Source: Comamonas sp. (GTDB taxonomy: Bacteria > Pseudomonadota > Gammaproteobacteria > Burkholderiales > Burkholderiaceae_C). Taken from it: a stretch of DNA of 64,000 nucleotides. The notes beneath the pieces were generated by a model. The model did no database searches. It saw only the letters and a list, made by a program, of their open reading frames with translations, and was not told the origin of the DNA. The stretch's first letter is position 1; every line of letters starts with the position of its first letter. Shown in pieces: positions 1 to 64,000 of this stretch. The DNA lies in assembly GCF_009360615.1 (NCBI RefSeq), contig NZ_SPEY01000053.1:1-64000 (forward strand). Direction: 5' to 3'. The position numbers were made by a program, and so were the translations under genes.

Positions 1-58
1 GTCCGAGCGCCAGGGCCTGGACATCACTTCCCATGGCGAGGTGGCCTACACCCGCTAA
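1..58 (+). CDS. C-terminal tail of a probable ammonium transporter (partial)
   Basis: Only the last 18 codons are inside the window, in frame from base 2 and ending at a TAA at 56-58. The tail reads ERQGLDITSHGEVAYTR. The pattern 'EGLD-x-x-x-HGE-x-AY' is what I know from the cytoplasmic end of Amt/AmtB ammonium channels, where this tail interacts with GlnK-type PII proteins. That is family knowledge applied to a very short piece, so the call is tentative. A strong intrinsic terminator follows at 95-124, so this gene is transcriptionally separate from glcE. Confidence 0.55.
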   Translation, partial: SERQGLDITSHGEVAYTR

Positions 59-94
59 GCGGCAGGCTCTTCGCAAGTTCAGTTTCATTACGTT

Positions 95-124
95 GCCCCG
101 CAGTGCAAGCTGCGGGGCTTTTTT
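95..124 (+). terminator. Rho-independent terminator after the ammonium transporter
   Basis: A perfect 9-bp stem, GCCCCGCAG (95-103) and CTGCGGGGC (110-118), encloses a 6-nt loop and is followed by six T residues. It should end the upstream transcript and isolate glcE. Confidence 0.9.
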
Positions 125-190
125 ATTCACGCCTGCTTTTCAAAAAAATCACAGGCCAGGCCTTCCTGCCCGGGCGATGCCCCGGCTACC

Positions 191-1339
191 ATGCAGGCCA
201 TGGATTCAGCCACCCGCCAAATCAACCAGCTCAGCGAGCGCATTCGCGCTGCTGCCAGTGACAGGACCCCGCTGCGCATCTGCGGCGCAGGCAGCAAGGA
301 CTTCTACGGCCTGCGCCTGCTGGGCGAGCCGCTGTCCACACGTGCGCTCAGCGGCATCGTCAGCTACGAGCCCAGCGAGCTGGTGGTGACCGTGCGCGCA
401 GGCACGCCGCTGGCCGAGCTGGAAGCGGACCTGGCGGCCCAGGGCCAGTGCCTGGCCTTCGAGCCGCCGCACCTCGGTGCCGACAGCACCGTGGGCGGCA
501 TGGTCGCCGCAGGCCTGTCGGGCCCGTCGCGCGCCAGCGTGGGCGCGGTACGTGACTTCGTGCTGGGGCTGGAGATGATCAACGGCCAGGGCGAGTTGCT
601 GCGCTATGGCGGCCAGGTCATGAAGAATGTGGCGGGCTATGACGTCTCGCGCCTGATGGCGGGCAGTTGGGGCACGCTGGGCCTGATCACCGAGGTCAGC
701 CTCAAGGTGCTGCCCATGGCCCCGGCCGAGGCCACGCTGCGCTTCGACGACTGCAGCCAGGCGCAGGCGCTGGAGTGGCTCAATCGCTGGGGCGGCCAGC
801 CTCTGCCGCTCAATGCCAGCAACTGGCTGCAGGAGGATGGCAAGGGCACGCTCTATCTGCGCCTGCGCGGCGCCCGCGCTGCCGTGCAGGCCGCCACGCT
901 GCGGCTGGGCGGCAAGCGACTGGACAACGACGCTGTCGCCGCAGACTGGAGCGCCAGCCGCAATCTGAACCTGCCCTGGTTCCAGCAGCGCGCTGCCGGT
1001 CATTGTCTGTGGCGTCTGTCCGTTCCCGCAACCACGGCACCGCTGCAACTGCCCGGCGATGCCATCGGTCCCTTGATCGACTGGCATGGCGCACAGCGCT
1101 GGGTGCAGGCCCCACGGTCGGTCGCCGCAGCCTTGCAGCAGCTGGCGCAGGCAGCCGGTGGCGCCGCGTCGCTTTTCAGAGCCGAAGACGCCAGCCAGAC
1201 AAGCGCCCACAGCGATCTTGATGCACATGCGCAGGCCAGCCCGGCCGGCCGCACATCGGCACAGCTGCATGCCCGCCTCAAGCAGGCCTTCGACCCCGCC
1301 GGCATTCTCAATGTAGGCCGTCTCTCGGCGCATTGGTAA
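191..1339 (+). CDS. glcE: Glycolate oxidase FAD-binding subunit GlcE
   Basis: FAD-linked subunit of glycolate oxidase, which oxidises glycolate to glyoxylate and passes electrons to the membrane chain together with GlcD and GlcF. The protein (382 aa) has the PCMH-type FAD domain: RAGTPLAELEADLAAQG near residues 60-80, the glycine-rich TVGGMVAAGLSGP near 100, and a GSWGTLGLITEVSLKVLP stretch near 160-175. Its length fits the family. The start is either this ATG or the one at 200; neither has a convincing ribosome-binding site. glcF follows after 18 bp, so the two are co-transcribed. No glcD lies immediately upstream; instead there is a terminated ammonium transporter gene. Confidence 0.9.
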   Translation: MQAMDSATRQINQLSERIRAAASDRTPLRICGAGSKDFYGLRLLGEPLSTRALSGIVSYEPSELVVTVRAGTPLAELEADLAAQGQCLAFEPPHLGADSTVGGMVAAGLSGPSRASVGAVRDFVLGLEMINGQGELLRYGGQVMKNVAGYDVSRLMAGSWGTLGLITEVSLKVLPMAPAEATLRFDDCSQAQALEWLNRWGGQPLPLNASNWLQEDGKGTLYLRLRGARAAVQAATLRLGGKRLDNDAVAADWSASRNLNLPWFQQRAAGHCLWRLSVPATTAPLQLPGDAIGPLIDWHGAQRWVQAPRSVAAALQQLAQAAGGAASLFRAEDASQTSAHSDLDAHAQASPAGRTSAQLHARLKQAFDPAGILNVGRLSAHW

Positions 1340-1357
1340 GAACCAGGACAGCACCCC

Positions 1358-2611
1358 ATGCAAACCAATCTCGCGCCCGAATACCGTGCCACGCCAGAAG
1401 GCCAGGAAGCCGAAGCCATTTTGCGCAAATGCGTGCATTGCGGCTTTTGCACCGCCACCTGCCCCACCTATCAGACCCTGGGCGATGAGCTGGATGGCCC
1501 GCGCGGCCGCATCTACCTGATCAAGCAGGTGCTCGAAGGCCAGGCGCCCACGCGGGCCACGCAGCTGCACCTGGACCGCTGCCTGACCTGCCGCAACTGC
1601 GAGTCCACCTGCCCCAGCGGCGTGCAGTACGGCCACCTGGTCGATATCGGCCGCAAGATCGTCGACGAGCAGGTCGAGCGCCCCTCGGGCGAGAAGCTGC
1701 AGCGCTGGCTGCTCAAGGAGGGCATGAACTCCCCGCTGTTCGCCCCCGCGTTGAAGCTGGGCCGCGCCGTCAAAGGCCTGCTGCCCGAGTCCCTGGCCGA
1801 AAAGATACCGGCCGCCCAGCATGCCGGGGCCTGGCCTGCGCGCGAGCATGCGCGCAAGGTGCTGCTGCTGGCAGGCTGCGTGCAACCGGCCATGATGCCC
1901 CGCATCAACTTCGCCACGGCCCGCGTGCTGGACGCCGTGGGCGTGCAGACCGTGATTGCCGACAAGGCCGGTTGCTGCGGCGCGGTGAAGTTCCACCTCA
2001 ACGACCAGGACGGCGGCAAGGCCCAGATGCGCGCCAATATCGACGCCTGGTGGCCGCTGGTGGAACGCGGCGAGGTCGAGGCGATCGTGATGAACGCCTC
2101 GGGCTGTGGCGTCACCGTCAGGGAGTACGGCCATCTGCTGCGGCTGGAGCCGCAATACGCCGACAAGGCCGCGCGCATCAGCGCCTTGACCCGCGACCTC
2201 AGCGAACTGCTGCCCGACATGCTGCCCGAGCTGGTGGTCAGGCTCAAGGACCGCATCACGGTCCCCCGTGCTCCCGTGGCCTACCATCCGCCCTGCACGC
2301 TGCAGCATGGGCAGAAACTGCGCGGCAGCGTGGAAGCGGGCCTGCGCGAGCTGGGGTTTGATCTGCGCGTGGCGCGCACCGAATCCCATCTGTGCTGCGG
2401 CTCCGCAGGCACCTACTCGGTGCTGCAGCCCGAAATTTCGCACCAGCTGCGCGACCGCAAGATCGCCGCACTGGACGAGCCGTTCGCGCCCGCTAGGCCC
2501 GCGGCGATTCTGTCGGCCAACATGGGCTGCATCGTCCATCTGCAAAACGGCACCGAGATCCCGGTGATGCACTGGGTGGAGCTGCTGGACCAGGCACTGG
2601 CCGGCGGCTGA
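1358..2611 (+). CDS. glcF: Glycolate oxidase iron-sulfur subunit GlcF
   Basis: Iron-sulfur electron-transfer subunit of glycolate oxidase (417 aa). Two N-terminal 4Fe-4S motifs are visible, C25-x2-C28-x2-C31-x3-C35-P and C75-x2-C78-x2-C81-x3-C85-P. The C-terminal half carries two CCG-type cysteine clusters (GCCGAVKFHL and, further on, HPPCTLQHG with LCCGSAG), as in heterodisulfide-reductase-like subunits. It sits 18 bp after glcE. A terminator follows at 2614-2666, so the transcription unit appears to be glcEF only. Confidence 0.95.
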   Translation: MQTNLAPEYRATPEGQEAEAILRKCVHCGFCTATCPTYQTLGDELDGPRGRIYLIKQVLEGQAPTRATQLHLDRCLTCRNCESTCPSGVQYGHLVDIGRKIVDEQVERPSGEKLQRWLLKEGMNSPLFAPALKLGRAVKGLLPESLAEKIPAAQHAGAWPAREHARKVLLLAGCVQPAMMPRINFATARVLDAVGVQTVIADKAGCCGAVKFHLNDQDGGKAQMRANIDAWWPLVERGEVEAIVMNASGCGVTVREYGHLLRLEPQYADKAARISALTRDLSELLPDMLPELVVRLKDRITVPRAPVAYHPPCTLQHGQKLRGSVEAGLRELGFDLRVARTESHLCCGSAGTYSVLQPEISHQLRDRKIAALDEPFAPARPAAILSANMGCIVHLQNGTEIPVMHWVELLDQALAGG

Positions 2612-2613
2612 CA

Positions 2614-2666
2614 CCCCCGCATGCCACTGCAGTTTGCAATGCTGGCATGATTGGGGGTTTTGTTTT
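2614..2666 (+). terminator. Intrinsic terminator after glcF
   Basis: CCCCC (2614-2618) and ATGCCA (2621-2626) pair with TGGCAT (2643-2648) and GGGGG (2653-2657). A T-rich tail, TTTTGTTTT (2658-2666), follows. Possible upstream start codons for the next gene would fall inside this stem, which supports its start at 2688. Confidence 0.8.
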
Positions 2667-2687
2667 CCCAGGCCCACGGGCTTTGCC

Positions 2688-3440
2688 ATGACTGAAATCG
2701 TGTCTGAATCACAAGAGCAGAAAGCCACGCAAGCGGCATCGCAGCACAGCGTGCAGGACTCGCAGCCCGGCTCACGCTCGCGCCGAGGCGGCCGTGGCCG
2801 CAAGAACCCGGCTCCCGCCGCCAAAACCGCCCCGCAGGCCGCTCGTCCGCAGCACCCCTTGCTGGAGCAGCTGGCACAGTGGCACCCGGCCCTGTTCGGA
2901 GAGCAGTTGCTGCCCTTCAAGCGCGGCATCTTCGAAGATCTGCTGGCCGCCCACCCGGAGCTGGACAAGGACGCGCTCAAGAGTGCGCTGCAGCAGCACA
3001 CCCGTTCCGGCCGCTACCTGGCCGCGATGGCCAGCGGCCAGCAGCGCCATGACCTGAACGGTCAGCCCGTGGAAGCCACCCTGCCCGAGCATGTTCACCA
3101 CGCGCTGATCGAAGTCTTCCGCCGCCGCCAGCAGCGCACGCAGGAAGACCTGACGCCCAAGCTGCGCAACCGCATCGTCGTCGCCTACGAAGCATCGGGC
3201 CTCACACGCGAGGAATATGCCGAGCGCGTGCAGGGCCGTGACGAAAAGACCAATGCCCTGGTGGCCGATGCGCTGGCCGAGGCCGACGCCCGCGCCGCCA
3301 AGGACGAGGCTTTGCTGCGCTCCTTCGAGCTCAGCGGCCAGACCTCGGAGCAGGAGTTCGCCGAGATGTACGGCATGAATCCGCGCCAGGTCGTCCAGCA
3401 GCTGGAGCGCGCGCGCCGCCGCCAGCAGAAAAATCAATAG
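2688..3440 (+). CDS. ProQ/FinO-domain RNA-binding protein
   Basis: Predicted RNA chaperone of the ProQ/FinO family (250 aa from the ATG at 2688). A basic, disordered N-terminus with a GSRSRRGGRGRK patch at about residues 22-35 precedes the FinO-type domain at about 50-140. That domain includes LLPFKRGIFEDLLA, a helix around LKSALQQHTRS, and the RYLAAM segment that corresponds to the conserved Y/L region of ProQ. The C-terminus is a charged helical extension ending ERARRRQQKNQ. An in-frame start at 2634 would lie inside the glcF terminator and is rejected. Proteins of this family bind structured sRNAs and 3' ends; the targets here are unknown. Confidence 0.8.
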   Translation: MTEIVSESQEQKATQAASQHSVQDSQPGSRSRRGGRGRKNPAPAAKTAPQAARPQHPLLEQLAQWHPALFGEQLLPFKRGIFEDLLAAHPELDKDALKSALQQHTRSGRYLAAMASGQQRHDLNGQPVEATLPEHVHHALIEVFRRRQQRTQEDLTPKLRNRIVVAYEASGLTREEYAERVQGRDEKTNALVADALAEADARAAKDEALLRSFELSGQTSEQEFAEMYGMNPRQVVQQLERARRRQQKNQ

Positions 3441-3488
3441 GAATAGCCGCCGGCGCCTATCAGCAAAGCGCCTTCAGCTATTGATTTT
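3430..3488. repeat. Dispersed palindromic repeat, probable bidirectional terminator
   Basis: Perfect 11-bp outer arms, AAAATCAATAG (3430-3440) and CTATTGATTTT (3478-3488), enclose an imperfect inner hairpin. The right half contains AGCGCCTTCAGCTATTGATT (3467-3486), which matches the core shared by other elements in this window (10041-10060, 43951-43970 and others). It sits between the convergent ends of the ProQ-like gene and the aldehyde dehydrogenase gene, and its left arm includes the ProQ-like stop codon. Confidence 0.75.
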
Positions 3489-3494
3489 GAATAA

Positions 3495-4925
3495 TCAGGC
3501 CGCGCCGTAGCCCATGATGGCCTTGGTTTCCAGGAAATCGCGGAAACCGTGCTCGCCCCATTCCCGGCCCGTGCCCGACTGCTTGTAGCCGCCGAACGGC
3601 GCGCCGAAGTCCGGCCCTGCGCCGTTGAGGTGGACCATGCCGGTGCGCAGGCGCGAGGCCACGCGGCGTGCGCGCTCCAGGCTGCCCGACTGCACATAGC
3701 CCGAGAGACCGTACACCGTGTCATTGGCCATACGGATGGCGTCTTCCTCGTCGTCGTAGGGAATCATCGCCAGCACGGGACCGAAGATCTCTTCGCGCGC
3801 GATGGTCATGTCATTGCCCACATCGGCAAACACTGTGGGTTTGACAAAGTAGCCCCGGGCCAGCCCCTCGGGACGGCCCGGGCCGCCCGCTACCAGGGTC
3901 GCGCCCTCTTCAATGCCCTTGCGGATCAGTGCCTGGATCTTTCCCCATTGCGCCTCGCTGACCACGGGGCCCATGTGCATCCCCTCTGCAAGCGCATCGG
4001 CCACGGTCGCTGCTGCGGCGACGCTGCGGGCGATCTCCACGGCCTGCGCATGCAGGGCGCGCGGCACGAACATGCGCGTGGGGGCATTGCAACTCTGGCC
4101 CGAGTTCATCAGCACCGCCTGCACACCCTGGGTCACGGCCTTTTGCAGGTTGGCGTCATCCAGCACGATGTTGGCGGACTTGCCGCCCAGCTCCTGGGCC
4201 ACACGCTTGACACTGTCGGCCGCGGCCTTGGCCACGGCAATGCCCGCGCGCGTGGAGCCGGTGAAGGTCATCATGTCGATGTCGGGGTGGGAGGACATGG
4301 CCTCGCCCACGCCAGGGCCGTCGCCGTTGACGAGGTTGAAGACGCCGGGCGGCACGCCCGCCTCGTGCAGCACCTCGGCCACGAGCAGGGCATTGAGCGG
4401 GGCGACCTCCGAAGGCTTGAGCACCATGGTGCATCCGGCAGCCAGGGCCGGGGCGACCTTGCACATGATCTGGTTGATGGGCCAGTTCCAGGGCGTGATC
4501 ATGCCGACCACACCCACGGGTTCATGCACGACAGCCGTGCTGCCCTGCACCTGTTCGAAGGCGAAGTTCTTGAGGACCTCGATGGTGGAGCCCAGATGGG
4601 CCACCCCCATGGCGGCCTGCGCCGCCTTGGACAGCCACAGCGGTGCCCCCATCTCCCGCGAGATGGTCTGCACAAAGTCGTCGTAACGGCGCTGGTAGAC
4701 CTCCAGCACCTTGCCCAGCAGGGCCAGGCGCTCTTCGCGGCTGGTGCGCGAATAGCGCCCGAAAGCGCGGCGCGCAGCCGCCACGGCCTTGTCCACGTCG
4801 GCAGCCGAGCCGATGCCGATGCGCGCGATGACTTGCTCGTTGGAGGGATTGATGACCTCCAGGCTGCGCGGCCTGACCGGACTCACCCATTGGCCGTCGA
4901 TGTAGAACTGCAGATGGTCTTGCAT
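3495..4925 (-). CDS. Aldehyde dehydrogenase (probably acetaldehyde, alcohol pathway)
   Basis: NAD(P)-dependent aldehyde dehydrogenase superfamily enzyme (476 aa) that oxidises an aldehyde to the acid. Visible motifs are the coenzyme-binding TPWNWPINQ, LKPSEVAPLN, FTGSTRAG, the general-base glutamate in QELGGKSANIV, and the catalytic cysteine in NSGQSCNAPTR. The chosen ATG has an AAGGAAAG Shine-Dalgarno 7-9 nt upstream; an in-frame start nine codons earlier lacks this. It lies 74 bp downstream of the ethanol dehydrogenase on the same strand, so it plausibly removes the acetaldehyde or other aldehyde that enzyme makes. Substrate specificity is inferred from context only. Confidence 0.88.
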   Translation of the reverse strand: MQDHLQFYIDGQWVSPVRPRSLEVINPSNEQVIARIGIGSAADVDKAVAAARRAFGRYSRTSREERLALLGKVLEVYQRRYDDFVQTISREMGAPLWLSKAAQAAMGVAHLGSTIEVLKNFAFEQVQGSTAVVHEPVGVVGMITPWNWPINQIMCKVAPALAAGCTMVLKPSEVAPLNALLVAEVLHEAGVPPGVFNLVNGDGPGVGEAMSSHPDIDMMTFTGSTRAGIAVAKAAADSVKRVAQELGGKSANIVLDDANLQKAVTQGVQAVLMNSGQSCNAPTRMFVPRALHAQAVEIARSVAAAATVADALAEGMHMGPVVSEAQWGKIQALIRKGIEEGATLVAGGPGRPEGLARGYFVKPTVFADVGNDMTIAREEIFGPVLAMIPYDDEEDAIRMANDTVYGLSGYVQSGSLERARRVASRLRTGMVHLNGAGPDFGAPFGGYKQSGTGREWGEHGFRDFLETKAIMGYGAA

Positions 4926-4999
4926 GAAGCTCTTTCCTTGGTATCGAATCAAACGAGATGTGCGCGACCCGGGGCCACCGATGCGTCGGTCCGCTGGCG

Positions 5000-7126
5000 T
5001 CAGGGCTTGGGCCGGATGGCGTCTGCCGTCCCCTGGATGAAGGCCTTGATGGCCTCCACGTCATCGCCCGATAGCTTGCCCGTGAAGTCCGGCATGCCAC
5101 GCGCCATCGCCGGGCCCTTGAAGACGAAGCTGGCCAGGTTCTCGATATAGCTCGCCTCCATATAGCCCAGGTTGGGAATGTTGCCGCCGCGGTCCACGCC
5201 CGGCACGCCGTGGCAGAAGACGCAGTTGGCCACATACAGCATGGTGCCGGCCTCGACCTTGGCGGAGTCGTAGGTCACGCCCTGCAGCAACTGGCCCGTG
5301 CGCTGGGCCACGAAGTCCGGCATCCTGGCCTTGCCCCCCAAGGCGAAGGTATAGACCGTGCCCGGCCCCTGGCGCTCTGTGGCGCGCGATGCCAGACCGT
5401 AGACACCGCCCCAGCCTACGGCCACCGAAACATACTGCTGGCCGTCCACCATATAGGTGCTGGGCGCGGCCACCACACCGGTGCCCGTGGGGGCTTCCCA
5501 CAGTTTCTCGCCGCTGGCCGCGTGATACGCCACGAAGCGGCCATCGGCCGTGCCCTGGAACACCACGTTGCCCGCCGTGGTCAGCGTGCCGCCGTTCCAG
5601 GGCGAGACATGTTCCACGCTCCATGCGGGCTTTTGCGCAACCGGGTCCCAGGCCAGCAGACGGCCGAAGGGCTTGCTCCTGGGCGGCTCGGCATTGAAGA
5701 ACTTGGCCGTGTTCCAGCCCGTGCCCGACTGGGGCTTGCCCGGCCCGGCCTGGTTGAACTCCCACTTCTTGTCGTCCATCAGGTTCACGGGCACGTTCTG
5801 CGCCGGCAGGTACACCAGGCCCGTCTGGGGGTTGAAGGACATGGGGTGCCAGTTGTGCGCGCCATATGGGCCCGGCACCGCGTCCTGGGGCTTGCTGCCG
5901 TCGCGCGCTGCGGCAATGCCGATGGGCTTGCCGTGCTTGTCGTAGCCGCTGGCCCAGTTCACGGGCACGAAGTTCTTGGCCGAGATGAACTTGCCGTTGG
6001 TGCGGTCGAGCACGAAGAAGAAGCCGTTCTTGGGCGCATGCAGGATGACCTTGCGCGGCTTGCCGTCAATCCGGAGGTCGGCGAGGATCATCGGCTGGGT
6101 GGAGGTGTAGTCCCAGTTGTCGCCCGGTGTTTCCTGATAGTGCCACTTGTATTTGCCGGTGTCGGGATCCAGGGCCACGATGGAAGCCAGGTACAGGTTG
6201 TCGCCGCCCTTGGGGCTGCGCACCTTGTGCGACCAGGGCGAGCCATTGCCCGTGCCCACATACATGGTGTTGAGCTCGGCATCGAAGGTCATGCTGTCCC
6301 ACATGGTGCCGCCGCCGCCGGCCTCCCACCACTTGCCGCCGGGGTCCCAGGTCTTGGCGGCGCGCTTCATGGACTCGTCCTCGAAGGGTTTGGACGGATC
6401 GCCGGGCACGCAGAACCAGCGCCATTGCTGCGCACCGGTCTCGGCGTCGTAGGCCGTGATGTAGCCGCGCACGCCATATTCGGCGCCACCGTTGCCGATG
6501 ATGACCTTGCCCTTGAAGACGCGCGGCGCGCCGGTGATGGTCAGCGAGCCCTTCTGTCCCTCGAAGGTATTCCGGTGCCAGACCTCCTTGCCGGTGGCGG
6601 CATCCAGCGCGATCAGGCGGCCATCCCAGGCGCCCACATAGACCTTGCCCTTCCACAGGGCCACACCGCGGTTGACGACGTCGCAACATCCCTTGAAGCC
6701 GGTGCTGCGATCGATCTGCGGGTCATAGGTCCAGAGCCTCTGGCCGGTACGGGTGTCGATGGCATGCACCACGCTCCACGAAGCGGTCACGTACATGATG
6801 CCATCCACGACGACGGGCGTGGCCTCCACGCCGCGCGTGGATTCAAGGTTGTACGACCAGGCCAGACCCAGGTCCTTGACGTTGGCGGCATTGATCTGAT
6901 CGAGGCGGCTGTAGCGGGTCTCGGCATAGTCCACGCCGATGGTGGGCCAGTCGGGCGTTCTGGCGGCATTGCTGCGGATGAAGGCACCATCGACGCGCTG
7001 CACGGCGGCAGCCGCCTGCGCTGCGGGGTCGGCCTGGGCGAAAGCCGCTGCACTGACCAGGCATGCAGCAAGCCACCAGGCCCTGTTGCCGGGCCGTCCG
7101 AGAGAGTGGTCGATCCGCCATTCCAT
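5000..7126 (-). CDS. qheDH: PQQ-dependent quinohaemoprotein ethanol dehydrogenase
   Basis: Periplasmic type II alcohol dehydrogenase that oxidises ethanol and other primary alcohols with PQQ and one covalently bound haem c. The 708-residue protein begins with a Sec signal peptide ending near AAAFAQA. It contains the vicinal disulfide GCCDVV characteristic of PQQ alcohol dehydrogenases, tryptophan-docking propeller repeats (such as ALDAATGKEVW and VALDPDTGKYKW), and a C-terminal cytochrome domain with CVFCHG and a downstream methionine ligand region (ARGMPDF). The length equals what I recall for the Comamonas testosteroni enzyme. AGGAGA lies 6 nt before the ATG. No PQQ biosynthesis genes are in the window. 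Confidence 0.95.
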   Translation of the reverse strand: MEWRIDHSLGRPGNRAWWLAACLVSAAAFAQADPAAQAAAAVQRVDGAFIRSNAARTPDWPTIGVDYAETRYSRLDQINAANVKDLGLAWSYNLESTRGVEATPVVVDGIMYVTASWSVVHAIDTRTGQRLWTYDPQIDRSTGFKGCCDVVNRGVALWKGKVYVGAWDGRLIALDAATGKEVWHRNTFEGQKGSLTITGAPRVFKGKVIIGNGGAEYGVRGYITAYDAETGAQQWRWFCVPGDPSKPFEDESMKRAAKTWDPGGKWWEAGGGGTMWDSMTFDAELNTMYVGTGNGSPWSHKVRSPKGGDNLYLASIVALDPDTGKYKWHYQETPGDNWDYTSTQPMILADLRIDGKPRKVILHAPKNGFFFVLDRTNGKFISAKNFVPVNWASGYDKHGKPIGIAAARDGSKPQDAVPGPYGAHNWHPMSFNPQTGLVYLPAQNVPVNLMDDKKWEFNQAGPGKPQSGTGWNTAKFFNAEPPRSKPFGRLLAWDPVAQKPAWSVEHVSPWNGGTLTTAGNVVFQGTADGRFVAYHAASGEKLWEAPTGTGVVAAPSTYMVDGQQYVSVAVGWGGVYGLASRATERQGPGTVYTFALGGKARMPDFVAQRTGQLLQGVTYDSAKVEAGTMLYVANCVFCHGVPGVDRGGNIPNLGYMEASYIENLASFVFKGPAMARGMPDFTGKLSGDDVEAIKAFIQGTADAIRPKP

Positions 7127-7263
7127 CGATGTCTCCTGTTGTGATTTCTGTGCTGCACAGCATGGTGTATCGCCTGCTTTTCTTCATGATCGGGATTTCC
7201 CCAGGCCGAAACTGTTCCATTGCGGAACACATTGACCGCTGCTGCAAACAGCCTGGACATGAC

Positions 7264-8439
7264 ATGAGCGTTGACGAGCCACGCGCGATGGACGCGCTAC
7301 AGCAGTGCTTTTCGAGCACCTCGGCGGAGCGGGCCGTTCAGGCCCGCCGCCAGTTCTTCGAGGCGGGCATACGCCCCTCGGGGCTGGTCAGCGAGGCCGT
7401 CATCCAGTCCTGGCTGCGCAGTCATCGCCAGCACTGCCCCGGACGGCGGCTGGCCCTGGCCCCCGTCAGTCCCAGCCGGCTGCATGCCACGCTGGAGCGC
7501 TGCCGCGGCCTGCTGCTCGCGCTGCAGCACGAGCTGCCGACCCTGGAGCAGGCTCTGGCGGGCACCGGCACACGCGTGATGCTGACGGACGACAAGGGCA
7601 TCGTGCTCCATGTCTCCCCGGCATCCATGCGGCCCCGTGACGAGCGGGTCGGCCTGAACATGTCCGAGCAGGCCATGGGCACGACCGCCCCGGGCATCGT
7701 CGCCGCCACGGGCCAGGCCTGCACCGTCACCAATGGCGAGCACTATTTCGACGAGCTACATGCCTTCCGCTGCGCAGCAGCACCGATACGCGACGTGCAC
7801 GGCCGCCTGGCCGGGGTGCTCAATCTGATGGTGGAGGAGCAGCATTTCAGCTTCGACGCCAGTCCCGTGGTCGGCATGTACGCCACGACCATCGAAAACA
7901 CCTTGCTGCAGGCGCAGTCGCACGAGCATCTGGTGCTGCGCTTTCAGGTGACGCCGGCCCTGCTGCACACGCCGCTTCAGGCGCTGATGGGCGTGGCTGC
8001 CGATGGCCGCATCGCCTGGATGAACGGAATCGCCACCCAGCTCGTCGGCCGGCCCCGGCCAGACGCGTGCAGCACCCTGGATCTGCTGGGCCTTGATCTG
8101 TCCCGCCTGCTGCCCCTGAGCGCCCAGCCCGCTCCTGCGCCACTGCGCCTGGCCGGCGGCCTGGGCGTCTGGATGCAGGTGCATCTGCAAGCCTCGCGCG
8201 GCTTGGGCTCGCACCTGGACACCAGCGCCACCGAGGACGAAACCCGCCCCGGTGTCATCGAAGCACCGGCCATCGCCGAGGCGCAGCCCCTGGCGACGCT
8301 GCGCGAGCACAGCGCACAACTGATCCGGGAGACGCTGGAGCAGCATGGCGGCAATGTCTCCCAGTCCGCGCGCGCCCTGGGCATCTCGCGCGGCACGCTG
8401 TACCGCCGCCTGCGCGGCGGTCGCGATGAGGGCTTCTGA
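7264..8439 (+). CDS. AcoR-like GAF/Fis regulator lacking the sigma-54 AAA+ domain
   Basis: Probable transcription regulator (391 aa from the ATG at 7264). The order is an AcoR-type N-terminal region (IQSWLRSHRQH), a GAF domain at about residues 95-200 (TRVMLTDDKGIVLHV, NMSEQAMGTTAPG, AAPIRDVHGRLAGVLNL), a PAS-like middle part, and a C-terminal Fis-type helix-turn-helix (ETLEQHGGNVSQSARALGIS). The Walker A, GAFTGA and Walker B motifs of sigma-54 activators are absent, so it cannot open sigma-54 promoters by the usual mechanism. It is divergent from the ethanol dehydrogenase gene, its likely target. Upstream in-frame starts overlap that gene and are less likely. Confidence 0.75.
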   Translation: MSVDEPRAMDALQQCFSSTSAERAVQARRQFFEAGIRPSGLVSEAVIQSWLRSHRQHCPGRRLALAPVSPSRLHATLERCRGLLLALQHELPTLEQALAGTGTRVMLTDDKGIVLHVSPASMRPRDERVGLNMSEQAMGTTAPGIVAATGQACTVTNGEHYFDELHAFRCAAAPIRDVHGRLAGVLNLMVEEQHFSFDASPVVGMYATTIENTLLQAQSHEHLVLRFQVTPALLHTPLQALMGVAADGRIAWMNGIATQLVGRPRPDACSTLDLLGLDLSRLLPLSAQPAPAPLRLAGGLGVWMQVHLQASRGLGSHLDTSATEDETRPGVIEAPAIAEAQPLATLREHSAQLIRETLEQHGGNVSQSARALGISRGTLYRRLRGGRDEGF

Positions 8440-8553
8440 GCCCATTCCCGACCCACGGCGCAAGACTCTTTTGCGTTCACCCCGGGGTCGCCCCAGCCCG
8501 CACGGCCCCACAATCCTCGCCGCGCTGCACCGGCCTGCAGCCAAGGAGCGTGT

Positions 8554-9069
8554 ATGTGGTTGGGTTTGTCGCTGTTCTATGTGGGTGCTGTGCTGTTTCT
8601 CAACGGCCTGTGGATGCTGGGCAAGATTGCCGACAAGGAAATCTGGGTCATCAACATCTTCACCGGGGTGGTGTCGCTATGCATCGGGCTGGCCAGCATC
8701 TTCGGCCCGGCGGCCGACGCGGCATCGGTCAAGAGCGGTGCGCTGACCCTGCTGTTCGCCTTCACCTATCTCTGGGTGGCCTTCAATCGCTTCAGCGGTG
8801 CCGACGGCCGGGGCCTGGGCTGGTTCAGCCTGTTCGTGGCGGTCACCGCCGTTCCCGTGGCCCTGGATACGCTGACCAACGCCCGCTCGGGGCTGGACTG
8901 GTGGATGGGCGTCAACTGGGCTGCCTGGGCCGTGCTCTGGGCCTTGTTCTTCGCACTGCTGGCCCTGAGGAAGGGCATTGAGCGCCCCACGGGCTGGCTG
9001 TGCATCGCCCAAGGCGTGCTCACGGGCTGGGTGCCCGGATACCTGATCCTGGCCGGCAAGCTCCTGTAA
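8554..9069 (+). CDS. AmiS/UreI family channel protein
   Basis: Integral membrane protein of 171 aa with about six hydrophobic helices, typical of the AmiS/UreI family of urea and short-chain amide channels. Recognisable elements are the N-terminal LGLSLFYVGAVLFLNGLWML and the C-terminal GWVPGYLILAGKLL. AAGGAG lies 6 nt before the ATG. No urease or amidase gene is next to it, so whether urea or an amide is the solute cannot be told. Confidence 0.8.
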   Translation: MWLGLSLFYVGAVLFLNGLWMLGKIADKEIWVINIFTGVVSLCIGLASIFGPAADAASVKSGALTLLFAFTYLWVAFNRFSGADGRGLGWFSLFVAVTAVPVALDTLTNARSGLDWWMGVNWAAWAVLWALFFALLALRKGIERPTGWLCIAQGVLTGWVPGYLILAGKLL

Positions 9070-9127
9070 CCCGGCCAGCGCTCCGCTGCGGCGCGGCTCC
9101 CGCAGGATGCCCTGGTGTCGCTGCGGG

Positions 9128-10012
9128 CTACTTTCTCGGGATTTTGCCCAAGGTCGCCAGCAAGGCCGCGCCCATGATGAGGGCGCCACCGGCCAGCGTG
9201 CGTGCCGAAAGCGCCTCATGGGCGATCAGCACCGAGGAGACGCTGGCAAACACCACTTCGCTGAGCATGACCACCGAGGTCACGCCCGAAGGCAGATGGG
9301 CGGCACCGAATTGCAGGGCCCAGTTGCCCAGCATCAGCAGCACGGCCAGGCCCACAGCCACCAGGGCCCAGCTGCCGTCGAAGGCCGGAAAGCCCGGCAC
9401 CACGCCCAGGCTGCTGGCGGCCAGGGCGCTCAACAGGCCCATGCCCATGCAGCCGGCAAACATGGCCAGCATGCGGGCCTGGGCCGGAATGCCTTGAAAA
9501 CGGCGCAGCAGCACATTGGTCAGCGCAAACATGAAGCCGCCAAACACGGCCAGCGCATCGGCCAGGGTCAGACCGGCAAACAGCCCGGAGAGCGACGCAT
9601 CGGCAGGCATCAACACCAGCACCACGCCACCAAAGGCCAGCAGCAGGCGCAGCAGCGCCACAGGCGTGGGCTTTTCGCCCAGCAACCTCCAGGCCAGCAG
9701 CACGGCCCAGGCTGGCATGAGGTAGAACAGCAGGATGACGCGGACCACGTCGCCCACCGTCACGGCCCAGTTGAAGGCCACGTTGTTCAGGCCCGAGCTG
9801 GCGGCCAGCAGCAGAAGCACCGGGTATTGCCAGGCCAGCCTGAGGCTGACGGGACGCAGCGTCAGCAGACCGACCAGCACCAGGGCATACATCAATGCCG
9901 TGGCCCACAGCGGATGCAGTCCTGCCTCATGCATGAGGCGAAACGGCCACCATGACACCCCCCAGATCAGGGCATTGAGCAACAGCGCGAATACAGGCAG
10001 TGGACTATGCAT
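9128..10012 (-). CDS. EamA/DMT family transporter
   Basis: Inner-membrane drug/metabolite transporter (294 aa) with ten predicted helices in two EamA repeats. The first helix starts only a few residues after the initiator, so the start cannot be much further in. The ATG is directly preceded by the T-run of a strong terminator (10012-10052) and has no Shine-Dalgarno sequence, which makes its expression puzzling. The transported compound is unknown. Confidence 0.8.
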   Translation of the reverse strand: MHSPLPVFALLLNALIWGVSWWPFRLMHEAGLHPLWATALMYALVLVGLLTLRPVSLRLAWQYPVLLLLAASSGLNNVAFNWAVTVGDVVRVILLFYLMPAWAVLLAWRLLGEKPTPVALLRLLLAFGGVVLVLMPADASLSGLFAGLTLADALAVFGGFMFALTNVLLRRFQGIPAQARMLAMFAGCMGMGLLSALAASSLGVVPGFPAFDGSWALVAVGLAVLLMLGNWALQFGAAHLPSGVTSVVMLSEVVFASVSSVLIAHEALSARTLAGGALIMGAALLATLGKIPRK

Positions 10013-10060
10013 AAAAAAGGCTTCTAGCGCTTTATCTGCAAGCGCTAGAAGCTATCGATT
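10012..10060 (-). terminator. Terminator of lplT built from the dispersed repeat
   Basis: A perfect 13-bp stem, GCTTCTAGCGCTT (10020-10032) with AAGCGCTAGAAGC (10040-10052), has a 7-nt loop. Read on the minus strand it ends in CCTTTTTT and then the ATG of the next gene. The flank AGCGCTAGAAGCTATCGATT (10041-10060) is the shared core of the repeat family seen at 3467-3486 and 43951-43970. Confidence 0.88.
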
Positions 10061-10094
10061 GTGTAGTGAATGCGGCGCGATGTGCCGCAGGGCT

Positions 10095-11396
10095 TCAATG
10101 ACAGTCGCGGCGGGCGATGTCCAGCAGTTTCTCGACCTCTTGCGGGTGTCTCCTGCAATTATTCCAGTGCCAGAGGCCGATCAGCACCATGGTCGCGGCG
10201 ACCAGCAGACCGAATACCGTGATCGCGCCAAAAGCCGTCAATCCCATTTTGGTGGACAGGCTGTAGAAACCGCCCATGGCGAGGATGGCCAGCTGCTCGT
10301 TGAAGTTCTGCACCGCAATCGAGCGGCCCGCACCCATGAGGTTGTGGCCACGGTGCTGCAGCAGCGCATTCATGGGCACGACCAGGAAGCCGCCGAGACC
10401 GCCCAGAAGGATCAGAAAGGGCACGGCCACCCAGAGACTGTCGATGAAGATCATGCAGACCACGAGCAGGCCCATGAGCACGCCCAGGGGAATCACCCGG
10501 GTGGCATTGTCCAGGCGCATGCGCATGGACGCCAGCACCGCGCCGACGGCCGTGCCGATGGCCACCACACCCACCAGCGCCGATGCCTGGGTGGTGCTGT
10601 AACCCAGGGCCGCGGCCCCCCAGGCCAGCACGATGTAGCGCAGGTTGCCCGAAGCCCCCCAGAACAACGTGGTGGTGGACAGCGAGATCTGCCCCAGCTT
10701 GTCGGCCCACAGGCGTTTGCTGCAGCGCCAGAAATCGGGCAGCAGGCCCCGCAGATTGGCACACAGACTCTTGCTCGGGTCTTCACGCAGCGTCCGCATG
10801 GCCACGCCCGTCAGCGGAATATGCAGATTGAACCAGGCCGCCACGATGTAGATCAGGATCAGCACGGCAATCGCCGCCTCGGCCGGAGTATCCACCCCGG
10901 TGTTGACGTACGGGAAGTCGAAGCCCAGCAGGTGCTGGGAGATGGTCGGCCCCACCAACTGGCCACCCACCAGCACCCCCAGGATGATGGAGGTGATGGT
11001 CAGGCCCTCGATCCAGCCGTTGGCCTTGACCAGCTGGGACGCCGGCAGCAGCTCGGTCAGGATGCCGTACTTGGCCGGCGAATAGGCTGCCGCGCCCAGG
11101 CCGATGACGGCGTAGGCAATCAGGGGGTGATGGCCGAAAAGCATCATCAGGCAGCCCACCACCTTGATGGCGTTGCTGATGAACATGACCCGCCCCTTGG
11201 GCAAGGCATCCGCAAAGGCTCCGACAAAAGGCGCCAGAACCACGTAGAACAGGGCGAACATGGGCACCAGGGCGGCACGTTGCCACTCGGGGGCGCCATT
11301 GGCACGCAACAGCTCTACAGCGGTCACAAACAAGGCGTTGTCTGCCAGCGAGCTGAAAAACTGCGCTGACATGATGGTGTAGAAACCGCGCTTCAT
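10095..11396 (-). CDS. lplT: Lysophospholipid transporter LplT
   Basis: Major-facilitator-superfamily protein (433 aa) that flips lysophospholipids, especially lysophosphatidylethanolamine, to the inner leaflet for re-acylation. The N-terminus MKRGFYTIMSAQFFSSLADN is very close to the family pattern, followed by PKGRVMFISNAIK and YSPAKYGILTE. No fused or neighbouring acyltransferase (Aas) is present. It is divergent from alr across 132 bp. A terminator made from a palindromic repeat follows. Confidence 0.9.
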   Translation of the reverse strand: MKRGFYTIMSAQFFSSLADNALFVTAVELLRANGAPEWQRAALVPMFALFYVVLAPFVGAFADALPKGRVMFISNAIKVVGCLMMLFGHHPLIAYAVIGLGAAAYSPAKYGILTELLPASQLVKANGWIEGLTITSIILGVLVGGQLVGPTISQHLLGFDFPYVNTGVDTPAEAAIAVLILIYIVAAWFNLHIPLTGVAMRTLREDPSKSLCANLRGLLPDFWRCSKRLWADKLGQISLSTTTLFWGASGNLRYIVLAWGAAALGYSTTQASALVGVVAIGTAVGAVLASMRMRLDNATRVIPLGVLMGLLVVCMIFIDSLWVAVPFLILLGGLGGFLVVPMNALLQHRGHNLMGAGRSIAVQNFNEQLAILAMGGFYSLSTKMGLTAFGAITVFGLLVAATMVLIGLWHWNNCRRHPQEVEKLLDIARRDCH

Positions 11397-11528
11397 GAAT
11401 TAGCTGTAACCGGCACCGGGTGGACCGATGCCAAGAAATAAGAGACCCCGTGGCAAGTGACTGGCGGTTATATCACGCAGGCTCCGGCTGACAGTGCCAG
11501 AATCCCACTGGTCTGATTGAGAAAAACC

Positions 11529-12668
11529 ATGCCTCGTCCCATTACTGTCACCATCCATCCTGAAGCCGTTCGCCACAATCTGGAGCGGGTACGGCAAGCC
11601 GTCCCGGATGCCAAATTGTGGTCCGTGATCAAAGCCAACGCTTATGGACACGGTATCGAAAACGTGTTCGAGGGGCTGCGAGCGACGGACGGCTTTGCCA
11701 TGCTCGACCTGGATGAGGCCCAGCGCGTTCGCGATCTGGGCTGGCGCGGCCCCATCCTGCTGCTTGAAGGCGTGTTCGAGCTGCGCGACCTGGAAATCTG
11801 CTCGCGCCTCGGCATCTGGCATGCCGTGCACTGCGACGAACAGATCGACTGGCTGGCCGCCCACAAGACCCAGGTCGGCCACCGCGTCTTTCTCAAGATG
11901 AACAGCGGCATGAACCGGCTGGGCTTCACGCCCGAGCGTTTTCGTGCGGCTTATGCCCGGCTGAACGCTCTGCCCCAGGTCGACGAGATCTCGTTCATGA
12001 CCCACTTCAGCGATGCCGACGTGGCGCACGGCATCGACCACCAGCTCACAGTCTTTCACGAAGCCACGCTGGACCTGCCCGGCGAGCGCAGCATCAGCAA
12101 CAGCGCAGCCACCCTGCTGCATGGCGATGAGGGCAATGTGCGTTGCGACTGGGTGCGCCCCGGCATCGTGCTCTACGGCAGCTCGCCCGACTTTCCCGCT
12201 CACGACGCGGCTCACTGGGGGCTGGAGCCGACCATGACGCTGTCGTCCAAAATCATAGGCATTCAGGCACTGCAGCCGGGCGATACCGTGGGCTATGGTT
12301 CGCGCTTTCGGTGCGACACCGCGCTGCGCATGGGCGTGGTGGCCTGCGGCTATGCAGACGGCTATCCGCGCGTCTGCCCCACCGGGACGCCGGTGCTCGT
12401 GGATGGCGTGCGCACCCGCACGCTCGGCCGCGTCAGCATGGACATGCTGGCCGTGGACCTGAGCCCAGTGCCCAAGGCCAGCCTGGGCAGCGAGGTCACG
12501 CTCTGGGGCCGCGCCGCAAATGGTGCCGTGCTGCCCATCGACGAAGTGGCTGCGGCCGCCGGTACGCTGGGCTATGAGCTGATGTGCGCCGTGGCCCCCC
12601 GCGTGCCCAAGGTGGTGGAGGGTGCAGGCCGGCCCGCCGGCCCTGCGCCAAGGACAGCGGGTTCTTGA
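11529..12668 (+). CDS. alr: Alanine racemase
   Basis: PLP enzyme interconverting L- and D-alanine, which supplies D-Ala for peptidoglycan (379 aa). The PLP lysine lies in SVIKANAYGHG near residue 35. The second catalytic base is the tyrosine of TVGYGSRF near residue 255. NSGMNRLGF and SNSAATLLHGD are further family motifs. The ATG at 11529 (MPRPITV) is preferred over a TTG four codons upstream. The stop codon is only 5 bp from the stop of the convergent porin, leaving no room for a terminator between them. Confidence 0.93.
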   Translation: MPRPITVTIHPEAVRHNLERVRQAVPDAKLWSVIKANAYGHGIENVFEGLRATDGFAMLDLDEAQRVRDLGWRGPILLLEGVFELRDLEICSRLGIWHAVHCDEQIDWLAAHKTQVGHRVFLKMNSGMNRLGFTPERFRAAYARLNALPQVDEISFMTHFSDADVAHGIDHQLTVFHEATLDLPGERSISNSAATLLHGDEGNVRCDWVRPGIVLYGSSPDFPAHDAAHWGLEPTMTLSSKIIGIQALQPGDTVGYGSRFRCDTALRMGVVACGYADGYPRVCPTGTPVLVDGVRTRTLGRVSMDMLAVDLSPVPKASLGSEVTLWGRAANGAVLPIDEVAAAAGTLGYELMCAVAPRVPKVVEGAGRPAGPAPRTAGS

Positions 12669-12673
12669 TGGGC

Positions 12674-13651
12674 TCAGAAGGCGTGCGACATGCCTGCGCC
12701 CAGGGAGGTGCTGCCGCCTTTGTGGTCCGGCCGCCGGTGACCCACGCTCAGGTACAGCGTGGTGCGCCCGGACAGCGCATGGTCTGCGCCCAGCGAACAG
12801 AACAGATGGGTATCGCCATCGAGCTTCTGCCGCCCCACGCCGGCCCTGAGCGTGGTCTGAGCGGACAACTTGTGCGTAGCACCGACCGAGAGCACGCGCG
12901 AGCGCCCCTGGCCCTGGGCCCTGCGGCTGTCGTCGGTCGAAGCCATCAGCGTCGTGACGCCCAGCCGGTACTTGACGGCCCCGAACAAGGCCCGGTCGCC
13001 GCTGCCGTTGCGGTCGGCCGCCAGCAGGCCTGACAGCGGGCCTTGGGCGTACTCCAGCGATGCCGCATAGGGCTTGCCTCCGCCCGCCCCCAGGGTGGGC
13101 TCGGGCGATCCGCTCAGGTGCAGGGTATAGCCGCCCAGCGTGGGCGAGTCATAGAAAATGCCGTTCGGAGTGCGTCCGAATTCGGGGTAGCCATTGTTGC
13201 TGACTCGATCCGTGGGCGCGTAATAGAACCACTGGTACCAGGCCGAGGAAGCCACGCGATTGACATGGCCCCAGGGATCGAACTTCCAGTCATGGGCCCA
13301 GAGCGCCGACAACGCCCGCCCCATGCGCACATGACCCCAGTCGCCACGCAGGCCGACAGTGGACTCTCCATGCCAGAACGGCTTTTGCCCGAACCCCTCG
13401 TTCAGGCCCGTGTCCAGATCCAGCCGGTGACTGAGGCGAAACGTGGCCTGGAGTCCGCCCCCCAGATCCTCGCTGCCCGAAAAAGTGAGGTGGCTGCGTT
13501 GAATCGTTCCCAGCTGCGCCGTGCCCTTGAAGTCGCGGTAAATGCCCAGATCAAGCAGACCGCTGATCTGGACCTGGGAAGACTGGCCCCATGCCGCACC
13601 CAGCGCACACAGGCCCAGCGACGCGACCAGACCTCGAGAAAAACCTATCAA
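12674..13651 (-). CDS. Gram-negative porin (Omp32-like), TTG start
   Basis: Outer-membrane trimeric porin of the betaproteobacterial Porin_4 type (325 aa). It has a signal peptide ending near LGAAWGQ, a first strand starting VQISGLLDLGIY, alternating beta-strand pattern, and the terminal phenylalanine (MSHAF) used for outer-membrane assembly. The initiator is TTG with AGGAG 5 nt upstream; no better ATG exists at the signal peptide. The paralogue at 18721-19716 shares long blocks (such as DPW and NGIFYDSPT). Solute specificity is unknown, though its position just after bioF is notable. Confidence 0.85.
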   Translation of the reverse strand: MIGFSRGLVASLGLCALGAAWGQSSQVQISGLLDLGIYRDFKGTAQLGTIQRSHLTFSGSEDLGGGLQATFRLSHRLDLDTGLNEGFGQKPFWHGESTVGLRGDWGHVRMGRALSALWAHDWKFDPWGHVNRVASSAWYQWFYYAPTDRVSNNGYPEFGRTPNGIFYDSPTLGGYTLHLSGSPEPTLGAGGGKPYAASLEYAQGPLSGLLAADRNGSGDRALFGAVKYRLGVTTLMASTDDSRRAQGQGRSRVLSVGATHKLSAQTTLRAGVGRQKLDGDTHLFCSLGADHALSGRTTLYLSVGHRRPDHKGGSTSLGAGMSHAF

Positions 13652-13750
13652 AATCGCTCCTGACTGCGAGGTTGAGAATCAAGAATCCGCACGCGCCCAA
13701 GCGCGATCGCACCACGGGCCCGTGATTGGACCAGGGGTCGGAGAGTTCGG

Positions 13751-13766
13751 TTTGACAACGGTCAAA
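13751..13766. promoter_or_regulatory. Small palindrome upstream of the bio-linked porin
   Basis: Perfect 6-bp arms TTTGAC (13751-13756) and GTCAAA (13761-13766) with a 4-nt spacer lie about 100 bp upstream of the porin start. This could be an operator. A second weak inverted pair, GACCCTG (13796-13802) and CAGGGTC (13831-13837), sits at the bioF stop and may act as its terminator. Confidence 0.35.
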
Positions 13767-13835
13767 TCGACGAAGACCGGAGCCGGGCCTGGTGCGACCC
13801 TGGCCTGACAGTGCAGATCCCGCCGCCCGACAGGG

Positions 13836-15038
13836 TCAGCCTGCCAGCTCCTGCAGCGCCGCCAGCAGCTGGTTCACGTCTGCCTCGGTGTGCAGCGCCG
13901 ACAGGGCGATGCGCAGCCGTGCCGTGCCCACAGGCACGGTGGGGGGACGGATCGCCGGCACCCATAGGCCATGACGGCGCAACCCCTCCATAAGGCTGAG
14001 CGCCGCGTCGTTGCTGCCCACCACCAGGGCCTGCACGGCCGTGTCCGATGGCAAAAGCCGCCAGCCCTTGCCCTGCAACAGGGGCTGCAGACCTGCGCGC
14101 AACTGGGCGATGCGGGCCTGCAGCTGCTCGCGCAAAGCGCTCTCCTGCTCTATCCGCTGCAAGCTGGTCTGCAGGGCACGCGCCAGCATCGCCGGCGCAG
14201 CGGTCGCGAAGGTGTAGCTGCGCGTTTTCTGCAGCAGCCACTCGATCAGCAGTTCGTGCCCTGCCACAAAGGCGCCCGAGACGCCGGCCGCCTTGCTCAG
14301 CGTGGCCATGTACAGCACGCGTGGCGAAGCCTTGGCCCCTGTCAGCCCTGCGGCCGCCAGGCTGCCGCGGCCTTGCGGGCCGAGCACGCCAAAGCCGTGG
14401 GCATCGTCCAGCAGCAGCAGGGCGTCGTAGCGCTCGCACAGCGCCAGCAGACCCTCGATATCCGCCACATTGCCGTCCATGCTGAAGACGGCGTCGCTCA
14501 CCACCAGCTTGCGCTGCACCGGGCAAGCAGCCAGCAACTGCTCCAATGCGGCCAGGTCGCCATGCCCGAAACGGTGGATCTGCGCGCGCGACAGGCGGCA
14601 GCCATCGATCAGGCTGGCGTGGTTCAGCGCATCCGAAAAAATCGCATCGTCCGCGCCCACCAGCGCCGGGATGATGCTGGCGTTGGTGGCAAACCCGGCA
14701 TAGAAGTAAAGCGCGCGGGGCAATTGCACAAAGCGGGCCAGATCTTCCTCCAGCGCGGCATTGGCCGTGCTATGTCCGTTGACCATGGGAGAGCCGCCCG
14801 AGCCCACGCCAAAGTCCTGCGCGCCGGCGCAGGCCGCCTCGACGAGGGCCGGATGCTGGGCCAGCCCCAGATAGTCGTTGCTGCAGAACTGCAGCATGGG
14901 CTGCCCGTCAACCAGAATGCGCGCACCTTGCAAGGGCGCCACGGTACGACGGGTGCGGCGCAGCGCGGCGGCGTCCAGGGCAGCCAACTGCCGTGGAATA
15001 TCCTGCAGCCAGAAATTGGAAGATGCGGTCATTGCCAT
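13836..15038 (-). CDS. bioF: 8-amino-7-oxononanoate synthase BioF
   Basis: PLP-dependent enzyme that joins L-alanine with pimeloyl thioester to give 8-amino-7-oxononanoate, the first step of the biotin ring pathway (400 aa). Visible are CSNDYLGLAQHP, GSGGSPMVNGHS, the DDAHGFGVLGPQGRGS region, and the PLP lysine in TLSKAAGVSGAFVAG. It overlaps the end of bioD by 10 bp, so translation is probably coupled, and it is the last gene of bioBADF. Confidence 0.95.
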   Translation of the reverse strand: MAMTASSNFWLQDIPRQLAALDAAALRRTRRTVAPLQGARILVDGQPMLQFCSNDYLGLAQHPALVEAACAGAQDFGVGSGGSPMVNGHSTANAALEEDLARFVQLPRALYFYAGFATNASIIPALVGADDAIFSDALNHASLIDGCRLSRAQIHRFGHGDLAALEQLLAACPVQRKLVVSDAVFSMDGNVADIEGLLALCERYDALLLLDDAHGFGVLGPQGRGSLAAAGLTGAKASPRVLYMATLSKAAGVSGAFVAGHELLIEWLLQKTRSYTFATAAPAMLARALQTSLQRIEQESALREQLQARIAQLRAGLQPLLQGKGWRLLPSDTAVQALVVGSNDAALSLMEGLRRHGLWVPAIRPPTVPVGTARLRIALSALHTEADVNQLLAALQELAG

Positions 15039-15712
15039 TCCTTGGGCAAAGAGAAACTGGTCAGGCGAGGATCAGGAGTGGCCTGCCAGGGAATATCGGC
15101 CAGCAGCGGTGCCCCCAGCCGTGCCATTTGTTGGCGCAGCCAGTCCATGTTTTCCTCCGGCACCAGCATCTGTGGCTCCACACGGCTGGCCACCCAACCC
15201 GCCAGCGGCAAGCCGGCGGCGCGAATCGCCTCGGCGGTCAGCACCGCATGGTTCAGGCAACCGAGCTTGAGGCCCACCACCAGCACCACCGGCAGCTGCA
15301 GCGCCACGGCCAGATCGGCAATACACAGAGTCTCGGACAGCGGCACGCGCCAGCCACCCGCCCCCTCGACCACCACGGCATCGGCCTGGGCGGCCAATTG
15401 CCGGTAGGCGTCGAGAATCGGCGCCAGCGTCACCTCCACGCCCGCGCGCCGGGCAGCGATGTGCGGCGACATGGGGTCGGGCAGCAGCACAGGATTGTCC
15501 AGCGCTGACGGCACGGCCAGCGTGGATGCCGCGCGCAAGGCCACCGTGTCCTCGTTGACCCAGCCGCCCTGCCCGTCGGGATCGGCACCTGCGGCCACCG
15601 CCTTCATGCCCACCACGCGCGGATGATGGCCTGCCAGTGCATGCAGCAGCGCGCAGCTGGCCAGGGTCTTGCCCACACCGGTATCGGTGCCCGTGACGAA
15701 ACAGCCGATCAT
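15029..15712 (-). CDS. bioD: Dethiobiotin synthetase BioD
   Basis: ATP-dependent carboxylase that closes the ureido ring from 7,8-diaminopelargonate and CO2 (227 aa). The P-loop is CFVTGTDTGVGKTLAS at residues 4-19, followed by MKAVAAG and the EGAGGWRVPL motif. The start codon overlaps the bioA stop (ATGA) and the end overlaps bioF, so the three are coupled. Confidence 0.95.
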   Translation of the reverse strand: MIGCFVTGTDTGVGKTLASCALLHALAGHHPRVVGMKAVAAGADPDGQGGWVNEDTVALRAASTLAVPSALDNPVLLPDPMSPHIAARRAGVEVTLAPILDAYRQLAAQADAVVVEGAGGWRVPLSETLCIADLAVALQLPVVLVVGLKLGCLNHAVLTAEAIRAAGLPLAGWVASRVEPQMLVPEENMDWLRQQMARLGAPLLADIPWQATPDPRLTSFSLPKEWQ

Positions 15713-17052
15713 GCTTTTCCCTTCTTCGCGGCGAGCTCCGCTTCTTGCTGCAAAGTGGTGTTCAGCGCGGCCAGCGTGGCCTGACCCAGGTGGGCGATAT
15801 CGGCATCGTCCAGCACATAGGGCGGCATGCAGTACAGCGTGCGCCCAATGGGGCGCAGCAGCAGACCGAGATCCAGCGCCGCCTGGTGGTAGCGCTGTCC
15901 AAAGTCCGGCAAGGCGGTATCGATGTCCCAGGCCCAGATCATTCCCTGCTGGCGCGCGTTGCTGACGCGGGGGTGAGCATTCAGCCCGGCGAATGCAGCA
16001 CTGATTTTTTCAGCCAGTTGCCGGTTGGCAGCCAGCGGGTCCAGCTGCTCGAACAGCTCCAGCGTGGCCACGGCAGCGCGGCAGGCCAGCGGGTTGCCGG
16101 TATAGGAGTGCGAGTGCAGAAAGCCGCGCGCAGCATCGTCGTCATAAAAGGCGGCATAGATCTCATCGGTCGTCAGCACGGCAGACAAGGGCAGCGTGCC
16201 GCCCGTCAAGCCTTTGGACAGGCAGATGAAGTCCGGCCTGATACCTGCCTGCTGATGGGCAAACAGGCTGCCGGTACGGCCAAAGCCCACGGCGATCTCA
16301 TCCACCACCAGATGCACCGAATAGCGATCGCACAGCGCCCGGGCCAGACGCAGGTATTCGGCGTCATGCATGGCCATGCCTGCGGCGCACTGCACCAGCG
16401 GCTCCAGAATCAGGGCAGCCGTTTCCTGGTGATGCGCCTTGAGCCAGGCCTCCAGGCCCTCTGCGGCGCGGCGTGCCACATCGGCAGCGGTCTCGCCAGG
16501 CCGGGCCTGACGCGCATCGGGGCTGGGCACGGTGGCCGACAGACGCACCAGAGGGCCGTAGGCGTCGCGGAACAGCGCAATATCGGTGACCGACAACGCG
16601 CCTACGGTCTCGCCGTGGTAGCCGCCGGCCAGACCCACGAAACGGTGCTTGGCAGGCTGCCCCCGGTTGCGCCAGTAATGCGCACTCATCTTCAGCGCGA
16701 TCTCGGTGGCCGAAGCGCCGTCGCTGCCGTAGAACGCATGACCGAGGCCGGTCAGGCCGGCCAGGCGCTCGGACAACTCGACCACGGGGGCGTGGGTGAA
16801 ACCGGCCAGCATCACATGGTCGAGCTTCTGCAACTGCTCGGTCAGCGCCGCCCGGATATGCGGATGCGAGTGACCGAACAGATTGACCCACCAGGAACTG
16901 ATGCCGTCCAAATAACGGCGGCCCTCGGTATCGACCAGCCAGGGCCCGCTGGCATGGTCGATGGCAATCGGCAGCGCGGCTTCGTGGCGCTTCATCTGGG
17001 TGCAGGGGTGCCAGACATGGCGCACGCTGCGGCGGGCAAGACTGTGGTCCAT
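15709..17052 (-). CDS. bioA: Adenosylmethionine-8-amino-7-oxononanoate aminotransferase BioA
   Basis: Class III PLP aminotransferase using S-adenosylmethionine as amino donor to make 7,8-diaminopelargonate (447 aa). HVWHPCTQM near the N-terminus and ISSWWVNLFGHSHP are typical BioA motifs. The PLP lysine is in CLSKGLTGG, and DEIAVGFGRTG binds the cofactor. The start at 17052 has AGGAG 8 nt upstream, while the open frame running further upstream lacks family similarity. A terminator-like hairpin separates it from bioB. Confidence 0.95.
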   Translation of the reverse strand: MDHSLARRSVRHVWHPCTQMKRHEAALPIAIDHASGPWLVDTEGRRYLDGISSWWVNLFGHSHPHIRAALTEQLQKLDHVMLAGFTHAPVVELSERLAGLTGLGHAFYGSDGASATEIALKMSAHYWRNRGQPAKHRFVGLAGGYHGETVGALSVTDIALFRDAYGPLVRLSATVPSPDARQARPGETAADVARRAAEGLEAWLKAHHQETAALILEPLVQCAAGMAMHDAEYLRLARALCDRYSVHLVVDEIAVGFGRTGSLFAHQQAGIRPDFICLSKGLTGGTLPLSAVLTTDEIYAAFYDDDAARGFLHSHSYTGNPLACRAAVATLELFEQLDPLAANRQLAEKISAAFAGLNAHPRVSNARQQGMIWAWDIDTALPDFGQRYHQAALDLGLLLRPIGRTLYCMPPYVLDDADIAHLGQATLAALNTTLQQEAELAAKKGKA

Positions 17053-17151
17053 CAAAAACTCCTGAGGCGAATCACCCGCCTTGTCAAAACGCAGGCGCAG
17101 CGCGGCCTGGCCTGCACCGGAGGCAGGGCCATGCAATTTGCAATGAGAAAG

Positions 17152-17171
17152 CCCCGGTGCGATGGCCGGGG
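17152..17171 (-). terminator. Hairpin between bioB and bioA, possible attenuator
   Basis: CCCCGG (17152-17157) and CCGGGG (17166-17171) form a stem with an 8-nt loop. On the minus strand it is followed by CTTTCTC rather than a full T-run. It would lower read-through from bioB into bioADF. Confidence 0.5.
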
Positions 17172-17183
17172 AAGAATCAGGGA

Positions 17184-18254
17184 TCAGCTCGCGGCCGATG
17201 CCCCCAGGCCCTTGAGGCCCAGCTTGCGCATCAAGGTGATATCGGCCTCCACATCGGGATTGCCGGTCACCAGCAGCTTGTCGCCGTAGAAGATGGAATT
17301 GGCTCCCGCCATGAAGCACAGGGTCTGCACGGCCTCGCCCAGTTGCTGGCGGCCCGCCGACAGGCGCACGCGGGCCTTGGGCATGGTGATGCGCGCCACG
17401 GCGATCACACGAACGAAGTCCAACGGATCCACCGGCTCGCTGTCGGCCAGCGGCGTGCCGGGCACGGGCACCAGGCTGTTGATGGGTACGGACTCGGGAT
17501 AGGGCTCCATGTTCGCGAGCTGGGCAATCAGGCCGGCACGGTGGACCTCGGTCTCGCCCATGCCGATGATGCCGCCGCAGCACACGCTGATGCCTGCATC
17601 GCGCACGGCCGCCAGCGTGTCCAGCCTATCCTGGTACTGGCGCGTGCTGACCACATCCTTGTAGTACTCGGGCGCGGTGTCGAGGTTGTGGTTGTAGTAG
17701 TCGAGACCCGCATCGCGCAGCGATGCCGCCTGATGCGGCTGCAACATGCCCAGCGTGGCACAGGTCTGCATGCCCAGTCCCTTCACGGCACCGATCAGCT
17801 CGTTCATCTTCTCGATGTCGCGGTCCTTGGGCGCGCGCCAGGCAGCCCCCATGCAAAAGCGGGTGGCTCCGGCATCCTGGGCCGCCTTGGCGGCGCGGGT
17901 GACTTCCTCCACGCTCATCAGCTTCTCGGCCTTAACGCCCGTATCGAACTCGGCTGACTGCGGGCAGTAGCCGCAGTTCTCGGGGCAGCCGCCGGTCTTG
18001 ACGGACAGCAGGGTCGCCAGTTCGATCTCGCCCGCAGGCCAGTTCTCGCGATGCACGCTCTGGGCACGGTGCAACAAGTCAAGAAAAGGCAGGTCCAGCA
18101 AGGACTGCACTGCCTCCACAGGCCAGCGCTGGGCTTGAGCGGCCGCGACGGGCTTGGCCGGCGCATGCCAGTGCATGGTCTGGCTGCCGCAGGCGGCTTG
18201 CTGTGCGTCGGCGGCGCGCACTGGGTTGTCTTGCTCGGGCACGGAATAGGACAT
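17184..18254 (-). CDS. bioB: Biotin synthase BioB
   Basis: Radical-SAM enzyme that inserts sulfur into dethiobiotin (356 aa). The SAM cluster motif is C90-x3-C94-x2-C97 (CPENCGYC). Further conserved parts are [17 protein letters not shown] and [13 protein letters not shown] roughly 45-residue N-terminal extension is longer than in E. coli BioB. GAGGAGA lies 7 nt before the ATG. It is the first gene of the bioBADF operon; no bioC or bioH is here. Confidence 0.96.
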
Positions 18255-18470
18255 CGCGGTCTCTCCTCAATCGGGGGAATGCCGCGCATTTTGGGCAAAA
18301 AAATCAAGGATTTACAGAGCCCGCATGCAAATAGTTACCCACCAAAGAGTTGCCGCAAGAAGCGCTATCTTTGGACGCAACTTCAGTGCATTTGACAGAT
18401 TTTCAGCGCACATTCGAAACAGCCAGCCATAACTTCCGTCAACTGCCACCCTTGTGCATTCAATTCAGCG

Positions 18471-18493
18471 CAACGCATCGAATTCATGCGTTG
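18471..18493. promoter_or_regulatory. Perfect inverted repeat upstream of bioB, candidate operator
   Basis: Arms CAACGCAT (18471-18478) and ATGCGTTG (18486-18493) are separated by 7 nt that contain GAATTC. It lies about 220 bp upstream of the bioB start. The size and symmetry fit a dimeric regulator site, but no regulator gene is adjacent. Confidence 0.4.
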
Positions 18494-18673
18494 AATTTCA
18501 ACGAGGAAGAGCGTAGATATCGGCAAAAAAACACAGTATTTGGCGGTTTTTGCCAGGACAAGGCCTGGATCAGGGCCAGAAACGGTGCTGGGCCGTCCGC
18601 GCAAAGGCGGACAAACACCCCAAACTGGCGGATTTAATTCCCTCAACTCTTGTTGGACATTCGCGCCGGGCGC

Positions 18674-18699
18674 AAAAAAGCCGCAGCAAGGCTGCGGCT
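18674..18699 (-). terminator. Intrinsic terminator of the second porin
   Basis: GCCGCAGC (18680-18687) and GCTGCGGC (18691-18698) form an 8-bp stem with a 3-nt loop. On the minus strand six T residues (18674-18679) follow. Confidence 0.9.
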
Positions 18700-18720
18700 G
18701 GAGGGCGGTAGGCTGGGGGT

Positions 18721-19716
18721 TCAGAAAGCGTGAGCCATGCCCACGCCGAACGAAGTTCCCGAGTCCGCACCGTACTCGTAGCTCTTGCGCCCCAGGCTGG
18801 CATAGAGCGTGGTGCGCTTGGACAGCGCGTAGTCGGCCCCCAGGGAATAGAAATGATTGGTCTGCTCCTGCATGCGCTGGCGGCCATAGCCGGCCTTGAG
18901 CGTGGTCTGCCCCATCTGGTAGGTGGCACCCAGCGTCAGGGCCTTGGCCGAGAGTGCCGTCTGGGCCACGCGCGAATAGTCCCAGGCGGCCATCACGGCG
19001 GCTGCGCCAAAGCGGTATTTGCCAGCCACGAAAGTGTCCTTGTCGCCACTGCCGTTGCGCTCGAAGGCCAGCATGCCGCTCAGGCTGTCCGAGTCGTAGT
19101 TGAGGGAGGCCGAATAGCCACGCCCCTCACGACGCAAGGTCAGCGGCACCTCGGTTCGCTCCGGCGAGGCGCTCAGATGCAGGGTGAAACCGCCCACCGT
19201 AGGCGAGTCGTAGAAGATGCCGTTGGCCATGCGCCCATACTCGGCCGCACCGTTGTTGCTGTAGCGGTCGGTAGGCGTGAGGTAGTGCCACTGGTACCAG
19301 GCGGGCGAGGAAATGCGGTTGAAATTGGCCCATGGGTCGAACTTCCAGTCCTGTGACCACATGGCCGACAGGGCGCGACCCAGTCGCAGATGGCCAAAGC
19401 CGCCTTGCAGGCCCACCGTGGACTCGTCGTGCCAGAACGGCTTGCTGCCCTGATCCTCCAGACGCCCGGTGTCGATATCGAAACGTGCGCTCAGACGAAA
19501 CGTGGCCTTGAGACCGCCGCCCAGATCTTCCCAGCCCGCAATCGCGAGATTGCTGCGCTGGATCGTGCCGGCCTGGGCCGTGCCATCAAAGCCGCGATAG
19601 ATGCCGCCGTCGATCAGACCGCCAATGCTGACGTTGGTGGACTGGGCCGCCGCAGGGAGCACGGCCGACAGAAGAGTGAAACATGTGGAACAAGCAATGC
19701 CAGTGCGCAAACGCAT
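18721..19716 (-). CDS. Gram-negative porin (Omp32-like)
   Basis: Outer-membrane porin of the betaproteobacterial type (331 aa) with a signal peptide ending near VLPAAAQ, a first strand VSIGGLIDGGIY and a terminal phenylalanine (MAHAF). AAGGAGA precedes the ATG at a good distance. It is clearly paralogous to the porin at 12674-13651: both have GTIQRS, KPFWH, ESTVGL, DWKFDPW and GIFYDSPT at matching places. It is a single-gene unit with its own terminator. Confidence 0.88.
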   Translation of the reverse strand: MRLRTGIACSTCFTLLSAVLPAAAQSTNVSIGGLIDGGIYRGFDGTAQAGTIQRSNLAIAGWEDLGGGLKATFRLSARFDIDTGRLEDQGSKPFWHDESTVGLQGGFGHLRLGRALSAMWSQDWKFDPWANFNRISSPAWYQWHYLTPTDRYSNNGAAEYGRMANGIFYDSPTVGGFTLHLSASPERTEVPLTLRREGRGYSASLNYDSDSLSGMLAFERNGSGDKDTFVAGKYRFGAAAVMAAWDYSRVAQTALSAKALTLGATYQMGQTTLKAGYGRQRMQEQTNHFYSLGADYALSKRTTLYASLGRKSYEYGADSGTSFGVGMAHAF

Positions 19717-19895
19717 GCCGGTGGTTCTCCTTGAATTGTGAAGTCACTGCCTCCGGCGAGCCCTTGGCACACCAGCAGACAGAGAAGGTCGCAGACCTGT
19801 GAGATGAGGCGATGACAGGCAGTCAGGCGCTGCCTGATGCACTGAAGACAGCCGGAACATGGCTGGCAGCGGGGCTGCCAATTCCGACCCGAGAA

Positions 19896-19914
19896 GCCTG
19901 CTCAAAAAGCAGGC
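19896..19914. repeat. Hairpin upstream of the porin and downstream of the Cys-cluster gene
   Basis: GCCTGCT (19896-19902) and AGCAGGC (19908-19914) form a perfect 7-bp stem with a 5-nt loop. No T-run follows on either strand. It could be a weak terminator for the minus-strand gene ending at 19973 or a regulatory site for the porin. Confidence 0.4.
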
Positions 19915-19972
19915 AACGGAGTCCATTATGAAAGTCCGGCCTGCGCAGAGTCCAGTCCGTCGTCAGCTTGGT

Positions 19973-21112
19973 TCAGCCGCTGCGCGCCACGCCGGAAGCT
20001 GCCCAGATGCGATTCATCTCGCTGCAAAAAGGCTGGGCACAGGGTGCCAGACCCTGGTACTGGCAGCCTTCGGTCGTGCACAGATGCGAGCGGTGCTCGC
20101 TGCTGCGGCGCGGCACAGGCAGGGCATTGGCAGCCTGGGCCGCCGCCATCATCAGCCACGGATCGGGCTTGTTCTGCAGCAATTGCTGCACTTCCTGTGC
20201 CAGCGCCGGCGCTGGCATGGCCAGAGGCAGACCGGCCATCTGTGCCGACATCGCCTGGGCGGGGCTTGCGGGGGCCGGCTGCAGCTCCAGCCACAGCAAT
20301 GCACTGGTGGCCAGCGTGCTGGTCGCCGCCGACGACTGCGGCTGCACCACCAGAGCCAGAGGACCGCTACTCAAGACACCCGGATCCGCCATGGGCAGGC
20401 GCAGGGTCGTCCCCGTTCCTTGGGCTGTCGGGATGCTTGCCGCACCCACAGCCTGCGCCCAGGCGGCAGGCACCTGCAATGTCAGGGAAAAGCTGCGCTC
20501 GCCTTGCGGCGTGACCAGCGTTCCTTGCTGCACCAGCCAGTTCTGCAGCTGGGGCAGACGCGGTGCGGCATCGCCGCCAGCAGCGGCTGCTGTCATCCCC
20601 TGCTGCGCCTGCCCCAATGCGGCTGCCGCCGTGGGCGACAGGGCTGCTGCCGTCTGCAAAGCCGATCCAGGAGGCTGCGCGCCGGACGCTGCGGCATGTA
20701 CCAGGGCCTGCATCAGCGCAACCGATCCCTGCTGGCCCGCCAGCAGTTGCAAGGGCTGGGTCTGTCCCTGCAGGCTGACCTGAACCTGCGCGAGCAGGCT
20801 CTGCACAAACTGCTGCACGGCCGCTGGCAGACCCTGACTGGGCCAGCTAGGCGCACCGGGTTGGGCCTGCACCTGCAGCGCCAGTTGCGCAATCAGATAT
20901 TCAAAGGCCTGGAGCTTGAGGTTCTGCAAGGTTTGCGGCGACCACTGCACGATGCTGGTCGCCGGGGGCGTCGCCTGAGAGGCGGGCAGCTGCTGCGCTG
21001 CGGGAAGATCCTGGACAGCGGCTGCAGCCACATTGCCGGCCTGCGCAGCCGCTTGACCCGTGGGCACGGACACGGGCAGTACGGAGGCAACGGGTTGCAG
21101 GGGTGCAGTCAT
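19973..21112 (-). CDS. Gln/Ala-rich protein with C-terminal Cys4 cluster, function unknown
   Basis: 379 aa protein that I cannot assign. The first about 330 residues are rich in Ala, Gln, Pro and Leu with low complexity, resembling flagellar hook-length (FliK-like) proteins in composition. A stretch around FSLTLQVPAAWAQAV and LLWLELQPAP also has a FliK-like feel. The last 40 residues are different: a cysteine cluster of the form C-x4-C-x7-C-x4-C (C-TTEG-C ... C-AQPF-C) followed by SEMNRIW, which could bind a metal. There is no signal peptide. It stands alone between a porin and metH on the same strand. Confidence 0.55.
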   Translation of the reverse strand: MTAPLQPVASVLPVSVPTGQAAAQAGNVAAAAVQDLPAAQQLPASQATPPATSIVQWSPQTLQNLKLQAFEYLIAQLALQVQAQPGAPSWPSQGLPAAVQQFVQSLLAQVQVSLQGQTQPLQLLAGQQGSVALMQALVHAAASGAQPPGSALQTAAALSPTAAAALGQAQQGMTAAAAGGDAAPRLPQLQNWLVQQGTLVTPQGERSFSLTLQVPAAWAQAVGAASIPTAQGTGTTLRLPMADPGVLSSGPLALVVQPQSSAATSTLATSALLWLELQPAPASPAQAMSAQMAGLPLAMPAPALAQEVQQLLQNKPDPWLMMAAAQAANALPVPRRSSEHRSHLCTTEGCQYQGLAPCAQPFCSEMNRIWAASGVARSG

Positions 21113-21196
21113 GCGTTCGTCGGTGGCGGGGCATCAAAGCCGGAATCAGGCCATTGTGCCCGCCCCTGCAGATAAGCATCGGAAAAAGAGCTGCCA

Positions 21197-21215
21197 GTGC
21201 TTGTGGCTCAAGCAC
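21197..21215 (-). terminator. Possible terminator of the metH module
   Basis: GTGCTTG (21197-21203) and CAAGCAC (21209-21215) form a 7-bp stem with a 5-nt loop. On the minus strand a CTCTTTTT run follows about 8 nt later, further than usual, so the call is weak. Confidence 0.4.
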
Positions 21216-21300
21216 CAGGGCTGCCCAGGTCGTGCCGGGGCCGCACGGTTCACGCCCGCGATCCGAAGCGCGGGTCAGGGGCGAACCATTCCGGGCGGAA

Positions 21301-22377
21301 TCAGGCTTCGGCCGGGTAGAACAGCTTGCGCGTGGCCGTGGCCTGCACGGCCTTGGCAATGGCACCGATATGGTCGGGCGTGGTGCCGCAGCAGCCGCCC
21401 ACGATATTGACCAGCCCCTCGGCCGCGAACTCGTGCACCAGACGGCTGGTGATCTCGGGCGTTTCGTCAAAACCGGTGTCGCTCATGGGGTTGGGCAGAC
21501 CGGCATTGGGGTAGCAGCTGATGAAGGTGTCGGGAGCCGCCTTGGCCAGCTCCTGCACATAGGGACGCATCAGCGTGGCACCAAGGGCGCAGTTCAGGCC
21601 CACGGACAGCGGGTTGCTATGGCGCACGCTGTGCCAGAACGCGGTCACGGTCTGTCCGCTCAGAATCCGGCCCGAGGCATCGGTGACCGTGCCGCTGATC
21701 ATGATGGGCAGGCGCTCGCCGGTCTGCTCGAAGGCCTCGTCCACGGCGAACAGCGCGGCCTTGGCGTTGAGGGTGTCGAAGATGGTCTCGACCAGGATCA
21801 CGTCGGCACCGCCTTCCATCAGCGCCAGCGTCTGCTCCAGATAGGCCTGGCGCAGCTGCTCGAAGGTGATGTTGCGCGCAGCCGGGTCGTTCACGTCGGG
21901 GCTGATGGAGGCCGTCTTGGGCGTGGGGCCCAGGGCGCCGGCCACATAGCGCTTGTGATCGGGCGTGCTGTACTTGTCGCAGGCCGCACGCGCCAGCCGG
22001 GCACTCTTGAGGTTCATCTCATAGGCCAGTTCGGCCATGTGATAGTCCTCCTGCGCAATCGTGGTCGCACCAAAGGTGTTGGTCTCGATCAGATCGGCGC
22101 CGGCAGCCAGGTATTTCTCGTGGATGTCGCGGATCACGTCGGGTCGGGTCAGCGACAGCAGTTCGTTGTTGCCCTTGACGTCATGGGCGAAATCCTTGAA
22201 ACGCTCGCCCGCACCATCGGCACCGGCATAGCCTTCGCCGCGGTACTGCGCCTCGCCCAGCTTGAAGCGCTGAATCATGGTGCCCATCGCACCGTCAAGA
22301 ATGACAAGGCGCTTGGCAAGCGTTGCGGGCAGTTCCTGGGCTCGGGTGTAGGCGGGGGTGGGGTGCGACTGGCTCAT
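21301..22377 (-). CDS. metH: Methionine synthase, homocysteine-methyltransferase module only
   Basis: This 358 aa protein corresponds to the N-terminal homocysteine-binding barrel of cobalamin-dependent methionine synthase. It begins with [13 protein letters not shown] and carries the zinc ligands in GLNCALG and the C-terminal GGCCGTTP. The folate, cobalamin and reactivation domains (another roughly 850 residues in E. coli) are missing, and the gene ends cleanly with a stop. A natural split of MetH into two polypeptides is known in some betaproteobacteria; here the second half is not in the window. The gene 3' of it is unrelated. Confidence 0.85.
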
Positions 22378-22443
22378 AGACCACCATTGTAGGAAAGCTG
22401 GCCGGCTTTGCCGGGCAGCCGGGCATTGCCCTGGTGCCAGCGC

Positions 22444-23118
22444 CTATTCCGATTGCTGGCCTGCCGGGTAACGAGCCTTGGCCATGCGGAACGTCAGATT
22501 CCAGCGCTCATTGCCAAGCAGCGCGTGCTGCCCGTCCTTGAGCGGGGCGACGCCATGAAACACCAGACGCGAAGGCCCGCCCCAGACCAGCACGTCGCCA
22601 TGGGTGAGCGCAAGGCTGCGGGTGGGGCTCTGGCGCGCCAGTCCGCCCCAGAGGAAACGACAGGGTAAGCCCAGCGAGACCGAGACTATGGGCGCCGCAA
22701 AGTCGTTCTCGTCCTGATCGCGGTGCAAGCCCATGCGCGCGCCCGGCCGATAGCGGTTGACCAGGCAGGCATCGGGGACAAACCCCGGATAGCCGGCCAG
22801 CGCCGCGGCCCTGGCGGCCTGCTCGCCCAGAAAGGCGGGAATGGCAGGCCAGGGCTTGCCGGTCTGCGGATCGGCAGCGCTGTAGCGATAGCCCTGCAGA
22901 TCCGAAATCCAGCCCCAGCCGCCGGCGTTGGTGATCGCCACCGACATGAACTTGCCGCCGGGCACCTGCATGGTGCGAAACGCTGCCCGTGTCTGCAAGG
23001 CCCTCACCTCGGCCACCCAGCGCTGCTCCTCGGCTGTCGCAAAGCCGCGCAGCAGCACGGCACCGTCATCAATGGGTTCAGGGGGCGGGGTTTCGGTTTC
23101 GAATAGCGACAGGCTCAT
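22444..23118 (-). CDS. alkB: AlkB-type 2-oxoglutarate/Fe(II) dioxygenase
   Basis: Predicted DNA/RNA alkylation-repair dioxygenase (224 aa from MSLSLFE). The iron-binding triad is visible as H-R-D (LHRDQDEND) and the later histidine in LVFHGVAPL. NLTFR near the C-terminus supplies the 2-oxoglutarate arginine. VNRYRPGARMGLHRD is a strong family signature. It starts 47 bp after hutG on the same strand and may be read through from the hut operon, although no functional link is known. The long open frame upstream of the chosen start has no family similarity. Confidence 0.88.
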   Translation of the reverse strand: MSLSLFETETPPPEPIDDGAVLLRGFATAEEQRWVAEVRALQTRAAFRTMQVPGGKFMSVAITNAGGWGWISDLQGYRYSAADPQTGKPWPAIPAFLGEQAARAAALAGYPGFVPDACLVNRYRPGARMGLHRDQDENDFAAPIVSVSLGLPCRFLWGGLARQSPTRSLALTHGDVLVWGGPSRLVFHGVAPLKDGQHALLGNERWNLTFRMAKARYPAGQQSE

Positions 23119-23165
23119 GGCTCCATCATCGCCCACGCAAGAGAGGCAACAGTGCGCACGCAGGT

Positions 23166-23984
23166 TCAGGCACGCCCCGAACCCTGTGCAAAGGCCAGCA
23201 CGGCCTGCAGCAGACGCTGCATGGTGGGCTGGATGCGCGCCGCGACCTCGGGCAGGTAGTCGAACGGCATCTGCTCCTGCATATAGCTGGACTGCGTCAT
23301 CTCCAGCTGCACGGCGTGAAAGCCCTGCTCCGGCTGACCATAGTTGCGCGTGATGAAACCGCCCTTGAAGCGGCCATTGAGCACGCTGGTGTGGTCCGGT
23401 GCCTGCCGTGCAATGTCCAGCAGCTGCTGGGCCAGCGCCGGCGCGCAGCTCTTGCCGTCGGCGGTGCCCAGGTTCAGGTCGGGCAGCTTGCCCTCGAAAA
23501 AGCGCGGCAGCACCGAGCGGATGCTGTGCGCATCCCACAGCATGGCCACGCCATGCTGGCTCTTGATGCGATCGAGCTCGGCGCGCAGCTGCGCATGATA
23601 GGGCTGCCAGTAGAGTTCGCGACGGCGCGCGACTTCCGCCTCGTCGGGCTCCAGGTCCTTGCTGGCATAGAGAGGCTTGCTGTCAAAGCCGTCAACCGGG
23701 CACAGCCCGGTCACACTCTGGCCCGGATAGAGGCTGGCACCATCGGGCGGACGGTTCAGATCGATGACATAGCGCGAATGCGTGGCAGCCAGAATGGATG
23801 CGCCCAGTGCCTTGGCGAAGTCGTAGAGCTGCGGCATGTGCCAGTCGGTGTCATGGACTTCGCGCCCTTCGGGCGTGAGCTTGGCCGCAATGTCGGCCGG
23901 CACATGGGTGCCGGTATGCGGCATGGAAATCAGCAGCGGTGCCGTACCCTGGTGAAAGACAAAGGGGGCGATGGCTTGGCTCAT
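23166..23984 (-). CDS. hutG: N-formylglutamate deformylase HutG
   Basis: Final step of the five-step Hut route: N-formyl-L-glutamate to glutamate plus formate (272 aa). It belongs to the N-formylglutamate amidohydrolase family, with LLISMPHTGTHVP near the N-terminus, DTDWHMPQLYDFA, SRYVIDLNRPPDG and the DAHSIRS motif. The start is MSQAIAP, preceded by a GAAGAGAG purine tract. It lies 41 bp after hutF, and the two together define the deiminase/deformylase branch rather than formiminoglutamase. Confidence 0.93.
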   Translation of the reverse strand: MSQAIAPFVFHQGTAPLLISMPHTGTHVPADIAAKLTPEGREVHDTDWHMPQLYDFAKALGASILAATHSRYVIDLNRPPDGASLYPGQSVTGLCPVDGFDSKPLYASKDLEPDEAEVARRRELYWQPYHAQLRAELDRIKSQHGVAMLWDAHSIRSVLPRFFEGKLPDLNLGTADGKSCAPALAQQLLDIARQAPDHTSVLNGRFKGGFITRNYGQPEQGFHAVQLEMTQSSYMQEQMPFDYLPEVAARIQPTMQRLLQAVLAFAQGSGRA

Positions 23985-24025
23985 GGAGCGTCTCTCTTCT
24001 GTCAAAAATCTGAATGCAGCCGCCC

Positions 24026-25450
24026 TCAGGCGTTCTGCAGCAATGCCTTGCGGGTCTGCACAAAGCCTTGCTGAGCGACTTCGTGCAGCGCATGACGGCC
24101 TGCCTGCACGCGCTGCTGGCCGCGAACCCAGACTTCGGCAATGGCCGAAGTGCGATGGCTGGCAAACACATGGGCCGCATGACCGCTGTCGGCAGGCAGC
24201 CCGTTGAGGGCCACATGGCGGGCATCGAGCACCACGAAATCGGCCTGCTGGCCCACGGCCAGACCGGCAATGGCGCGGCCCGATGCCTGGGCACCGCCGG
24301 CCACCGCCTTCAAGGTCATGGAGGTCGCCACCTGGGGCTGGGCGCCGCCGCCAAGCACATTGCGCTGGCGCAGGCTCAGGCGCTGGCTGTATTCGAGCAT
24401 CAGCAGCTCTTCGGCGGCATTCACCGAGGCATGGCTGTCCGAGCCAATGCCCCAGCGGCCCCCATGCCTGAGCCACAGCGGCATGTCGAAGATGCCGTCG
24501 CCGAGATTGGCCTCGGTGGTGGGACAGATGCCGGCCACGGCCGCGCTGCGTGCCGCGCCTGCATATTCCTCGGGCGTCATGTGCGTGGCATGGATCAGGC
24601 ACCAGCGCGCATCGACGGGGGCATGGTCGAGCAGCCATTGCACGGGGCGCTGACCGCTCCAGGCCAGGCAGTCATCCACCTCCTGGGTCTGCTCGGCGAT
24701 ATGGATGTGCACCGGAGCCTTGGGCAGCATGGCGTGCAGGCCTGCGAGCGCGGCCTTGAGGCTGTCCGGCGGCACGGCACGCAGCGAGTGCGGAGCCAGG
24801 CCCAGAGCTGCCTGCTGCGCCCTGGTCACGGGCTCCAGCTGCTGCAGCAGGGAAAGCATGCTGTCCGTGCTGCGAATGAAGCGGGCCTGATCCTCGCGAG
24901 GCGGCAGCCCCCCGAAGCCGCTGGTCTGATAGAGCACGGGCAGCAAGGTCATGCCTATGCCCGTCTTCTGCGCCGCACGCAGCAGTGCCAGGGACAGGCT
25001 GGCATCGTTGGCATAGGGCTTGCCACCGGCATCATGGTGCACATAGTGGAACTCGCACACCGAGGTGTAGCCCGCCTCCAGCATCTCCAGGTACAGCCAG
25101 GTCGCAATCGCCTCCAGCGCCTCGGGCGTCATGCGATTGGCAAATCCGTACATCAGTTTGCGCCAGCTCCAGAAGCTGTCCTGCGCCTGACCGCGGAATT
25201 CGGTCAGCCCGCCGAACGCGCGCTGGAAGGCGTGCGAGTGCAGATTGGGCATGCCCGGGATCAGCGGGCCGGCCGCCTTGGCGGCGTCCTCCGCCTCCCC
25301 GGCCTCGCCGCTTTGCGGGTCCACATCGGTCAGCACTTCGGTCAGCTGGCCGCTCTCGTTCCAGCTCAGCAGGACATTGCGCGCCCAACCCGTGGGCAGC
25401 AAGGCGTCTGCGGCAAACAAGGTACGCGAAATGGATGAGGATGCAGTCAT
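24026..25450 (-). CDS. hutF: Formimidoylglutamate deiminase HutF
   Basis: Amidohydrolase-superfamily enzyme turning N-formimino-L-glutamate into N-formyl-L-glutamate and ammonia (474 aa). Metal-site motifs are NLHSHAFQR near residue 70, the HIHIAEQ histidine near 235, and the aspartate in GIGSDSHAS near 320. The length is normal for HutF. It lies between the HisC-like aminotransferase (42 bp) and hutG (41 bp) in the long hut operon. Confidence 0.94.
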   Translation of the reverse strand: MTASSSISRTLFAADALLPTGWARNVLLSWNESGQLTEVLTDVDPQSGEAGEAEDAAKAAGPLIPGMPNLHSHAFQRAFGGLTEFRGQAQDSFWSWRKLMYGFANRMTPEALEAIATWLYLEMLEAGYTSVCEFHYVHHDAGGKPYANDASLSLALLRAAQKTGIGMTLLPVLYQTSGFGGLPPREDQARFIRSTDSMLSLLQQLEPVTRAQQAALGLAPHSLRAVPPDSLKAALAGLHAMLPKAPVHIHIAEQTQEVDDCLAWSGQRPVQWLLDHAPVDARWCLIHATHMTPEEYAGAARSAAVAGICPTTEANLGDGIFDMPLWLRHGGRWGIGSDSHASVNAAEELLMLEYSQRLSLRQRNVLGGGAQPQVATSMTLKAVAGGAQASGRAIAGLAVGQQADFVVLDARHVALNGLPADSGHAAHVFASHRTSAIAEVWVRGQQRVQAGRHALHEVAQQGFVQTRKALLQNA

Positions 25451-25492
25451 GGTGATGGTCTCTGTGAGGCGAAAAAGATCAAACCGCGCAGC

Positions 25493-26653
25493 TCATGCAG
25501 TCACGCGCTCAGTCTGCTCCATCGCAGCGAGCAAAGCCAGAACAAAACGCGCGTTGTCTTTCTCGGTACCTATGGATACGCGCAGAAAATTTTCGAAACC
25601 GGGCTCCTTCCAGGGCTTGACGATCACGCCCTGCCTGAGCAGGGCCTCCGTCACCGGTGCATTGGGACGGCCCAGGTCGAGAAACAGGAAGTTGGCAACC
25701 GAAGGCGCAATGCGCAGGCCTTGCAGCGGCTGGCCCGGCCCTGCCAGCGCCAGCAGCTGCCTGCGCAGATCCTCGCGCAGCGCCACCGTGGTCGCCACGC
25801 CGCTGCGCATGTGCGCAGGATCGTTCCAGGCGGCCAGCGCCGCGCGCTGCGCCGCCATGTTCACGTTGAAGGGCGAGCGCACCTTGTCCATCAGGCTCAC
25901 CAGCTCGGCGCTGTCGGCCATGCCGTAGCCCACGCGCAGGCCGGCCAGGCCCCAGGCCTTGGAGAAGGTGCGCAGCACGATCCAGGGCCCGACCCGCGCA
26001 TCCAGCATGGCCAGCACATCGGGGTAGTCATCGTCATGCAGCGCGTATTCGTAATAGGCCTCATCCACCACCAGCACGGTGTTGGCGGGCGTGGCCTCCA
26101 GCACCTGCGCAAACTGCGCCGCATCCATCATGCAGCCCACGGGGTTGGACGGGTTGGGCAGGAAGGCGATCTTGGGGGCCTTGGCCACGGCAGCGCACCA
26201 GGCGCTCACATCGAAGCCCAGTCCATCGTTCAGCTCGAGGAGCTCGACCTCCGCGCCCATCATCTTTGGATAGATTTCGTGCAGGCCGAACACGGGACGC
26301 TGGGTCACCACCAGATCGCCGGGGGCGAGAAAGACCTCGCAGAGAATCTTGATCAGGTCTTCCGAGCCGTCGCCGAACACCAGACGCCCGGCGGGCAGCC
26401 CGGTGCGCTCGGCAATGGCTTCGCGCAAGGCCGTGCAGTTGGCATCCGGATAGTTGCCCACATCGTTGGCCACCTCGGCAATCGCCCGGCGCACCGAGGC
26501 GCTGGCACCGAAGGGATTTTCATTGCTGGCCAGTCGCGCGATATCGGTCACGCCATAGCGCGCCCGCACCGCTTCATTGGACAGGCCGGCGTTGTACGCG
26601 GGCAGCGGGCGCACCTGGGCACGGGCCAGCGAAGCCACCAGAGAATTCGTCAT
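25493..26653 (-). CDS. HisC-like aminotransferase inside the hut operon
   Basis: Class I/II PLP aminotransferase of the histidinol-phosphate/aromatic type (386 aa). Visible are LASNENPFG at about 41-49, NPSNPVG, DEAYYEYA, and the PLP lysine in TFSKAWGLAGLRVGYG. Its ATG overlaps the stop of the FAD dehydrogenase (ATGA), so the two are translated together. A true biosynthetic hisC would normally be among his genes. Between hutI and hutF, next to a hydroxyacid dehydrogenase, a histidine/imidazolepyruvate transaminase role is more likely. Histidine:2-oxoglutarate aminotransferase activity was, as I recall, described for Pseudomonas (Comamonas) testosteroni. The reaction assignment is inference. 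Confidence 0.8.
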   Translation of the reverse strand: MTNSLVASLARAQVRPLPAYNAGLSNEAVRARYGVTDIARLASNENPFGASASVRRAIAEVANDVGNYPDANCTALREAIAERTGLPAGRLVFGDGSEDLIKILCEVFLAPGDLVVTQRPVFGLHEIYPKMMGAEVELLELNDGLGFDVSAWCAAVAKAPKIAFLPNPSNPVGCMMDAAQFAQVLEATPANTVLVVDEAYYEYALHDDDYPDVLAMLDARVGPWIVLRTFSKAWGLAGLRVGYGMADSAELVSLMDKVRSPFNVNMAAQRAALAAWNDPAHMRSGVATTVALREDLRRQLLALAGPGQPLQGLRIAPSVANFLFLDLGRPNAPVTEALLRQGVIVKPWKEPGFENFLRVSIGTEKDNARFVLALLAAMEQTERVTA

Positions 26654-28038
26654 AGATCAAACACCTTTCCGGGGTTCATCAGGCCCAGGGGATCGAGGGC
26701 CCGCTTGATGGCCCGCATCGCCGCCAGCTCTGCGGGCGTGCGGCTGTTGCTCAGATAAGGCTTTTTGTGCAGGCCGATGCCGTGCTCCGCGGAGACGCTG
26801 CCCTGCATCTCGCCCACGATGCGGTAGAGAAGCTCCTCCACCTGCTCGCATTCGCCGTTGACGGTCTTGCCATCCACCGAGACATGGAGATTGCCGTCGC
26901 CCACATGGCCGAAGTACAGCGCCTGGTGACCGGGCCAGCGCGCGGCAAAGGCCTGCATGCAGGCTTCGGCAAAGCGCCCGATGTCGGCCTGGGGCAGGCT
27001 TACATCGAAGTTGATTGCGGGATGCATATTGTTGTTGAGCTCGGCCGGTGCCTCGCGCAGCTTCCACAGCTGCTGCACCTGAGCGCCCGACTGGGCCACG
27101 ATGGCATCGAGCACCTCGCCGGCTTCCATGGCTTCCTCTAGCACCTGCTGCACATCGCCTTGCAGCTGCGCCTCGTCCTTGCCGTCCACATTGATCAGGG
27201 CCAACAAGGGGTAGCGCTGCTCAAAAGGCGCAGCGAGCTTGAGCCAGGCCATGGAGGCCTGCACAAAGCTGTCCCACATCAGCTCATAGGCCGCGACGCT
27301 GTTGCCGAAGTGCGATTGCATGCGCTTGAGCACGGCCAGCGCGGAGTCGAAATCGGGCATGGCCACCAGCGTCGTGGCCGTGGCCTGCGGCGCCGGACGC
27401 AGACGCAGCAACACGCGCGTGATGATGCCCAGCGTGCCTTCGGCACCGATGAAGAACTGCTTGAGGTCGTAACCCGTGTTGTTCTTGATCATGGGACGCA
27501 ACATGGGCAGCACCGTGCCGTCGGCCAGCACCACCTCCAGGCCCAGCACCTGCTCGCGCATCATGCCGTGCTGCAGCACGCCGTTGCCGCCCGCGTTGGT
27601 GGAGACATTGCCGCCGATCTGGCAGCTGCCGCGCGCGCCGAGATCCACGCCGAACACCATGCCGACATCGACGGCAGCCTCCTGCACGGCCTGCAGGGTG
27701 ACGCCGGCCTGCACCTGCATCAGCCCGGTCTGGGCATCGATGTCCTCGATGCGGTTCATGCGATCCAGCGACAGCGCGACAGCGCCCTCCGTAGGAACCG
27801 CGGCACCGGCCAGCCCGGTCAGCCCACCCTGCGGAACCACCGCAATCCTGTGGGCGCTGCACAGACGCATGACGGCGCTGACTTCCTCCGTGGTGCGTGG
27901 GCGCACCAGCGCCAGCGGCTGCTGGGGCGGCGTGCCGCTCCAGTCGGTGCGGCTACGCTGCGGCGTGTCCGTGCCGCGCAGCGCCACATCGGCGCCCAGG
28001 GTGGAAATCAGTTCATTGAGAAATTGTTCGTGAGACAT
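26650..28038 (-). CDS. FAD-linked 2-hydroxyacid dehydrogenase in the hut operon
   Basis: FAD enzyme of the D-lactate / D-2-hydroxyglutarate dehydrogenase family (462 aa). The PCMH FAD domain is seen as VVPQGGLTGLAGAAVP (68-83), GSCQIGGNVSTNAGGNG (137-153) and GAEGTLGIITRV (198-209). The catalytic and metal motifs of the C-terminal half are HVGDGNLH (378-385) and EHGIGLHKK (418-426). GAAAGG lies about 6 nt before the ATG. It is 25 bp after hutI and overlaps the aminotransferase by 4 bp. The proposed substrate is imidazolelactate, giving imidazolepyruvate for the partner transaminase; the family is certain, the substrate inferred. Confidence 0.82.
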   Translation of the reverse strand: MSHEQFLNELISTLGADVALRGTDTPQRSRTDWSGTPPQQPLALVRPRTTEEVSAVMRLCSAHRIAVVPQGGLTGLAGAAVPTEGAVALSLDRMNRIEDIDAQTGLMQVQAGVTLQAVQEAAVDVGMVFGVDLGARGSCQIGGNVSTNAGGNGVLQHGMMREQVLGLEVVLADGTVLPMLRPMIKNNTGYDLKQFFIGAEGTLGIITRVLLRLRPAPQATATTLVAMPDFDSALAVLKRMQSHFGNSVAAYELMWDSFVQASMAWLKLAAPFEQRYPLLALINVDGKDEAQLQGDVQQVLEEAMEAGEVLDAIVAQSGAQVQQLWKLREAPAELNNNMHPAINFDVSLPQADIGRFAEACMQAFAARWPGHQALYFGHVGDGNLHVSVDGKTVNGECEQVEELLYRIVGEMQGSVSAEHGIGLHKKPYLSNSRTPAELAAMRAIKRALDPLGLMNPGKVFDL

Positions 28039-28063
28039 CAGCAACCTTTCGCGCTCCCCGCTT

Positions 28064-29326
28064 TCAGGCTTTGGCTTGCTGCGCAATCCGGCCCTGACGC
28101 ACCACCGTACAGTCCGGCTTGCTGCCGAACCAATAGGCCAGCTCTGCAGCCCGCTGCACGGGCCAGAGCACGAAATTGGCGGGACGGCCCACGGCAATCA
28201 GGCCTTGCTCGTCCTGCAGGCCCAGCGCCTGCGCGGCGTGCCGGGTGATGCCGGCCAGGGCCTCGGGAACCGTCAGACGGAACAGCGTGCAGGCCATATT
28301 GGCCATGAGCAGCAAGCTCAAGCACGGGGAGGTACCCGGATTGTGATCGGTAGAAACGGCCATTGGGACCTTGGCAGCCCTTAATTCCTCAATCGGAGGC
28401 ACTTGGGTGTCGCGCAGCGTGTAGAAGGCACCTGGCAGCAGCACGGCCACGGTACCGGCCTTCTTCATCTCGGTGATGCCATGTTCGGACAGGTGCTCGA
28501 TATGGTCGCAGGACAGCGCGCCATAGCGGGCCGCGAGGGCAGCACCCTCCATATTCGACAGCTGCTCGGCATGCAGCTTGACGGGCAGGCCCAATGCCTT
28601 GGCCGCCTCGAAGACCTGCTCGGTCTCGGCCAGCGAGAAGGCGATGCGTTCGCAGAACACATCAACGGCATCGATCAGGCCTTCAGCGGCCAGCGCCGGC
28701 AGCATGACCTGACAGACCAGATCCGTGTATTCCTGGCTGCGGCCCGCATACTCTGGCGGCAGCGCATGAGCCCCCAGAAAGGTGGTGCGCACGGTCACGG
28801 CACACCGCTCGCCCAGGCGCCTTGCGGCACGCAGCTGCTTGCGCTCGTGCTCCAGGGCCAGTCCGTAGCCCGACTTGATCTCTATGGCCGTCACGCCTTC
28901 GGCCAGCAACTGCTCCAGACGCGGCAGCGCCAGCGCCACCAGCTCGTCCTCCGACGCTTCGCGCGTGGCCCTGACGCTAGAGACGATGCCGCCGCCGGCC
29001 CGGGCCACTTCTTCGTAGCTGGCACCGGCCAGGCGCATCGCGAACTCGTTGGCGCGCTCGCTGCCATAGACCAGATGGGTGTGGCAGTCGATCAGGCCCG
29101 GCGTGGCCAGGCGCCCTGCGCCGTCGTGCCTGGGCAGCGCCTGGTATTCGGCAGGCATGGCATGCTGCGGTCCCACCCAGACCATGCGGCCTTGCTGCAC
29201 CACGATGCAGGCCAGCGTGCCTTCGGGAATATCCGCCACCTCGGAGACATACAGCTCCGGCGCCAGACGCAGGTTGTGCCAGCAGCCGTCGGCGGAGACT
29301 GCGGGATGGGGATTAGCTTGCGCCAT
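28064..29326 (-). CDS. hutI: Imidazolonepropionase HutI
   Basis: Third Hut step: imidazolone-5-propionate to N-formimino-L-glutamate (420 aa from MAQANPH). Amidohydrolase motifs are the metal-binding [35 protein letters not shown] and [15 protein letters not shown] lies 8 nt before the ATG. It is 139 bp after hutD and 25 bp before the FAD dehydrogenase. Confidence 0.95.
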
Positions 29327-29375
29327 GGCGATGCTCCTCGTGTTCGATGACGACAATCCAGGCCATGAAACTCCT

Positions 29376-29398
29376 GATTTCATAGCTACCAGCGCCTG
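29376..29398. repeat. Half copy of the dispersed palindrome between hutD and hutI
   Basis: Read on the minus strand this is GGCGCTGGTAGCTATGAAAT, the same GCGC-N4-AGCTAT core as the elements at 3467-3486, 10041-10060 and 43951-43970. Only one half is recognisable. Confidence 0.5.
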
Positions 29399-29465
29399 CC
29401 CCTTTTAACTTTTCAGATCAATCTTCATTGAAGTGTCCGGTACATAGGCGCAAGCTGCTCCTGTT

Positions 29466-30032
29466 TCAGGTGTGCGCTGTCAGGCTGACCAGGATCAGTC
29501 TGGCATCCTCGCCTTGCGCCACCAGCGACTCGGCCCCGGTACTGCTCCACCACAGGCCCTGACCGGTCTCCAGCACCCGGCCGTCGGCAGCTTTCCAGCT
29601 GCCCTGCAGCACCATGCAAAGTCCTGCAGCGCTCAGCCCCACCTCGGCCTGGCCGGCGAGCAGCTCCAGCCGTGCCGACCATTGTCCACGCCGGGTCATG
29701 ACATTGAAATCGCTGGACGGCCCGCCCTGCAGATCGCAATCGAGAGCCGTATCGCCCGAAAAGGCGAAGGGCTGCCAGCGATCGGTCAATGCGTGCTCGA
29801 CCTGGCCCTGGACGCTGTGCAGCCGCACCCCGTCGCCATCGAGCAGCATGATCTGGCGGTCTATGCCCGGGAATGCCGAAAACGGGCCGGCCTGGGCAAT
29901 CGTGGCCACGCTCACGCGCCAGCCAAAGCTGTCCATGCCCGCGCCCTGCGGCCAGCAGGCAATCTCGCGCGTGCTGCCGCCCCCGTTCTTCCACGGGCTG
30001 GGCGCAATCTGGTTCAGGTCAAAGCGTTGCAT
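29466..30032 (-). CDS. hutD: HutD/Ves family protein
   Basis: Cupin-fold HutD family protein (188 aa). In Pseudomonas fluorescens HutD has been proposed to limit hut operon activity, possibly by binding a pathway intermediate; the enzymatic role is unknown. Family features are PSPWKNGGGSTREIACWP at about 12-29, GWRVSVATIAQAGPFSAFPGIDR, and a central DFNVMTRRG. It sits between hutU and hutI but with unusually long gaps on both sides (155 and 139 bp) and no visible Shine-Dalgarno sequence, so it may be weakly expressed. Confidence 0.88.
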   Translation of the reverse strand: MQRFDLNQIAPSPWKNGGGSTREIACWPQGAGMDSFGWRVSVATIAQAGPFSAFPGIDRQIMLLDGDGVRLHSVQGQVEHALTDRWQPFAFSGDTALDCDLQGGPSSDFNVMTRRGQWSARLELLAGQAEVGLSAAGLCMVLQGSWKAADGRVLETGQGLWWSSTGAESLVAQGEDARLILVSLTAHT

Positions 30033-30097
30033 CGATCAAAAGCACAAAAACTACAACAAAACGCAGCTTAAAACTGGCGCGCCCCAGGCGAGAGACA

Positions 30098-30181
30098 GCG
30101 AGGAAGGGCCGCCCCGCACCGAGGCTGTCGTCCCCTCCCGCGCAGCGAGAGAGGGGTAAGGCGCTTAAGCGCCTCAGGGAG
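30098..30181 (-). repeat. Double-hairpin repeat 3' of hutU (copy 1)
   Basis: Directly after the hutU stop comes the 16-bp palindrome AGGCGCTTAAGCGCCT (30158-30173). A second hairpin follows, made from CCCCTC and GAGGGG at the ends of 30131-30154. On the minus strand it contains GCGCGGGAGGGGACG, also present in copy 2 at 47500-47590. Both copies begin within about 15 nt of a stop codon in the same orientation. Confidence 0.7.
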
Positions 30182-30187
30182 TGACAG

Positions 30188-31909
30188 TTACTTGACCATC
30201 GGCAAGTTGAGCCCATGGCGCTTGGACGCTTCCACGGCGATCTCGTAGCCGGCATCGGCATGGCGCATCACGCCGGTGGCGGGATCGTTCCAGAGCACGC
30301 GGTTCAGGCGGGCCGCAGCTTCGTTCGTACCATCGGCCACGATCACAACGCCGGCGTGTTGCGAGTAGCCCATGCCCACGCCACCGCCGTGGTGCAGGCT
30401 GACCCAGGTGGCGCCGCCCGCCGTGTTGAGCAGGGCGTTGAGCAGCGGCCAGTCGGAGACGGCGTCGGTGCCGTCCTTCATGGCTTCGGTCTCGCGGTTG
30501 GGGCTTGCCACCGAGCCGCAGTCCAGGTGGTCGCGGCCGATCACGATGGGCGCCTTGAGTTCGCCGTTCCTGACCATTTCATTGAAGGCCAGGGCCGCCT
30601 TGTGGCGCTCGCCCAGACCCAGCCAGCAGATGCGCGATGGCAGGCCCTGGAAGGCGATGCGCTCCCTGGCCATGTCCAGCCAGCGGTGGGTGTGCTTGTT
30701 CTCGGGGAACAGCTCCTTGATCTTGGCATCGGTCTTGTAGATGTCTTCAGGGTCGCCGGACAGCGCCACCCAGCGGAACGGACCCTTGCCCTCGCAGAAC
30801 AGGGGACGGATGTAGGCGGGCACGAAACCGGGGAAGTCGAAGGCGTTCTTCACGCCTTCGTCCAGGGCCACCTGGCGGATGTTGTTGCCATAGTCCACCG
30901 TCGGGATGCCCATGGCCTGGAAGTCCAGCATGGCCTGCACATGCTGGGCGCAGCCCTGGGCGGCGGCCTTCTTGAGCGTGGGGTGCTGGCCGGGGTCGGC
31001 CGCAGCGGCGTTCCATTGCTCCACGGTCCAGCCCACGGGCAGATAGCCGTTGATCAGATCATGGGCGGAGGTCTGGTCGGTCACGATGTCGGGTCGGATG
31101 CCGCCGGCCTTGGCGCGCCTGACCAGCTCGGGCAGGATTTCGGCCGCATTGCCCAGCAGCGCGATGGAGACGGCCTCGCCCTTTTCGGTGTGATGCTTGA
31201 TCAGGGCCAGCGCGTCGTCGATATCCTTGGCCTGCTTGTCCACGTAGCGGGTGCGCAGGCGGAAGTCGATGCTGCTTTGCTTGCATTCGATGGCCAGCAC
31301 GCAGGCACCGGCCAGCACGCCGGCCAGCGGCTGCGCGCCACCCATGCCGCCCAGGCCGGCCGTGAGAATCCACTTGCCGGTCAGGTCGTTGTTGTAGTGC
31401 TGGCGACCGGCTTCGACAAAAGTCTCGAACGTGCCCTGAACGATGCCCTGGGCACCGATGTAGATCCAGCTGCCGGCCGTCATCTGGCCGTACATGAACA
31501 GGCCCTTCTGGTCCAGCTCGTTGAACTTCTCCCAGTTGGCCCACTTGGGCACCAGATTGGAGTTGGCCAGCAGCACGCGTGGCGCATCGGGGTGGGTCTT
31601 GAACACCCCCACCGGCTTGCCCGACTGGATCAGCAGCGATTCGTCGGCTTCGAGCTTCTTGAGCTGGGCCAGGATCTCGTCATAGCACTCCCAGTTGCGG
31701 GCCGCGCGGCCGATGCCGCCGTAGACGACGAGCGCCTTGGGGTTCTCGGCCACGTCCGGGTCCAGATTGTTCTGGATCATGCGGTAGGCCGCTTCGGCGA
31801 GCCAGTTCTTGCAGTGCAGCTCGCTGCCGCGCGGGGCGCGGATTTCTCGGCTGGCGTCGTAACGGGGGTCTTGCTTGGCTGCGCTGATGATGGCGTCGTT
31901 GGCGTTCAT
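30188..31909 (-). CDS. hutU: Urocanate hydratase HutU
   Basis: Second Hut step: urocanate plus water to imidazolonepropionate, using tightly bound NAD as an electrophile (573 aa). The NAD-binding segment is [14 protein letters not shown], and [17 protein letters not shown] with [15 protein letters not shown] is the conserved active-site region. AAGGA lies 8 nt before MNANDAI. It follows the NCS1 permease by 31 bp and is followed by a double-hairpin repeat before hutD. Confidence 0.97.
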
Positions 31910-31940
31910 GGTCGTATCCTTCAAGAAGGGATGGGAGGAT

Positions 31941-33413
31941 TCAGCCGGCTTGCACGGCGTAGGTGGAACCGGCAAAGCTCTTGCCTGCGTCTGTCGGCGC
32001 AGTTTGAACCTGGCTGGGGTAAATCATCTGGCCGGGCACGTTCATGGTTTTCCTGGCCAGCGGGTAGTAGATGAGCGAGGTGACGATCAGGCTGACGATC
32101 CACGAGATATCGGCGCCGTTCATGGCCTTGGCCAGCGGGCCCACGTACATGGCCTGGTTGATGAAGGGAATCTGCACCACGACGCCCATCACATAGCAGG
32201 ACAGGGCCGTCCAGTTGTAGGCCCCATAACGACCCTGGCTGTCGTAGAGCGCCGGGATGTCCACTTTTTCCTTGGAAACCAGGTAGTAGTCCACCAGGTT
32301 GACGGCGCTCCAGGGAACGAACACGGTGAGCAGCAGCAGCACGAAATTCTTGAACGTGGCCAGGAAGTTGGAGCTGGCCAGCAGGGCCACCAGGACCGTC
32401 ACCAGCACAAAGCCCAGGATATAGAGCAGACGCGATGTCGCAGTGAACTGCTTTTTCCGGTTGAAGGCGCTGACCGTGGTCAGCACGGTCATGAATCCGC
32501 CATAGGCATTGAGGCAGTTCACGGTGAGCTTGCCGGTGACGATGACCAGGTAGATCACCACCGCCAGCGGGCCGGCGAGCTGGCCCATGAAGCCGACCTG
32601 GTTCTTGATGAAGTTGGCGCCCAGCGCGGCGACCAGCACGCCGAAGCTCATGGCCAGTTGCGAGCTGATGACGCTGCCGCTGAACGTGGTCCAGAAGGTG
32701 GCGGCGGTCGAGGTCCTGGTGGGCAGATAGCGCGAATAGTCGGCCACATAGGGGGCGAACGTCATCTGCCAGCCGGCCGACAGGGCCATGGCGGTCAGAA
32801 AGCTGGCCCAGGTGAAAGGCTTCTGGCCGAACGCCGAGACCACATCGAACTGATGGCACAGCTGCCAGGCCAGATAGCCAAAGCCCAGTATGCCGACCAC
32901 GGTGGAGATCCGCCCCACCACATGGATGAGCCGGTAGCCCACCACGGCGACCAGGGCCGTGAGCGCGCCGAAGATGAGGATGCCGGCCGCGGGGCTATGA
33001 AAACCGAACATCAGATTGATGGCCTGGCCCGAGAGCACGGTGCCCGTGGCGGCGAAGCCCACATACATCAGGATCACCAGGACCAATGGCAGGGCCGCGC
33101 CCTTGACGCCGAACTGCACGCGGCTGGAGATCATCTGGGGCAGACCCAGGCGCGGCCCCTGGGCCGAGTGCAGCGCCATGACGATGCCGCCGAGGATGTT
33201 GCCGATCAGCAGACCGAGGATGGCCGTCATGGCCTCGGCACCGAACACCACGGCCAGGGCGCCGTCCACCACCGCCGTGATCTGCATGTTGGCACCGAAC
33301 CAGAGGGTGAACTGGCTGGAGGGCGTGCCGTGGCGCTCGCTCTCCGGAACCATGTCGATGGTTCGGGTCTCGATGGCGCCAGAGGAACCCAGCGTTGCTG
33401 TATCAATACTCAT
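31941..33413 (-). CDS. NCS1 family permease, candidate urocanate/histidine importer
   Basis: Inner-membrane nucleobase:cation symporter-1 (CodB-like) protein, 490 aa with about 12 helices. [20 protein letters not shown] near the N-terminus corresponds to the family's FLWFGAN region. [10 protein letters not shown] is the conserved helix-6 region. GGAGC precedes the ATG. As first gene of the operon with hutU, and divergent from hutC, it most likely imports a pathway substrate (urocanate, histidine or a related imidazole) rather than cytosine. The solute is inferred. Confidence 0.82.
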
Positions 33414-33450
33414 GAAATTGCTCCGTCAATCCCTCTGGAAGTCTCTTATA

Positions 33451-33493
33451 TGTATGAACAACTCTCAGGAATTTCCATTAAGTTGTATATACG
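33451..33493. promoter_or_regulatory. Two HutC-type boxes between the permease-hutU operon and hutC
   Basis: TGTATATACG (33484-33493) matches 9 of 10 positions of the TGTATATACA palindrome found intact at 39502-39511. TGTATGAACA (33451-33460) matches 8 of 10. The box starts are 33 bp apart, close to three helical turns. They lie in the 145-bp divergent region, so one repressor could control both directions. Confidence 0.7.
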
Positions 33494-33558
33494 AATTTTG
33501 TGATTTACTCCCACCCACGTCAATCATCTAGACAGCTTTTCTAATCCACACAAACCCT

Positions 33559-34275
33559 ATGTCGCGAACCGATACCACCGCTGCCGTACCTGCGTTCCAG
33601 CGCATCAAAGACCATGTGCTGCAGCAGATCCACAGTGGCGTATGGCAGGAAGGCCAGGCCATTCCCAGCGAAGCCGCCCTGGTCAAACAGTTCAATGTGG
33701 CGCGCATGACCGTCAACCGTGCGTTGCGCGAGCTCAGCGACGAAAAGACCCTGACGCGAATCCAGGGCTCGGGCACGTTCGTGGCCCAGCAGAAGTACCA
33801 GGCCACCCTGGTCGAGTTGCGCAATATCGCGGACGAAATTGCGGCACGCGGCCACCGCCATCGAGGGGAGCTGCAGCGGCTCGAGCGCTGCAAGGCCGAC
33901 GCCGCGCTGCTGCGCCAGTTCGAGCTGAACACCGCCACCCATCTGTTCCACTCCGTGGTCGTGCACTTCGAAAACGATGTCCCCATTCAGGTCGAGGACC
34001 GTTATGTGAACCCGGCGGTGGCTCCCGACTACCTGAGCCAGGACTTTGCGAGCCAGACACCCAATGCCTATCTGGTGCGCGTGGCTCCGCTGCAGGGCGT
34101 GAGTTTCTCCATCGAGGCGAGCATGCCCACGCCAGAGGTGGCGGAGCTTTTGCGCATGGAGGTCACCGAACCCTGTCTGGTGCTGCGCCGCAGAACCCGC
34201 TCCCAGGGGCAGGTGGCCTCGGTGTCGGCCCTGTGGCACCCGGCATCGCGCTATCAGTTCGCCGGCAGTTTCTGA
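33559..34275 (+). CDS. hutC: HutC-like GntR repressor 1
   Basis: GntR/HutC family regulator (238 aa). The N-terminal winged helix-turn-helix is seen as IPSEAALVKQFNVARMTVNR at about 34-53, followed by LTRIQGSGTFVA. The UTRA effector domain includes the HutC signature VPIQVEDRYVNPAVAP and NAYLVR. HutC binds urocanate in other bacteria. It is divergent from the permease-hutU operon with two operator-like boxes between, the classical arrangement for the main hut repressor. No clear Shine-Dalgarno precedes the ATG. Confidence 0.88.
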   Translation: MSRTDTTAAVPAFQRIKDHVLQQIHSGVWQEGQAIPSEAALVKQFNVARMTVNRALRELSDEKTLTRIQGSGTFVAQQKYQATLVELRNIADEIAARGHRHRGELQRLERCKADAALLRQFELNTATHLFHSVVVHFENDVPIQVEDRYVNPAVAPDYLSQDFASQTPNAYLVRVAPLQGVSFSIEASMPTPEVAELLRMEVTEPCLVLRRRTRSQGQVASVSALWHPASRYQFAGSF

Positions 34276-34284
34276 CCCGCGCTT

Positions 34285-34313
34285 CGGGGCTGCGCCCCGG
34301 CAGGCACTGCCGG
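34285..34313. terminator. Back-to-back hairpins between convergent hutC and hutH
   Basis: CGGGGC with GCCCCG (34285-34299) and CCGGCAG with CTGCCGG (34297-34313, 3-nt loop) form two adjoining or alternative stems. No T-run follows, so this is a structured 3' region rather than a classical intrinsic terminator. Confidence 0.4.
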
Positions 34314-34380
34314 AACACCGCCCCGCCACGACGAGAGCCGCTCTGGTCTGAGGCTTGCGGCGTGACGTCATGGTGCGCAT

Positions 34381-35937
34381 TCAGGCCGCGTGGCTGGGGA
34401 GAATGCTCTGCAACACCTCGGGCCAGGCGGTTTCCAGCGCCCAACGGCGCATGATTTCGATATCGGGCGCCAGGTAGCGGTCCTTGTCCAGATAGGGCAC
34501 CTGGCTGCGGATCAGCGCGTACTGCGCCTCCATCAGCGGCGAACTCTTGAGCCGGCGGTCGAAGTCCATGCCCTGGACGGCGGCCATGGCCTCCACGCCC
34601 ACGATCACCGCCGTGTTCCTGGCCATGTCGGCCAGACGGCGCGCGCCATAGGTGGCCATGGAGACATGGTCTTCCTGGTTGGCCGAAGTAGGCAGGCTGG
34701 TCACGCTGCTGGGGTGCGCCAGGCACTGGTTTTCGGCCGCCAGTGCCGCCGCCGTGACCTGCGCGATCATGAAGCCCGAGTTGACGCCGCTGTCCTCGAT
34801 CAGAAAGGCCGGCAGACGCGACAGTCCGGTGTCCAGCAGCAAGGCCATGCGCCGCTCGGAGATGGCGCCGATTTCGGCGATCGCCAAGGCCAGTATGTCG
34901 GCGGCGAAAGCCACGGGTTCCGCGTGGAAGTTGCCGCCCGAGATCACGTCGCCGTTGTCGAACACCAGCGGATTGTCCGAGGCGGCATTGGCTTCGATGA
35001 CCAGCACGCGTGCAGCATGGCTGAGGTTGTCCAGGCAGGCGCCCATGACCTGCGGCACGCAGCGGATGGAGTAGGGGTCCTGCACGCGCCCGCAGTTGGG
35101 GTGCGAGGGATCGATGGCGCTGCCGTCCAGCAGGGAGCGCACGGCGGCCGCCACGGCAATCTGGCCGTGCTGGCCTCTGGCCTCGTGAATGCGCGCGTCG
35201 AAGGGCTTGATGGAGCCCTGGATGGCTTCCAGCGTCAGGCAGCCGGCCACCAGGCCTGCGGCCAGCACGCTTTCGCCCTGGAACAGACCCGCCAGCGCCA
35301 GCGAGGTGGAGACCTGGGTGCCATTGAGCAGTGCCAGCCCTTCCTTGGGGCCGAGCACAAAGGGTTCCAGGCCGATATGTTTCATGGCGTCACGGCCGGA
35401 GACCAGCTTGCCGTCTATCTTGGCCTGCCCTTCACCGATGAGCACGCAGGCCAGGTGCGACAGCGGCGCCAGATCGCCCGACGCGCCCACAGAGCCCTTG
35501 GAAGGGATCACGGGCAGGACATCGGCATTGGCCAGCGCCAGCAGCGCGTCCACCAGTGCCGTGCGGGCCCCCGAATGACCACGCGCCAGGCTCACGGCCT
35601 TGGTGGCCAGCACCAGGCGCACCACATGATCCGGCAGCGGATCGCCAGTGCCCACGCTGTGGGAAAGCACCAGATTGCGCTGCAGCTCGGCCAGACGCTC
35701 CTGGGCGATCTTGGTCGAGGCCAGCTTGCCGAAGCCGGTATTGATGCCATAGACCACCTGGTCCTCGTCGACGATGTGCTGCACATGTGCCTGGGCCGCT
35801 CGCATGGCGTCATAGGCGGACTGGGCCATGCTGAGCTGCACGCCGCCGTCCTGGATGCGACGCAGCTGCGCCAGTGTGACCTCGCCCGGATGCAGTTCCA
35901 GTGGGGACGTCGAGAGCGCTTGGGTGGTGGTGTTCAT
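34381..35937 (-). CDS. hutH: Histidine ammonia-lyase HutH
   Basis: First Hut step: L-histidine to urocanate plus ammonia (518 aa). The MIO prosthetic group forms from A152-S153-G154 in [28 protein letters not shown] at 61-73 supplies the catalytic tyrosine. It is separated from the other hut enzymes and is instead the last gene of the minus-strand block ABC importer-hutC2-hutH. A HutC-type box overlaps its ribosome-binding region at 35947-35956. Confidence 0.97.
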
Positions 35938-35946
35938 GGCTATACC

Positions 35947-35957
35947 TGTCTATACAG
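35947..35957 (-). promoter_or_regulatory. HutC-type box overlapping the hutH ribosome-binding region
   Basis: On the minus strand this is CTGTATAGACA, an identical 11-mer to 39548-39558 upstream of the ABC operon. It ends about 9 nt before the hutH ATG, right at the AGG that would serve as Shine-Dalgarno, so a bound repressor would block transcription there. Confidence 0.65.
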
Positions 35958-36003
35958 TCAAGAGAAACAAAAACATGCGGAGAGATTCAGGGCCCGGCCG
36001 GGG

Positions 36004-36759
36004 TCAGCCGCCGTGCACCGAATCGGTTCGGAAACGGCTACCGAGTCGGTAGCGCATGCCCGGATGCACGCAGTGCACCCAGGTGATGGGGACGCCACGC
36101 AGCCAGGTCCGGCGCGTCAGCATCAGGCAAGGCTGGTCGATGGCCATCCGCAGCAGCCGGGCCTGCTCGGCCGTCGGCAGAATCGCATCGACCACATGTT
36201 CGATCTGGTCGTACTGCACATTGCGCACCAGATAGACCGAGGGTTGTACGGCGGAGAAATCCTGGTCCATGAATTCGGGGACCAGACGCGGGTTCACATA
36301 ACGGTCTTCGAGCTGAACCGGAACTTCGTTCTCGAAGTGCACGCCATGCAGATGAAACACCGAGGCTCCGACCGCGAGGTCCAGCGCTGCGGCGACCTCG
36401 GGCGAGGCGGACTCGCGGCGCATATCGAGCAGCTCGAAGCGATGGTCGTGCCCGCGCTGGGTGATCTCTTCGCCGATATTGGCGATACGCAGCAGTGTGG
36501 AACGCGGCTTCTCCTCGGCCACGAAGGAGCCGACCCCCGCCACACGAACGATCACGCCCTGCTCGGCCAGCTCGCGCAGCGCACGGTTCACCGTCATGCG
36601 CGCCACGCCGAACTCGTTGACCAGCTCCTGCTCGGAAGGCACGCGTGCACCGGCCGCCAGCGAACCGTCGCCGATCTTGCGCAGCACATGGTCCTTGACC
36701 TGCTGATACAGCGCGACCGGCATCTGGGCTGCAACAGTGGTTCTGCGCCGGGCATTCAT
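36004..36759 (-). CDS. HutC-like GntR repressor 2
   Basis: GntR/HutC family regulator (251 aa). The helix-turn-helix is VPSEQELVNEFGVARMTVNR at about 40-59, and VPVQLEDRYVNPRLVPEF with SVYLVR is the UTRA effector region. It is clearly related to hutC at 33559-34275: the RMTVNRALREL and EDRYVNP blocks match. It lies 10 bp after the ABC ATPase and 66 bp before hutH. This placement suggests it controls uptake and hutH, and it probably recognises the same type of box as hutC. Confidence 0.85.
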   Translation of the reverse strand: MNARRRTTVAAQMPVALYQQVKDHVLRKIGDGSLAAGARVPSEQELVNEFGVARMTVNRALRELAEQGVIVRVAGVGSFVAEEKPRSTLLRIANIGEEITQRGHDHRFELLDMRRESASPEVAAALDLAVGASVFHLHGVHFENEVPVQLEDRYVNPRLVPEFMDQDFSAVQPSVYLVRNVQYDQIEHVVDAILPTAEQARLLRMAIDQPCLMLTRRTWLRGVPITWVHCVHPGMRYRLGSRFRTDSVHGG

Positions 36760-36769
36760 GGGGCGAACC

Positions 36770-37549
36770 TCAGTGCGCCGCCGCAGCCAGGGACTCGGCG
36801 CGAATCTCTTCCGTCAACCGGGCCTTGAGCTCCATGAACTCGGGCGAGGTCTTGACGGTGTAGTGGCGCGGGTGCGGAAGGTTGACCGGAATGTCGGCCT
36901 TGATGCGGCCCGGACGCGCACTGAAAACGGCTACGCGATTGGCCATGAAGATGGCTTCGTCGATATCGTGGGTCACGAACATCACCGTCTTGCGCTCGGC
37001 TTCCCAGATGCCCAGCAGCAATTCCTGCATCAGCACCCGCGTCTGGTTGTCCAGAGCACCAAAGGGTTCATCCATGAGCAGGATCTTGGGGTCGTTGGCC
37101 AGTGCACGCGCAATCGCCGTGCGTTGCTGCATGCCGCCGGACAGCTGCTTGGGATAGTGATTCTCGAACCCACGCAAACCCACCTTGGCAATGAAGTATT
37201 CGCTGCGCTCTTTCTGCACGGCTTCGCTCACGCCTTTCTCGCGCAGCCCGAAGCGGATGTTCTGCGCCACGGTCAGCCAGGGAAACAGGGTGTAGCTCTG
37301 AAACACCATGCCGCGGTCGGCACCGGGCTCCTGCACCAGCTTGCCGTCCAGCAGAACCTGTCCGGTGGTCGGGAAGTCCAGACCCGCGACGATGCGCAGC
37401 ATCGTCGATTTGCCACAGCCCGAGGGCCCGAGAATGGTCACGAAATCGTTCTCGCGGACCTCGAAATCCACGGGCAGCAGGGCCTGGGTGCTGACGCCTT
37501 TGTGGCTGGTGAAGGTGCGCGAAACACCTTGAATGGACAGCTGATTCAT
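36770..37549 (-). CDS. NitT/TauT-type ABC importer, ATPase
   Basis: ABC ATPase (259 aa) of the nitrate/taurine/sulfonate importer class. Walker A is GPSGCGKST (41-49), the signature is LSGGMQQR, Walker B is ILLMDEPFGALD, and the H-loop is VTHDIDEA. Its ATG overlaps the permease stop (ATGA). It works with the permease and binding protein upstream. Location inside the hut region points to an imidazole compound as cargo. Confidence 0.85.
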   Translation of the reverse strand: MNQLSIQGVSRTFTSHKGVSTQALLPVDFEVRENDFVTILGPSGCGKSTMLRIVAGLDFPTTGQVLLDGKLVQEPGADRGMVFQSYTLFPWLTVAQNIRFGLREKGVSEAVQKERSEYFIAKVGLRGFENHYPKQLSGGMQQRTAIARALANDPKILLMDEPFGALDNQTRVLMQELLLGIWEAERKTVMFVTHDIDEAIFMANRVAVFSARPGRIKADIPVNLPHPRHYTVKTSPEFMELKARLTEEIRAESLAAAAH

Positions 37550-38412
37550 CACAGGGCACTCCACTCGAACATGCGACGGTTGATGGTTTTGAAAATGAAG
37601 TCCGACACCAGACCGATGAGCCCGATGACGATGATGCCGAAGATGATCTGACCGGTGTTGAGCAGTGCCTGACTGTCGGTGATCATGTGGCCGATGCCCG
37701 AGGACGAGCCGATCAGCTCGGCGACGATCACATAGGTCCAGGCCCATCCCAGCACCAGACGCAGGGTTTCCGCGATACCCGGGGCAGCCCCGGGAATCAG
37801 CACGCGCTTGACGATGCCGGTATTGCTGGCGCCCAGGGTGTAGGCGGCCTCCACCAGATCCTTGCGCGCGCCCCCCACGGTCACGGCCACCATGAGCGTG
37901 ATCTGGAACACCGAGCCGATGAAGATGACCAGCAGCTTCTGGGCCTCGCCCACGCCGGCCCAGAGAATCAGCAGTGGAATGAAGGCCGATGCGGGCAGGT
38001 AGCGGCAGAACGAGACAAAGGGCTCGAAGAACGCTTCCACGGGCTTCCAGGCCCCCATGGCGATGCCCAGCGGCACGGCCACGATGCTGGCCAGGATGAA
38101 GCCGCCCATGACACGCCATACGGTCATGCCGATGTCATGGTGAAAATCGAACTCCGTGAACAGCAGAATGCCTTCGCGCAGCATCGTCAGCGGGCTGGCG
38201 AGAAAGGTCGGCGAGACCAGTCCGCCGAAAGTGACGGCGGACCAGACCAGCACGAACAGCAGAAAGAAGCCCGTGCCGAGCAGCCACTTGGCCTTGGGGC
38301 TGACAGGCTCCAGAGGGGCCATGTAGCGCCGGCGTGCCGGCCGTACGGAAGGCGATGCCACCTGGACCGATGCGGGTGATGCAGACTTGATAGAAGGTGA
38401 TACCGCTTCCAT
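37549..38412 (-). CDS. NitT/TauT-type ABC importer, permease
   Basis: Integral membrane permease (287 aa from MEAVSPS) with about six helices and the BPD_transp_1 EAA loop region (VEAAYTLGASNTGIVKRVLI). AGAGG lies 7 nt before the chosen ATG. It begins 17 bp after the binding-protein stop and overlaps the ATPase start. The same family moves sulfonates, nitrate and pyrimidine precursors, so specificity cannot be read from it. Confidence 0.85.
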   Translation of the reverse strand: MEAVSPSIKSASPASVQVASPSVRPARRRYMAPLEPVSPKAKWLLGTGFFLLFVLVWSAVTFGGLVSPTFLASPLTMLREGILLFTEFDFHHDIGMTVWRVMGGFILASIVAVPLGIAMGAWKPVEAFFEPFVSFCRYLPASAFIPLLILWAGVGEAQKLLVIFIGSVFQITLMVAVTVGGARKDLVEAAYTLGASNTGIVKRVLIPGAAPGIAETLRLVLGWAWTYVIVAELIGSSSGIGHMITDSQALLNTGQIIFGIIVIGLIGLVSDFIFKTINRRMFEWSAL

Positions 38413-38429
38413 GTGCGACCTCTTTGCGC

Positions 38430-39398
38430 TTACTTGATGAAGCTGGCGTCGTACATGACGCCGTAGTTCTCGGGAATGCTGCGAATCACGCCGGCTTCCT
38501 TGAGGATGGCGGCAGACTCCTTCATGAAAGGCAGCAGGTCGCTGGCAAAGAACTTCTGATTGGCTTCCTTGTCCGACCATTTCAGAAAGGCTGCCGATTT
38601 GCCGAACTGCTCACCGCTTTGCTTCACGGCAGCGCCCATGATCTCGTAGCTCTTTTCCTTGTCGGCATTGATCATGGAGATGGCGTCGAAGTAGGACTGG
38701 GTCAGTGCCCTGGCGGCTGCCGTGTTGGCCTTGAGCCACTTGGGATCGCAGCCCACGGTATCCATCACCATCGGGTAGTCGATGGTGGTGGCCAGGATCT
38801 TTCCGGCCGCCGGGTTGGCGCGCACGGTGGACAGATAGGGCTCGTACGTCATGGCCGCATCGTTCTGCCCGGACACAAAGGCCTGGGCTGCCGGCTGGGG
38901 CTCCAGCGATACGGTCTTGATGTCCTTCATCGTCATGCCGTTCTTGTTCAGCATCCAGGCCAGACCGAAGTAAGGAGCCGTACCCGGCGCGCTGACGGCG
39001 ACGGTCTTGCCCTTCAGGTCGGCAAAGCTCTTGACGTCGTTGCGCACGGCGATGCCGTCCGCGCCATAGGACTTGTCCATCTGGAAGATCTGCACGATCG
39101 GCACACCATTGGTGTTCCAGGCCACATGCGTCTCCACGGTGGTGGCCGCGCATTGCACGGCACCCGAGGCCAGGGCCAGATGCCGGTCCTTCTGGGGAAT
39201 CATCTTGAGTTCGACATTGAGGCCGTTCTTCTTGAAGATTCCTGCCTTGTCCGCAAGCGTCAGCGGTGCAAAGCCCGTCCACCCCGACATGCCCAGGACG
39301 ATCTTGGTCTCCTGGGCCGCTGCATGCTGTGCAGCAGACACTAGTACGGTTGCGGCCAATGCCAATTGCCAAGTTGGAACGCGGCGTGTCGATTTCAT
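38430..39398 (-). CDS. NitT/TauT-type ABC importer, substrate-binding protein
   Basis: Periplasmic SsuA/NMT1-like solute-binding protein (322 aa) with a Sec signal peptide ending near AQHAAAQ. Typical parts are LADKAGIFKKNGLNVEL, the SGAVQCAATTVET region and DLKGKTVAVS. It is the first gene of the ABC-hutC2-hutH block, and two HutC-type boxes lie 104-160 bp upstream. It could bind histidine, urocanate, imidazolelactate or imidazolepropionate. Confidence 0.82.
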   Translation of the reverse strand: MKSTRRVPTWQLALAATVLVSAAQHAAAQETKIVLGMSGWTGFAPLTLADKAGIFKKNGLNVELKMIPQKDRHLALASGAVQCAATTVETHVAWNTNGVPIVQIFQMDKSYGADGIAVRNDVKSFADLKGKTVAVSAPGTAPYFGLAWMLNKNGMTMKDIKTVSLEPQPAAQAFVSGQNDAAMTYEPYLSTVRANPAAGKILATTIDYPMVMDTVGCDPKWLKANTAAARALTQSYFDAISMINADKEKSYEIMGAAVKQSGEQFGKSAAFLKWSDKEANQKFFASDLLPFMKESAAILKEAGVIRSIPENYGVMYDASFIK

Positions 39399-39501
39399 GG
39401 GACTCTCCTCGGTCTATGCCAGAGCAGCTCGGTTGTTGATGCGGACTTGCTAGCTTTGCACGATGGTGCAGGCAGCGAAGTTTGTGACTGCTGATCAGGC
39501 A

Positions 39502-39511
39502 TGTATATACA
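39502..39511. promoter_or_regulatory. Perfect HutC-type palindrome
   Basis: TGTATATACA is a perfect 10-bp palindrome and the best example of the box family in this window. It matches the TGTATA-rich half-site style I know for HutC operators. It lies 104 bp upstream of the binding-protein gene. Confidence 0.7.
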
Positions 39512-39547
39512 GGCTTACCCGAGCGTCATAGGCGAGAGCTGCTGCAG

Positions 39548-39558
39548 CTGTATAGACA
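39548..39558. promoter_or_regulatory. Second HutC-type box upstream of the ABC operon
   Basis: CTGTATAGACA is identical to the box at hutH (35947-35957, minus strand). The two boxes here start 47 bp apart, which would allow looping or two promoters. Confidence 0.62.
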
Positions 39559-39683
39559 TGGACCAGCCAGCGGATTAAGCAAACGGCGTGCCACTCCGCC
39601 CGCGCGCCCAGCGGACAGGGGGAAGAAGCCGCCGCCCTGGAATCGGTCTGACGGATGGCGCACCGAAAAGCACCCGGCCTGCG

Positions 39684-40577
39684 CTAGTCGGGTGCAATCA
39701 CGCTGCGGGCCACGGTCAGAAATGGTGCAATCAGCGCCGAGGCATTGCTCCTGGGGGCCGACAGCACCACGGCCTGCTTGGCGACGCGCCCCTTGATTCT
39801 TTTGCAGACCAGTCGTTTGCCGTCGTGGGCTCTGTCGACCACCGGCCGCGTGGTCAGCACGCTGACGCCATGTCCGTTGGCGACCATGGAGCGAATCAAC
39901 TCGAACGACGCCAGTTCATGGCTCACCGTGGGAACCACGCCCGCCTCCCGGAACAGCGAGAGAAAGTAATCGCGGCTCTGGGGCAGGTTGATCAGCAGCA
40001 CGGGAAAGCGGGCCAGTTCCGACAGGCTCACGCTGGTCGCTGCGGCCAGAGGATGTCTGACGGGCAGCAAGGCATAGGGCGGCAGTGCGGCCACCGGATG
40101 CAGGGTCAGCAGAGGACGCGCCAGGCCCAGGTCATACTGCAGTGCTGCATGGATCTCGCCACGTTCCACTTGTCGGGTCAGGGACGCGATGTCCCCTTCG
40201 ATCAGCTCGATGTCGATGGACGGATGGCGCTTTTGCATCTGGGTGAGCAGCTGCGGAATCCACAGCGCACCCAGCGTGCTCAGAAAGCCCAGCCTCAGCG
40301 TGCCGGAAACCTCCTGTCTGCGCGGCTCCTGAAGCAGTTGCGCAGCCTCCAGCAGGCTCAGGGCTTCCCGGCTTCTGGCCAGCCCCGCCGCAGTCAGGTC
40401 CAGCCCGACGGCGTGCTTTCGCACAAACAGCTTCTCGCCCCACTGGGCTTCGAGGTCGGCGATCGCCTTGGAGATGGAGGGCTGCGAGACATGGATGGCC
40501 AGCGCCGCCCTGGCCGTACTCCCGTAGCGGGCAGCGGCTACGAAGTATTCAAGCTGCCGCAGATTTATTTGAATCAA
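39684..40577 (-). CDS. LysR-type regulator
   Basis: LysR family regulator (297 aa from a TTG at 40577). The N-terminal helix-turn-helix is LEYFVAAARYGSTARAALAI and SQPSISKAIADLEAQWG. The C-terminal co-inducer domain begins around GTLRLGFLSTLGALW. The usual LysR opening 'M-N-L-R-Q-L-E' appears here as LIQINLRQLEYF, so a TTG start is proposed; a GTG at 40649 would add 24 residues of non-family sequence and overlap the divergent promoter. It is divergent from the CoA-transferase gene, its probable target. Confidence 0.8.
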   Translation of the reverse strand: MIQINLRQLEYFVAAARYGSTARAALAIHVSQPSISKAIADLEAQWGEKLFVRKHAVGLDLTAAGLARSREALSLLEAAQLLQEPRRQEVSGTLRLGFLSTLGALWIPQLLTQMQKRHPSIDIELIEGDIASLTRQVERGEIHAALQYDLGLARPLLTLHPVAALPPYALLPVRHPLAAATSVSLSELARFPVLLINLPQSRDYFLSLFREAGVVPTVSHELASFELIRSMVANGHGVSVLTTRPVVDRAHDGKRLVCKRIKGRVAKQAVVLSAPRSNASALIAPFLTVARSVIAPD

Positions 40578-40623
40578 TTTTTTGAATCCAATGAATGGGA
40601 AATGAATATTTTCCTTTGATTCA
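40570..40623. promoter_or_regulatory. AT-rich inverted repeat in the LysR / CoA-transferase divergent region
   Basis: TGAATCAA (40570-40577) and TTGATTCA (40616-40623) are perfect inverted arms. Related motifs TTGAATCC and ATGAATGG lie between them. The stretch is markedly richer in A+T than its surroundings. It is a good candidate LysR binding region, although the left arm touches the proposed LysR start codon. Confidence 0.5.
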
Positions 40624-40672
40624 TGTCCCGGGCAGCATGCAGACATCACATCCGATCAAACGCAGGACTGCC

Positions 40673-41884
40673 ATGCTTGAAACCACCGATAAACCTGCCT
40701 CCCGTCCGCTGGACGGCATCCGCATCCTGGATTTCACCCGGGTTCTGGCAGGGCCCATGTCCACGGCCTTGCTGGCCGATCTGGGCGCGCAGGTCGTGAA
40801 GGTGGAGCCGCCCCAGGGCGATGACTACCGCGCCATCGGCCCCATGAAGAATGGGCAAAGTGCCTTGTTCACGGTCATGAATCGCAACAAGCAGAGCCTG
40901 GTGCTGGACCTCAAGCATGCGCACGCGGTCGCCGTGGTGCACGAGCTGGTCCGTCAGGTCGACGTGGTGGTGGAGAACTTCAGGCCGGGCGTGGCCGAGC
41001 GCCTGGGCATCGGCCCCGAAACGCTGCGCGCCCTCAATCCCCGGCTGGTGTATGTCAGCGTTTCCGGCTTCGGCCAGACCGGCCCCCTGGCCCACCGCCC
41101 GGCCTACGACATCATTGTCCAGGCGATGAGCGGCTTGATGGAGGCCACCGGCGAACCTCATGGCGCGCCCACGCTGGTCGGCGAGGCGGTCAGCGATGTG
41201 GTGGCCGGCCTGTTTGCGTCCTGGGCGACCCTGGCGGCTCTGCTGCAGGCGCAGAGGACCGGCACCGGCCAGCATGTCGATGTCGCCATGTTCGACACCA
41301 CGCTGAGCTTTCTCGCGACGTCGATGTCGCGCTATCTGTTCACGGGCCAGCCCGCCCGGCGTGTGGGCAACCGGCATCCGCTGTCGGCGCCGTTTGGCGT
41401 CTACAGGGCGCGTGACGGCCATTACGCCCTGGCCGTGCTGAACAAGAAGCTGTTCGATGCCACTGCGGCCGCAATGGGCCTGCCCGAGCTGGCCGGCGAT
41501 CCGCGCTTTTCCTGCGATGAGAGTCGTTCGGCCCATGAGCCCGCCCTGCGGGCAGCGCTGGAGGGCTGGAGCACGCAGCACGATGTGGCCGAGGTGGTGG
41601 CGCGACTCGAAGCCGCAGGGGTTCCGGCAGCTCCCATCTGGAACATAGCGCAGGCCTTGGACTCCGAGCAGATCCGCTCGCGTGGTCTGCTCAGCGCGGT
41701 CGACGACGAACGCCTGCCGGGGCTTCGGCTGCCGACGCAGCCCGTGCACTTCAGCGGCGCGCTGCCCAACCGCGCGCAACGCGCACCGGCCCTGGGCGAG
41801 CACACGGAGCTGTTGCTGCAAAGCTGGCTGGGCCGCAGCAGCGAGGCCATCGCCGCCTTGCGCGAAGCAGGTGCCCTGGGTTGA
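40673..41884 (+). CDS. CaiB/BaiF family (class III) CoA-transferase
   Basis: Class III CoA-transferase (403 aa from MLETTDKP). LDGIRILDFTRVLAGP and VVKVEPPQGDDYR are the family's N-terminal motifs, and the catalytic aspartate is D146 in RPAYDIIVQAMSG. AGGAC lies 6 nt before the ATG. An acyl-CoA dehydrogenase follows after 32 bp and then a HutC-like regulator. This matches the logic of CaiB/CaiA, where the transferase recycles CoA between product and substrate. I propose imidazolepropionate and urocanoyl-CoA as partners; other carboxylates such as glutarate remain possible. Confidence 0.82.
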   Translation: MLETTDKPASRPLDGIRILDFTRVLAGPMSTALLADLGAQVVKVEPPQGDDYRAIGPMKNGQSALFTVMNRNKQSLVLDLKHAHAVAVVHELVRQVDVVVENFRPGVAERLGIGPETLRALNPRLVYVSVSGFGQTGPLAHRPAYDIIVQAMSGLMEATGEPHGAPTLVGEAVSDVVAGLFASWATLAALLQAQRTGTGQHVDVAMFDTTLSFLATSMSRYLFTGQPARRVGNRHPLSAPFGVYRARDGHYALAVLNKKLFDATAAAMGLPELAGDPRFSCDESRSAHEPALRAALEGWSTQHDVAEVVARLEAAGVPAAPIWNIAQALDSEQIRSRGLLSAVDDERLPGLRLPTQPVHFSGALPNRAQRAPALGEHTELLLQSWLGRSSEAIAALREAGALG

Positions 41885-41916
41885 TTTGGATTGGAACAAA
41901 ACAAGGAGAGATCGAC

Positions 41917-43065
41917 ATGTCATTGATTCGACTGGGGGCGACCGAAGAAGACCAGGCCGTTGCCGATGCGGTGGCACGCTTTGCCGAGGAAACCCTGGCC
42001 CCCGTGGCCCAGGCCATGGACGAGGAGGCGTTTTCCGCCACGCGCCATGTGCCCGGCCTGTCCGCTCTGGGTGTGATGGGCATGAATCTGCCGGAGCGCT
42101 TTGGCGGGCCGGGCGTCACCCCCACCGCCATGCTGATGTCGCTGGTCGCCATCTCGCGCGCCTGTGCCGCGACCTCGTCCATGATCGGAGCCCACTATCT
42201 GGGCACGGATGCCGTTCTCATCGGCGGCGACGAGACGCAGCGCCAGCAATGGCTTCCGCGCTGTGCCAGCGGGGAATGGCTGGCCGCCTTTGCGCTGACC
42301 GAGCCGCGCGGCGGATCCCACCCGGCAGACATGCGCACCCGGGCCGTGCGTGACGGCGACGACTATCTGATCACGGGAGTCAAGCACTTCATCTCGAATG
42401 CGGCAGAGGCCCGCTTCATGGTGGTCTTCGCCAAAACCGATGCCGAGGCTGCGGCACGCGGGGTCAGCGCCTTCATCGTGCCGCGCGACCTGCCCGGCAT
42501 ACAGATATCGTCGCCCGAGAAGCTCATGGGAATCCGCGGCGGCCATGCCTTCGAAGTCTCGCTCGACGGCGTGCGCGTTCCTGCCGCCAACCGCCTCGGC
42601 GCCGAGGGCACCGGCTTCAGGACCGCCATGAAGGTGCTGGACAACAGCCGCCTGGACGTGGCAGCGACCTCCCTGGGAATCGCCGAGGCCGCGCTCAAGG
42701 CGGCGGCCGACTGGGCCAACCAGCGCCTGGTGGGCGGCGAGCCCATCGCCGGCAAGCAGGCCATCCAGTTCAAGCTCGCCGACATGAAACTGCGCCTGGA
42801 AGCCGCCTGGGCGCTGACCATGCAGGCCCTGGCCCTGCGCCAGCAGGGCCAGCCCTTCACCCAGCAGTCGGCCATGGCCAAGCTGTTCGCCTCGGAGATG
42901 GTGGGCTTCGTGACCGACGAAGCGCTGCAGATCCATGGCGGCTACGGCTATACCCGTGAAATGCCTCTGGAGCGCTATGTGCGCGACGCCCGCATCCTGC
43001 GCATCTACGAAGGCTCTTCCGAGATTCAGCGCACCATCATTGCGCGTGCCGTACTGAACACCTAG
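41917..43065 (+). CDS. Acyl-CoA dehydrogenase linked to the CoA-transferase
   Basis: FAD acyl-CoA dehydrogenase (382 aa). AFALTEPRGGSHPADM is the FAD/substrate region, LQIHGGYGYTREMPLERYVRD the C-terminal signature, and E365 in IYEGSSEIQR the expected catalytic base. AAGGAGAG precedes the ATG. It looks like the general short-chain/branched type and I do not see the distinctive sequence of glutaryl-CoA dehydrogenase. With the transferase upstream it would desaturate an alpha,beta bond, as needed to make urocanoyl-CoA from imidazolepropionyl-CoA. The substrate is inferred from context. Confidence 0.82.
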   Translation: MSLIRLGATEEDQAVADAVARFAEETLAPVAQAMDEEAFSATRHVPGLSALGVMGMNLPERFGGPGVTPTAMLMSLVAISRACAATSSMIGAHYLGTDAVLIGGDETQRQQWLPRCASGEWLAAFALTEPRGGSHPADMRTRAVRDGDDYLITGVKHFISNAAEARFMVVFAKTDAEAAARGVSAFIVPRDLPGIQISSPEKLMGIRGGHAFEVSLDGVRVPAANRLGAEGTGFRTAMKVLDNSRLDVAATSLGIAEAALKAAADWANQRLVGGEPIAGKQAIQFKLADMKLRLEAAWALTMQALALRQQGQPFTQQSAMAKLFASEMVGFVTDEALQIHGGYGYTREMPLERYVRDARILRIYEGSSEIQRTIIARAVLNT

Positions 43066-43110
43066 GAATCGCAGCGGCGCCCGCGCGGATTTGCTGGTGT
43101 AATCCACTCC

Positions 43111-43845
43111 ATGGACAAACACTCTTCCATGTCGCTGCACGGAAAAATTCTCACCGAGATTGAACAGAACATTCTCAGTGGCCGCTGGCCGCCCGGCTAT
43201 CGCATCCCGTCGGAGATGGAGCTGACCGTCCATTACCAGTGCTCGCGCATGACGGTGAGCAAGGTGCTGAACAAGCTGGCCGAGGCCGGTCTGCTGGTGC
43301 GCAAGCGCAAGGCGGGGAGCTTTGTGACGCGCCCGCAAACCAGCTCGGCAGTGCTGGAGATTCCCGATCTGCGCCAGGTGGTGCTGGGCATGGGGCAGGA
43401 ATATTCGAGCAGGCCGCTCAGCCGCAAGCAGCGGCCCAGCACGAGCGAGGACATGGAGGCCATGCGCATGACCCGTCCGGCCTCCATCGTCCATGTGCGA
43501 TGTCTACACATGGCCGGCTCCCGGCCTTTCTGCATCGAAGACCGCCTGATCAATCTCGAATCGGTACCGGACGCCGAGCATGAGCCGTTCACCGAACACA
43601 GCCCCAGCTCCTGGATGGTCAACCATGTGCCCTGGAGCTCGGCTGAGCACCGCATTCGTGCCGAGGCCGCCAGCGAGGAAACCGCAGGCCTGCTGGAGAT
43701 TCCCCCCGGCTCTCCCTGCCTGGTGATCGACCGCCGCACCTGGACCGGGCAGTTGCCCATCACCTTTGTACGCCTGACCTATCCCGCCGATCTCTACGAG
43801 CTGGACGCGCATTTTTCGCCCTCAACCCTCGGGACGACAGCCTGA
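43111..43845 (+). CDS. HutC-like GntR regulator 3
   Basis: GntR/HutC family regulator (244 aa). The helix-turn-helix is IPSEMELTVHYQCSRMTVSK at about 31-50, and PFCIEDRLINLESVP with WMVNHVPWSSAEHRIRAEAA is a HutC-type UTRA domain. It differs from the other two: CIEDRLIN replaces the (Q)VEDRYVN motif, and the regulator is transcribed with the CoA-transferase/dehydrogenase pair. I see no TGTATATACA-type box upstream of that pair, so its operator may differ. Confidence 0.83.
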   Translation: MDKHSSMSLHGKILTEIEQNILSGRWPPGYRIPSEMELTVHYQCSRMTVSKVLNKLAEAGLLVRKRKAGSFVTRPQTSSAVLEIPDLRQVVLGMGQEYSSRPLSRKQRPSTSEDMEAMRMTRPASIVHVRCLHMAGSRPFCIEDRLINLESVPDAEHEPFTEHSPSSWMVNHVPWSSAEHRIRAEAASEETAGLLEIPPGSPCLVIDRRTWTGQLPITFVRLTYPADLYELDAHFSPSTLGTTA

Positions 43846-43950
43846 TTGCGCATAACCCGGCCCGGGCAGCGCGTCGGGTCGCGGCGCACAATAGGGCCAG
43901 TTCTGATGCTTGCATTTGAGGATAAATCATCCTCATGTCCTTACACTGCA

Positions 43951-43970
43951 GGCGCTACCAGCTATCGATT
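43951..43970. repeat. Half copy of the dispersed palindrome at the recQ start
   Basis: GGCGCTACCAGCTATCGATT agrees with 10041-10060 at all but a few bases. An ATG-initiated frame for recQ would translate this repeat as its N-terminus, which argues for the GTG start downstream. Confidence 0.6.
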
Positions 43971-43982
43971 CAAGAGTATCCG

Positions 43983-45893
43983 GTGTCTTCCGCGCAATCC
44001 ATTCTGCAAGCCGTTTTTGGCTACGAGCAATTCCGTGGCCCCCAGCAGGCCATCGTCTCGCATGTCATCAACGGCGGCGATGCGCTGGTTCTCATGCCCA
44101 CGGGCGGCGGCAAATCGCTGTGCTATCAGGTTCCGGCCATCGCGCGCCAGCAGCTCGGCCATGGCGTGACGATCGTGGTCTCGCCGCTGATTGCGCTCAT
44201 GCACGACCAGGTCGGTGCGCTGCACGAGGCCGGCATCAGCGCGGCCTATCTGAACTCCACCCTCAGCTACGACGAGACGCAGGAGGTGGAGCTGCGCCTG
44301 CAAAGCGGCGACATCACCCTGCTCTACGCTGCGCCCGAGCGGCTGAACACACCACGTTTCCTGGGCCTGCTTGACGATCTTCATGCTCAGGGCAAGCTGT
44401 CGCTGTTCGCCATCGACGAGGCGCATTGCGTGAGCCAGTGGGGGCACGACTTCCGCCCCGAATATCGCGCGCTGACCGTGCTGCACCAGCGCTATGCCGA
44501 GGTGCCGCGCATTGCGCTGACCGCCACTGCCGATGCGCTGACACGCGCCGACATCATCGAGCGCCTGCAGCTGGAAGCAGCCCGGCATTTCATCAGCAGT
44601 TTCGACCGCCCGAACATCCACTACAAGATCGTCGAGAAAAAGGACGTCAGCAACCAGCTGCTGCGCTTCATAGAGCGCGAGCACGAGGGCGAGGCCGGCG
44701 TGGTCTATTGCCAGTCGCGCAAGCGTGTCGAGGAGCTGGCCCAGACCCTGGTGCAGAACGGCATCAATGCCCTGCCCTATCACGCAGGCCTGCCCCAGGA
44801 CATGCGCCAGAGCCACCAGGACCGCTTCTTGCGCGAGGACGGCGTGGTCATGGTGGCGACCATCGCCTTCGGCATGGGCATCAACAAGCCCGATGTGCGC
44901 TTTGTGGCCCATGTGGACATGCCCAAGAACATCGAGGGCTACTACCAGGAAACCGGTCGTGCCGGCCGCGACGGCCTGCCCGCCGATGCCTGGATGGCCT
45001 ACGGTCTCAGCGACGTGGTCAACCAGCGCCGCATGATCGACGAAAGCCCGGCCGAGGAACCGTTCAAGCAGGTGATGCGCGGCAAGCTCGATGCCTTGCT
45101 CGGTCTGGCCGAGGCCACGGACTGTCGCCGTGTGCGCCTGCTGGCCTATTTTGGCGAAGAGTACGGACTGGGTCCCTCCGGCGAAGGCCGCCCTTTGCAG
45201 GCGACAGCCAGGACCCATTGCGGCAACTGCGACAACTGCCTCGAGCCACCGGCGCTGTGGGATGGCACGGATGCGGCGCGCAAGCTGCTGTCCACCATCT
45301 TCCGCGTGCATGAGGCCAGCGGCCTGACCTATGGCGCAGGCCACATCATGGACGTTCTGCGCGGCAAGGTGACCGACAAGGTCACGCAGTACGGGCATGA
45401 CAAGGTCTCCACCTTCGGCATCGGCAAGGAGTATTCGGAGCCGCAGTTGCGCGCCGTGATGCGGCAGCTGCTGGCCACGGGGGCCCTGGGCCTGCACAAG
45501 GTGGTGAGCGAGAACAGCGGCCATGTGTTCGACACCCTGTGTCTGGCTGCCGGCTCGCGGGCCGTGCTCAAGGGCGAGGTGCAGGTACAGCTGCGCGAGG
45601 CCGTGGCCGCATCGCGCAGCAGGAAGCAGGGCAAGAAATCCGCAGCCAATGCCGCGGCGGTCAATCTGGGACCCGACGCCCAGGTGCGCTTCATCAACCT
45701 CAAGGCCTGGCGCGCCGAAGTGGCCAAGTCGCACAATCTGCCGGCCTATGTGATCTTCCACGACGCCACCCTGGCATCGATTGCAGAACTCAACCCCCAG
45801 AGCCTGCAGGAGCTGCAAGGCGTCAGCGGCATGGGCACCAAGAAGCTCGATGCCTATGGCGCGGAGGTGCTGCGCGTGGTGGCCCTGGGCTGA
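43983..45893 (+). CDS. recQ: ATP-dependent DNA helicase RecQ
   Basis: 3'-5' DNA helicase in recombination and repair (636 aa from GTG 43983). Order: FRGPQQAIV (Q-motif), Walker A MPTGGGKSLCYQ, DEAH box in IDEAHCVSQWGHDFRPEY, FDRPNIHY, the motif VI region QETGRAGRDG, zinc cysteines ending HCGNCDNC, then RQC and C-terminal HRDC domains (LQELQGVSGMGTKKLDAYG). The GTG gives the family-like N-terminus SSAQSILQAVFGYEQFRG, with AAGAG about 7 nt upstream. The ATG at 43935 would add 16 residues encoded partly by a repeat. Confidence 0.95.
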   Translation: MSSAQSILQAVFGYEQFRGPQQAIVSHVINGGDALVLMPTGGGKSLCYQVPAIARQQLGHGVTIVVSPLIALMHDQVGALHEAGISAAYLNSTLSYDETQEVELRLQSGDITLLYAAPERLNTPRFLGLLDDLHAQGKLSLFAIDEAHCVSQWGHDFRPEYRALTVLHQRYAEVPRIALTATADALTRADIIERLQLEAARHFISSFDRPNIHYKIVEKKDVSNQLLRFIEREHEGEAGVVYCQSRKRVEELAQTLVQNGINALPYHAGLPQDMRQSHQDRFLREDGVVMVATIAFGMGINKPDVRFVAHVDMPKNIEGYYQETGRAGRDGLPADAWMAYGLSDVVNQRRMIDESPAEEPFKQVMRGKLDALLGLAEATDCRRVRLLAYFGEEYGLGPSGEGRPLQATARTHCGNCDNCLEPPALWDGTDAARKLLSTIFRVHEASGLTYGAGHIMDVLRGKVTDKVTQYGHDKVSTFGIGKEYSEPQLRAVMRQLLATGALGLHKVVSENSGHVFDTLCLAAGSRAVLKGEVQVQLREAVAASRSRKQGKKSAANAAAVNLGPDAQVRFINLKAWRAEVAKSHNLPAYVIFHDATLASIAELNPQSLQELQGVSGMGTKKLDAYGAEVLRVVALG

Positions 45894-45953
45894 TCGGGCC
45901 GCATCCGCGGCCTCAGCTCCCCAGGAGTGCGCAGGGGAAGTCCGCAACGTGCA

Positions 45954-45968
45954 GCCTGCCGGGCAGGC
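45954..45968. repeat. Hairpin downstream of recQ
   Basis: GCCTGCC (45954-45960) and GGCAGGC (45962-45968) form a compact palindrome about 60 bp after the recQ stop. No T-run follows. The rest of the 232-bp gap up to the next gene holds nothing I recognise. Confidence 0.4.
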
Positions 45969-46125
45969 CTGTCGCCACGGCAACGCCATTCAAGCGTCGG
46001 GAAGCCGGCCGACGATGGCCTCTCCACAATTCCCACACAAATGCTCGACAGCCCGGAAATATTGCAAACGCACACTGCTGCCGCATACCGTTGACCGAAT
46101 CCATTTTTGCGGAGCACTTTCTGCT

Positions 46126-47499
46126 GTGATCAATACTGCCCAATTGCTGGCTGACGAAGCCAAATACTGCTCGTTTGGCGACACCGTCCACTACGTCAAT
46201 CCTCCGAAGATTTTCACGGGCTGCGAAGGCAGCTACATGTACGACGACGCAGGCACTTCCTACCTCGACCTGCAGATGTGGTATTCGGCCGTCAACTTCG
46301 GCTACAAGAACAAGCGTCTTGAAGCCAAGATGATCGAGCAGCTGCAGGAGCTGCCCCAGGTGGCCAGCCAGTACCTGCACCCCACCAAGATCGAGCTGGC
46401 CAAGTTCATCGCCGAAGACGCCAAGCGCAAGTGGGGCCACGACGGCCGCGTGCACTTCAACGTGGGCGGCGCGCAAGCCATCGAGGACTCGCTGAAGGTC
46501 GTGCGCAATGCCAGCGGCGGCAAGAGCCTGATGTTCGCGTTCGAAGGCGGCTACCACGGCCGTACGCTGGGTGCCTCCTCGATCACCTCCAGCTACCGCT
46601 ACCGCCGCCGCTTCGGCCACTTCAGCGACCGCGCGCAGTTCATCCCCTTCCCCTACCCTTTCCGCCGCCCCAAGGGCATGACGGCCGAGGAATACTCGGA
46701 TCAGATCGTGCGCGAGTTCGCACGCAAGTTCGAAAACGAATACCACGCGGTCTGGGACCCCAAGACCAACCAGTGCGAATACGCAGCCTTCTATGTGGAA
46801 CCCATCCAGGGCACCGGGGGCTACGTGGTTCCCCCTCCCAACTTCTTCAAGGGCCTCAAGAAGGTGCTGGACGATCACGGCGTGCTGATGGTGGTCGATG
46901 AAATCCAGATGGGCTTCTGGCGAACCGGCACGCTGTGGTCGGTGGAAAACTTCGGCATCAAGCCCGACGTGCTGGTGTTCGCCAAGGCGCTGACCAATGG
47001 TCTGAACGCGCTTTCCGGCCTGTGGGCCCGCGAAGAGCTGATCAACCCCACGGTGTTCCCGCCCGGCTCCACCCACTCCACGTTTGCCTCCAACCCGCTG
47101 GGCACGGCCCTGGGTCTGGAAGTGATGAAGATGACCCACGAGATGGACTTCGGCCGTCAGGTGCGTGAATCGGGTGCCTACTTCCTCGAAGGCCTCAAGG
47201 AGCTGCAGAAGCGCCACAAGGAAATCGGCGATGTGGACGGCCTGGGCCTGGCGCTGCGTGCCGAGATCTGCACCGAGGACGGCTTCACGCCCAACAAGGC
47301 GCTGCTGGACAAGATGGTGGACATCGGCCTCGAAGGCGGCCTGGAATACCAGGGCCAGAAACGCGGCCTGGTGCTCGACGTGGGCGGCTACTACAAGAAT
47401 GTGATCACCTTCGCGCCTTCGCTGATGATTTCGCGCAGCGAGATCGACGAAGCCATGGTGCTGCTGGACCAGCTGCTGACCAAGGCGAAGAAGGCCTGA
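46126..47499 (+). CDS. Class III PLP aminotransferase, substrate unknown
   Basis: Aminotransferase of the acetylornithine/4-aminobutyrate/diaminobutyrate class (457 aa from a GTG at 46126). Visible are YLDLQMWYSAVNFGY, FNVGGAQAIEDSLK, the phosphate-binding FEGGYHGRTLGASS, YVEPIQGTGGY, DEIQMGFWRTG and the PLP lysine in VFAKALTNGLNAL. STHSTFASNPLG is the usual second cofactor loop. A roughly 50-residue insert after SSYRYRRRFGHF is longer than in GabT. The start is chosen because similarity begins right there; upstream residues in the open frame look non-coding. A weak GGAG lies 11 nt before it. Confidence 0.82.
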   Translation: MINTAQLLADEAKYCSFGDTVHYVNPPKIFTGCEGSYMYDDAGTSYLDLQMWYSAVNFGYKNKRLEAKMIEQLQELPQVASQYLHPTKIELAKFIAEDAKRKWGHDGRVHFNVGGAQAIEDSLKVVRNASGGKSLMFAFEGGYHGRTLGASSITSSYRYRRRFGHFSDRAQFIPFPYPFRRPKGMTAEEYSDQIVREFARKFENEYHAVWDPKTNQCEYAAFYVEPIQGTGGYVVPPPNFFKGLKKVLDDHGVLMVVDEIQMGFWRTGTLWSVENFGIKPDVLVFAKALTNGLNALSGLWAREELINPTVFPPGSTHSTFASNPLGTALGLEVMKMTHEMDFGRQVRESGAYFLEGLKELQKRHKEIGDVDGLGLALRAEICTEDGFTPNKALLDKMVDIGLEGGLEYQGQKRGLVLDVGGYYKNVITFAPSLMISRSEIDEAMVLLDQLLTKAKKA

Positions 47500-47590
47500 T
47501 CCCCCGAAGCGGCTTTGCCGCTTCGCCCTCCCGGGCAGCGCGGGAGGGGGACGTCGCCCTTGCGCGGAGGCGCTCCCATCCCTGCGGCTC
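47500..47590 (+). repeat. Double-hairpin repeat 3' of the aminotransferase (copy 2)
   Basis: The first hairpin is GAAGCGGC (47506-47513) with GCCGCTTC (47517-47524). The second is CCCTCCC (47526-47532) with GGGAGGG (47542-47548). It shares the GCGCGGGAGGGG-ACG stretch and the two-hairpin order with copy 1 at 30098-30181, and likewise starts directly after a stop codon. Confidence 0.7.
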
Positions 47591-47683
47591 CACCTGGGCG
47601 GCCCCACCTGGGCGGCTCCTGCCTGGCGTCTGTCACGCGGGTCACGCCCGCTGCGTTGGCATGATGGAATTTTCAATACAACA

Positions 47684-48754
47684 ATGTGCGCAATGGCATC
47701 GCTAAGTCTGCGTAACCAGCTTGAGCCCGATGGACTGCTGCTGCAATTCCAGCAGCACCCGCCCCAAGGGTTCACGCTGCTGAACCAAGGCCCGGTGCCT
47801 GCATTCACGGCAAGCTTCGATCTGCTGACCACGGCCGACGACGCGCTCAAGACGCGCCTTCTGTCGTTGCCGGGCGGGCGCTGGCTCAGTTCCAGACTCC
47901 GGCTGAAAACGGACTTCATCGGCAGCACCGTCAGCGAGTATGCGCCTCTGCCCAGGGGCGTGGATGCCGCCGTGCTGGCACGGCAGCTGCGTGGCGTGGC
48001 GGGCCGGACCATGCTCACCATCGTCAAGGATATTCCGCAGGCATCGCCCCTGCTGAGCGCCAGCGACAACGACTTTGCCCGGGATTTGTCCCAGGCGCTG
48101 ACGGAGCAGGGCTTTGTGGCACTGGAGGGCCAGGCCCTGGCCTACGTACCTCTTGGCTTTGCCAGCACGGACGAGTATCTGGCCGGCCTGTCCAGAAACC
48201 GCCGCAGCAGCCTGCGGCGCAAGCTCAAAAGCCGCGCCGGACTGGACATCCGCCGCATTCCGACCGGTACAGCCTTTGCCGACGAGAGCCGGATCGACGC
48301 CTATTACGCCTTGTTCGAAGCGGTGTACGCACAAAGCGAGATTCATTTCGACAAGCTCTCGCGCGGCTTCCTGGCCGGCCTGCTGCGCGATGCGGGCAAC
48401 GGCGGCATCGTGTTCGAGTATCGGGAGCGGGTCGGCGGTGCGCTGCTGGGCTGGAACCTGTGCTTCGAGCACGACGGCAAGCTGATCGACAAATACATCG
48501 GCCTGTCCTACCCGTCAGCGCGCGAGGCCAACCTCTATTTCGTGAGCTGGATGGTCAATCTCGAGTACGCACTGGAGCGGGGCCTGTCCCACTATGTGGC
48601 GGGCTGGACCGATCCGGAAGTCAAGGCCCAGCTCGGCGCCAGCTTCACCATGACGCAACACCTGGTCTTCATCCGCAACCCCTTGCTGCGCGCGTTGGGG
48701 CGCCGCTTCTCCGGCCTGTTCGAAAGCGACCGTCAGTGGAGTGACAAGCCATGA
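47684..48754 (+). CDS. GNAT/CelD-like acyltransferase
   Basis: Predicted acyl- or aminoacyl-transferase of the GNAT-fold Acetyltransf_6 / FemAB-like kind (356 aa). The key region is YLAGLSRNRRSSLRRKLKSR near residues 165-185, typical of this group, followed by a C-terminal GNAT core (GALLGWNLCFEHDGKLIDKY, then a YVAGWTDPEVK segment). Such proteins add acyl or aminoacyl groups to envelope molecules, but no substrate can be named. Its stop overlaps the start of the arginase-fold gene (ATGA). The start could instead be the ATG three codons in; neither has a strong ribosome-binding site. Confidence 0.65.
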   Translation: MCAMASLSLRNQLEPDGLLLQFQQHPPQGFTLLNQGPVPAFTASFDLLTTADDALKTRLLSLPGGRWLSSRLRLKTDFIGSTVSEYAPLPRGVDAAVLARQLRGVAGRTMLTIVKDIPQASPLLSASDNDFARDLSQALTEQGFVALEGQALAYVPLGFASTDEYLAGLSRNRRSSLRRKLKSRAGLDIRRIPTGTAFADESRIDAYYALFEAVYAQSEIHFDKLSRGFLAGLLRDAGNGGIVFEYRERVGGALLGWNLCFEHDGKLIDKYIGLSYPSAREANLYFVSWMVNLEYALERGLSHYVAGWTDPEVKAQLGASFTMTQHLVFIRNPLLRALGRRFSGLFESDRQWSDKP

Positions 48755-49650
48755 TGCAACAAAGCCCTGTGGTCCTGGATGTCGATGGATCGGTAGGACC
48801 GCTGGCTCAGGAAACACGCCTGCCGCTGGCCCAGTGGCAGGAGCTGGTGCGCTTTGGCTGCAGCCTTCGCAGCTTCCGGCGCTTCAGCCATGCGCTAAAC
48901 GCGCAGCTGCCTCCATTGCACGGCACCGTGCTCATGGGCAGCGGCGATTTTCACCATCTGAGCTGGCCGCTGATCGAGCGATGCATTGCCCGGAACGGCT
49001 TCACCCCGAAACATCCGCTGCGCGTGGTGGTGCTGGACAATCACCCGGACAATATGCGCTTTCCCTGGGGCGTGCATTGCGGCTCCTGGGTGCGGCGCGT
49101 GGCCATGCACCCGGCCGTCTCGCAGGTCCATGTGGCAGGCATCACCTCGCAGGACATCGGTCCGGGCCACGCCTGGGAAAACTACTTGCGGCCGCTGCGC
49201 GCCGGCAAGCTTACTTACTGGAGCTGCGGCGTGGACACCAGCTGGGCCAGGCGTCTGGGGGCGGGCAAGGCATTTCGCAGCTTTGCCGATATCTCGGAGC
49301 TGGTACAGGCACTGTCCAGCCATCTGCAGGACTGGCCCCAGGACACGTATCTGAGCATAGACAAGGATGTGTTCGCCGCCGAAGTCGTTCGCACCAACTG
49401 GGACCAGGGCCGGATGCGGGAAGAGCAGGCCGTGCAGCTGATCGATGCGCTGCACGGACAGATCGCGGGCAGTGACATCACGGGCGACGTGTCATCATGG
49501 CACTATGGCACCTGGTGGAAACGACTGATGAGCGCGGGCGACGGTCAGGACACGCAGATCGACGCCGCAACGCTGGCCGGCTGGCAGGCCGGGCAACATG
49601 CATTGAACCAGCGGCTGATACAGCACATAGCGCTCAGCAGCACGAGTTAG
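48751..49650 (+). CDS. Arginase-fold (ureohydrolase-like) protein
   Basis: 299 aa protein with the metal-site layout of the arginase/agmatinase fold: GSGDFHH (63-69) in place of GGDHS, D96-N-H98-P-D100 in place of DAHxD, and S202-I-D204-K-D206 in place of SxDxD. All the expected metal-binding side chains appear present, so it is probably an active metal-dependent hydrolase. Overall similarity to true arginases is low, so arginine or agmatine should not be assumed. It overlaps the acyltransferase by 4 bp and is 46 bp before cfa, which suggests all three act on one product. Confidence 0.65.
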   Translation: MMQQSPVVLDVDGSVGPLAQETRLPLAQWQELVRFGCSLRSFRRFSHALNAQLPPLHGTVLMGSGDFHHLSWPLIERCIARNGFTPKHPLRVVVLDNHPDNMRFPWGVHCGSWVRRVAMHPAVSQVHVAGITSQDIGPGHAWENYLRPLRAGKLTYWSCGVDTSWARRLGAGKAFRSFADISELVQALSSHLQDWPQDTYLSIDKDVFAAEVVRTNWDQGRMREEQAVQLIDALHGQIAGSDITGDVSSWHYGTWWKRLMSAGDGQDTQIDAATLAGWQAGQHALNQRLIQHIALSSTS

Positions 49651-49696
49651 GCGATTCCACCGATCCCTTTTCAACACTTCGCTTCAAGGAGCTGAC

Positions 49697-51010
49697 ATGC
49701 TGGACCGGTTGACCGAAAAATTGCTGCAACAGGCATTTGCACCCCTGGTCACAACGGGACGGCTCGAAGTCACCACCCCCTCCGGCAGGAAGCTGATCTT
49801 CGGCGACGGCGGCCAGCCCCAGGCGTGCCTGCGCTTTACCGACAGACGCGCCGTCCTGGCGCTGCTGCGCGACCCCGACCTCAACTTTGGCGAGCTGTTC
49901 ATGCAGCAGCGCCTGCGGGTCGAGCAAGGCACGGTCTACGACGTGCTGGAGCTGGTGCTGCGCGGGGCCCGGCATGTGCCCGTCAGCACCACGGTGCGCA
50001 TTCTCGATGCCTGGCGCATGAAGCTGAGGCCTTTGCTGCAGAACAATCTGCGCGGCAAATCGCGTGCCAACGTGGCGCATCACTACGATCTGGACGACCG
50101 GCTCTATCAGCTGTTTCTCGACAGCGAGCGCCAGTACTCCTGTGCCTATTTCGAGCAGGGCGACGAAGACCTGGAAACGGCGCAGCTGGCCAAGAAGCGA
50201 CATATCGCCGCCAAGCTGCTGATCGAGCCGGGCCAGCGCGTGCTCGACATCGGCTGCGGCTGGGGTGGCCTCTCGCGCTATCTGGCCGAAGTGGCCGGAG
50301 CCGGGCATGTCACCGGCATCACGCTGTCCACCGAGCAACTCGCCGGCGCGCAGTCCAGGGCTGCCCAGTCCATCCACGGCGAGCGGCTGGAGTACCGGCT
50401 GGAGGACTACCGCGACATCAATCGCGAAGCACATGGGCCGTTCGAGCGCATCGTCTCCGTCGGCATGTTCGAGCATGTGGGCACGCGATTTCATGACGCT
50501 TTCTTCCGCAAATGCCATGAGCTGCTCAGCGAGGATGGCGTGATGCTGCTGCACTTCATCGGCAACAGCGATGTGCCCGACTTCAACAACCCCTGGATAG
50601 AGCGCTACATCTTTCCCGGTGGCCATATTCCTTCGATGTCGGAATTCACGCCGGCCATCGAACGCTCGGGACTGGTCATCTGCGATATCGAGGTGCTGCG
50701 GCTGCACTATGCCCAGACCCTGCGCCTGTGGCGCGAGCGCTTCATGGCACGCCGTGACGAAGCCGCAGCCCTGTATGACGAACGCTTCTGCCGCATGTGG
50801 GAGTTCTATCTGTCCATGTCGGAAGCCGCATTCCGCTATCAGGACATCGCCATCTTCCAGGTGCAGCTGGCCCGCAGGCAGGATGCCGTGCCACTGACGC
50901 GCGACTATGTGCATCAGCGCGAAGGGGCACTCAAGACCCGGGAGGCGGCGCTGGGCCTGACGGCTCCGGCCATGGCGGGGGCCGCAAAAATCAAAGCACC
51001 TACGGCATGA
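49697..51010 (+). CDS. cfa: Cyclopropane-fatty-acyl-phospholipid synthase family methyltransferase
   Basis: SAM-dependent enzyme of the Cfa family (437 aa) that methylenates or methylates unsaturated acyl chains of membrane lipids. The SAM site is DIGCGWGGLSRYLAE. NVAHHYDLDDRLYQLFLD, YSCAYF, GMFEHVG and FPGGHIPS are family hallmarks. AAGGAG lies 5 nt before the ATG. The length is slightly above E. coli Cfa. Because it ends a small operon with a GNAT and an arginase-fold gene, it may be a specialised paralogue rather than the housekeeping Cfa. Confidence 0.88.
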   Translation: MLDRLTEKLLQQAFAPLVTTGRLEVTTPSGRKLIFGDGGQPQACLRFTDRRAVLALLRDPDLNFGELFMQQRLRVEQGTVYDVLELVLRGARHVPVSTTVRILDAWRMKLRPLLQNNLRGKSRANVAHHYDLDDRLYQLFLDSERQYSCAYFEQGDEDLETAQLAKKRHIAAKLLIEPGQRVLDIGCGWGGLSRYLAEVAGAGHVTGITLSTEQLAGAQSRAAQSIHGERLEYRLEDYRDINREAHGPFERIVSVGMFEHVGTRFHDAFFRKCHELLSEDGVMLLHFIGNSDVPDFNNPWIERYIFPGGHIPSMSEFTPAIERSGLVICDIEVLRLHYAQTLRLWRERFMARRDEAAALYDERFCRMWEFYLSMSEAAFRYQDIAIFQVQLARRQDAVPLTRDYVHQREGALKTREAALGLTAPAMAGAAKIKAPTA

Positions 51011-51015
51011 GCTGT

Positions 51016-51079
51016 CTTGATTTCAGCCGAAGAAAGATCAGATACCCTTTGAAATCAAGCGCAAGCCGCTATCACTTTG
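51016..51079. repeat. Degenerate dispersed palindrome between convergent cfa and aminotransferase
   Basis: CTTGATTTCA (51016-51025) and TGAAATCAAG (51050-51059) are perfect 10-bp arms. The right flank AGCGCAAGCCGCTATCACTTT resembles the core of the repeat family. It probably terminates both convergent genes. Confidence 0.55.
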
Positions 51080-51087
51080 TGCAGGAA

Positions 51088-52305
51088 TCATTCCAGGCCA
51101 GCCGCCGCCCGGATCTGAGCCGAGAGCTGGGCAAAGCGTGCTTCGTCCAGCCAGGGGCTGTTGCTGATGGCCAGCAGGCGCTGCGCCCAGTTGCGTGCCT
51201 GCCCGACCGCGTCGTCGCGTGCAGCGCCCAGGACATGGTCGTAGCGCCCGTAGTCGGGCAGCACATGGACAAACGGCAGAGACAGACCGCAGCCATCGCC
51301 CCAGTGCGCGCGCAGCACGGCATCTCGGGCCTGCGGATTCGGCATGCGCAGCAGAATCACCGGCCACACCCCCTGCGCCTGGGGCACGGCATCCTGCACC
51401 ACTTCCAGCCCGCTGGCCTGCAACTGCGCAATGCGCAGGGCGGCCTGCACGGACGTCTGTCGCTGAAAAGCCGCCAGCCGCCGCAATGCCCTGGCGCCCA
51501 CGCGCTGGCGCCAGCGTCCCAGACGATGCTGGGGAATGAGATCGCCGAAGTCATCGCCTGCGGCCTCGACCCAGTCACCGCGAGCCAGTGAGTCCTGCAG
51601 CGGCCTGCCATAGGCCATGCGCAGGCCCGAAGGCCGATAGAGCAGGGCATAGCCCAGCAGCTCGATGCTGCGGCGCAGCTCCCACCAGGGGCTGAACCGC
51701 GTGGACGCGCCGGCCGCAGCCAGCGCGGCGCGCATGGAGGGTTCGCGCGCCACCAGCACGCCGCCTTCGAAAGTGCTCAGCCCCTTGCCGACGGCCAGAC
51801 TGAAAAAGCCGATATCGCCCTTGAGTCCCACGGACGCTGCGCCGCTGCGCGCCCCCAGCGCCTGCGCGGCATCCTCGATCACATAGGCACCCACGGCACG
51901 CGCGCAAGACAGGGCCGCATCCACATCGGCTACACGCCCGCACAGGTGGGTTGGCAGCACGGCCAGCGTCCGCTCCGAGCACAGGTGCTGCAGGCAGACG
52001 GGGTCCATGTCCAGCACGTCAGCGCGCAGATCGCACAGGCGCAGTTGCAGCCCGCACTGGGAAATCGCCAATGCCACCAGCGGACAGGTATAGGCCGGTG
52101 CAATGACCTCGCTGCGTCCCGGCCGAAGGGCCTGCAGGCTGCGCAGCGCCACCATCAGGGCCGAGGTGCCCGAGCATTCGAGCTGCACCGCGTCCACGCC
52201 GAGCCATTCGGCCAGCCGCCCTGCGAGGCTGCCCGCACCCGAAGGCCAGAGATCGCCGAGCTGCAGCGGCAGGCCGGCCGTTGGCGGCACGGTGGGCTGG
52301 CGCAT
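51088..52305 (-). CDS. DegT/DnrJ-type PLP aminotransferase
   Basis: PLP enzyme of the DegT/DnrJ/EryC1/StrS family (405 aa), which usually aminates keto-sugars or similar carbonyls. AYTCPLVALAI, THLCGRVADVDA, D145 in IEDAAQALGA and the PLP lysine K174 in FFSLAVGKGLSTFEGG are visible. The second half (after about 210) is divergent from sugar aminotransferases. It is the last gene of a nine-gene operon and starts 1 bp after the small EamA protein. No sugar-nucleotide pathway genes are nearby, so the substrate is open. Confidence 0.8.
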   Translation of the reverse strand: MRQPTVPPTAGLPLQLGDLWPSGAGSLAGRLAEWLGVDAVQLECSGTSALMVALRSLQALRPGRSEVIAPAYTCPLVALAISQCGLQLRLCDLRADVLDMDPVCLQHLCSERTLAVLPTHLCGRVADVDAALSCARAVGAYVIEDAAQALGARSGAASVGLKGDIGFFSLAVGKGLSTFEGGVLVAREPSMRAALAAAGASTRFSPWWELRRSIELLGYALLYRPSGLRMAYGRPLQDSLARGDWVEAAGDDFGDLIPQHRLGRWRQRVGARALRRLAAFQRQTSVQAALRIAQLQASGLEVVQDAVPQAQGVWPVILLRMPNPQARDAVLRAHWGDGCGLSLPFVHVLPDYGRYDHVLGAARDDAVGQARNWAQRLLAISNSPWLDEARFAQLSAQIRAAAGLE

Positions 52306-52306
52306 G

Positions 52307-52693
52307 TCAGGCTGCCTGCTCGGTCTCTGGCCTCTCGCTCACGGCCAGGCACATGATGCCAGCCACGATGAAAAGGCAGCCAATGATCTGCGGCCAGCCA
52401 ATCGGCTCGTTGAACAGCCAGTATGAGATCGCCAGCACCGAGATGATCTCCAGATGCGAGGCGGCGAATGCCGGGCCGATGGGAGCGTGCTTGAGCAGGC
52501 TCATCCAGGTGAAAAAGGCCCCGATGTAGCCCACGAAGGCACCGTAGATCCAGGGCTGGCTGAATACGCGCAGCAGCCAGCCGGTGGAGAACTCCAGCGG
52601 CAAAGCAGAATCACCGGCCTGCTTGAAGCTGAGCTGCGCCAGCGTATCGAAGGCCATGAGAACCAGAAAGCCGATCAGGTAAAAACGCTTCAT
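52307..52693 (-). CDS. Small EamA/SMR-type membrane protein 1 (ArnE/ArnF-like)
   Basis: 128 aa protein with four predicted helices, half the size of a normal EamA exporter. FDTLAQLSFKQAG in helix 1 and ISYWLFNEPIGWPQIIGCLFI at the end follow the pattern of the ArnE/ArnF flippase subunits and other small multidrug-resistance proteins. It lies 12 bp after the second small protein; the two probably form a heterodimer that flips a lipid-linked or amphipathic compound. Function is inferred. Confidence 0.72.
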   Translation of the reverse strand: MKRFYLIGFLVLMAFDTLAQLSFKQAGDSALPLEFSTGWLLRVFSQPWIYGAFVGYIGAFFTWMSLLKHAPIGPAFAASHLEIISVLAISYWLFNEPIGWPQIIGCLFIVAGIMCLAVSERPETEQAA

Positions 52694-52705
52694 AACCGAC
52701 GGCCC

Positions 52706-53074
52706 TCAGTGCAAGCCCACAATGGCCACGCCGATGGACACCAGCACGATGCCGGCCACGCGCATCGGTGCGAGCTTTTCGCGAAACAGCACCCGACCCA
52801 GAATCATGATGGCGACGATGTTAATGGAGCCCAGCAGCACGCCGTCCGACAGTGGCACCAGCGAGAGAAAAGCCAGCCAGACCAGAAACTCCGCGACATA
52901 GCAGGCAATGCCCACCCACAGCCAGGGCCTGGCCAGCATGAAACGCCATCGCTCCGTGCCATTGCGATGCCCGGGCTCGCTGGCCGCTGCCTTGAAGGCC
53001 AGTTGCCCTCCGCTGTCCACCAGCACATTGAGTATCCAAAGCGTCACCACCAGGGGCGAGAGATCACTGCCCAT
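52706..53074 (-). CDS. Small EamA/SMR-type membrane protein 2 (ArnE/ArnF-like)
   Basis: 122 aa protein with four predicted helices (from MGSDLSP). NVLVDSGGQLAFKAAA in helix 1 is the counterpart of LAQLSFKQAG in its neighbour, and LLGSINIVAIMILGRVLFREKLA matches the last two helices of the family. The start overlaps the end of the hydrolase gene by 11 bp. The earlier in-frame ATG encodes a basic, non-family leader and is not chosen. Confidence 0.72.
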   Translation of the reverse strand: MGSDLSPLVVTLWILNVLVDSGGQLAFKAAASEPGHRNGTERWRFMLARPWLWVGIACYVAEFLVWLAFLSLVPLSDGVLLGSINIVAIMILGRVLFREKLAPMRVAGIVLVSIGVAIVGLH

Positions 53075-53975
53075 TCGCACCCCTGACAGGCGCCGCCGAG
53101 CTGGCGATGCGCGCGATGAATTCATTGAGCTTGGCAATCACGGTGCGGCGCTCGCGGTCGATGGTGATCATGTGATAGCAATTGTCCAGCAGCACCAGGT
53201 CGACATGGGCATTGACCGCGCCGCGCTGGATATCGTGGGCATTGCTGACCGAGGAAATATCGTCTTCCCGGGCATGAATGACCAGACAGGGCGAGCGCAG
53301 CTGGGCCAGTCCGGCCTGCACGTTCGCAGACAGGGCACGCAACTCGATGACACTCCACCAGGGATTGCCGGGCAGTCCTGCGGCTGAGCTGTCGCCACTG
53401 TTCATCTGCTCGACCACGCGCGCGCGCAAGGCCTCGTCCTTGATGCCGTAGGGCGGTGCCTCCATGAAGACGCTGTTGCGGCCAATGCCCAGCAGCCGGA
53501 AAAGCGGCAACAGGAACGCCAGCTTGGTATAGGCCGGAATGCTCCAGCCGTCATAGCGGAAGGTGGTGGACAGGGCGCAGACGCCGGCCACCTTGTCGGG
53601 ATGGCGCTCGGCCACGGCCAGCGACAGCAGCGCCCCCATAGAGAGCCCCCCGACCACCACATGGTCCACATGCAGCGAAAAGCGCTGCAGACCCGACTCC
53701 ACGCTCGCCAGCCAGTCCGTCCAGCGCGCAGCCACCAGGTCTTCCATGCTGCCGCAATGGCCTGCCAGCTGCACCCCGTACACCGTGAAGCCCTGCTTGT
53801 TCAGACCTTTTGCGAGTAGGCGCATCTCTGCCGGCGTGCCGGTCAGGCCATGGATCAGCAGAACCCCTGTGCGGGCATTGCGGCCTTCGCCGGGCATGAC
53901 GAACTCATGTGGCGTCACGCACAGCTGCTGCAAGTCCGGCTGCTGCAGCAGCCCCAATCCATCCGCGGCATTCAT
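53064..53975 (-). CDS. Alpha/beta hydrolase (carboxylesterase-like)
   Basis: Serine hydrolase (303 aa from MNAADGL). Oxyanion region LLIHGLTGTPAEM, nucleophile serine in GGLSMGALLSLAVA, acid around REDDISSVSNA, and catalytic histidine in NCYHMITIDRE. This is close to the monoacylglycerol/carboxylesterase (Est30-like) group. Its ATG overlaps the HAD stop (ATGA) and its end overlaps the next gene. It could cleave an ester or thioester intermediate of the operon's product. Confidence 0.8.
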   Translation of the reverse strand: MNAADGLGLLQQPDLQQLCVTPHEFVMPGEGRNARTGVLLIHGLTGTPAEMRLLAKGLNKQGFTVYGVQLAGHCGSMEDLVAARWTDWLASVESGLQRFSLHVDHVVVGGLSMGALLSLAVAERHPDKVAGVCALSTTFRYDGWSIPAYTKLAFLLPLFRLLGIGRNSVFMEAPPYGIKDEALRARVVEQMNSGDSSAAGLPGNPWWSVIELRALSANVQAGLAQLRSPCLVIHAREDDISSVSNAHDIQRGAVNAHVDLVLLDNCYHMITIDRERRTVIAKLNEFIARIASSAAPVRGANGQ

Positions 53976-54685
53976 GCGGTCTGCTCCATGCCGAGCACGA
54001 CTTGCTCCAGCAACTGGGTGGCCTGCGCAAAATTCTCGAAGCGCGCATGGGCAATGCCCTGGCTCTCGCAATAGTCGATGAGCTTGTACTTGGCGAGCAC
54101 GAAGTCCGCCTTGCCGGAAACGCAGAAATCCGACGTGCTGTCGCCGATATAGAGCACCCGGCCGTGCACGGCCTGCTGTTCGGCAAGACGTTCGCACTTG
54201 CAGTTGCCGCTGGCCCTAGAGCAGCGATTGCTGGCCCATGGCGAATCCAGTCGCCAGCTGCGCTCGCCGGTCTTCACCAGGTGATTGGCGATGACTTCCA
54301 GGTCTCCGAGGCCATGGCGTGCGAGCACATGGCGAATCGCATGGTCGATGCCGTCGCTGACGACCTGCACCTTGATGCCATGCAGCCTGGCCTCGGCCAC
54401 GAAGCCGACAAAATGCTCGTCGATCGCTATGCCTTCCAGATGGCTGTGCAGCTCGTCCTCGCTCATGTCCAGCAAGGCCACCTGCCCCTTCATGCATTCG
54501 CGCGAGCCGATCTCGCCACGCTCCCAGGCGTCTTCCAGTGCCTGCCAGCCCGGCTTGCCAAAGCGGTTGAGCAAGGTATCGGTCACGTCCAGCAGGCTGA
54601 TGGTGCCGTCGAAATCGCTTTGCACCATCCAGCCAGTCGAAGCTGCACCTGCAGGCGACGGGAAAATCTGAATGCGCTTATTCAT
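53972..54685 (-). CDS. HAD-IB family phosphatase (MtnX/SerB-like)
   Basis: Haloacid-dehalogenase-type phosphatase (237 aa). Motif I is D24-F-D26-G-T-I-S, motif II the serine of VVSDGIDHAI, and motif III/IV YIGDSTSDFC. A cysteine group (C-SRASGN-C-K-C) near 155-165 resembles that in MtnX-type phosphatases. It overlaps the membrane-fusion gene by 8 bp and the hydrolase by 4 bp. It probably removes a phosphate from a small intermediate; the substrate is not known. Confidence 0.8.
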   Translation of the reverse strand: MNKRIQIFPSPAGAASTGWMVQSDFDGTISLLDVTDTLLNRFGKPGWQALEDAWERGEIGSRECMKGQVALLDMSEDELHSHLEGIAIDEHFVGFVAEARLHGIKVQVVSDGIDHAIRHVLARHGLGDLEVIANHLVKTGERSWRLDSPWASNRCSRASGNCKCERLAEQQAVHGRVLYIGDSTSDFCVSGKADFVLAKYKLIDYCESQGIAHARFENFAQATQLLEQVVLGMEQTA

Positions 54686-55613
54686 GGAAACTGACCCTCA
54701 CGTTCTGACCCACCTTGACATTGGCGGGCGGCTGGTCGAACGCCAGCACGCATTCCACAATTCTTACCGGGCCGCGCTGCGCGTCGTCCTGCAGCCGGGC
54801 CGTTCCGTAGACGGGACTGATGCGCAGCACGGTCGCCGCAGGAAACTCCTGCCGGGCAGCATTTGTGTCTGCGTCAACGGCCACCTGGGCCTTCATGCCT
54901 TCGCGAATGGCCCCCACGTAGCTTTCGTTGACTTCGGCCCGCACGATCAAGGGGCGCTTGGGCAGCAGCACGGCCACCGGACTGCCGCTTTGCAGCATGC
55001 TGCCGCCCTGGGCCAGCAGCCGCACCACGACGGCTGCCTCGGGTGCACGCAGCTCATGGCGCTGCAGCAGGGCTCGCAGCTGCTCGGCCTTGCGCTTGGC
55101 GACCGAGACTTCAGCAGCCGCAATGTCCACTTCGGACTGTGCGTCGCGCAGGGCCTGCACGGCTTCGTCCACGCTCTGCAGATCCGCCGCTCCCTGTTTG
55201 GCTGCAGCCTGCCAGCGCGTCAGCGTGGCCTTGAGCGCGGGCAGGCGATCCTGGCGCGTCTTGAGCTTGGTCTGTGCCAGCTGCAGCTCGGACTCCGCCA
55301 CGGCCACATCGGCGCGCGCGGCATCGTCTGCAAGACGCAGCACGAGCTGACCTTTCTGCAGGCTCTGGCCTTCCTTGACCAGCAACTGCTGCACCACGCC
55401 CGCTGCGGCCGAGGAAAGGTCGAGCAGACCGCCTTCGACGTCGATCTTGCCCCGGGCGACAGCCACCTGACTTTGGGGCTTGACCTGGGCCGCAGCGCGG
55501 CTGACCACGGAGGCAGAGTCCTGGGACGGAGAGCACCCGCCCAGCATCAGCACGGCCGCCGCCAGCAGCGGCGCGCCCGACACAATGCTGAGACGAAATG
55601 GGCTTGGGTTCAT
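54678..55613 (-). CDS. Membrane-fusion (HlyD/MacA-like) lipoprotein
   Basis: Periplasmic adaptor of a tripartite ABC exporter (311 aa). It has a lipoprotein signal with lipobox LGGC (C27), a biotinyl-lipoyl-like half motif, a coiled-coil hairpin at about 90-190 rich in Ala, Gln and Leu, and a beta-barrel part ending VKVGQNVRVSF. The protein is shorter than MacA. It begins 2 bp after the ATPase gene. Confidence 0.82.
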   Translation of the reverse strand: MNPSPFRLSIVSGAPLLAAAVLMLGGCSPSQDSASVVSRAAAQVKPQSQVAVARGKIDVEGGLLDLSSAAAGVVQQLLVKEGQSLQKGQLVLRLADDAARADVAVAESELQLAQTKLKTRQDRLPALKATLTRWQAAAKQGAADLQSVDEAVQALRDAQSEVDIAAAEVSVAKRKAEQLRALLQRHELRAPEAAVVVRLLAQGGSMLQSGSPVAVLLPKRPLIVRAEVNESYVGAIREGMKAQVAVDADTNAARQEFPAATVLRISPVYGTARLQDDAQRGPVRIVECVLAFDQPPANVKVGQNVRVSFHE

Positions 55614-55615
55614 GT

Positions 55616-56371
55616 TTATTCCTTGATGGGGCTGTTCTGGCGCCAGTCGCTGCGAATGGCACCGTCTTCCATGCCCAGCACACGATCGGCATGGCGCACC
55701 AGACGCGGGTCGTGGCTGACGCAGAGCACCGTGGTGCCGTGCGTGCGCGCTGCGCGGTGCAGCAAATCAATGACGCGCTGGCCGCTCTCGGCGTCCAGCG
55801 CACTGGTGGGCTCGTCGGCGAACAGCAGGCGCGGCTGCTTGGCCATGGCACGTGCGATGGCCACACGCTGCTTCTCGCCGCCCGACAGCTGGGCCGGGCG
55901 CATGTGGCTGCGGTGCGAGAGCCCCACTTCATCGAGCGCCTCCTTGGCTCGGCGCAATGTCTCGGCGCTTCTGAGACCCATATAGCCCAGCGGAAGCTGC
56001 ACCTGCTCCAGTGCCGTCAAGGCCGGAAACAGGTTGAAGCCCTGAAAGACGAAGCCCGTATGACGCAGACGAAATTTCTCCAGCGCCGCCGAGCCGAGCT
56101 TGGCCAGGTCCTCGCCCAGCGCCAGCGCATGGCCGGCATCGGGCTTCTGCAGTCCCGACATCAGGGACAGCAAGGTACTTTTGCCGCAGCCCGATGGGCC
56201 AGAGATCAGACTCAGCTCCCCCGCATACAGGCTGACGGACAGCCCTTGCAGCACATGCACCTGCACAAGACCCGACACAAAGGATTTTTCGAGGCGCACG
56301 GCCTCGAGGCTGGGCACTGCATCCTTGGCTGCAGCAGAAGTTCTGACACGATCCATGGTCTCGGCTTGCAT
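55616..56371 (-). CDS. MacB/LolD-type exporter ATPase
   Basis: ABC ATPase (251 aa from MQAETMD). Walker A GPSGCGKST (58-66), signature LSGGEKQRVAIARA, Walker B LLFADEPTSALD and H-loop VSHD. This is the class that powers MacB, LolCDE and DevC-type exporters, not importers. An in-frame start 13 codons upstream overlaps the permease and is less likely. Confidence 0.88.
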   Translation of the reverse strand: MQAETMDRVRTSAAAKDAVPSLEAVRLEKSFVSGLVQVHVLQGLSVSLYAGELSLISGPSGCGKSTLLSLMSGLQKPDAGHALALGEDLAKLGSAALEKFRLRHTGFVFQGFNLFPALTALEQVQLPLGYMGLRSAETLRRAKEALDEVGLSHRSHMRPAQLSGGEKQRVAIARAMAKQPRLLFADEPTSALDAESGQRVIDLLHRAARTHGTTVLCVSHDPRLVRHADRVLGMEDGAIRSDWRQNSPIKE

Positions 56372-56381
56372 GTTTCGGGCC

Positions 56382-57530
56382 TTAACGCAGCAGGGTTGCA
56401 GGGTCGGCACGCAGCAGGCTGCGCATGGCCCCCAGGCCCGAGAGCAGCGACAGCACGGCCACCAGGAAGCCGCAAGCGAGCACGGCTGACAGGTTCAGGG
56501 CCACGGGGACGCGGTAGCTCGATGCAATGCTGAGCAGCACCGCACTGGCCAGAGCCGCCAGGACAAAGCCCAGACCGCCAATCCAGCAAGCCTGCTCGAC
56601 CACCACACGGCCCAGTGCGGCTCGGCTCACACCCAGCGCATTGAGCACCGCATACTCGCGGGCGGACCCGGCCACCACCGCCTTGAGCGACTGGCTGGTC
56701 ACGATGGCGCCCACCAGGCAGACGATGACGGCCATGAAGAGCACGCCGGCACCGGCGCCGGTATCGAGCATCCAGTAACGCTGCGAGCGGCGCGCAAAGG
56801 CATCGGCAGTCCAGACCTCATAGGGGCCGAAACTGCTGCTGGACCGGCTCAATCTCGCCTGGGCCTCGGCGGCCTTGGCACCTTGCTTCAGGCGCGCCAC
56901 GAAATAGGTGCTGCCATGCTCGGCACTGGTTTCCGCAATTTCGCGGGCCGTGCTGAGCGAAGCGATCACGTTGACGCCACCCAGCCCGCGCAAGCCGTCG
57001 ACGGCCGCCACGACCTTGACCGCATGGTTGTTGATCCAGGCCGTGCTGCCTTCCTGCGCCCCCAGAGTCCCCAGGTCCGCCCTGTCCACGATCACGGCGC
57101 CGGGCTCGCGCAGCAACTGACGCTGCCACGAGGTGAGCACCTTGGTGAACATCATGGAGGTGTCCGCTGTGCCGACCCCCGACAGATAGACCGAGACTCC
57201 GCCGCCGGTCGCGCCCTGGGCACCCGCGCGTGCGCGCCAGTCGCCATCGACCCAGACATAGGATTCCACGGCCGCCACATCGGGGTCCATGCGCAGACGC
57301 ATCTCCACATCGCTGCCGATGTTGCGCCCGAAGTTCACGCTTTGCGTACCCGGATAGCCCACCCAGAGGTCAGCCGAAGAAGCCGTCACGTAAATCGCGG
57401 CAGAGCCGAAGATGCCCAGCACCAGGGCAGCCTGCATGGCCAGCAGAACGCCCGAAAAGCCCACGGCGAACACCGAGGGGACAAAGCGCCTCCACTCATA
57501 GATCAGCGTCTTGCGCGCCAGGGCAATCAT
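56382..57530 (-). CDS. FtsX/MacB-type permease (DevC-like)
   Basis: Exporter permease (382 aa) with one N-terminal helix (about 18-40), a large periplasmic domain (about 45-265), and three C-terminal helices. AREYAVLNALGVSRAALGRVVVEQA is the typical FtsX cytoplasmic loop. Its ATG overlaps the stop of the outer-membrane factor (ATGA). Four-helix FtsX permeases act as dimers and move substrates in the periplasm by mechanotransmission. Confidence 0.85.
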   Translation of the reverse strand: MIALARKTLIYEWRRFVPSVFAVGFSGVLLAMQAALVLGIFGSAAIYVTASSADLWVGYPGTQSVNFGRNIGSDVEMRLRMDPDVAAVESYVWVDGDWRARAGAQGATGGGVSVYLSGVGTADTSMMFTKVLTSWQRQLLREPGAVIVDRADLGTLGAQEGSTAWINNHAVKVVAAVDGLRGLGGVNVIASLSTAREIAETSAEHGSTYFVARLKQGAKAAEAQARLSRSSSSFGPYEVWTADAFARRSQRYWMLDTGAGAGVLFMAVIVCLVGAIVTSQSLKAVVAGSAREYAVLNALGVSRAALGRVVVEQACWIGGLGFVLAALASAVLLSIASSYRVPVALNLSAVLACGFLVAVLSLLSGLGAMRSLLRADPATLLR

Positions 57531-58936
57531 GGCTGGACCTCGGAGACTGCGGCATCGATGGGCGCAGCGCCCACAGCCTTGTAGAGCGCCACATAGGCCA
57601 GCGCCTCGGCAGCCCTGGCAGTGGCCAGCTCGCTCTGGTTGTGCAGGCTGGCGCGGGCGTTGTCGATAGCGGCAAATTCGCTGGACAGACCCAGTTGCTG
57701 GCGCACGGCCTGGGCCTTCTCGCGCCCGGCATGGATCTGCCTCTCGGACTGCAGCTGCTGCTGCCTCTGCTGCTGGGCGGTGACCGCTGCCAGCGCCGAT
57801 TCCGCCTCGGCAATACCGTTGAGCACCGCCTGGCGATAAGCCTTGATGCTGGCCTGCAGCGCCAGCTCCTTGCCGTCGGCCACGGCACGGCGACGGCCCC
57901 AGTCAAAGAGCGGAATATCGATCTGCGGACCGACCATGGGGATGGAGTCCGAAGTCGTGCGGTGATTGCGCGTCAGGTTGTAGGCGTACAGCAAGGACCC
58001 CGTGAGGGTCAGCCGCGGGTACAGCGCTGCGCGCGACACGCCGACCTCGGCCGCGGCCTGCTCCACCGCAGCCTCGGCACTTTGAATATCGGGGCGGTTG
58101 CGCAGCAGGTCGGCCGGCAGAACGGCCAGTGCCTGGACGGTGGGCAATGCGGCATCGGCACTGGGTTGCAGCCATTGCGGCTCGGCACGCTCGCGTCCCA
58201 GCAGGGCCGCCAGCGCATGGGCAGCACGCGCCTGGGCTTCGTTCAGGGTGGACAGCTGGGACTCTGCGGTGCGCAACTGCAGCTGCTGCTGCTCCAGAGA
58301 CTGGGCATCGGCCAGCCTCTGCGCATGCCGAATCTGCAAGAGCTGCAGCTGCCGCTGCGCCTGCTGCAACTGCCTTTCGGCGAACGTGCGCTGCACCTGG
58401 GCCAACCGGATATCGAGATAGCGATGCACCACATCGGCCACCAGAGCCACCCGCGCCGCATGCAGCTGTGCTTGCGCGTCCAGCACGCCAGCCGCGCCGG
58501 CACGGCGTGCCGCCGCGGAATCGCCGAACAGGCCCAGGTCCCAGCTCACATCGATGCTGGCATGAAAGTAGGTGTCAACTGCCGCAATGTCCTGCAGGGT
58601 CCGCGCCCCGGTGCTGACCGCAGGGCGAAAAGCCGCATCGGCCGTCCCTGCCAGCAAGCGCTGCTGACGCAGGCGCAGCACGGATTGAGCCACATCAAGA
58701 TTCTGGGACAGCGCCTCGTCCACCAGCGCATTCAGCGCGGGGTCATTCCAGGCACGCCACCAGAGGGCCAGTTCCGCAGGATCGGACTTTCGAGCCGTCT
58801 CCGGCTGCTGCCACCGGGGGGGCGTGCTCCGGTCCAGCCTGACTGCCTCGGGCGCAGCACAGCCTGCCAGCAACGACAAGGCACACAGACACAGACTGCC
58901 CATGCGAAGACGCGAGACGTGGGAGGGAAATATCAC
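57527..58936 (-). CDS. Outer-membrane efflux lipoprotein (NodT/TolC family)
   Basis: Outer-membrane channel (469 aa) completing the tripartite exporter. Signal with lipobox LAGC (C26); two OEP repeats, each a long Gln/Ala/Leu helix pair (for example LQQAQRQLQLLQIRHAQR), and PRLTLTGSLLY between them. I keep the GTG at 58936 because the leader SRLR supplies the positive charge a lipoprotein signal needs; the ATG at 58903 would lack it. It is the first gene of the nine-gene operon and is divergent from the response regulator. Confidence 0.82.
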   Translation of the reverse strand: MIFPSHVSRLRMGSLCLCALSLLAGCAAPEAVRLDRSTPPRWQQPETARKSDPAELALWWRAWNDPALNALVDEALSQNLDVAQSVLRLRQQRLLAGTADAAFRPAVSTGARTLQDIAAVDTYFHASIDVSWDLGLFGDSAAARRAGAAGVLDAQAQLHAARVALVADVVHRYLDIRLAQVQRTFAERQLQQAQRQLQLLQIRHAQRLADAQSLEQQQLQLRTAESQLSTLNEAQARAAHALAALLGRERAEPQWLQPSADAALPTVQALAVLPADLLRNRPDIQSAEAAVEQAAAEVGVSRAALYPRLTLTGSLLYAYNLTRNHRTTSDSIPMVGPQIDIPLFDWGRRRAVADGKELALQASIKAYRQAVLNGIAEAESALAAVTAQQQRQQQLQSERQIHAGREKAQAVRQQLGLSSEFAAIDNARASLHNQSELATARAAEALAYVALYKAVGAAPIDAAVSEVQP

Positions 58937-59096
58937 AGCGCAGTTGGCTCAAGCTATAGGTGTCACCCAGAAAACCGGCGGAAGGCGGAAACAGCTTTCC
59001 ATCCTCGCGATTGGACGGCAGCAAGCTTTCGCCAGATTGCAGGGTTTATGTAGGAATTATGGAGAGCCATCGCCATTCGTGGATTACAGCGGCAAC

Positions 59097-59109
59097 GCAC
59101 ATAATGTGC
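59097..59109. promoter_or_regulatory. Palindrome in the divergent region, candidate operator
   Basis: GCACAT-A-ATGTGC is a perfect 13-bp palindrome about 30 bp upstream of the response-regulator start. It contains CATAAT, which could double as a -10 element. It might be an autoregulatory site for the two-component system. Confidence 0.45.
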
Positions 59110-59137
59110 AAACAACAAGTTTCAGGGAGTCCCGCAG

Positions 59138-59887
59138 ATGCATGACTTTGCTGCACAAAAAACCATGACGACCTTTGCTCAACCTGCCTCCACTCCCATG
59201 GTGCTGGTAGTCGAAGACGAACCCGCCATTGCCGGCGTGCTCAGTGCCTACCTGGAGCGCGACGGCCTGCGCATCCGCATGGCGCAGGACGGCGAGGAGG
59301 CCTTGCAGAGCTTTCGGCAGCTGCGCCCGGATCTGGTGCTGCTCGATATTCATCTGCCCAAGGTCGACGGCGTGGACGTGCTGCGCATGATTCGCAACGA
59401 CAGCGATGTCCCCGTCATCATGGTAACGGCTCTCGCCGACGATGTGGACAAGCTCCTGGCCCTGCGCCTGGGGGCGGACGACTATGTGGTCAAGCCTTTC
59501 AACCCTCCCGAGGTGGTGGCCCGGGTGCGCGCCGTGCTGCGCCGCACCCAGGCCAAGCCCGCGCCGGTGGCTGCGCCCATCCGCGTCGGGCCGATAGAGA
59601 TCGATGTGGAAGCCCATAGCGCCGCTGTCTATGATGATGCGGGTCAGGCCGTTCCCCTGGCCCTCACACTCACGGAATTTCGCCTGCTGGCCTGTCTGGC
59701 GGCCCAGCCGCGCCGCTGCTTTTCAAGGGCCTACCTGATTGAGCACTGCCTGCCGGAAAGCGACGCACTGGAGCGGGTGATCGACTCCCACCTCTCCAAG
59801 CTTCGCCGCAAGCTCCAGCTGGCCGGACAGGACGGACTGATCGAGACCGTGCGCGGTATTGGCTATCGTCTATGGCCCTGGGACTGA
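59138..59887 (+). CDS. OmpR-family response regulator
   Basis: DNA-binding response regulator (249 aa). The receiver domain has acidic VVEDEP at 24-29, the phosphorylated D70 in LLDIHLPKVDG, and K119 in VVKPFNPPEV. The C-terminal winged helix is typical (LTEFRLLACLAAQPRR, ERVIDSHLSKLRRKL, IETVRGIGYRL). GGGAG lies 8 nt before the ATG. It overlaps the kinase gene by 16 bp. The exporter operon, transcribed divergently, is the likely target. Confidence 0.92.
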   Translation: MHDFAAQKTMTTFAQPASTPMVLVVEDEPAIAGVLSAYLERDGLRIRMAQDGEEALQSFRQLRPDLVLLDIHLPKVDGVDVLRMIRNDSDVPVIMVTALADDVDKLLALRLGADDYVVKPFNPPEVVARVRAVLRRTQAKPAPVAAPIRVGPIEIDVEAHSAAVYDDAGQAVPLALTLTEFRLLACLAAQPRRCFSRAYLIEHCLPESDALERVIDSHLSKLRRKLQLAGQDGLIETVRGIGYRLWPWD

Positions 59888-61044
59888 ACCGCATCTGGGT
59901 CCGCTTCGGTCTCTGGATCACGGCGGCCGTGCTGCTGGCCATTGCCTCCCTGGCCCTTGGCGTGCTGGCGTTTTCCGAACTGCAATACCGCGAGTTCTAT
60001 CGCCACCTGCCGAGCCCGGTCAGGACCGAGCTGGAAGTGCTGAAGTCGCAGGACCTGGAAGACAGCCCCAGGGCCTTGCAGATCTACTCCGAGTACTGGG
60101 AAGGCGACCGCCTGTTCGGCGAGAAATGGTCGCTCGTCATCGGTCTGGCCGTCAGCCTGCCTTTCGGCATGGCTGTCGGCTTCTGGATTTCACGCCGCAT
60201 CACCAGTCCGCTGGCCTCCATGGTGGAAGTGGCGGCGCGCGTGGAGCGCGGCGACCTGGCCGCCAGGGCCGTCAAGGGCAATGCCCATGGCGAGATGGCC
60301 GAGATGATCGATGCCTTCAACGGCATGGTCGATTCGCTGGAAACCCTGGAAGCGGAGCGACTGGCCACGGCCGCCTCCATCTCGCACGAGCTGCGCACCC
60401 CCTTGACGGTGCTGCAGGCCCGTCTGCATGCGATCTGCGACGGCGTCATCGACTCCAGCCAGGCCGAGATGAAGACGCTGCTGGCCCAGGTCGAGCACCT
60501 GGGCCGGCTGGTCGGCGATCTTCACACTCTTTCGATGGCCGATGCCGGGCAGCTGTCGCTGCGCAAGGAGCGCATTGACCTCGCCGCACTGGTCGGCGAT
60601 GTCGTCGAGGAATTGCACCCACAGCTGCAAAAGCAGGACATGGCCCTTTCGCTCGATCTGCCCATGCAGGACGGCGATGGCAGCACCGACATCAAGGCCG
60701 ACGCGGATCGACTGCGCCAGATTACGACCAACCTCATCAGCAATGTGCTGCGCCATGCCAGCAGCGGGCACTGGCTGAGCATCCGGGTGCATGCAAGCAC
60801 CGATCACCTGAACCAGTCATGGGTGGTCCTGGAAGTGGGCGATGCGGGCCCCGGCCTTGCCGCCGAGGTACAGGCCCATCCGTTCCAGCGCTTTGTCCAG
60901 GCTCCCGGCAAGCGTCGCAGGGAAGGATCGGGTCTGGGCCTTTCCATCGTCAAGGCGCTGGTGACCTCCCAGGGCGGCACCGTCAGCGCAGGCGTATCAG
61001 AGCGCGGCGGGGCGCTGTTCACGGTGCGCTTTCCCCGTCTCTGA
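59872..61044 (+). CDS. Sensor histidine kinase
   Basis: Membrane-bound kinase (390 aa). Helix 1 at about 13-33, a short periplasmic loop of about 50 residues, helix 2 at about 87-106, HAMP near 107-160, H172 in SISHELRTPLTVLQARL, and the ATPase with N-box NLISNVLRHA, G1 DAGPG and G2 EGSGLGLSIV. The small sensor loop suggests it detects the membrane itself or a small ligand. Its end overlaps, on opposite strands, the end of the GTPase gene by 26 bp. Confidence 0.92.
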   Translation: MALGLNRIWVRFGLWITAAVLLAIASLALGVLAFSELQYREFYRHLPSPVRTELEVLKSQDLEDSPRALQIYSEYWEGDRLFGEKWSLVIGLAVSLPFGMAVGFWISRRITSPLASMVEVAARVERGDLAARAVKGNAHGEMAEMIDAFNGMVDSLETLEAERLATAASISHELRTPLTVLQARLHAICDGVIDSSQAEMKTLLAQVEHLGRLVGDLHTLSMADAGQLSLRKERIDLAALVGDVVEELHPQLQKQDMALSLDLPMQDGDGSTDIKADADRLRQITTNLISNVLRHASSGHWLSIRVHASTDHLNQSWVVLEVGDAGPGLAAEVQAHPFQRFVQAPGKRRREGSGLGLSIVKALVTSQGGTVSAGVSERGGALFTVRFPRL

Positions 61045-62575
61045 CACCGGAGTCCGCGTTCAGCCCCGGATAGAGAGCCGCCATGATCTGCTGCAGGCTT
61101 TGCGAGAGCAGCTCCATCATGGCGCTTTTCTGCGCAGCACCGGCTTGCGCAGCGTTCTCCACCCCGCGCAGCTGCGCCCAGAGCGCCTCCCATTGCGCGG
61201 CATGGGCCTTCACCGCCTCCTGGGCCAGCTCGCTCCACTGCCGGGGAGCGGCCGGGCTGGTGTAGCGCCCCCGGCCACGGCCAAAGTGCGAGATCAGCAG
61301 GTATTTCAGCAGTACCTGACTGACGGACGCGTTCAGATAATCGCCGGAGAGACGAAAGCTCTGCTGCTCCTGGTCGAACAACTTGTTCGCACCCCAGGCC
61401 GCACCGCCCAGGGTGAGGGCTCCCAGCAGCGCGCCCACCAGGGCTCCGGCCCCCAGCGTCAGGCCGCCAGCCATCAGATCGGCCCCCAGCCCTGTGGCCG
61501 CACCGGCGGTCAGAGCGCCCCACAAGCCGGCCGCCTGCGCGTCCACGGGCGTGGTGATCTGCAGCTGGCTGCGCAATTGCTCCTGAATCTGGCTGCCCGC
61601 CTGACCGTCGAGCCCATGAATCTCGAGCAAGCGCTGCGTGGCCTGCACGTCGGCCTGGCGCAAAGCCTGCAACAGCCGCTGCACGGCCTCCTGGGCCTGG
61701 GCTCCGAGCCGCTCGTCCCCCCCTTCCGCTCGCCCCAGCTTGGCGGCGAGCTGGCCGAGGCTCTGCCAGGCACGCGCCAGCAGGGGGCCTTGCTCGGGAT
61801 CGAGTTTTTCATGCAGCCCCGCCGCCGCCAGCAACTGCTCGGCCATGACCGCCAGGCTTTGCTGCTCGCGCTGTTGCTGCTGCCAGGCGCGCTGCGCCAG
61901 CAGGCGCTGGTACGCAGGCTGCTTGGGCTGGGGCAACAAGGGTGCAATGCGCTGCATCATCCTGCGCTCGTGCCACCAGCTGCGCGTGAAGGCATCGAGC
62001 ACGAGCACATCGCGCACCACACTGTGAAAGCTCTGGGTGGCCTGCTGCCAGCGCCTCAGATCCTGCTGCGTCTGCGCTGCCGTGGTGTCACTGCCAATCT
62101 GGTTGAGCAGCACGATGACCGGCTTGTCGAGCCAGGCCAGTATGTTCATCTCGGCGTTCCAGTAGCCGGCATCGGCCGGGTCTTCCGCGGCGTTGACCAG
62201 GTAGAGCATCACATCCGCGTGGTCGCGCGCAGCGAGCAAGGCACGCTGGCTCAGGTAAAAAGGTTTGTCGCGCCAGCGATCCCAGACGTTGCTGAGAAAC
62301 CAGCCCAGTGGATTGCCATGCTGCCGCAGGCGCTCAAAAAGCCGCACGGAGTCGCCGAAACCCGGCGTGTCCCAGAGCCACAGCTCGTCGCCCTGCGGCG
62401 ATCTCTGGAGCAGATAGCGCTGTGACCGGGTGGTCACATGGGCGGCGTCATCAATCTCGCCGACGTCGTCGGCCAGCAGCGTACGGGTCAACGTGGTCTT
62501 GCCGATATTGGTGTGCGACAGCAGGCACCACTGAATGCTGCTGTCAACCGGAACCAGCTCCTTGCTCTCGCGCAT
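61019..62575 (-). CDS. DUF3482-type GTPase with degenerate motifs
   Basis: Predicted membrane-associated GTPase of the GTPase/DUF3482 family (518 aa from MRESKEL). G1 reads LSHTNIGKTTL, with Ser where the first Gly of the P-loop normally is; G3 is LWDTPGFGD; the G4 position reads LLNQIGSD instead of NKxD. A glycine/alanine-rich hydrophobic hairpin (LTAGAATGLGADLMAGG, then LVGALLGALTLGGAAWG) lies near 365-420. It starts 2 bp after the DUF2868 gene, its usual partner. The cellular role is unknown. Earlier in-frame starts lie inside the partner gene. Confidence 0.78.
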   Translation of the reverse strand: MRESKELVPVDSSIQWCLLSHTNIGKTTLTRTLLADDVGEIDDAAHVTTRSQRYLLQRSPQGDELWLWDTPGFGDSVRLFERLRQHGNPLGWFLSNVWDRWRDKPFYLSQRALLAARDHADVMLYLVNAAEDPADAGYWNAEMNILAWLDKPVIVLLNQIGSDTTAAQTQQDLRRWQQATQSFHSVVRDVLVLDAFTRSWWHERRMMQRIAPLLPQPKQPAYQRLLAQRAWQQQQREQQSLAVMAEQLLAAAGLHEKLDPEQGPLLARAWQSLGQLAAKLGRAEGGDERLGAQAQEAVQRLLQALRQADVQATQRLLEIHGLDGQAGSQIQEQLRSQLQITTPVDAQAAGLWGALTAGAATGLGADLMAGGLTLGAGALVGALLGALTLGGAAWGANKLFDQEQQSFRLSGDYLNASVSQVLLKYLLISHFGRGRGRYTSPAAPRQWSELAQEAVKAHAAQWEALWAQLRGVENAAQAGAAQKSAMMELLSQSLQQIMAALYPGLNADSGVRDGESAP

Positions 62576-62577
62576 CG

Positions 62578-64000
62578 TCACACTCCTGCGTCGGGCACCA
62601 GGGTCGCGTTCAGGCCCGCGCTGTGCACAAACTCCCGCCACAGCTGTTCGCGCTCCTGCACACGCGCCGGGGCACCGCTGTTGCGCGTCCGAAAATCCGC
62701 CGCCCACAGCCACACATCGGTCTGTGCGCCCCAGCGGCTCAATACCTGTGCCAGCAGCACGCCATGAATTTCCGCCTCCGGCGTGGCAGCCAGATTGAGC
62801 AGCAGCAACTGCAGAGCGTCAACAGACGAAGCATCCGGCAAGGGCGCTCCATAGGCCAGCACCGGCCGCAGCTCAAGCTGCGCTCCAGCACCGTAGCTCT
62901 GCGCCACATGGCTGCGCAGGGCGGCTTCCCGCTCGGGCGTGATATCCAGGCTGTAGGGCTGCACCCGCAGCACCGTGGCGCGTCCCGCCCAGTCGCGCTG
63001 CAGCTTCCGGAAATAGGGTTGCTGCAGCGGCAAGGCCAGATGCCGGCTCAACCACCAGCTTCTGGCACCCTGCCAGAGCGCCAGCAGCAGTCGCGGCACG
63101 ACCACCATCAAGCCCAGCAACCAGCTGTAGAGCTGCACCCAGCGTGGTCCCGCATCAGCGGCATCACCGGCCGACCAGCCCTGCAACGCCTGGATCTGCG
63201 CTGGACTCCACGGCGCCAGCCCCAGCAGATGCTGCACCGGCGCAAACAGCAGGTTCAGACAGGTCTGCACAGCGGAGGGCGAAAGAAAAGTGCTCTCCCA
63301 GCCCACCTGGTACGCCTTGGTCAGGCCGGTCAGCCATAGCGATGCCAGCGCGCCCAGCGCCAGCATGGCAGCCCCCAGATGCAGGCACGCAAGCCATTGC
63401 GCATGGCGCGGCCGCTGGTTGACCTGCCACCAGTTGCGCTCGAAGTTCAGCGCCATCTTGCGCAGTCCCGTGCCGCGTGAAACACGCCACTGTCTTGCCT
63501 GCAGCTTCTGCAGCCAGCCGCCAGGCGCTGCCGCGGCGCCCTGTCCCTGTTCGGGCTCCAGCGGAGCAATCACCGTCGTCTTGCGCCGCACCCGACTGCG
63601 CAGCCAGGTCAGCAGCAACAGCGCATAGACCAGCAGATTCCACAGCACGATACCGACCAGCGAAGCCGAGAGCAGGTCCACACGATGCGGGTCGGTGACC
63701 GCATGGCCCGCAAAACCCAGCGCAAACGCCGCAGCCATTACGGCCAGCACCATCCAGCGCGAAATGCCGGCGCGCTGCCGGGTCATCGCGCGTATGTCGG
63801 CAGGCAGCTGCGCTGCAGCGATCACACGTCGTGCCCGCTCCAGCAGAAAGCCTTCGAACGCTGCGCGGCCCCCCACTGCGGTCCTGCCCTGGGCGTGGAG
63901 GCACTCCTGCGTGATGGCCGTGCAGCGCTCGGCCGTTGGCAGCGCCTCGTGCGCAGCGGCGGTTTCCAGAGCGTGGGCAAAGACGATATCGCGGACTGAG
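62578..64000 (-). CDS. DUF2868 membrane protein (5' end outside the window)
   Basis: At least 474 residues, with the frame open to the edge (first full codon at 63999) and family-like sequence VRDIVFAHALE there, so the true start is outside. A GTG at 63876 is a possible internal start but not likely the real one. Helices at about 45-100 (from that GTG), 165-190 and 245-275 alternate with basic loops. DUF2868 proteins pair with DUF3482 GTPases; neither has a known function. Confidence 0.75.
   Translation of the reverse strand, partial: SVRDIVFAHALETAAAHEALPTAERCTAITQECLHAQGRTAVGGRAAFEGFLLERARRVIAAAQLPADIRAMTRQRAGISRWMVLAVMAAAFALGFAGHAVTDPHRVDLLSASLVGIVLWNLLVYALLLLTWLRSRVRRKTTVIAPLEPEQGQGAAAAPGGWLQKLQARQWRVSRGTGLRKMALNFERNWWQVNQRPRHAQWLACLHLGAAMLALGALASLWLTGLTKAYQVGWESTFLSPSAVQTCLNLLFAPVQHLLGLAPWSPAQIQALQGWSAGDAADAGPRWVQLYSWLLGLMVVVPRLLLALWQGARSWWLSRHLALPLQQPYFRKLQRDWAGRATVLRVQPYSLDITPEREAALRSHVAQSYGAGAQLELRPVLAYGAPLPDASSVDALQLLLLNLAATPEAEIHGVLLAQVLSRWGAQTDVWLWAADFRTRNSGAPARVQEREQLWREFVHSAGLNATLVPDAGV

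Follow-up and report, generated by a model that had tools for sequence, protein, structure and literature searches.

A candidate entry point for imidazolelactate in a Comamonas hut operon, formed by a FAD-dependent dehydrogenase and a HisC-like aminotransferase

Organisation of the hut cluster

The window analysed, a stretch of 64,000 nucleotides of Comamonas sp. DNA, carries a hut cluster in which genes for a FAD-dependent 2-hydroxyacid dehydrogenase and a HisC-like aminotransferase (AT) are found between hutI and hutF (Table 1). In a profile search, hutC, hutH, hutU, hutI, hutF and hutG all scored above their NCBIfam cut-offs. ORF coordinates and the junction sequence (GGAAAGG...ATGA) confirmed the position and the 4-bp overlap described in an earlier note on this DNA, with the TGA stop of the dehydrogenase overlapping the ATG of the AT. 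The likely start of the dehydrogenase is the ATG at 28038, although a TTG at 28197 would allow a longer ORF. Neither a promoter-like nor a terminator-like site showed up in a scan of positions 25450-28064. Judged by sequence, the pair is predicted to belong to the hut operon and to be made together with the Hut enzymes, as the same note had proposed. Relatives of both genes are present in the same order in C. testosteroni JL40 (98% for the dehydrogenase and 96% for the AT), the difference being that about 1.25 kb separates the AT from hutF in that strain, and the dN/dS of the pair was about 0.05-0.2 against L048, L061 and L136. Since close relatives are kept in order in JL40 and dN/dS is low, these are not chance ORFs. 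Relatives of the ABC importer genes abcATP and abcTM also adjoin hut genes in loci L049, L050, L051, L053, L137, L139, L142, L147, L159 and L162.

Table 1. Features of the hut cluster in the window
Feature	Position	Strand	Remarks
hutG, N-formylglutamate deformylase, 272 aa	23166..23984	-	TIGR02017 365.3 bits, cut-off 278.75
hutF, formimidoylglutamate deiminase	24026..25450	-	TIGR02022 581 bits; 42 bp downstream of AT
HisC-like PLP aminotransferase (AT)	25493..26653	-	386 aa; NF003496 608 bits; proposed histidine:2-oxoglutarate aminotransferase (EC 2.6.1.38)
FAD-dependent 2-hydroxyacid dehydrogenase, D-2-hydroxyacid subfamily	26650..28038	-	462 aa; PF01565 and PF02913; proposed D-imidazolelactate dehydrogenase
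hutI, imidazolonepropionase	28064..29383	-	TIGR01224 467.6 bits; 25 bp upstream of FAD dehydrogenase
hutD	29466..30032	-	PF05962
hutU, urocanate hydratase	30188..31909	-	TIGR01228 947.9 bits
NCS1-type permease, probable hut-pathway importer	31941..33413	-	PF02133
Second GntR/UTRA regulator, divergent	33559..34275	+	PF07702 and PF00392
hutH, histidine ammonia-lyase	34381..35937	-	TIGR01225 663.5 bits; would use up histidine made by the branch
hutC, repressor	36004..36759	-	TIGR02018 299.7 bits
ABC importer	36770..39398	-	ATPase 36770-37549, permease, NMT1-type binding protein 38430-39398; PF00005, PF09084, PF00528

Linkage of the aminotransferase clade to hut genes and dehydrogenases

A search for co-occurrence of the pair with hut genes, a check suggested beforehand, was run with tblastn (E up to 1e-12, at least 60 aligned residues), because gene calls made with a GC3 rule had misplaced several genes in G+C-rich loci. 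A core hut gene was matched within 10 kb in 26 of 37 AT-clade loci as against 1 of 63 other HisC loci, and a 2-hydroxyacid dehydrogenase in 26 of 37 as against none of 63, the control loci being largely from other phyla and the 37 clade loci repeating two genomes (L148/L149 and L150/L151) and a near-identical species pair (L049/L137), with kinship otherwise uncorrected. Both kinds of gene were found within this distance in 20 of the 37 loci, six had hut genes and no dehydrogenase, six a dehydrogenase and no core hut gene, and five neither. On leaving out L149, L151 and L137, a core hut gene was still present in 25/34 loci and a dehydrogenase in 23/34. Loci L018-L024 and L128-L135, which are short stretches of genomes also present at greater length, were kept out of these tallies. 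Hut genes and 2-hydroxyacid dehydrogenases of more than one subfamily thus recur as neighbours of the AT clade.

Among 53 genomes of the genus, the AT was present in 22, hutU in 30 and both in 20 (Fisher p 1.9e-5, uncorrected for kinship), and 18 of the 22 AT genes lay within 15 kb of hutU. Genomes G119, G442, G424 and G175 carry two histidase-family genes apiece, one of them no more than 10 kb from the AT. In the first three, the surroundings of the AT also include a dehydrogenase, ABC transporter genes and HutC-like regulators. The class sample (3/369) added no lineage beyond G442. The FAD and AT genes are nevertheless separable and either can occur alone, the FAD gene being found without the AT in L160 and L162.

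A proposed side route into the Hut pathway

We propose, with a probability of roughly 0.6, that the pair opens a side route into the Hut pathway, leading from D-imidazolelactate through imidazolepyruvate to histidine and on to HutH. Imidazolelactate is a fermentation product of histidine. The FAD protein would oxidise an imidazole-2-hydroxyacid, with D-imidazolelactate the likeliest candidate, to imidazolepyruvate; handing the electrons on to the respiratory chain or some other acceptor would make this step effectively one-way. The AT would then transaminate imidazolepyruvate with glutamate as donor, yielding L-histidine that could be broken down by HutH, HutU, HutI, HutF and HutG. The Hut pathway would itself restore the glutamate. 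The substrates, the direction of the reactions, their stereochemistry and the electron acceptor are given here as we infer them.

A different substrate is the alternative that survives best, although it seems unlikely: the pair might act on a related imidazole compound, such as histidine or imidazolelactate carrying an N-methyl or a hydroxyl group, and use imidazolelactate itself only as a side substrate. Rieske and 2OG-Fe(II) oxygenases often demethylate or hydroxylate, and within 10 kb a Rieske oxygenase was matched in 8 of the 37 clade loci and a DIOX_N-type 2OG-Fe(II) oxygenase in 4. Evidence against the main reading also comes from one genus (f88 g328): its AT-FAD pair lies with a Rieske oxygenase in four loci, and four of its genomes hold 2-4 histidase-family genes each, none of them as close as 10 kb to an AT. 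In contrast, the Comamonas, Delftia, Acidovorax, Variovorax and Hylemonella loci gave no match to either oxygenase within 10 kb, and for plain imidazolelactate the hut enzymes in the cluster of the window would suffice.

The pair could also be envisaged as running towards disposal, from histidine to imidazolepyruvate and another product, when Hut is repressed or absent. Two genomes of the same genus, G093 and G715, keep the FAD gene, AT and hutG without hutU, and the former is also devoid of any histidase-family gene; these genomes tell against the side route as well. However, the FAD enzymes of the D-2-hydroxyacid family are described as oxidising hydroxyacids. Reduction of imidazolepyruvate by such enzymes would be unfavourable, and since the pair shares its operon with hutH and hutU, disposal would be pointless in most hosts. 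We regard this direction as very improbable.

The aminotransferase clade is distinct from other HisC

The AT passed the cut-off of 540 bits for NF003496 (PRK05166, a HisC-like family) and narrowly missed that of the hisC model TIGR01141 (270.1 bits, cut-off 276.55), which the genome's own his-operon HisC passed with 290.8 bits. This second gene lies with those for HisB and HisH (G000:C83), so that the AT is neither a his-operon gene nor the only HisC, and it should be dispensable for histidine biosynthesis.

The clade was first set at 41% identity or above, which left L064 outside; the tree, whose other HisC rows were L003 and 28 random draws with L064 among them, placed it inside, and the residue counts were redone accordingly. 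The AT clade formed one group, separate from other HisC, with the signature E98 H125 V172 K346 W348, of which E98, H125, K346 and W348 were present in 38/38 members. Position 125 was His in all 38 as against Tyr in 86 of 87 other HisC, position 348 was Trp in all 38 as against none of the 87, and position 346 was Lys in all 38 as against Arg in 86/87. The sole other HisC with Lys346 is this genome's own his-operon enzyme, and thus K346 alone is no marker of a change of substrate. With HisC the AT shares the fold, the PLP lysine K232, R240 and R358, and it differs at residues 125, 346 and 348 and in gene context.

We reject the AT as a biosynthetic HisC because the genome has another gene for that enzyme in its his operon, the TIGR01141 cut-off was missed and the clade is distinct. 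The wider proposal that a spare HisC landed in the operon, with the dehydrogenase an unrelated passenger, could draw on the structure model (pLDDT 95.4), which predicts a HisC fold with HisC as the best solved matches, and on the NCBIfam family name, histidinol-phosphate transaminase; it is nonetheless highly unlikely in view of the TIGR01141 scores of the two proteins, the separate clade and signature, and the repeated linkage to hut genes.

The dehydrogenase has an altered second-carboxylate site

The dehydrogenase fell well below the cut-off of the glcD model TIGR00387 (283.8 bits, cut-off 567.9), and a Pfam search found its two FAD-oxidase-type domains and no NAD(P)-binding domain. Among its characterised relatives of solved structure, human D2HGDH is the closest (6lpn, E 8.6e-86). 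The five residues responsible in human D2HGDH and mouse LDHD for binding of the lactate moiety and the metal are all kept (R328, H378, H385, E418 and H419); the roles described for them in FAD D-2-hydroxyacid dehydrogenases are those of an Arg, two His metal ligands, a Glu and the catalytic His (PMC7801405). In contrast, the four second-carboxylate residues of human D2HGDH are replaced, Thr390 by A332, Lys401 by N343, Tyr432 by F376 and Asn443 by S387. Lys401 and Asn443 of the human enzyme bind the C5 carboxylate, and mutation of Lys401 abolishes its activity. All 22 distinct hut-type dehydrogenases showed the pattern A/G390 N401 F432 S/T443 (human numbering) and had the five catalytic residues. 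The hydrophobic site described for mouse LDHD (V101, W351, S365 and I407) differs too, with A or G, N, F, and S or T in its place here. The genome's other homologue, the paralogue L011, retains K401 and N443, and has F432 in common with the hut-type enzymes.

On these pocket residues we reject identity with D-2-hydroxyglutarate dehydrogenase, and the label of a D-2-hydroxyglutarate type, given in the earlier note, is doubtful as to substrate. It is thus very unlikely, the kinship with human D2HGDH notwithstanding, that the enzyme supplies 2-oxoglutarate as acceptor for an AT that clears surplus histidine as imidazolepyruvate, the more so as L011 has kept the residues in question.

Relation to published activities

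The earlier note had pointed to work of the 1970s on Pseudomonas testosteroni, and this stood in part. A 2019 paper credits Coote & Hassall (1969) for EC 2.6.1.38 in Delftia acidovorans, and a 1973 title by the same authors names P. testosteroni. However, the 1969 title speaks of an NADP-linked imidazolyl-lactate oxidoreductase and that of 1973 of L-imidazolyl-lactate, so that the doubt voiced over stereochemistry was justified. The characterised relatives of the FAD dehydrogenase, as described, act on D-forms. The FAD protein is therefore unlikely to be the published dehydrogenase, being of the D-2-hydroxyacid family; the chemical step proposed is alike, whereas the published enzyme is NADP-linked by title and the protein here has only FAD-oxidase domains. 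It is probably a second, D-specific enzyme beside the published oxidoreductase. Two proteins near the hut cluster in the Delftia locus L049 were checked for the latter; one was an AraC-type regulator and the other an NMT1-like fragment. We take imidazolyl-lactate:NADP oxidoreductase to be EC 1.1.1.111.

The AT, in contrast, is a good candidate for the histidine transaminase activity described around 1970 in this bacterial group. The species group and the proposed reaction agree, and the D. acidovorans hut cluster (L049) holds the FAD and AT pair. An earlier gene candidate, TTE2137, is disputed in a 2014 review because of its location in a his operon. The literature searched yielded no gene assignment for EC 2.6.1.38, nor, with subscription journals thinly covered, for imidazolelactate degradation.

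Taken jointly, and at somewhat less than even odds, the H125/K346/W348 clade may be the family that encodes the disputed histidine transaminase, anchoring a modular imidazolelactate pathway in Pseudomonadota. The AT would be constant and the dehydrogenase swapped: Comamonadaceae and their relatives would use a FAD dehydrogenase subfamily dedicated to D-imidazolelactate, acetic acid bacteria and Actibacterium a D-enzyme resembling LDHD/GlcD, while the opposite enantiomer would be served by an FMN L-enzyme, in some cases accompanied by an importer, a regulator and a second histidase of its own. If true, this would supply the gene for the activity described in Delftia, disputed as of 2014, correct the name histidinol-phosphate transaminase given to the clade by NF003496, and add a Hut entry point, recurrent in several families, for feeding on imidazolelactate excreted by histidine fermenters. 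In Acetobacter and Komagataeibacter the FAD dehydrogenase paired with the AT is a different one, and hutH has an FMN L-lactate-dehydrogenase-like gene as its immediate neighbour.

Organisation of the gene pair

An earlier note had placed the genes for the HisC-like aminotransferase (AT) and the FAD-dependent 2-hydroxyacid dehydrogenase (FAD) within the hut operon, and both the placement and its coordinates proved correct. On the minus strand the order was ABC importer, hutC, hutH, NCS1 permease, hutU, hutD, hutI, FAD, AT, hutF and hutG. The FAD stop codon and the AT start codon overlap in an ATGA, and GGAAAGG lies upstream of it. The proteins of Comamonas testosteroni JL40 (L048) were 96% (AT) and 98% (dehydrogenase) identical to those of the window, which makes Comamonas its most likely genus; AT-hutF spacing was ~1.25 kb there and 42 bp in the window. 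The importer, which lies upstream of hutC, has an NMT1-type binding protein, its ATPase and permease are kept beside hut in several relatives, and it is a candidate importer for urocanate or imidazolelactate. Two near-matches to the HutC operator palindrome were present, one of them in the permease-GntR intergenic gap; 3 of 100 shuffles reached the same number or more.

Coordinates of features in the window and in related loci
Feature	Locus or genome	Position	Strand
AT	window	25493-26653	-
FAD	window	26650-28038	-
ABC importer	window	36770-39398	-
GntR/UTRA gene, between hutH and NCS1 permease	window		+
HutC palindrome near-match	window	33482-33495	
HutC palindrome near-match	window	39500-39513	
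AT-hutF spacing	L048	4752-6000	
FAD-AT-hutG block	L136 (G093)	7366-10780	
FAD-AT-hutG block	L156 (G715)	8123-11519	
Second hutU type	G695	G695:C11:46089	
Second hutU type	G717	G717:C53:50833	
Second hutU type	G721	G721:C1:1842696	
DIOX_N/2OG-Fe(II)-type oxygenase	L057	13141-14103	
DIOX_N/2OG-Fe(II)-type oxygenase	L058	13102-14058	
DIOX_N/2OG-Fe(II)-type oxygenase	L140	11622-12593	
DIOX_N/2OG-Fe(II)-type oxygenase	L164	453-1415	
HisD-like dehydrogenase	L056	14380-15711	
HisD-like dehydrogenase	L148	11604-12926	
HisD-like dehydrogenase	L150	7035-8441	

AT forms a clade apart from HisC

AT is not the HisC of the histidine operon; a separate HisC on contig G000:C83 of the same genome, the second-best AT match at 26-28% identity, sits with HisB and HisH and passed the TIGR01141 hisC cut-off (290.8 bits, cut-off 276.55). 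AT itself fell below that cut-off by a small margin (270.1 bits), and passed NF003496 (608 bits, cut-off 540). NCBIfam gives this model the name histidinol-phosphate transaminase (equivalog), a label that is probably wrong for the AT clade.

Relatives were gathered on AT similarity alone, with 80 loci kept from one genome set, plus further samples. A quick maximum-likelihood tree held 71 rows, 42 entered as AT-type and 29 as other HisC (L003 and 28 random draws, L064 among these), and the 42 AT-type rows formed with L064 a single group of 43 (SH-aLRT 97; branch of 0.78 changes per column). Among 125 distinct proteins that were aligned, Glu98, His125, Lys346 and Trp348 were present in 38/38 clade members, while the 87 other HisC proteins had Tyr125, Arg346 and Asp/Asn98 in 86 each and Trp348 in none. 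The sole Lys346 among these 87 belonged to the his-operon HisC of the window's own genome, so Lys346 alone is not telling. Lys232, Arg240 and Arg358 were present in all 125, and the AlphaFold2 model of AT (pLDDT 95.4) had HisC as its best structure matches. The NF003496 scores in an order-level sample, 493-620 bits in 7 of 250 genomes and 328 for the next best, show the clade to be well separated from other HisC. AT was found in 11/299 genomes of a phylum sample and 3/369 of a class sample.

AT recurs beside hut genes

The context of 37 AT-clade loci (L048-L064, L136-L155; six shorter than 15 kb, ending at a contig edge or at the limit set for the extract) was compared with that of 63 other-HisC loci (L065-L127, mean 18.5 kb). 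Of the 37, 26 had a core hut gene no more than 10 kb away, against 1/63 (L079, a hutF match at 23%); over the same distance hutH was present in 20 against none, hutU in 17 against none, and a 2-hydroxyacid dehydrogenase in 26 against none. Hut and dehydrogenase genes occurred together in 20 AT-clade loci, hut only in 6, dehydrogenase only in 6 and neither in 5; without three repeated loci the figures were 25/34 for a core hut gene and 23/34 for a dehydrogenase.

In a family sample of 150 genomes, AT was present in 9 and hutU in 75, including 8 of the 9 (Fisher p 0.034, kinship ignored), and AT lay within 10 kb of hutU in 6 of the 9. Across 53 genomes of the genus, 22 had AT, 30 hutU and 20 both (Fisher p 1.9e-5, kinship ignored), the 30 including a ~700-bit hutU of G717 on another contig, and 18 of the 22 AT genes were within 15 kb of hutU. 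This second hutU type (~700 bits against ~900 or more) may act on another urocanate.

Both a histidase-family gene and hutU were present in 17 of 18 AT-bearing genomes checked, G093 having neither. Genomes G119, G442, G424 and G175 had two histidase-family genes each, one within 10 kb of AT, and the first three also had a dehydrogenase, ABC transporter genes and HutC-like regulators near AT; as a counter-case, G650, G512, G443 and G463 had 2-4 such genes and none within 10 kb of AT. Two genomes of the genus, G093 and G715, keep the pair without hutU. The AT and hut clusters of L062 and L064 were much alike under MAG labels of Proteobacteria and Marinimicrobia, the latter of which may be a binning error.

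Different dehydrogenases adjoin one kind of AT

Imidazolelactate, which is excreted by fermenting microbes, would be oxidised by FAD to imidazolepyruvate, from which AT would form histidine for HutH. In the dehydrogenase tree (99-100% support, midpoint root, with the program's long-branch warning for L063, L011 and others), the AT neighbours in Comamonadaceae, G119 and G442 grouped with the FAD enzyme of the window, and those of Acetobacter (L057), Komagataeibacter (L058), Actibacterium (L063) and G424 (L153) fell on another branch with L012 and L013, paralogues from the window's genome. In addition, an FMN L-lactate-dehydrogenase-like gene adjoined hutH in Acetobacter and Komagataeibacter, and one directly followed AT in Martelella alba (L055), with a HutC-like regulator on the opposite side; these scored 314-328 bits, under the 376 cut-off of their NCBIfam subfamily. 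This variety of D- and L-type dehydrogenases beside one kind of AT is the strongest argument that the two enzymes act in series.

In human D2HGDH, Arg386, His434, His441, Glu475 and His476 bind the C1 carboxylate, hydroxyl and metal, Thr390, Lys401, Tyr432 and Asn443 hold the C5 carboxylate, and mutation of Lys401 abolishes activity (PMC7801405, in excerpt). With this numbering placed on the alignment by letter and spacing agreement, the window enzyme conserved the five C1/metal residues (R328, H378, H385, E418, H419) and had A332, N343, F376 and S387 at the C5-carboxylate positions, where 22 distinct hut-type dehydrogenases had A (G in L152), N, F and S/T. The paralogue L011, in contrast, kept K401 and N443, although position 432 is F there too and position 390 is L. 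Mouse LDHD accepts D-2-hydroxyacids whose side chains are hydrophobic, but no L-isomers (PMC10589216, in excerpt). The pocket of the hut-type enzymes, predicted to be neutral, roomier and polar, would suit an imidazole side chain.

Relation to the published enzymes

Imidazolyl-L-lactate was reportedly the substrate in the work of Coote and Hassall in 1973 on Pseudomonas testosteroni, going by the title. Histidine transaminase, EC 2.6.1.38, is attributed to Delftia acidovorans in an excerpt of a 2019 paper citing Coote & Hassall 1969, and the authors of a 2014 review, in reply to a referee, argued that an earlier candidate gene for this enzyme is actually a his-operon HisC. In D. acidovorans NBRC 14950 (L049), FAD and AT sit between hutI and hutF, and AT is therefore a strong candidate for the disputed transaminase. 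The FAD protein is probably distinct from the published imidazolyl-lactate:NADP oxidoreductase, with the D-form of imidazolelactate as its likely substrate. Of the earlier suggestion that the pair supplies the missing link to the 1970s activities, the transaminase part is well supported and the dehydrogenase part is unlikely; the imidazolelactate-to-histidine branch itself is partly supported, well in its AT half, and in its dehydrogenase half for the D-isomer only. A biochemically described pathway would in this way gain candidate genes and a modular architecture.

Loci outside hut and alternative substrates

Both G093 and G715 kept FAD, AT and hutG. G093 (one contig, 100% complete) has RecQ and GntR/UTRA genes directly ahead of FAD and, beyond hutG, an AlkB-type gene and metH; matching flanks border the whole hut region of the window, so that by gene order G093 looks as if it had lost hut by a deletion that left only the pair and hutG. 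Its pair may make histidine for other uses or have another substrate. Among hut genes, FAD occurred without AT in L160 and L162, AT without FAD in, for example, L142, L159 and L163, and neither in L161. In four loci of one genus the AT-FAD pair was accompanied by a Rieske oxygenase, and core hut genes were absent within 10 kb; the pair may act on a modified imidazole substrate. Taken with G093, G715 and the split pairs, these loci argue that the AT-FAD module is not tied to Hut alone.

Rieske oxygenase matches lay within 10 kb of AT-clade genes in L062, L064, L139, L149, L151, L153, L154 and L155 (Pfam-checked in L064, L149 and L153), and could possibly demethylate a methylated imidazole compound, feeding the AT branch. 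L149 also had, near the pair, a confirmed reductase and a confirmed amino-acid-type binding protein. DIOX_N/2OG-Fe(II)-type oxygenase genes lay by AT or hut genes in four loci (Pfam-checked in L057 and L140). HisD-like dehydrogenase genes were found near AT-clade genes in L056, L148 and L150. An SDR accompanied them in the first two, in L148 together with a zinc alcohol dehydrogenase, and these clusters may serve catabolism of histidinol or a related alcohol.
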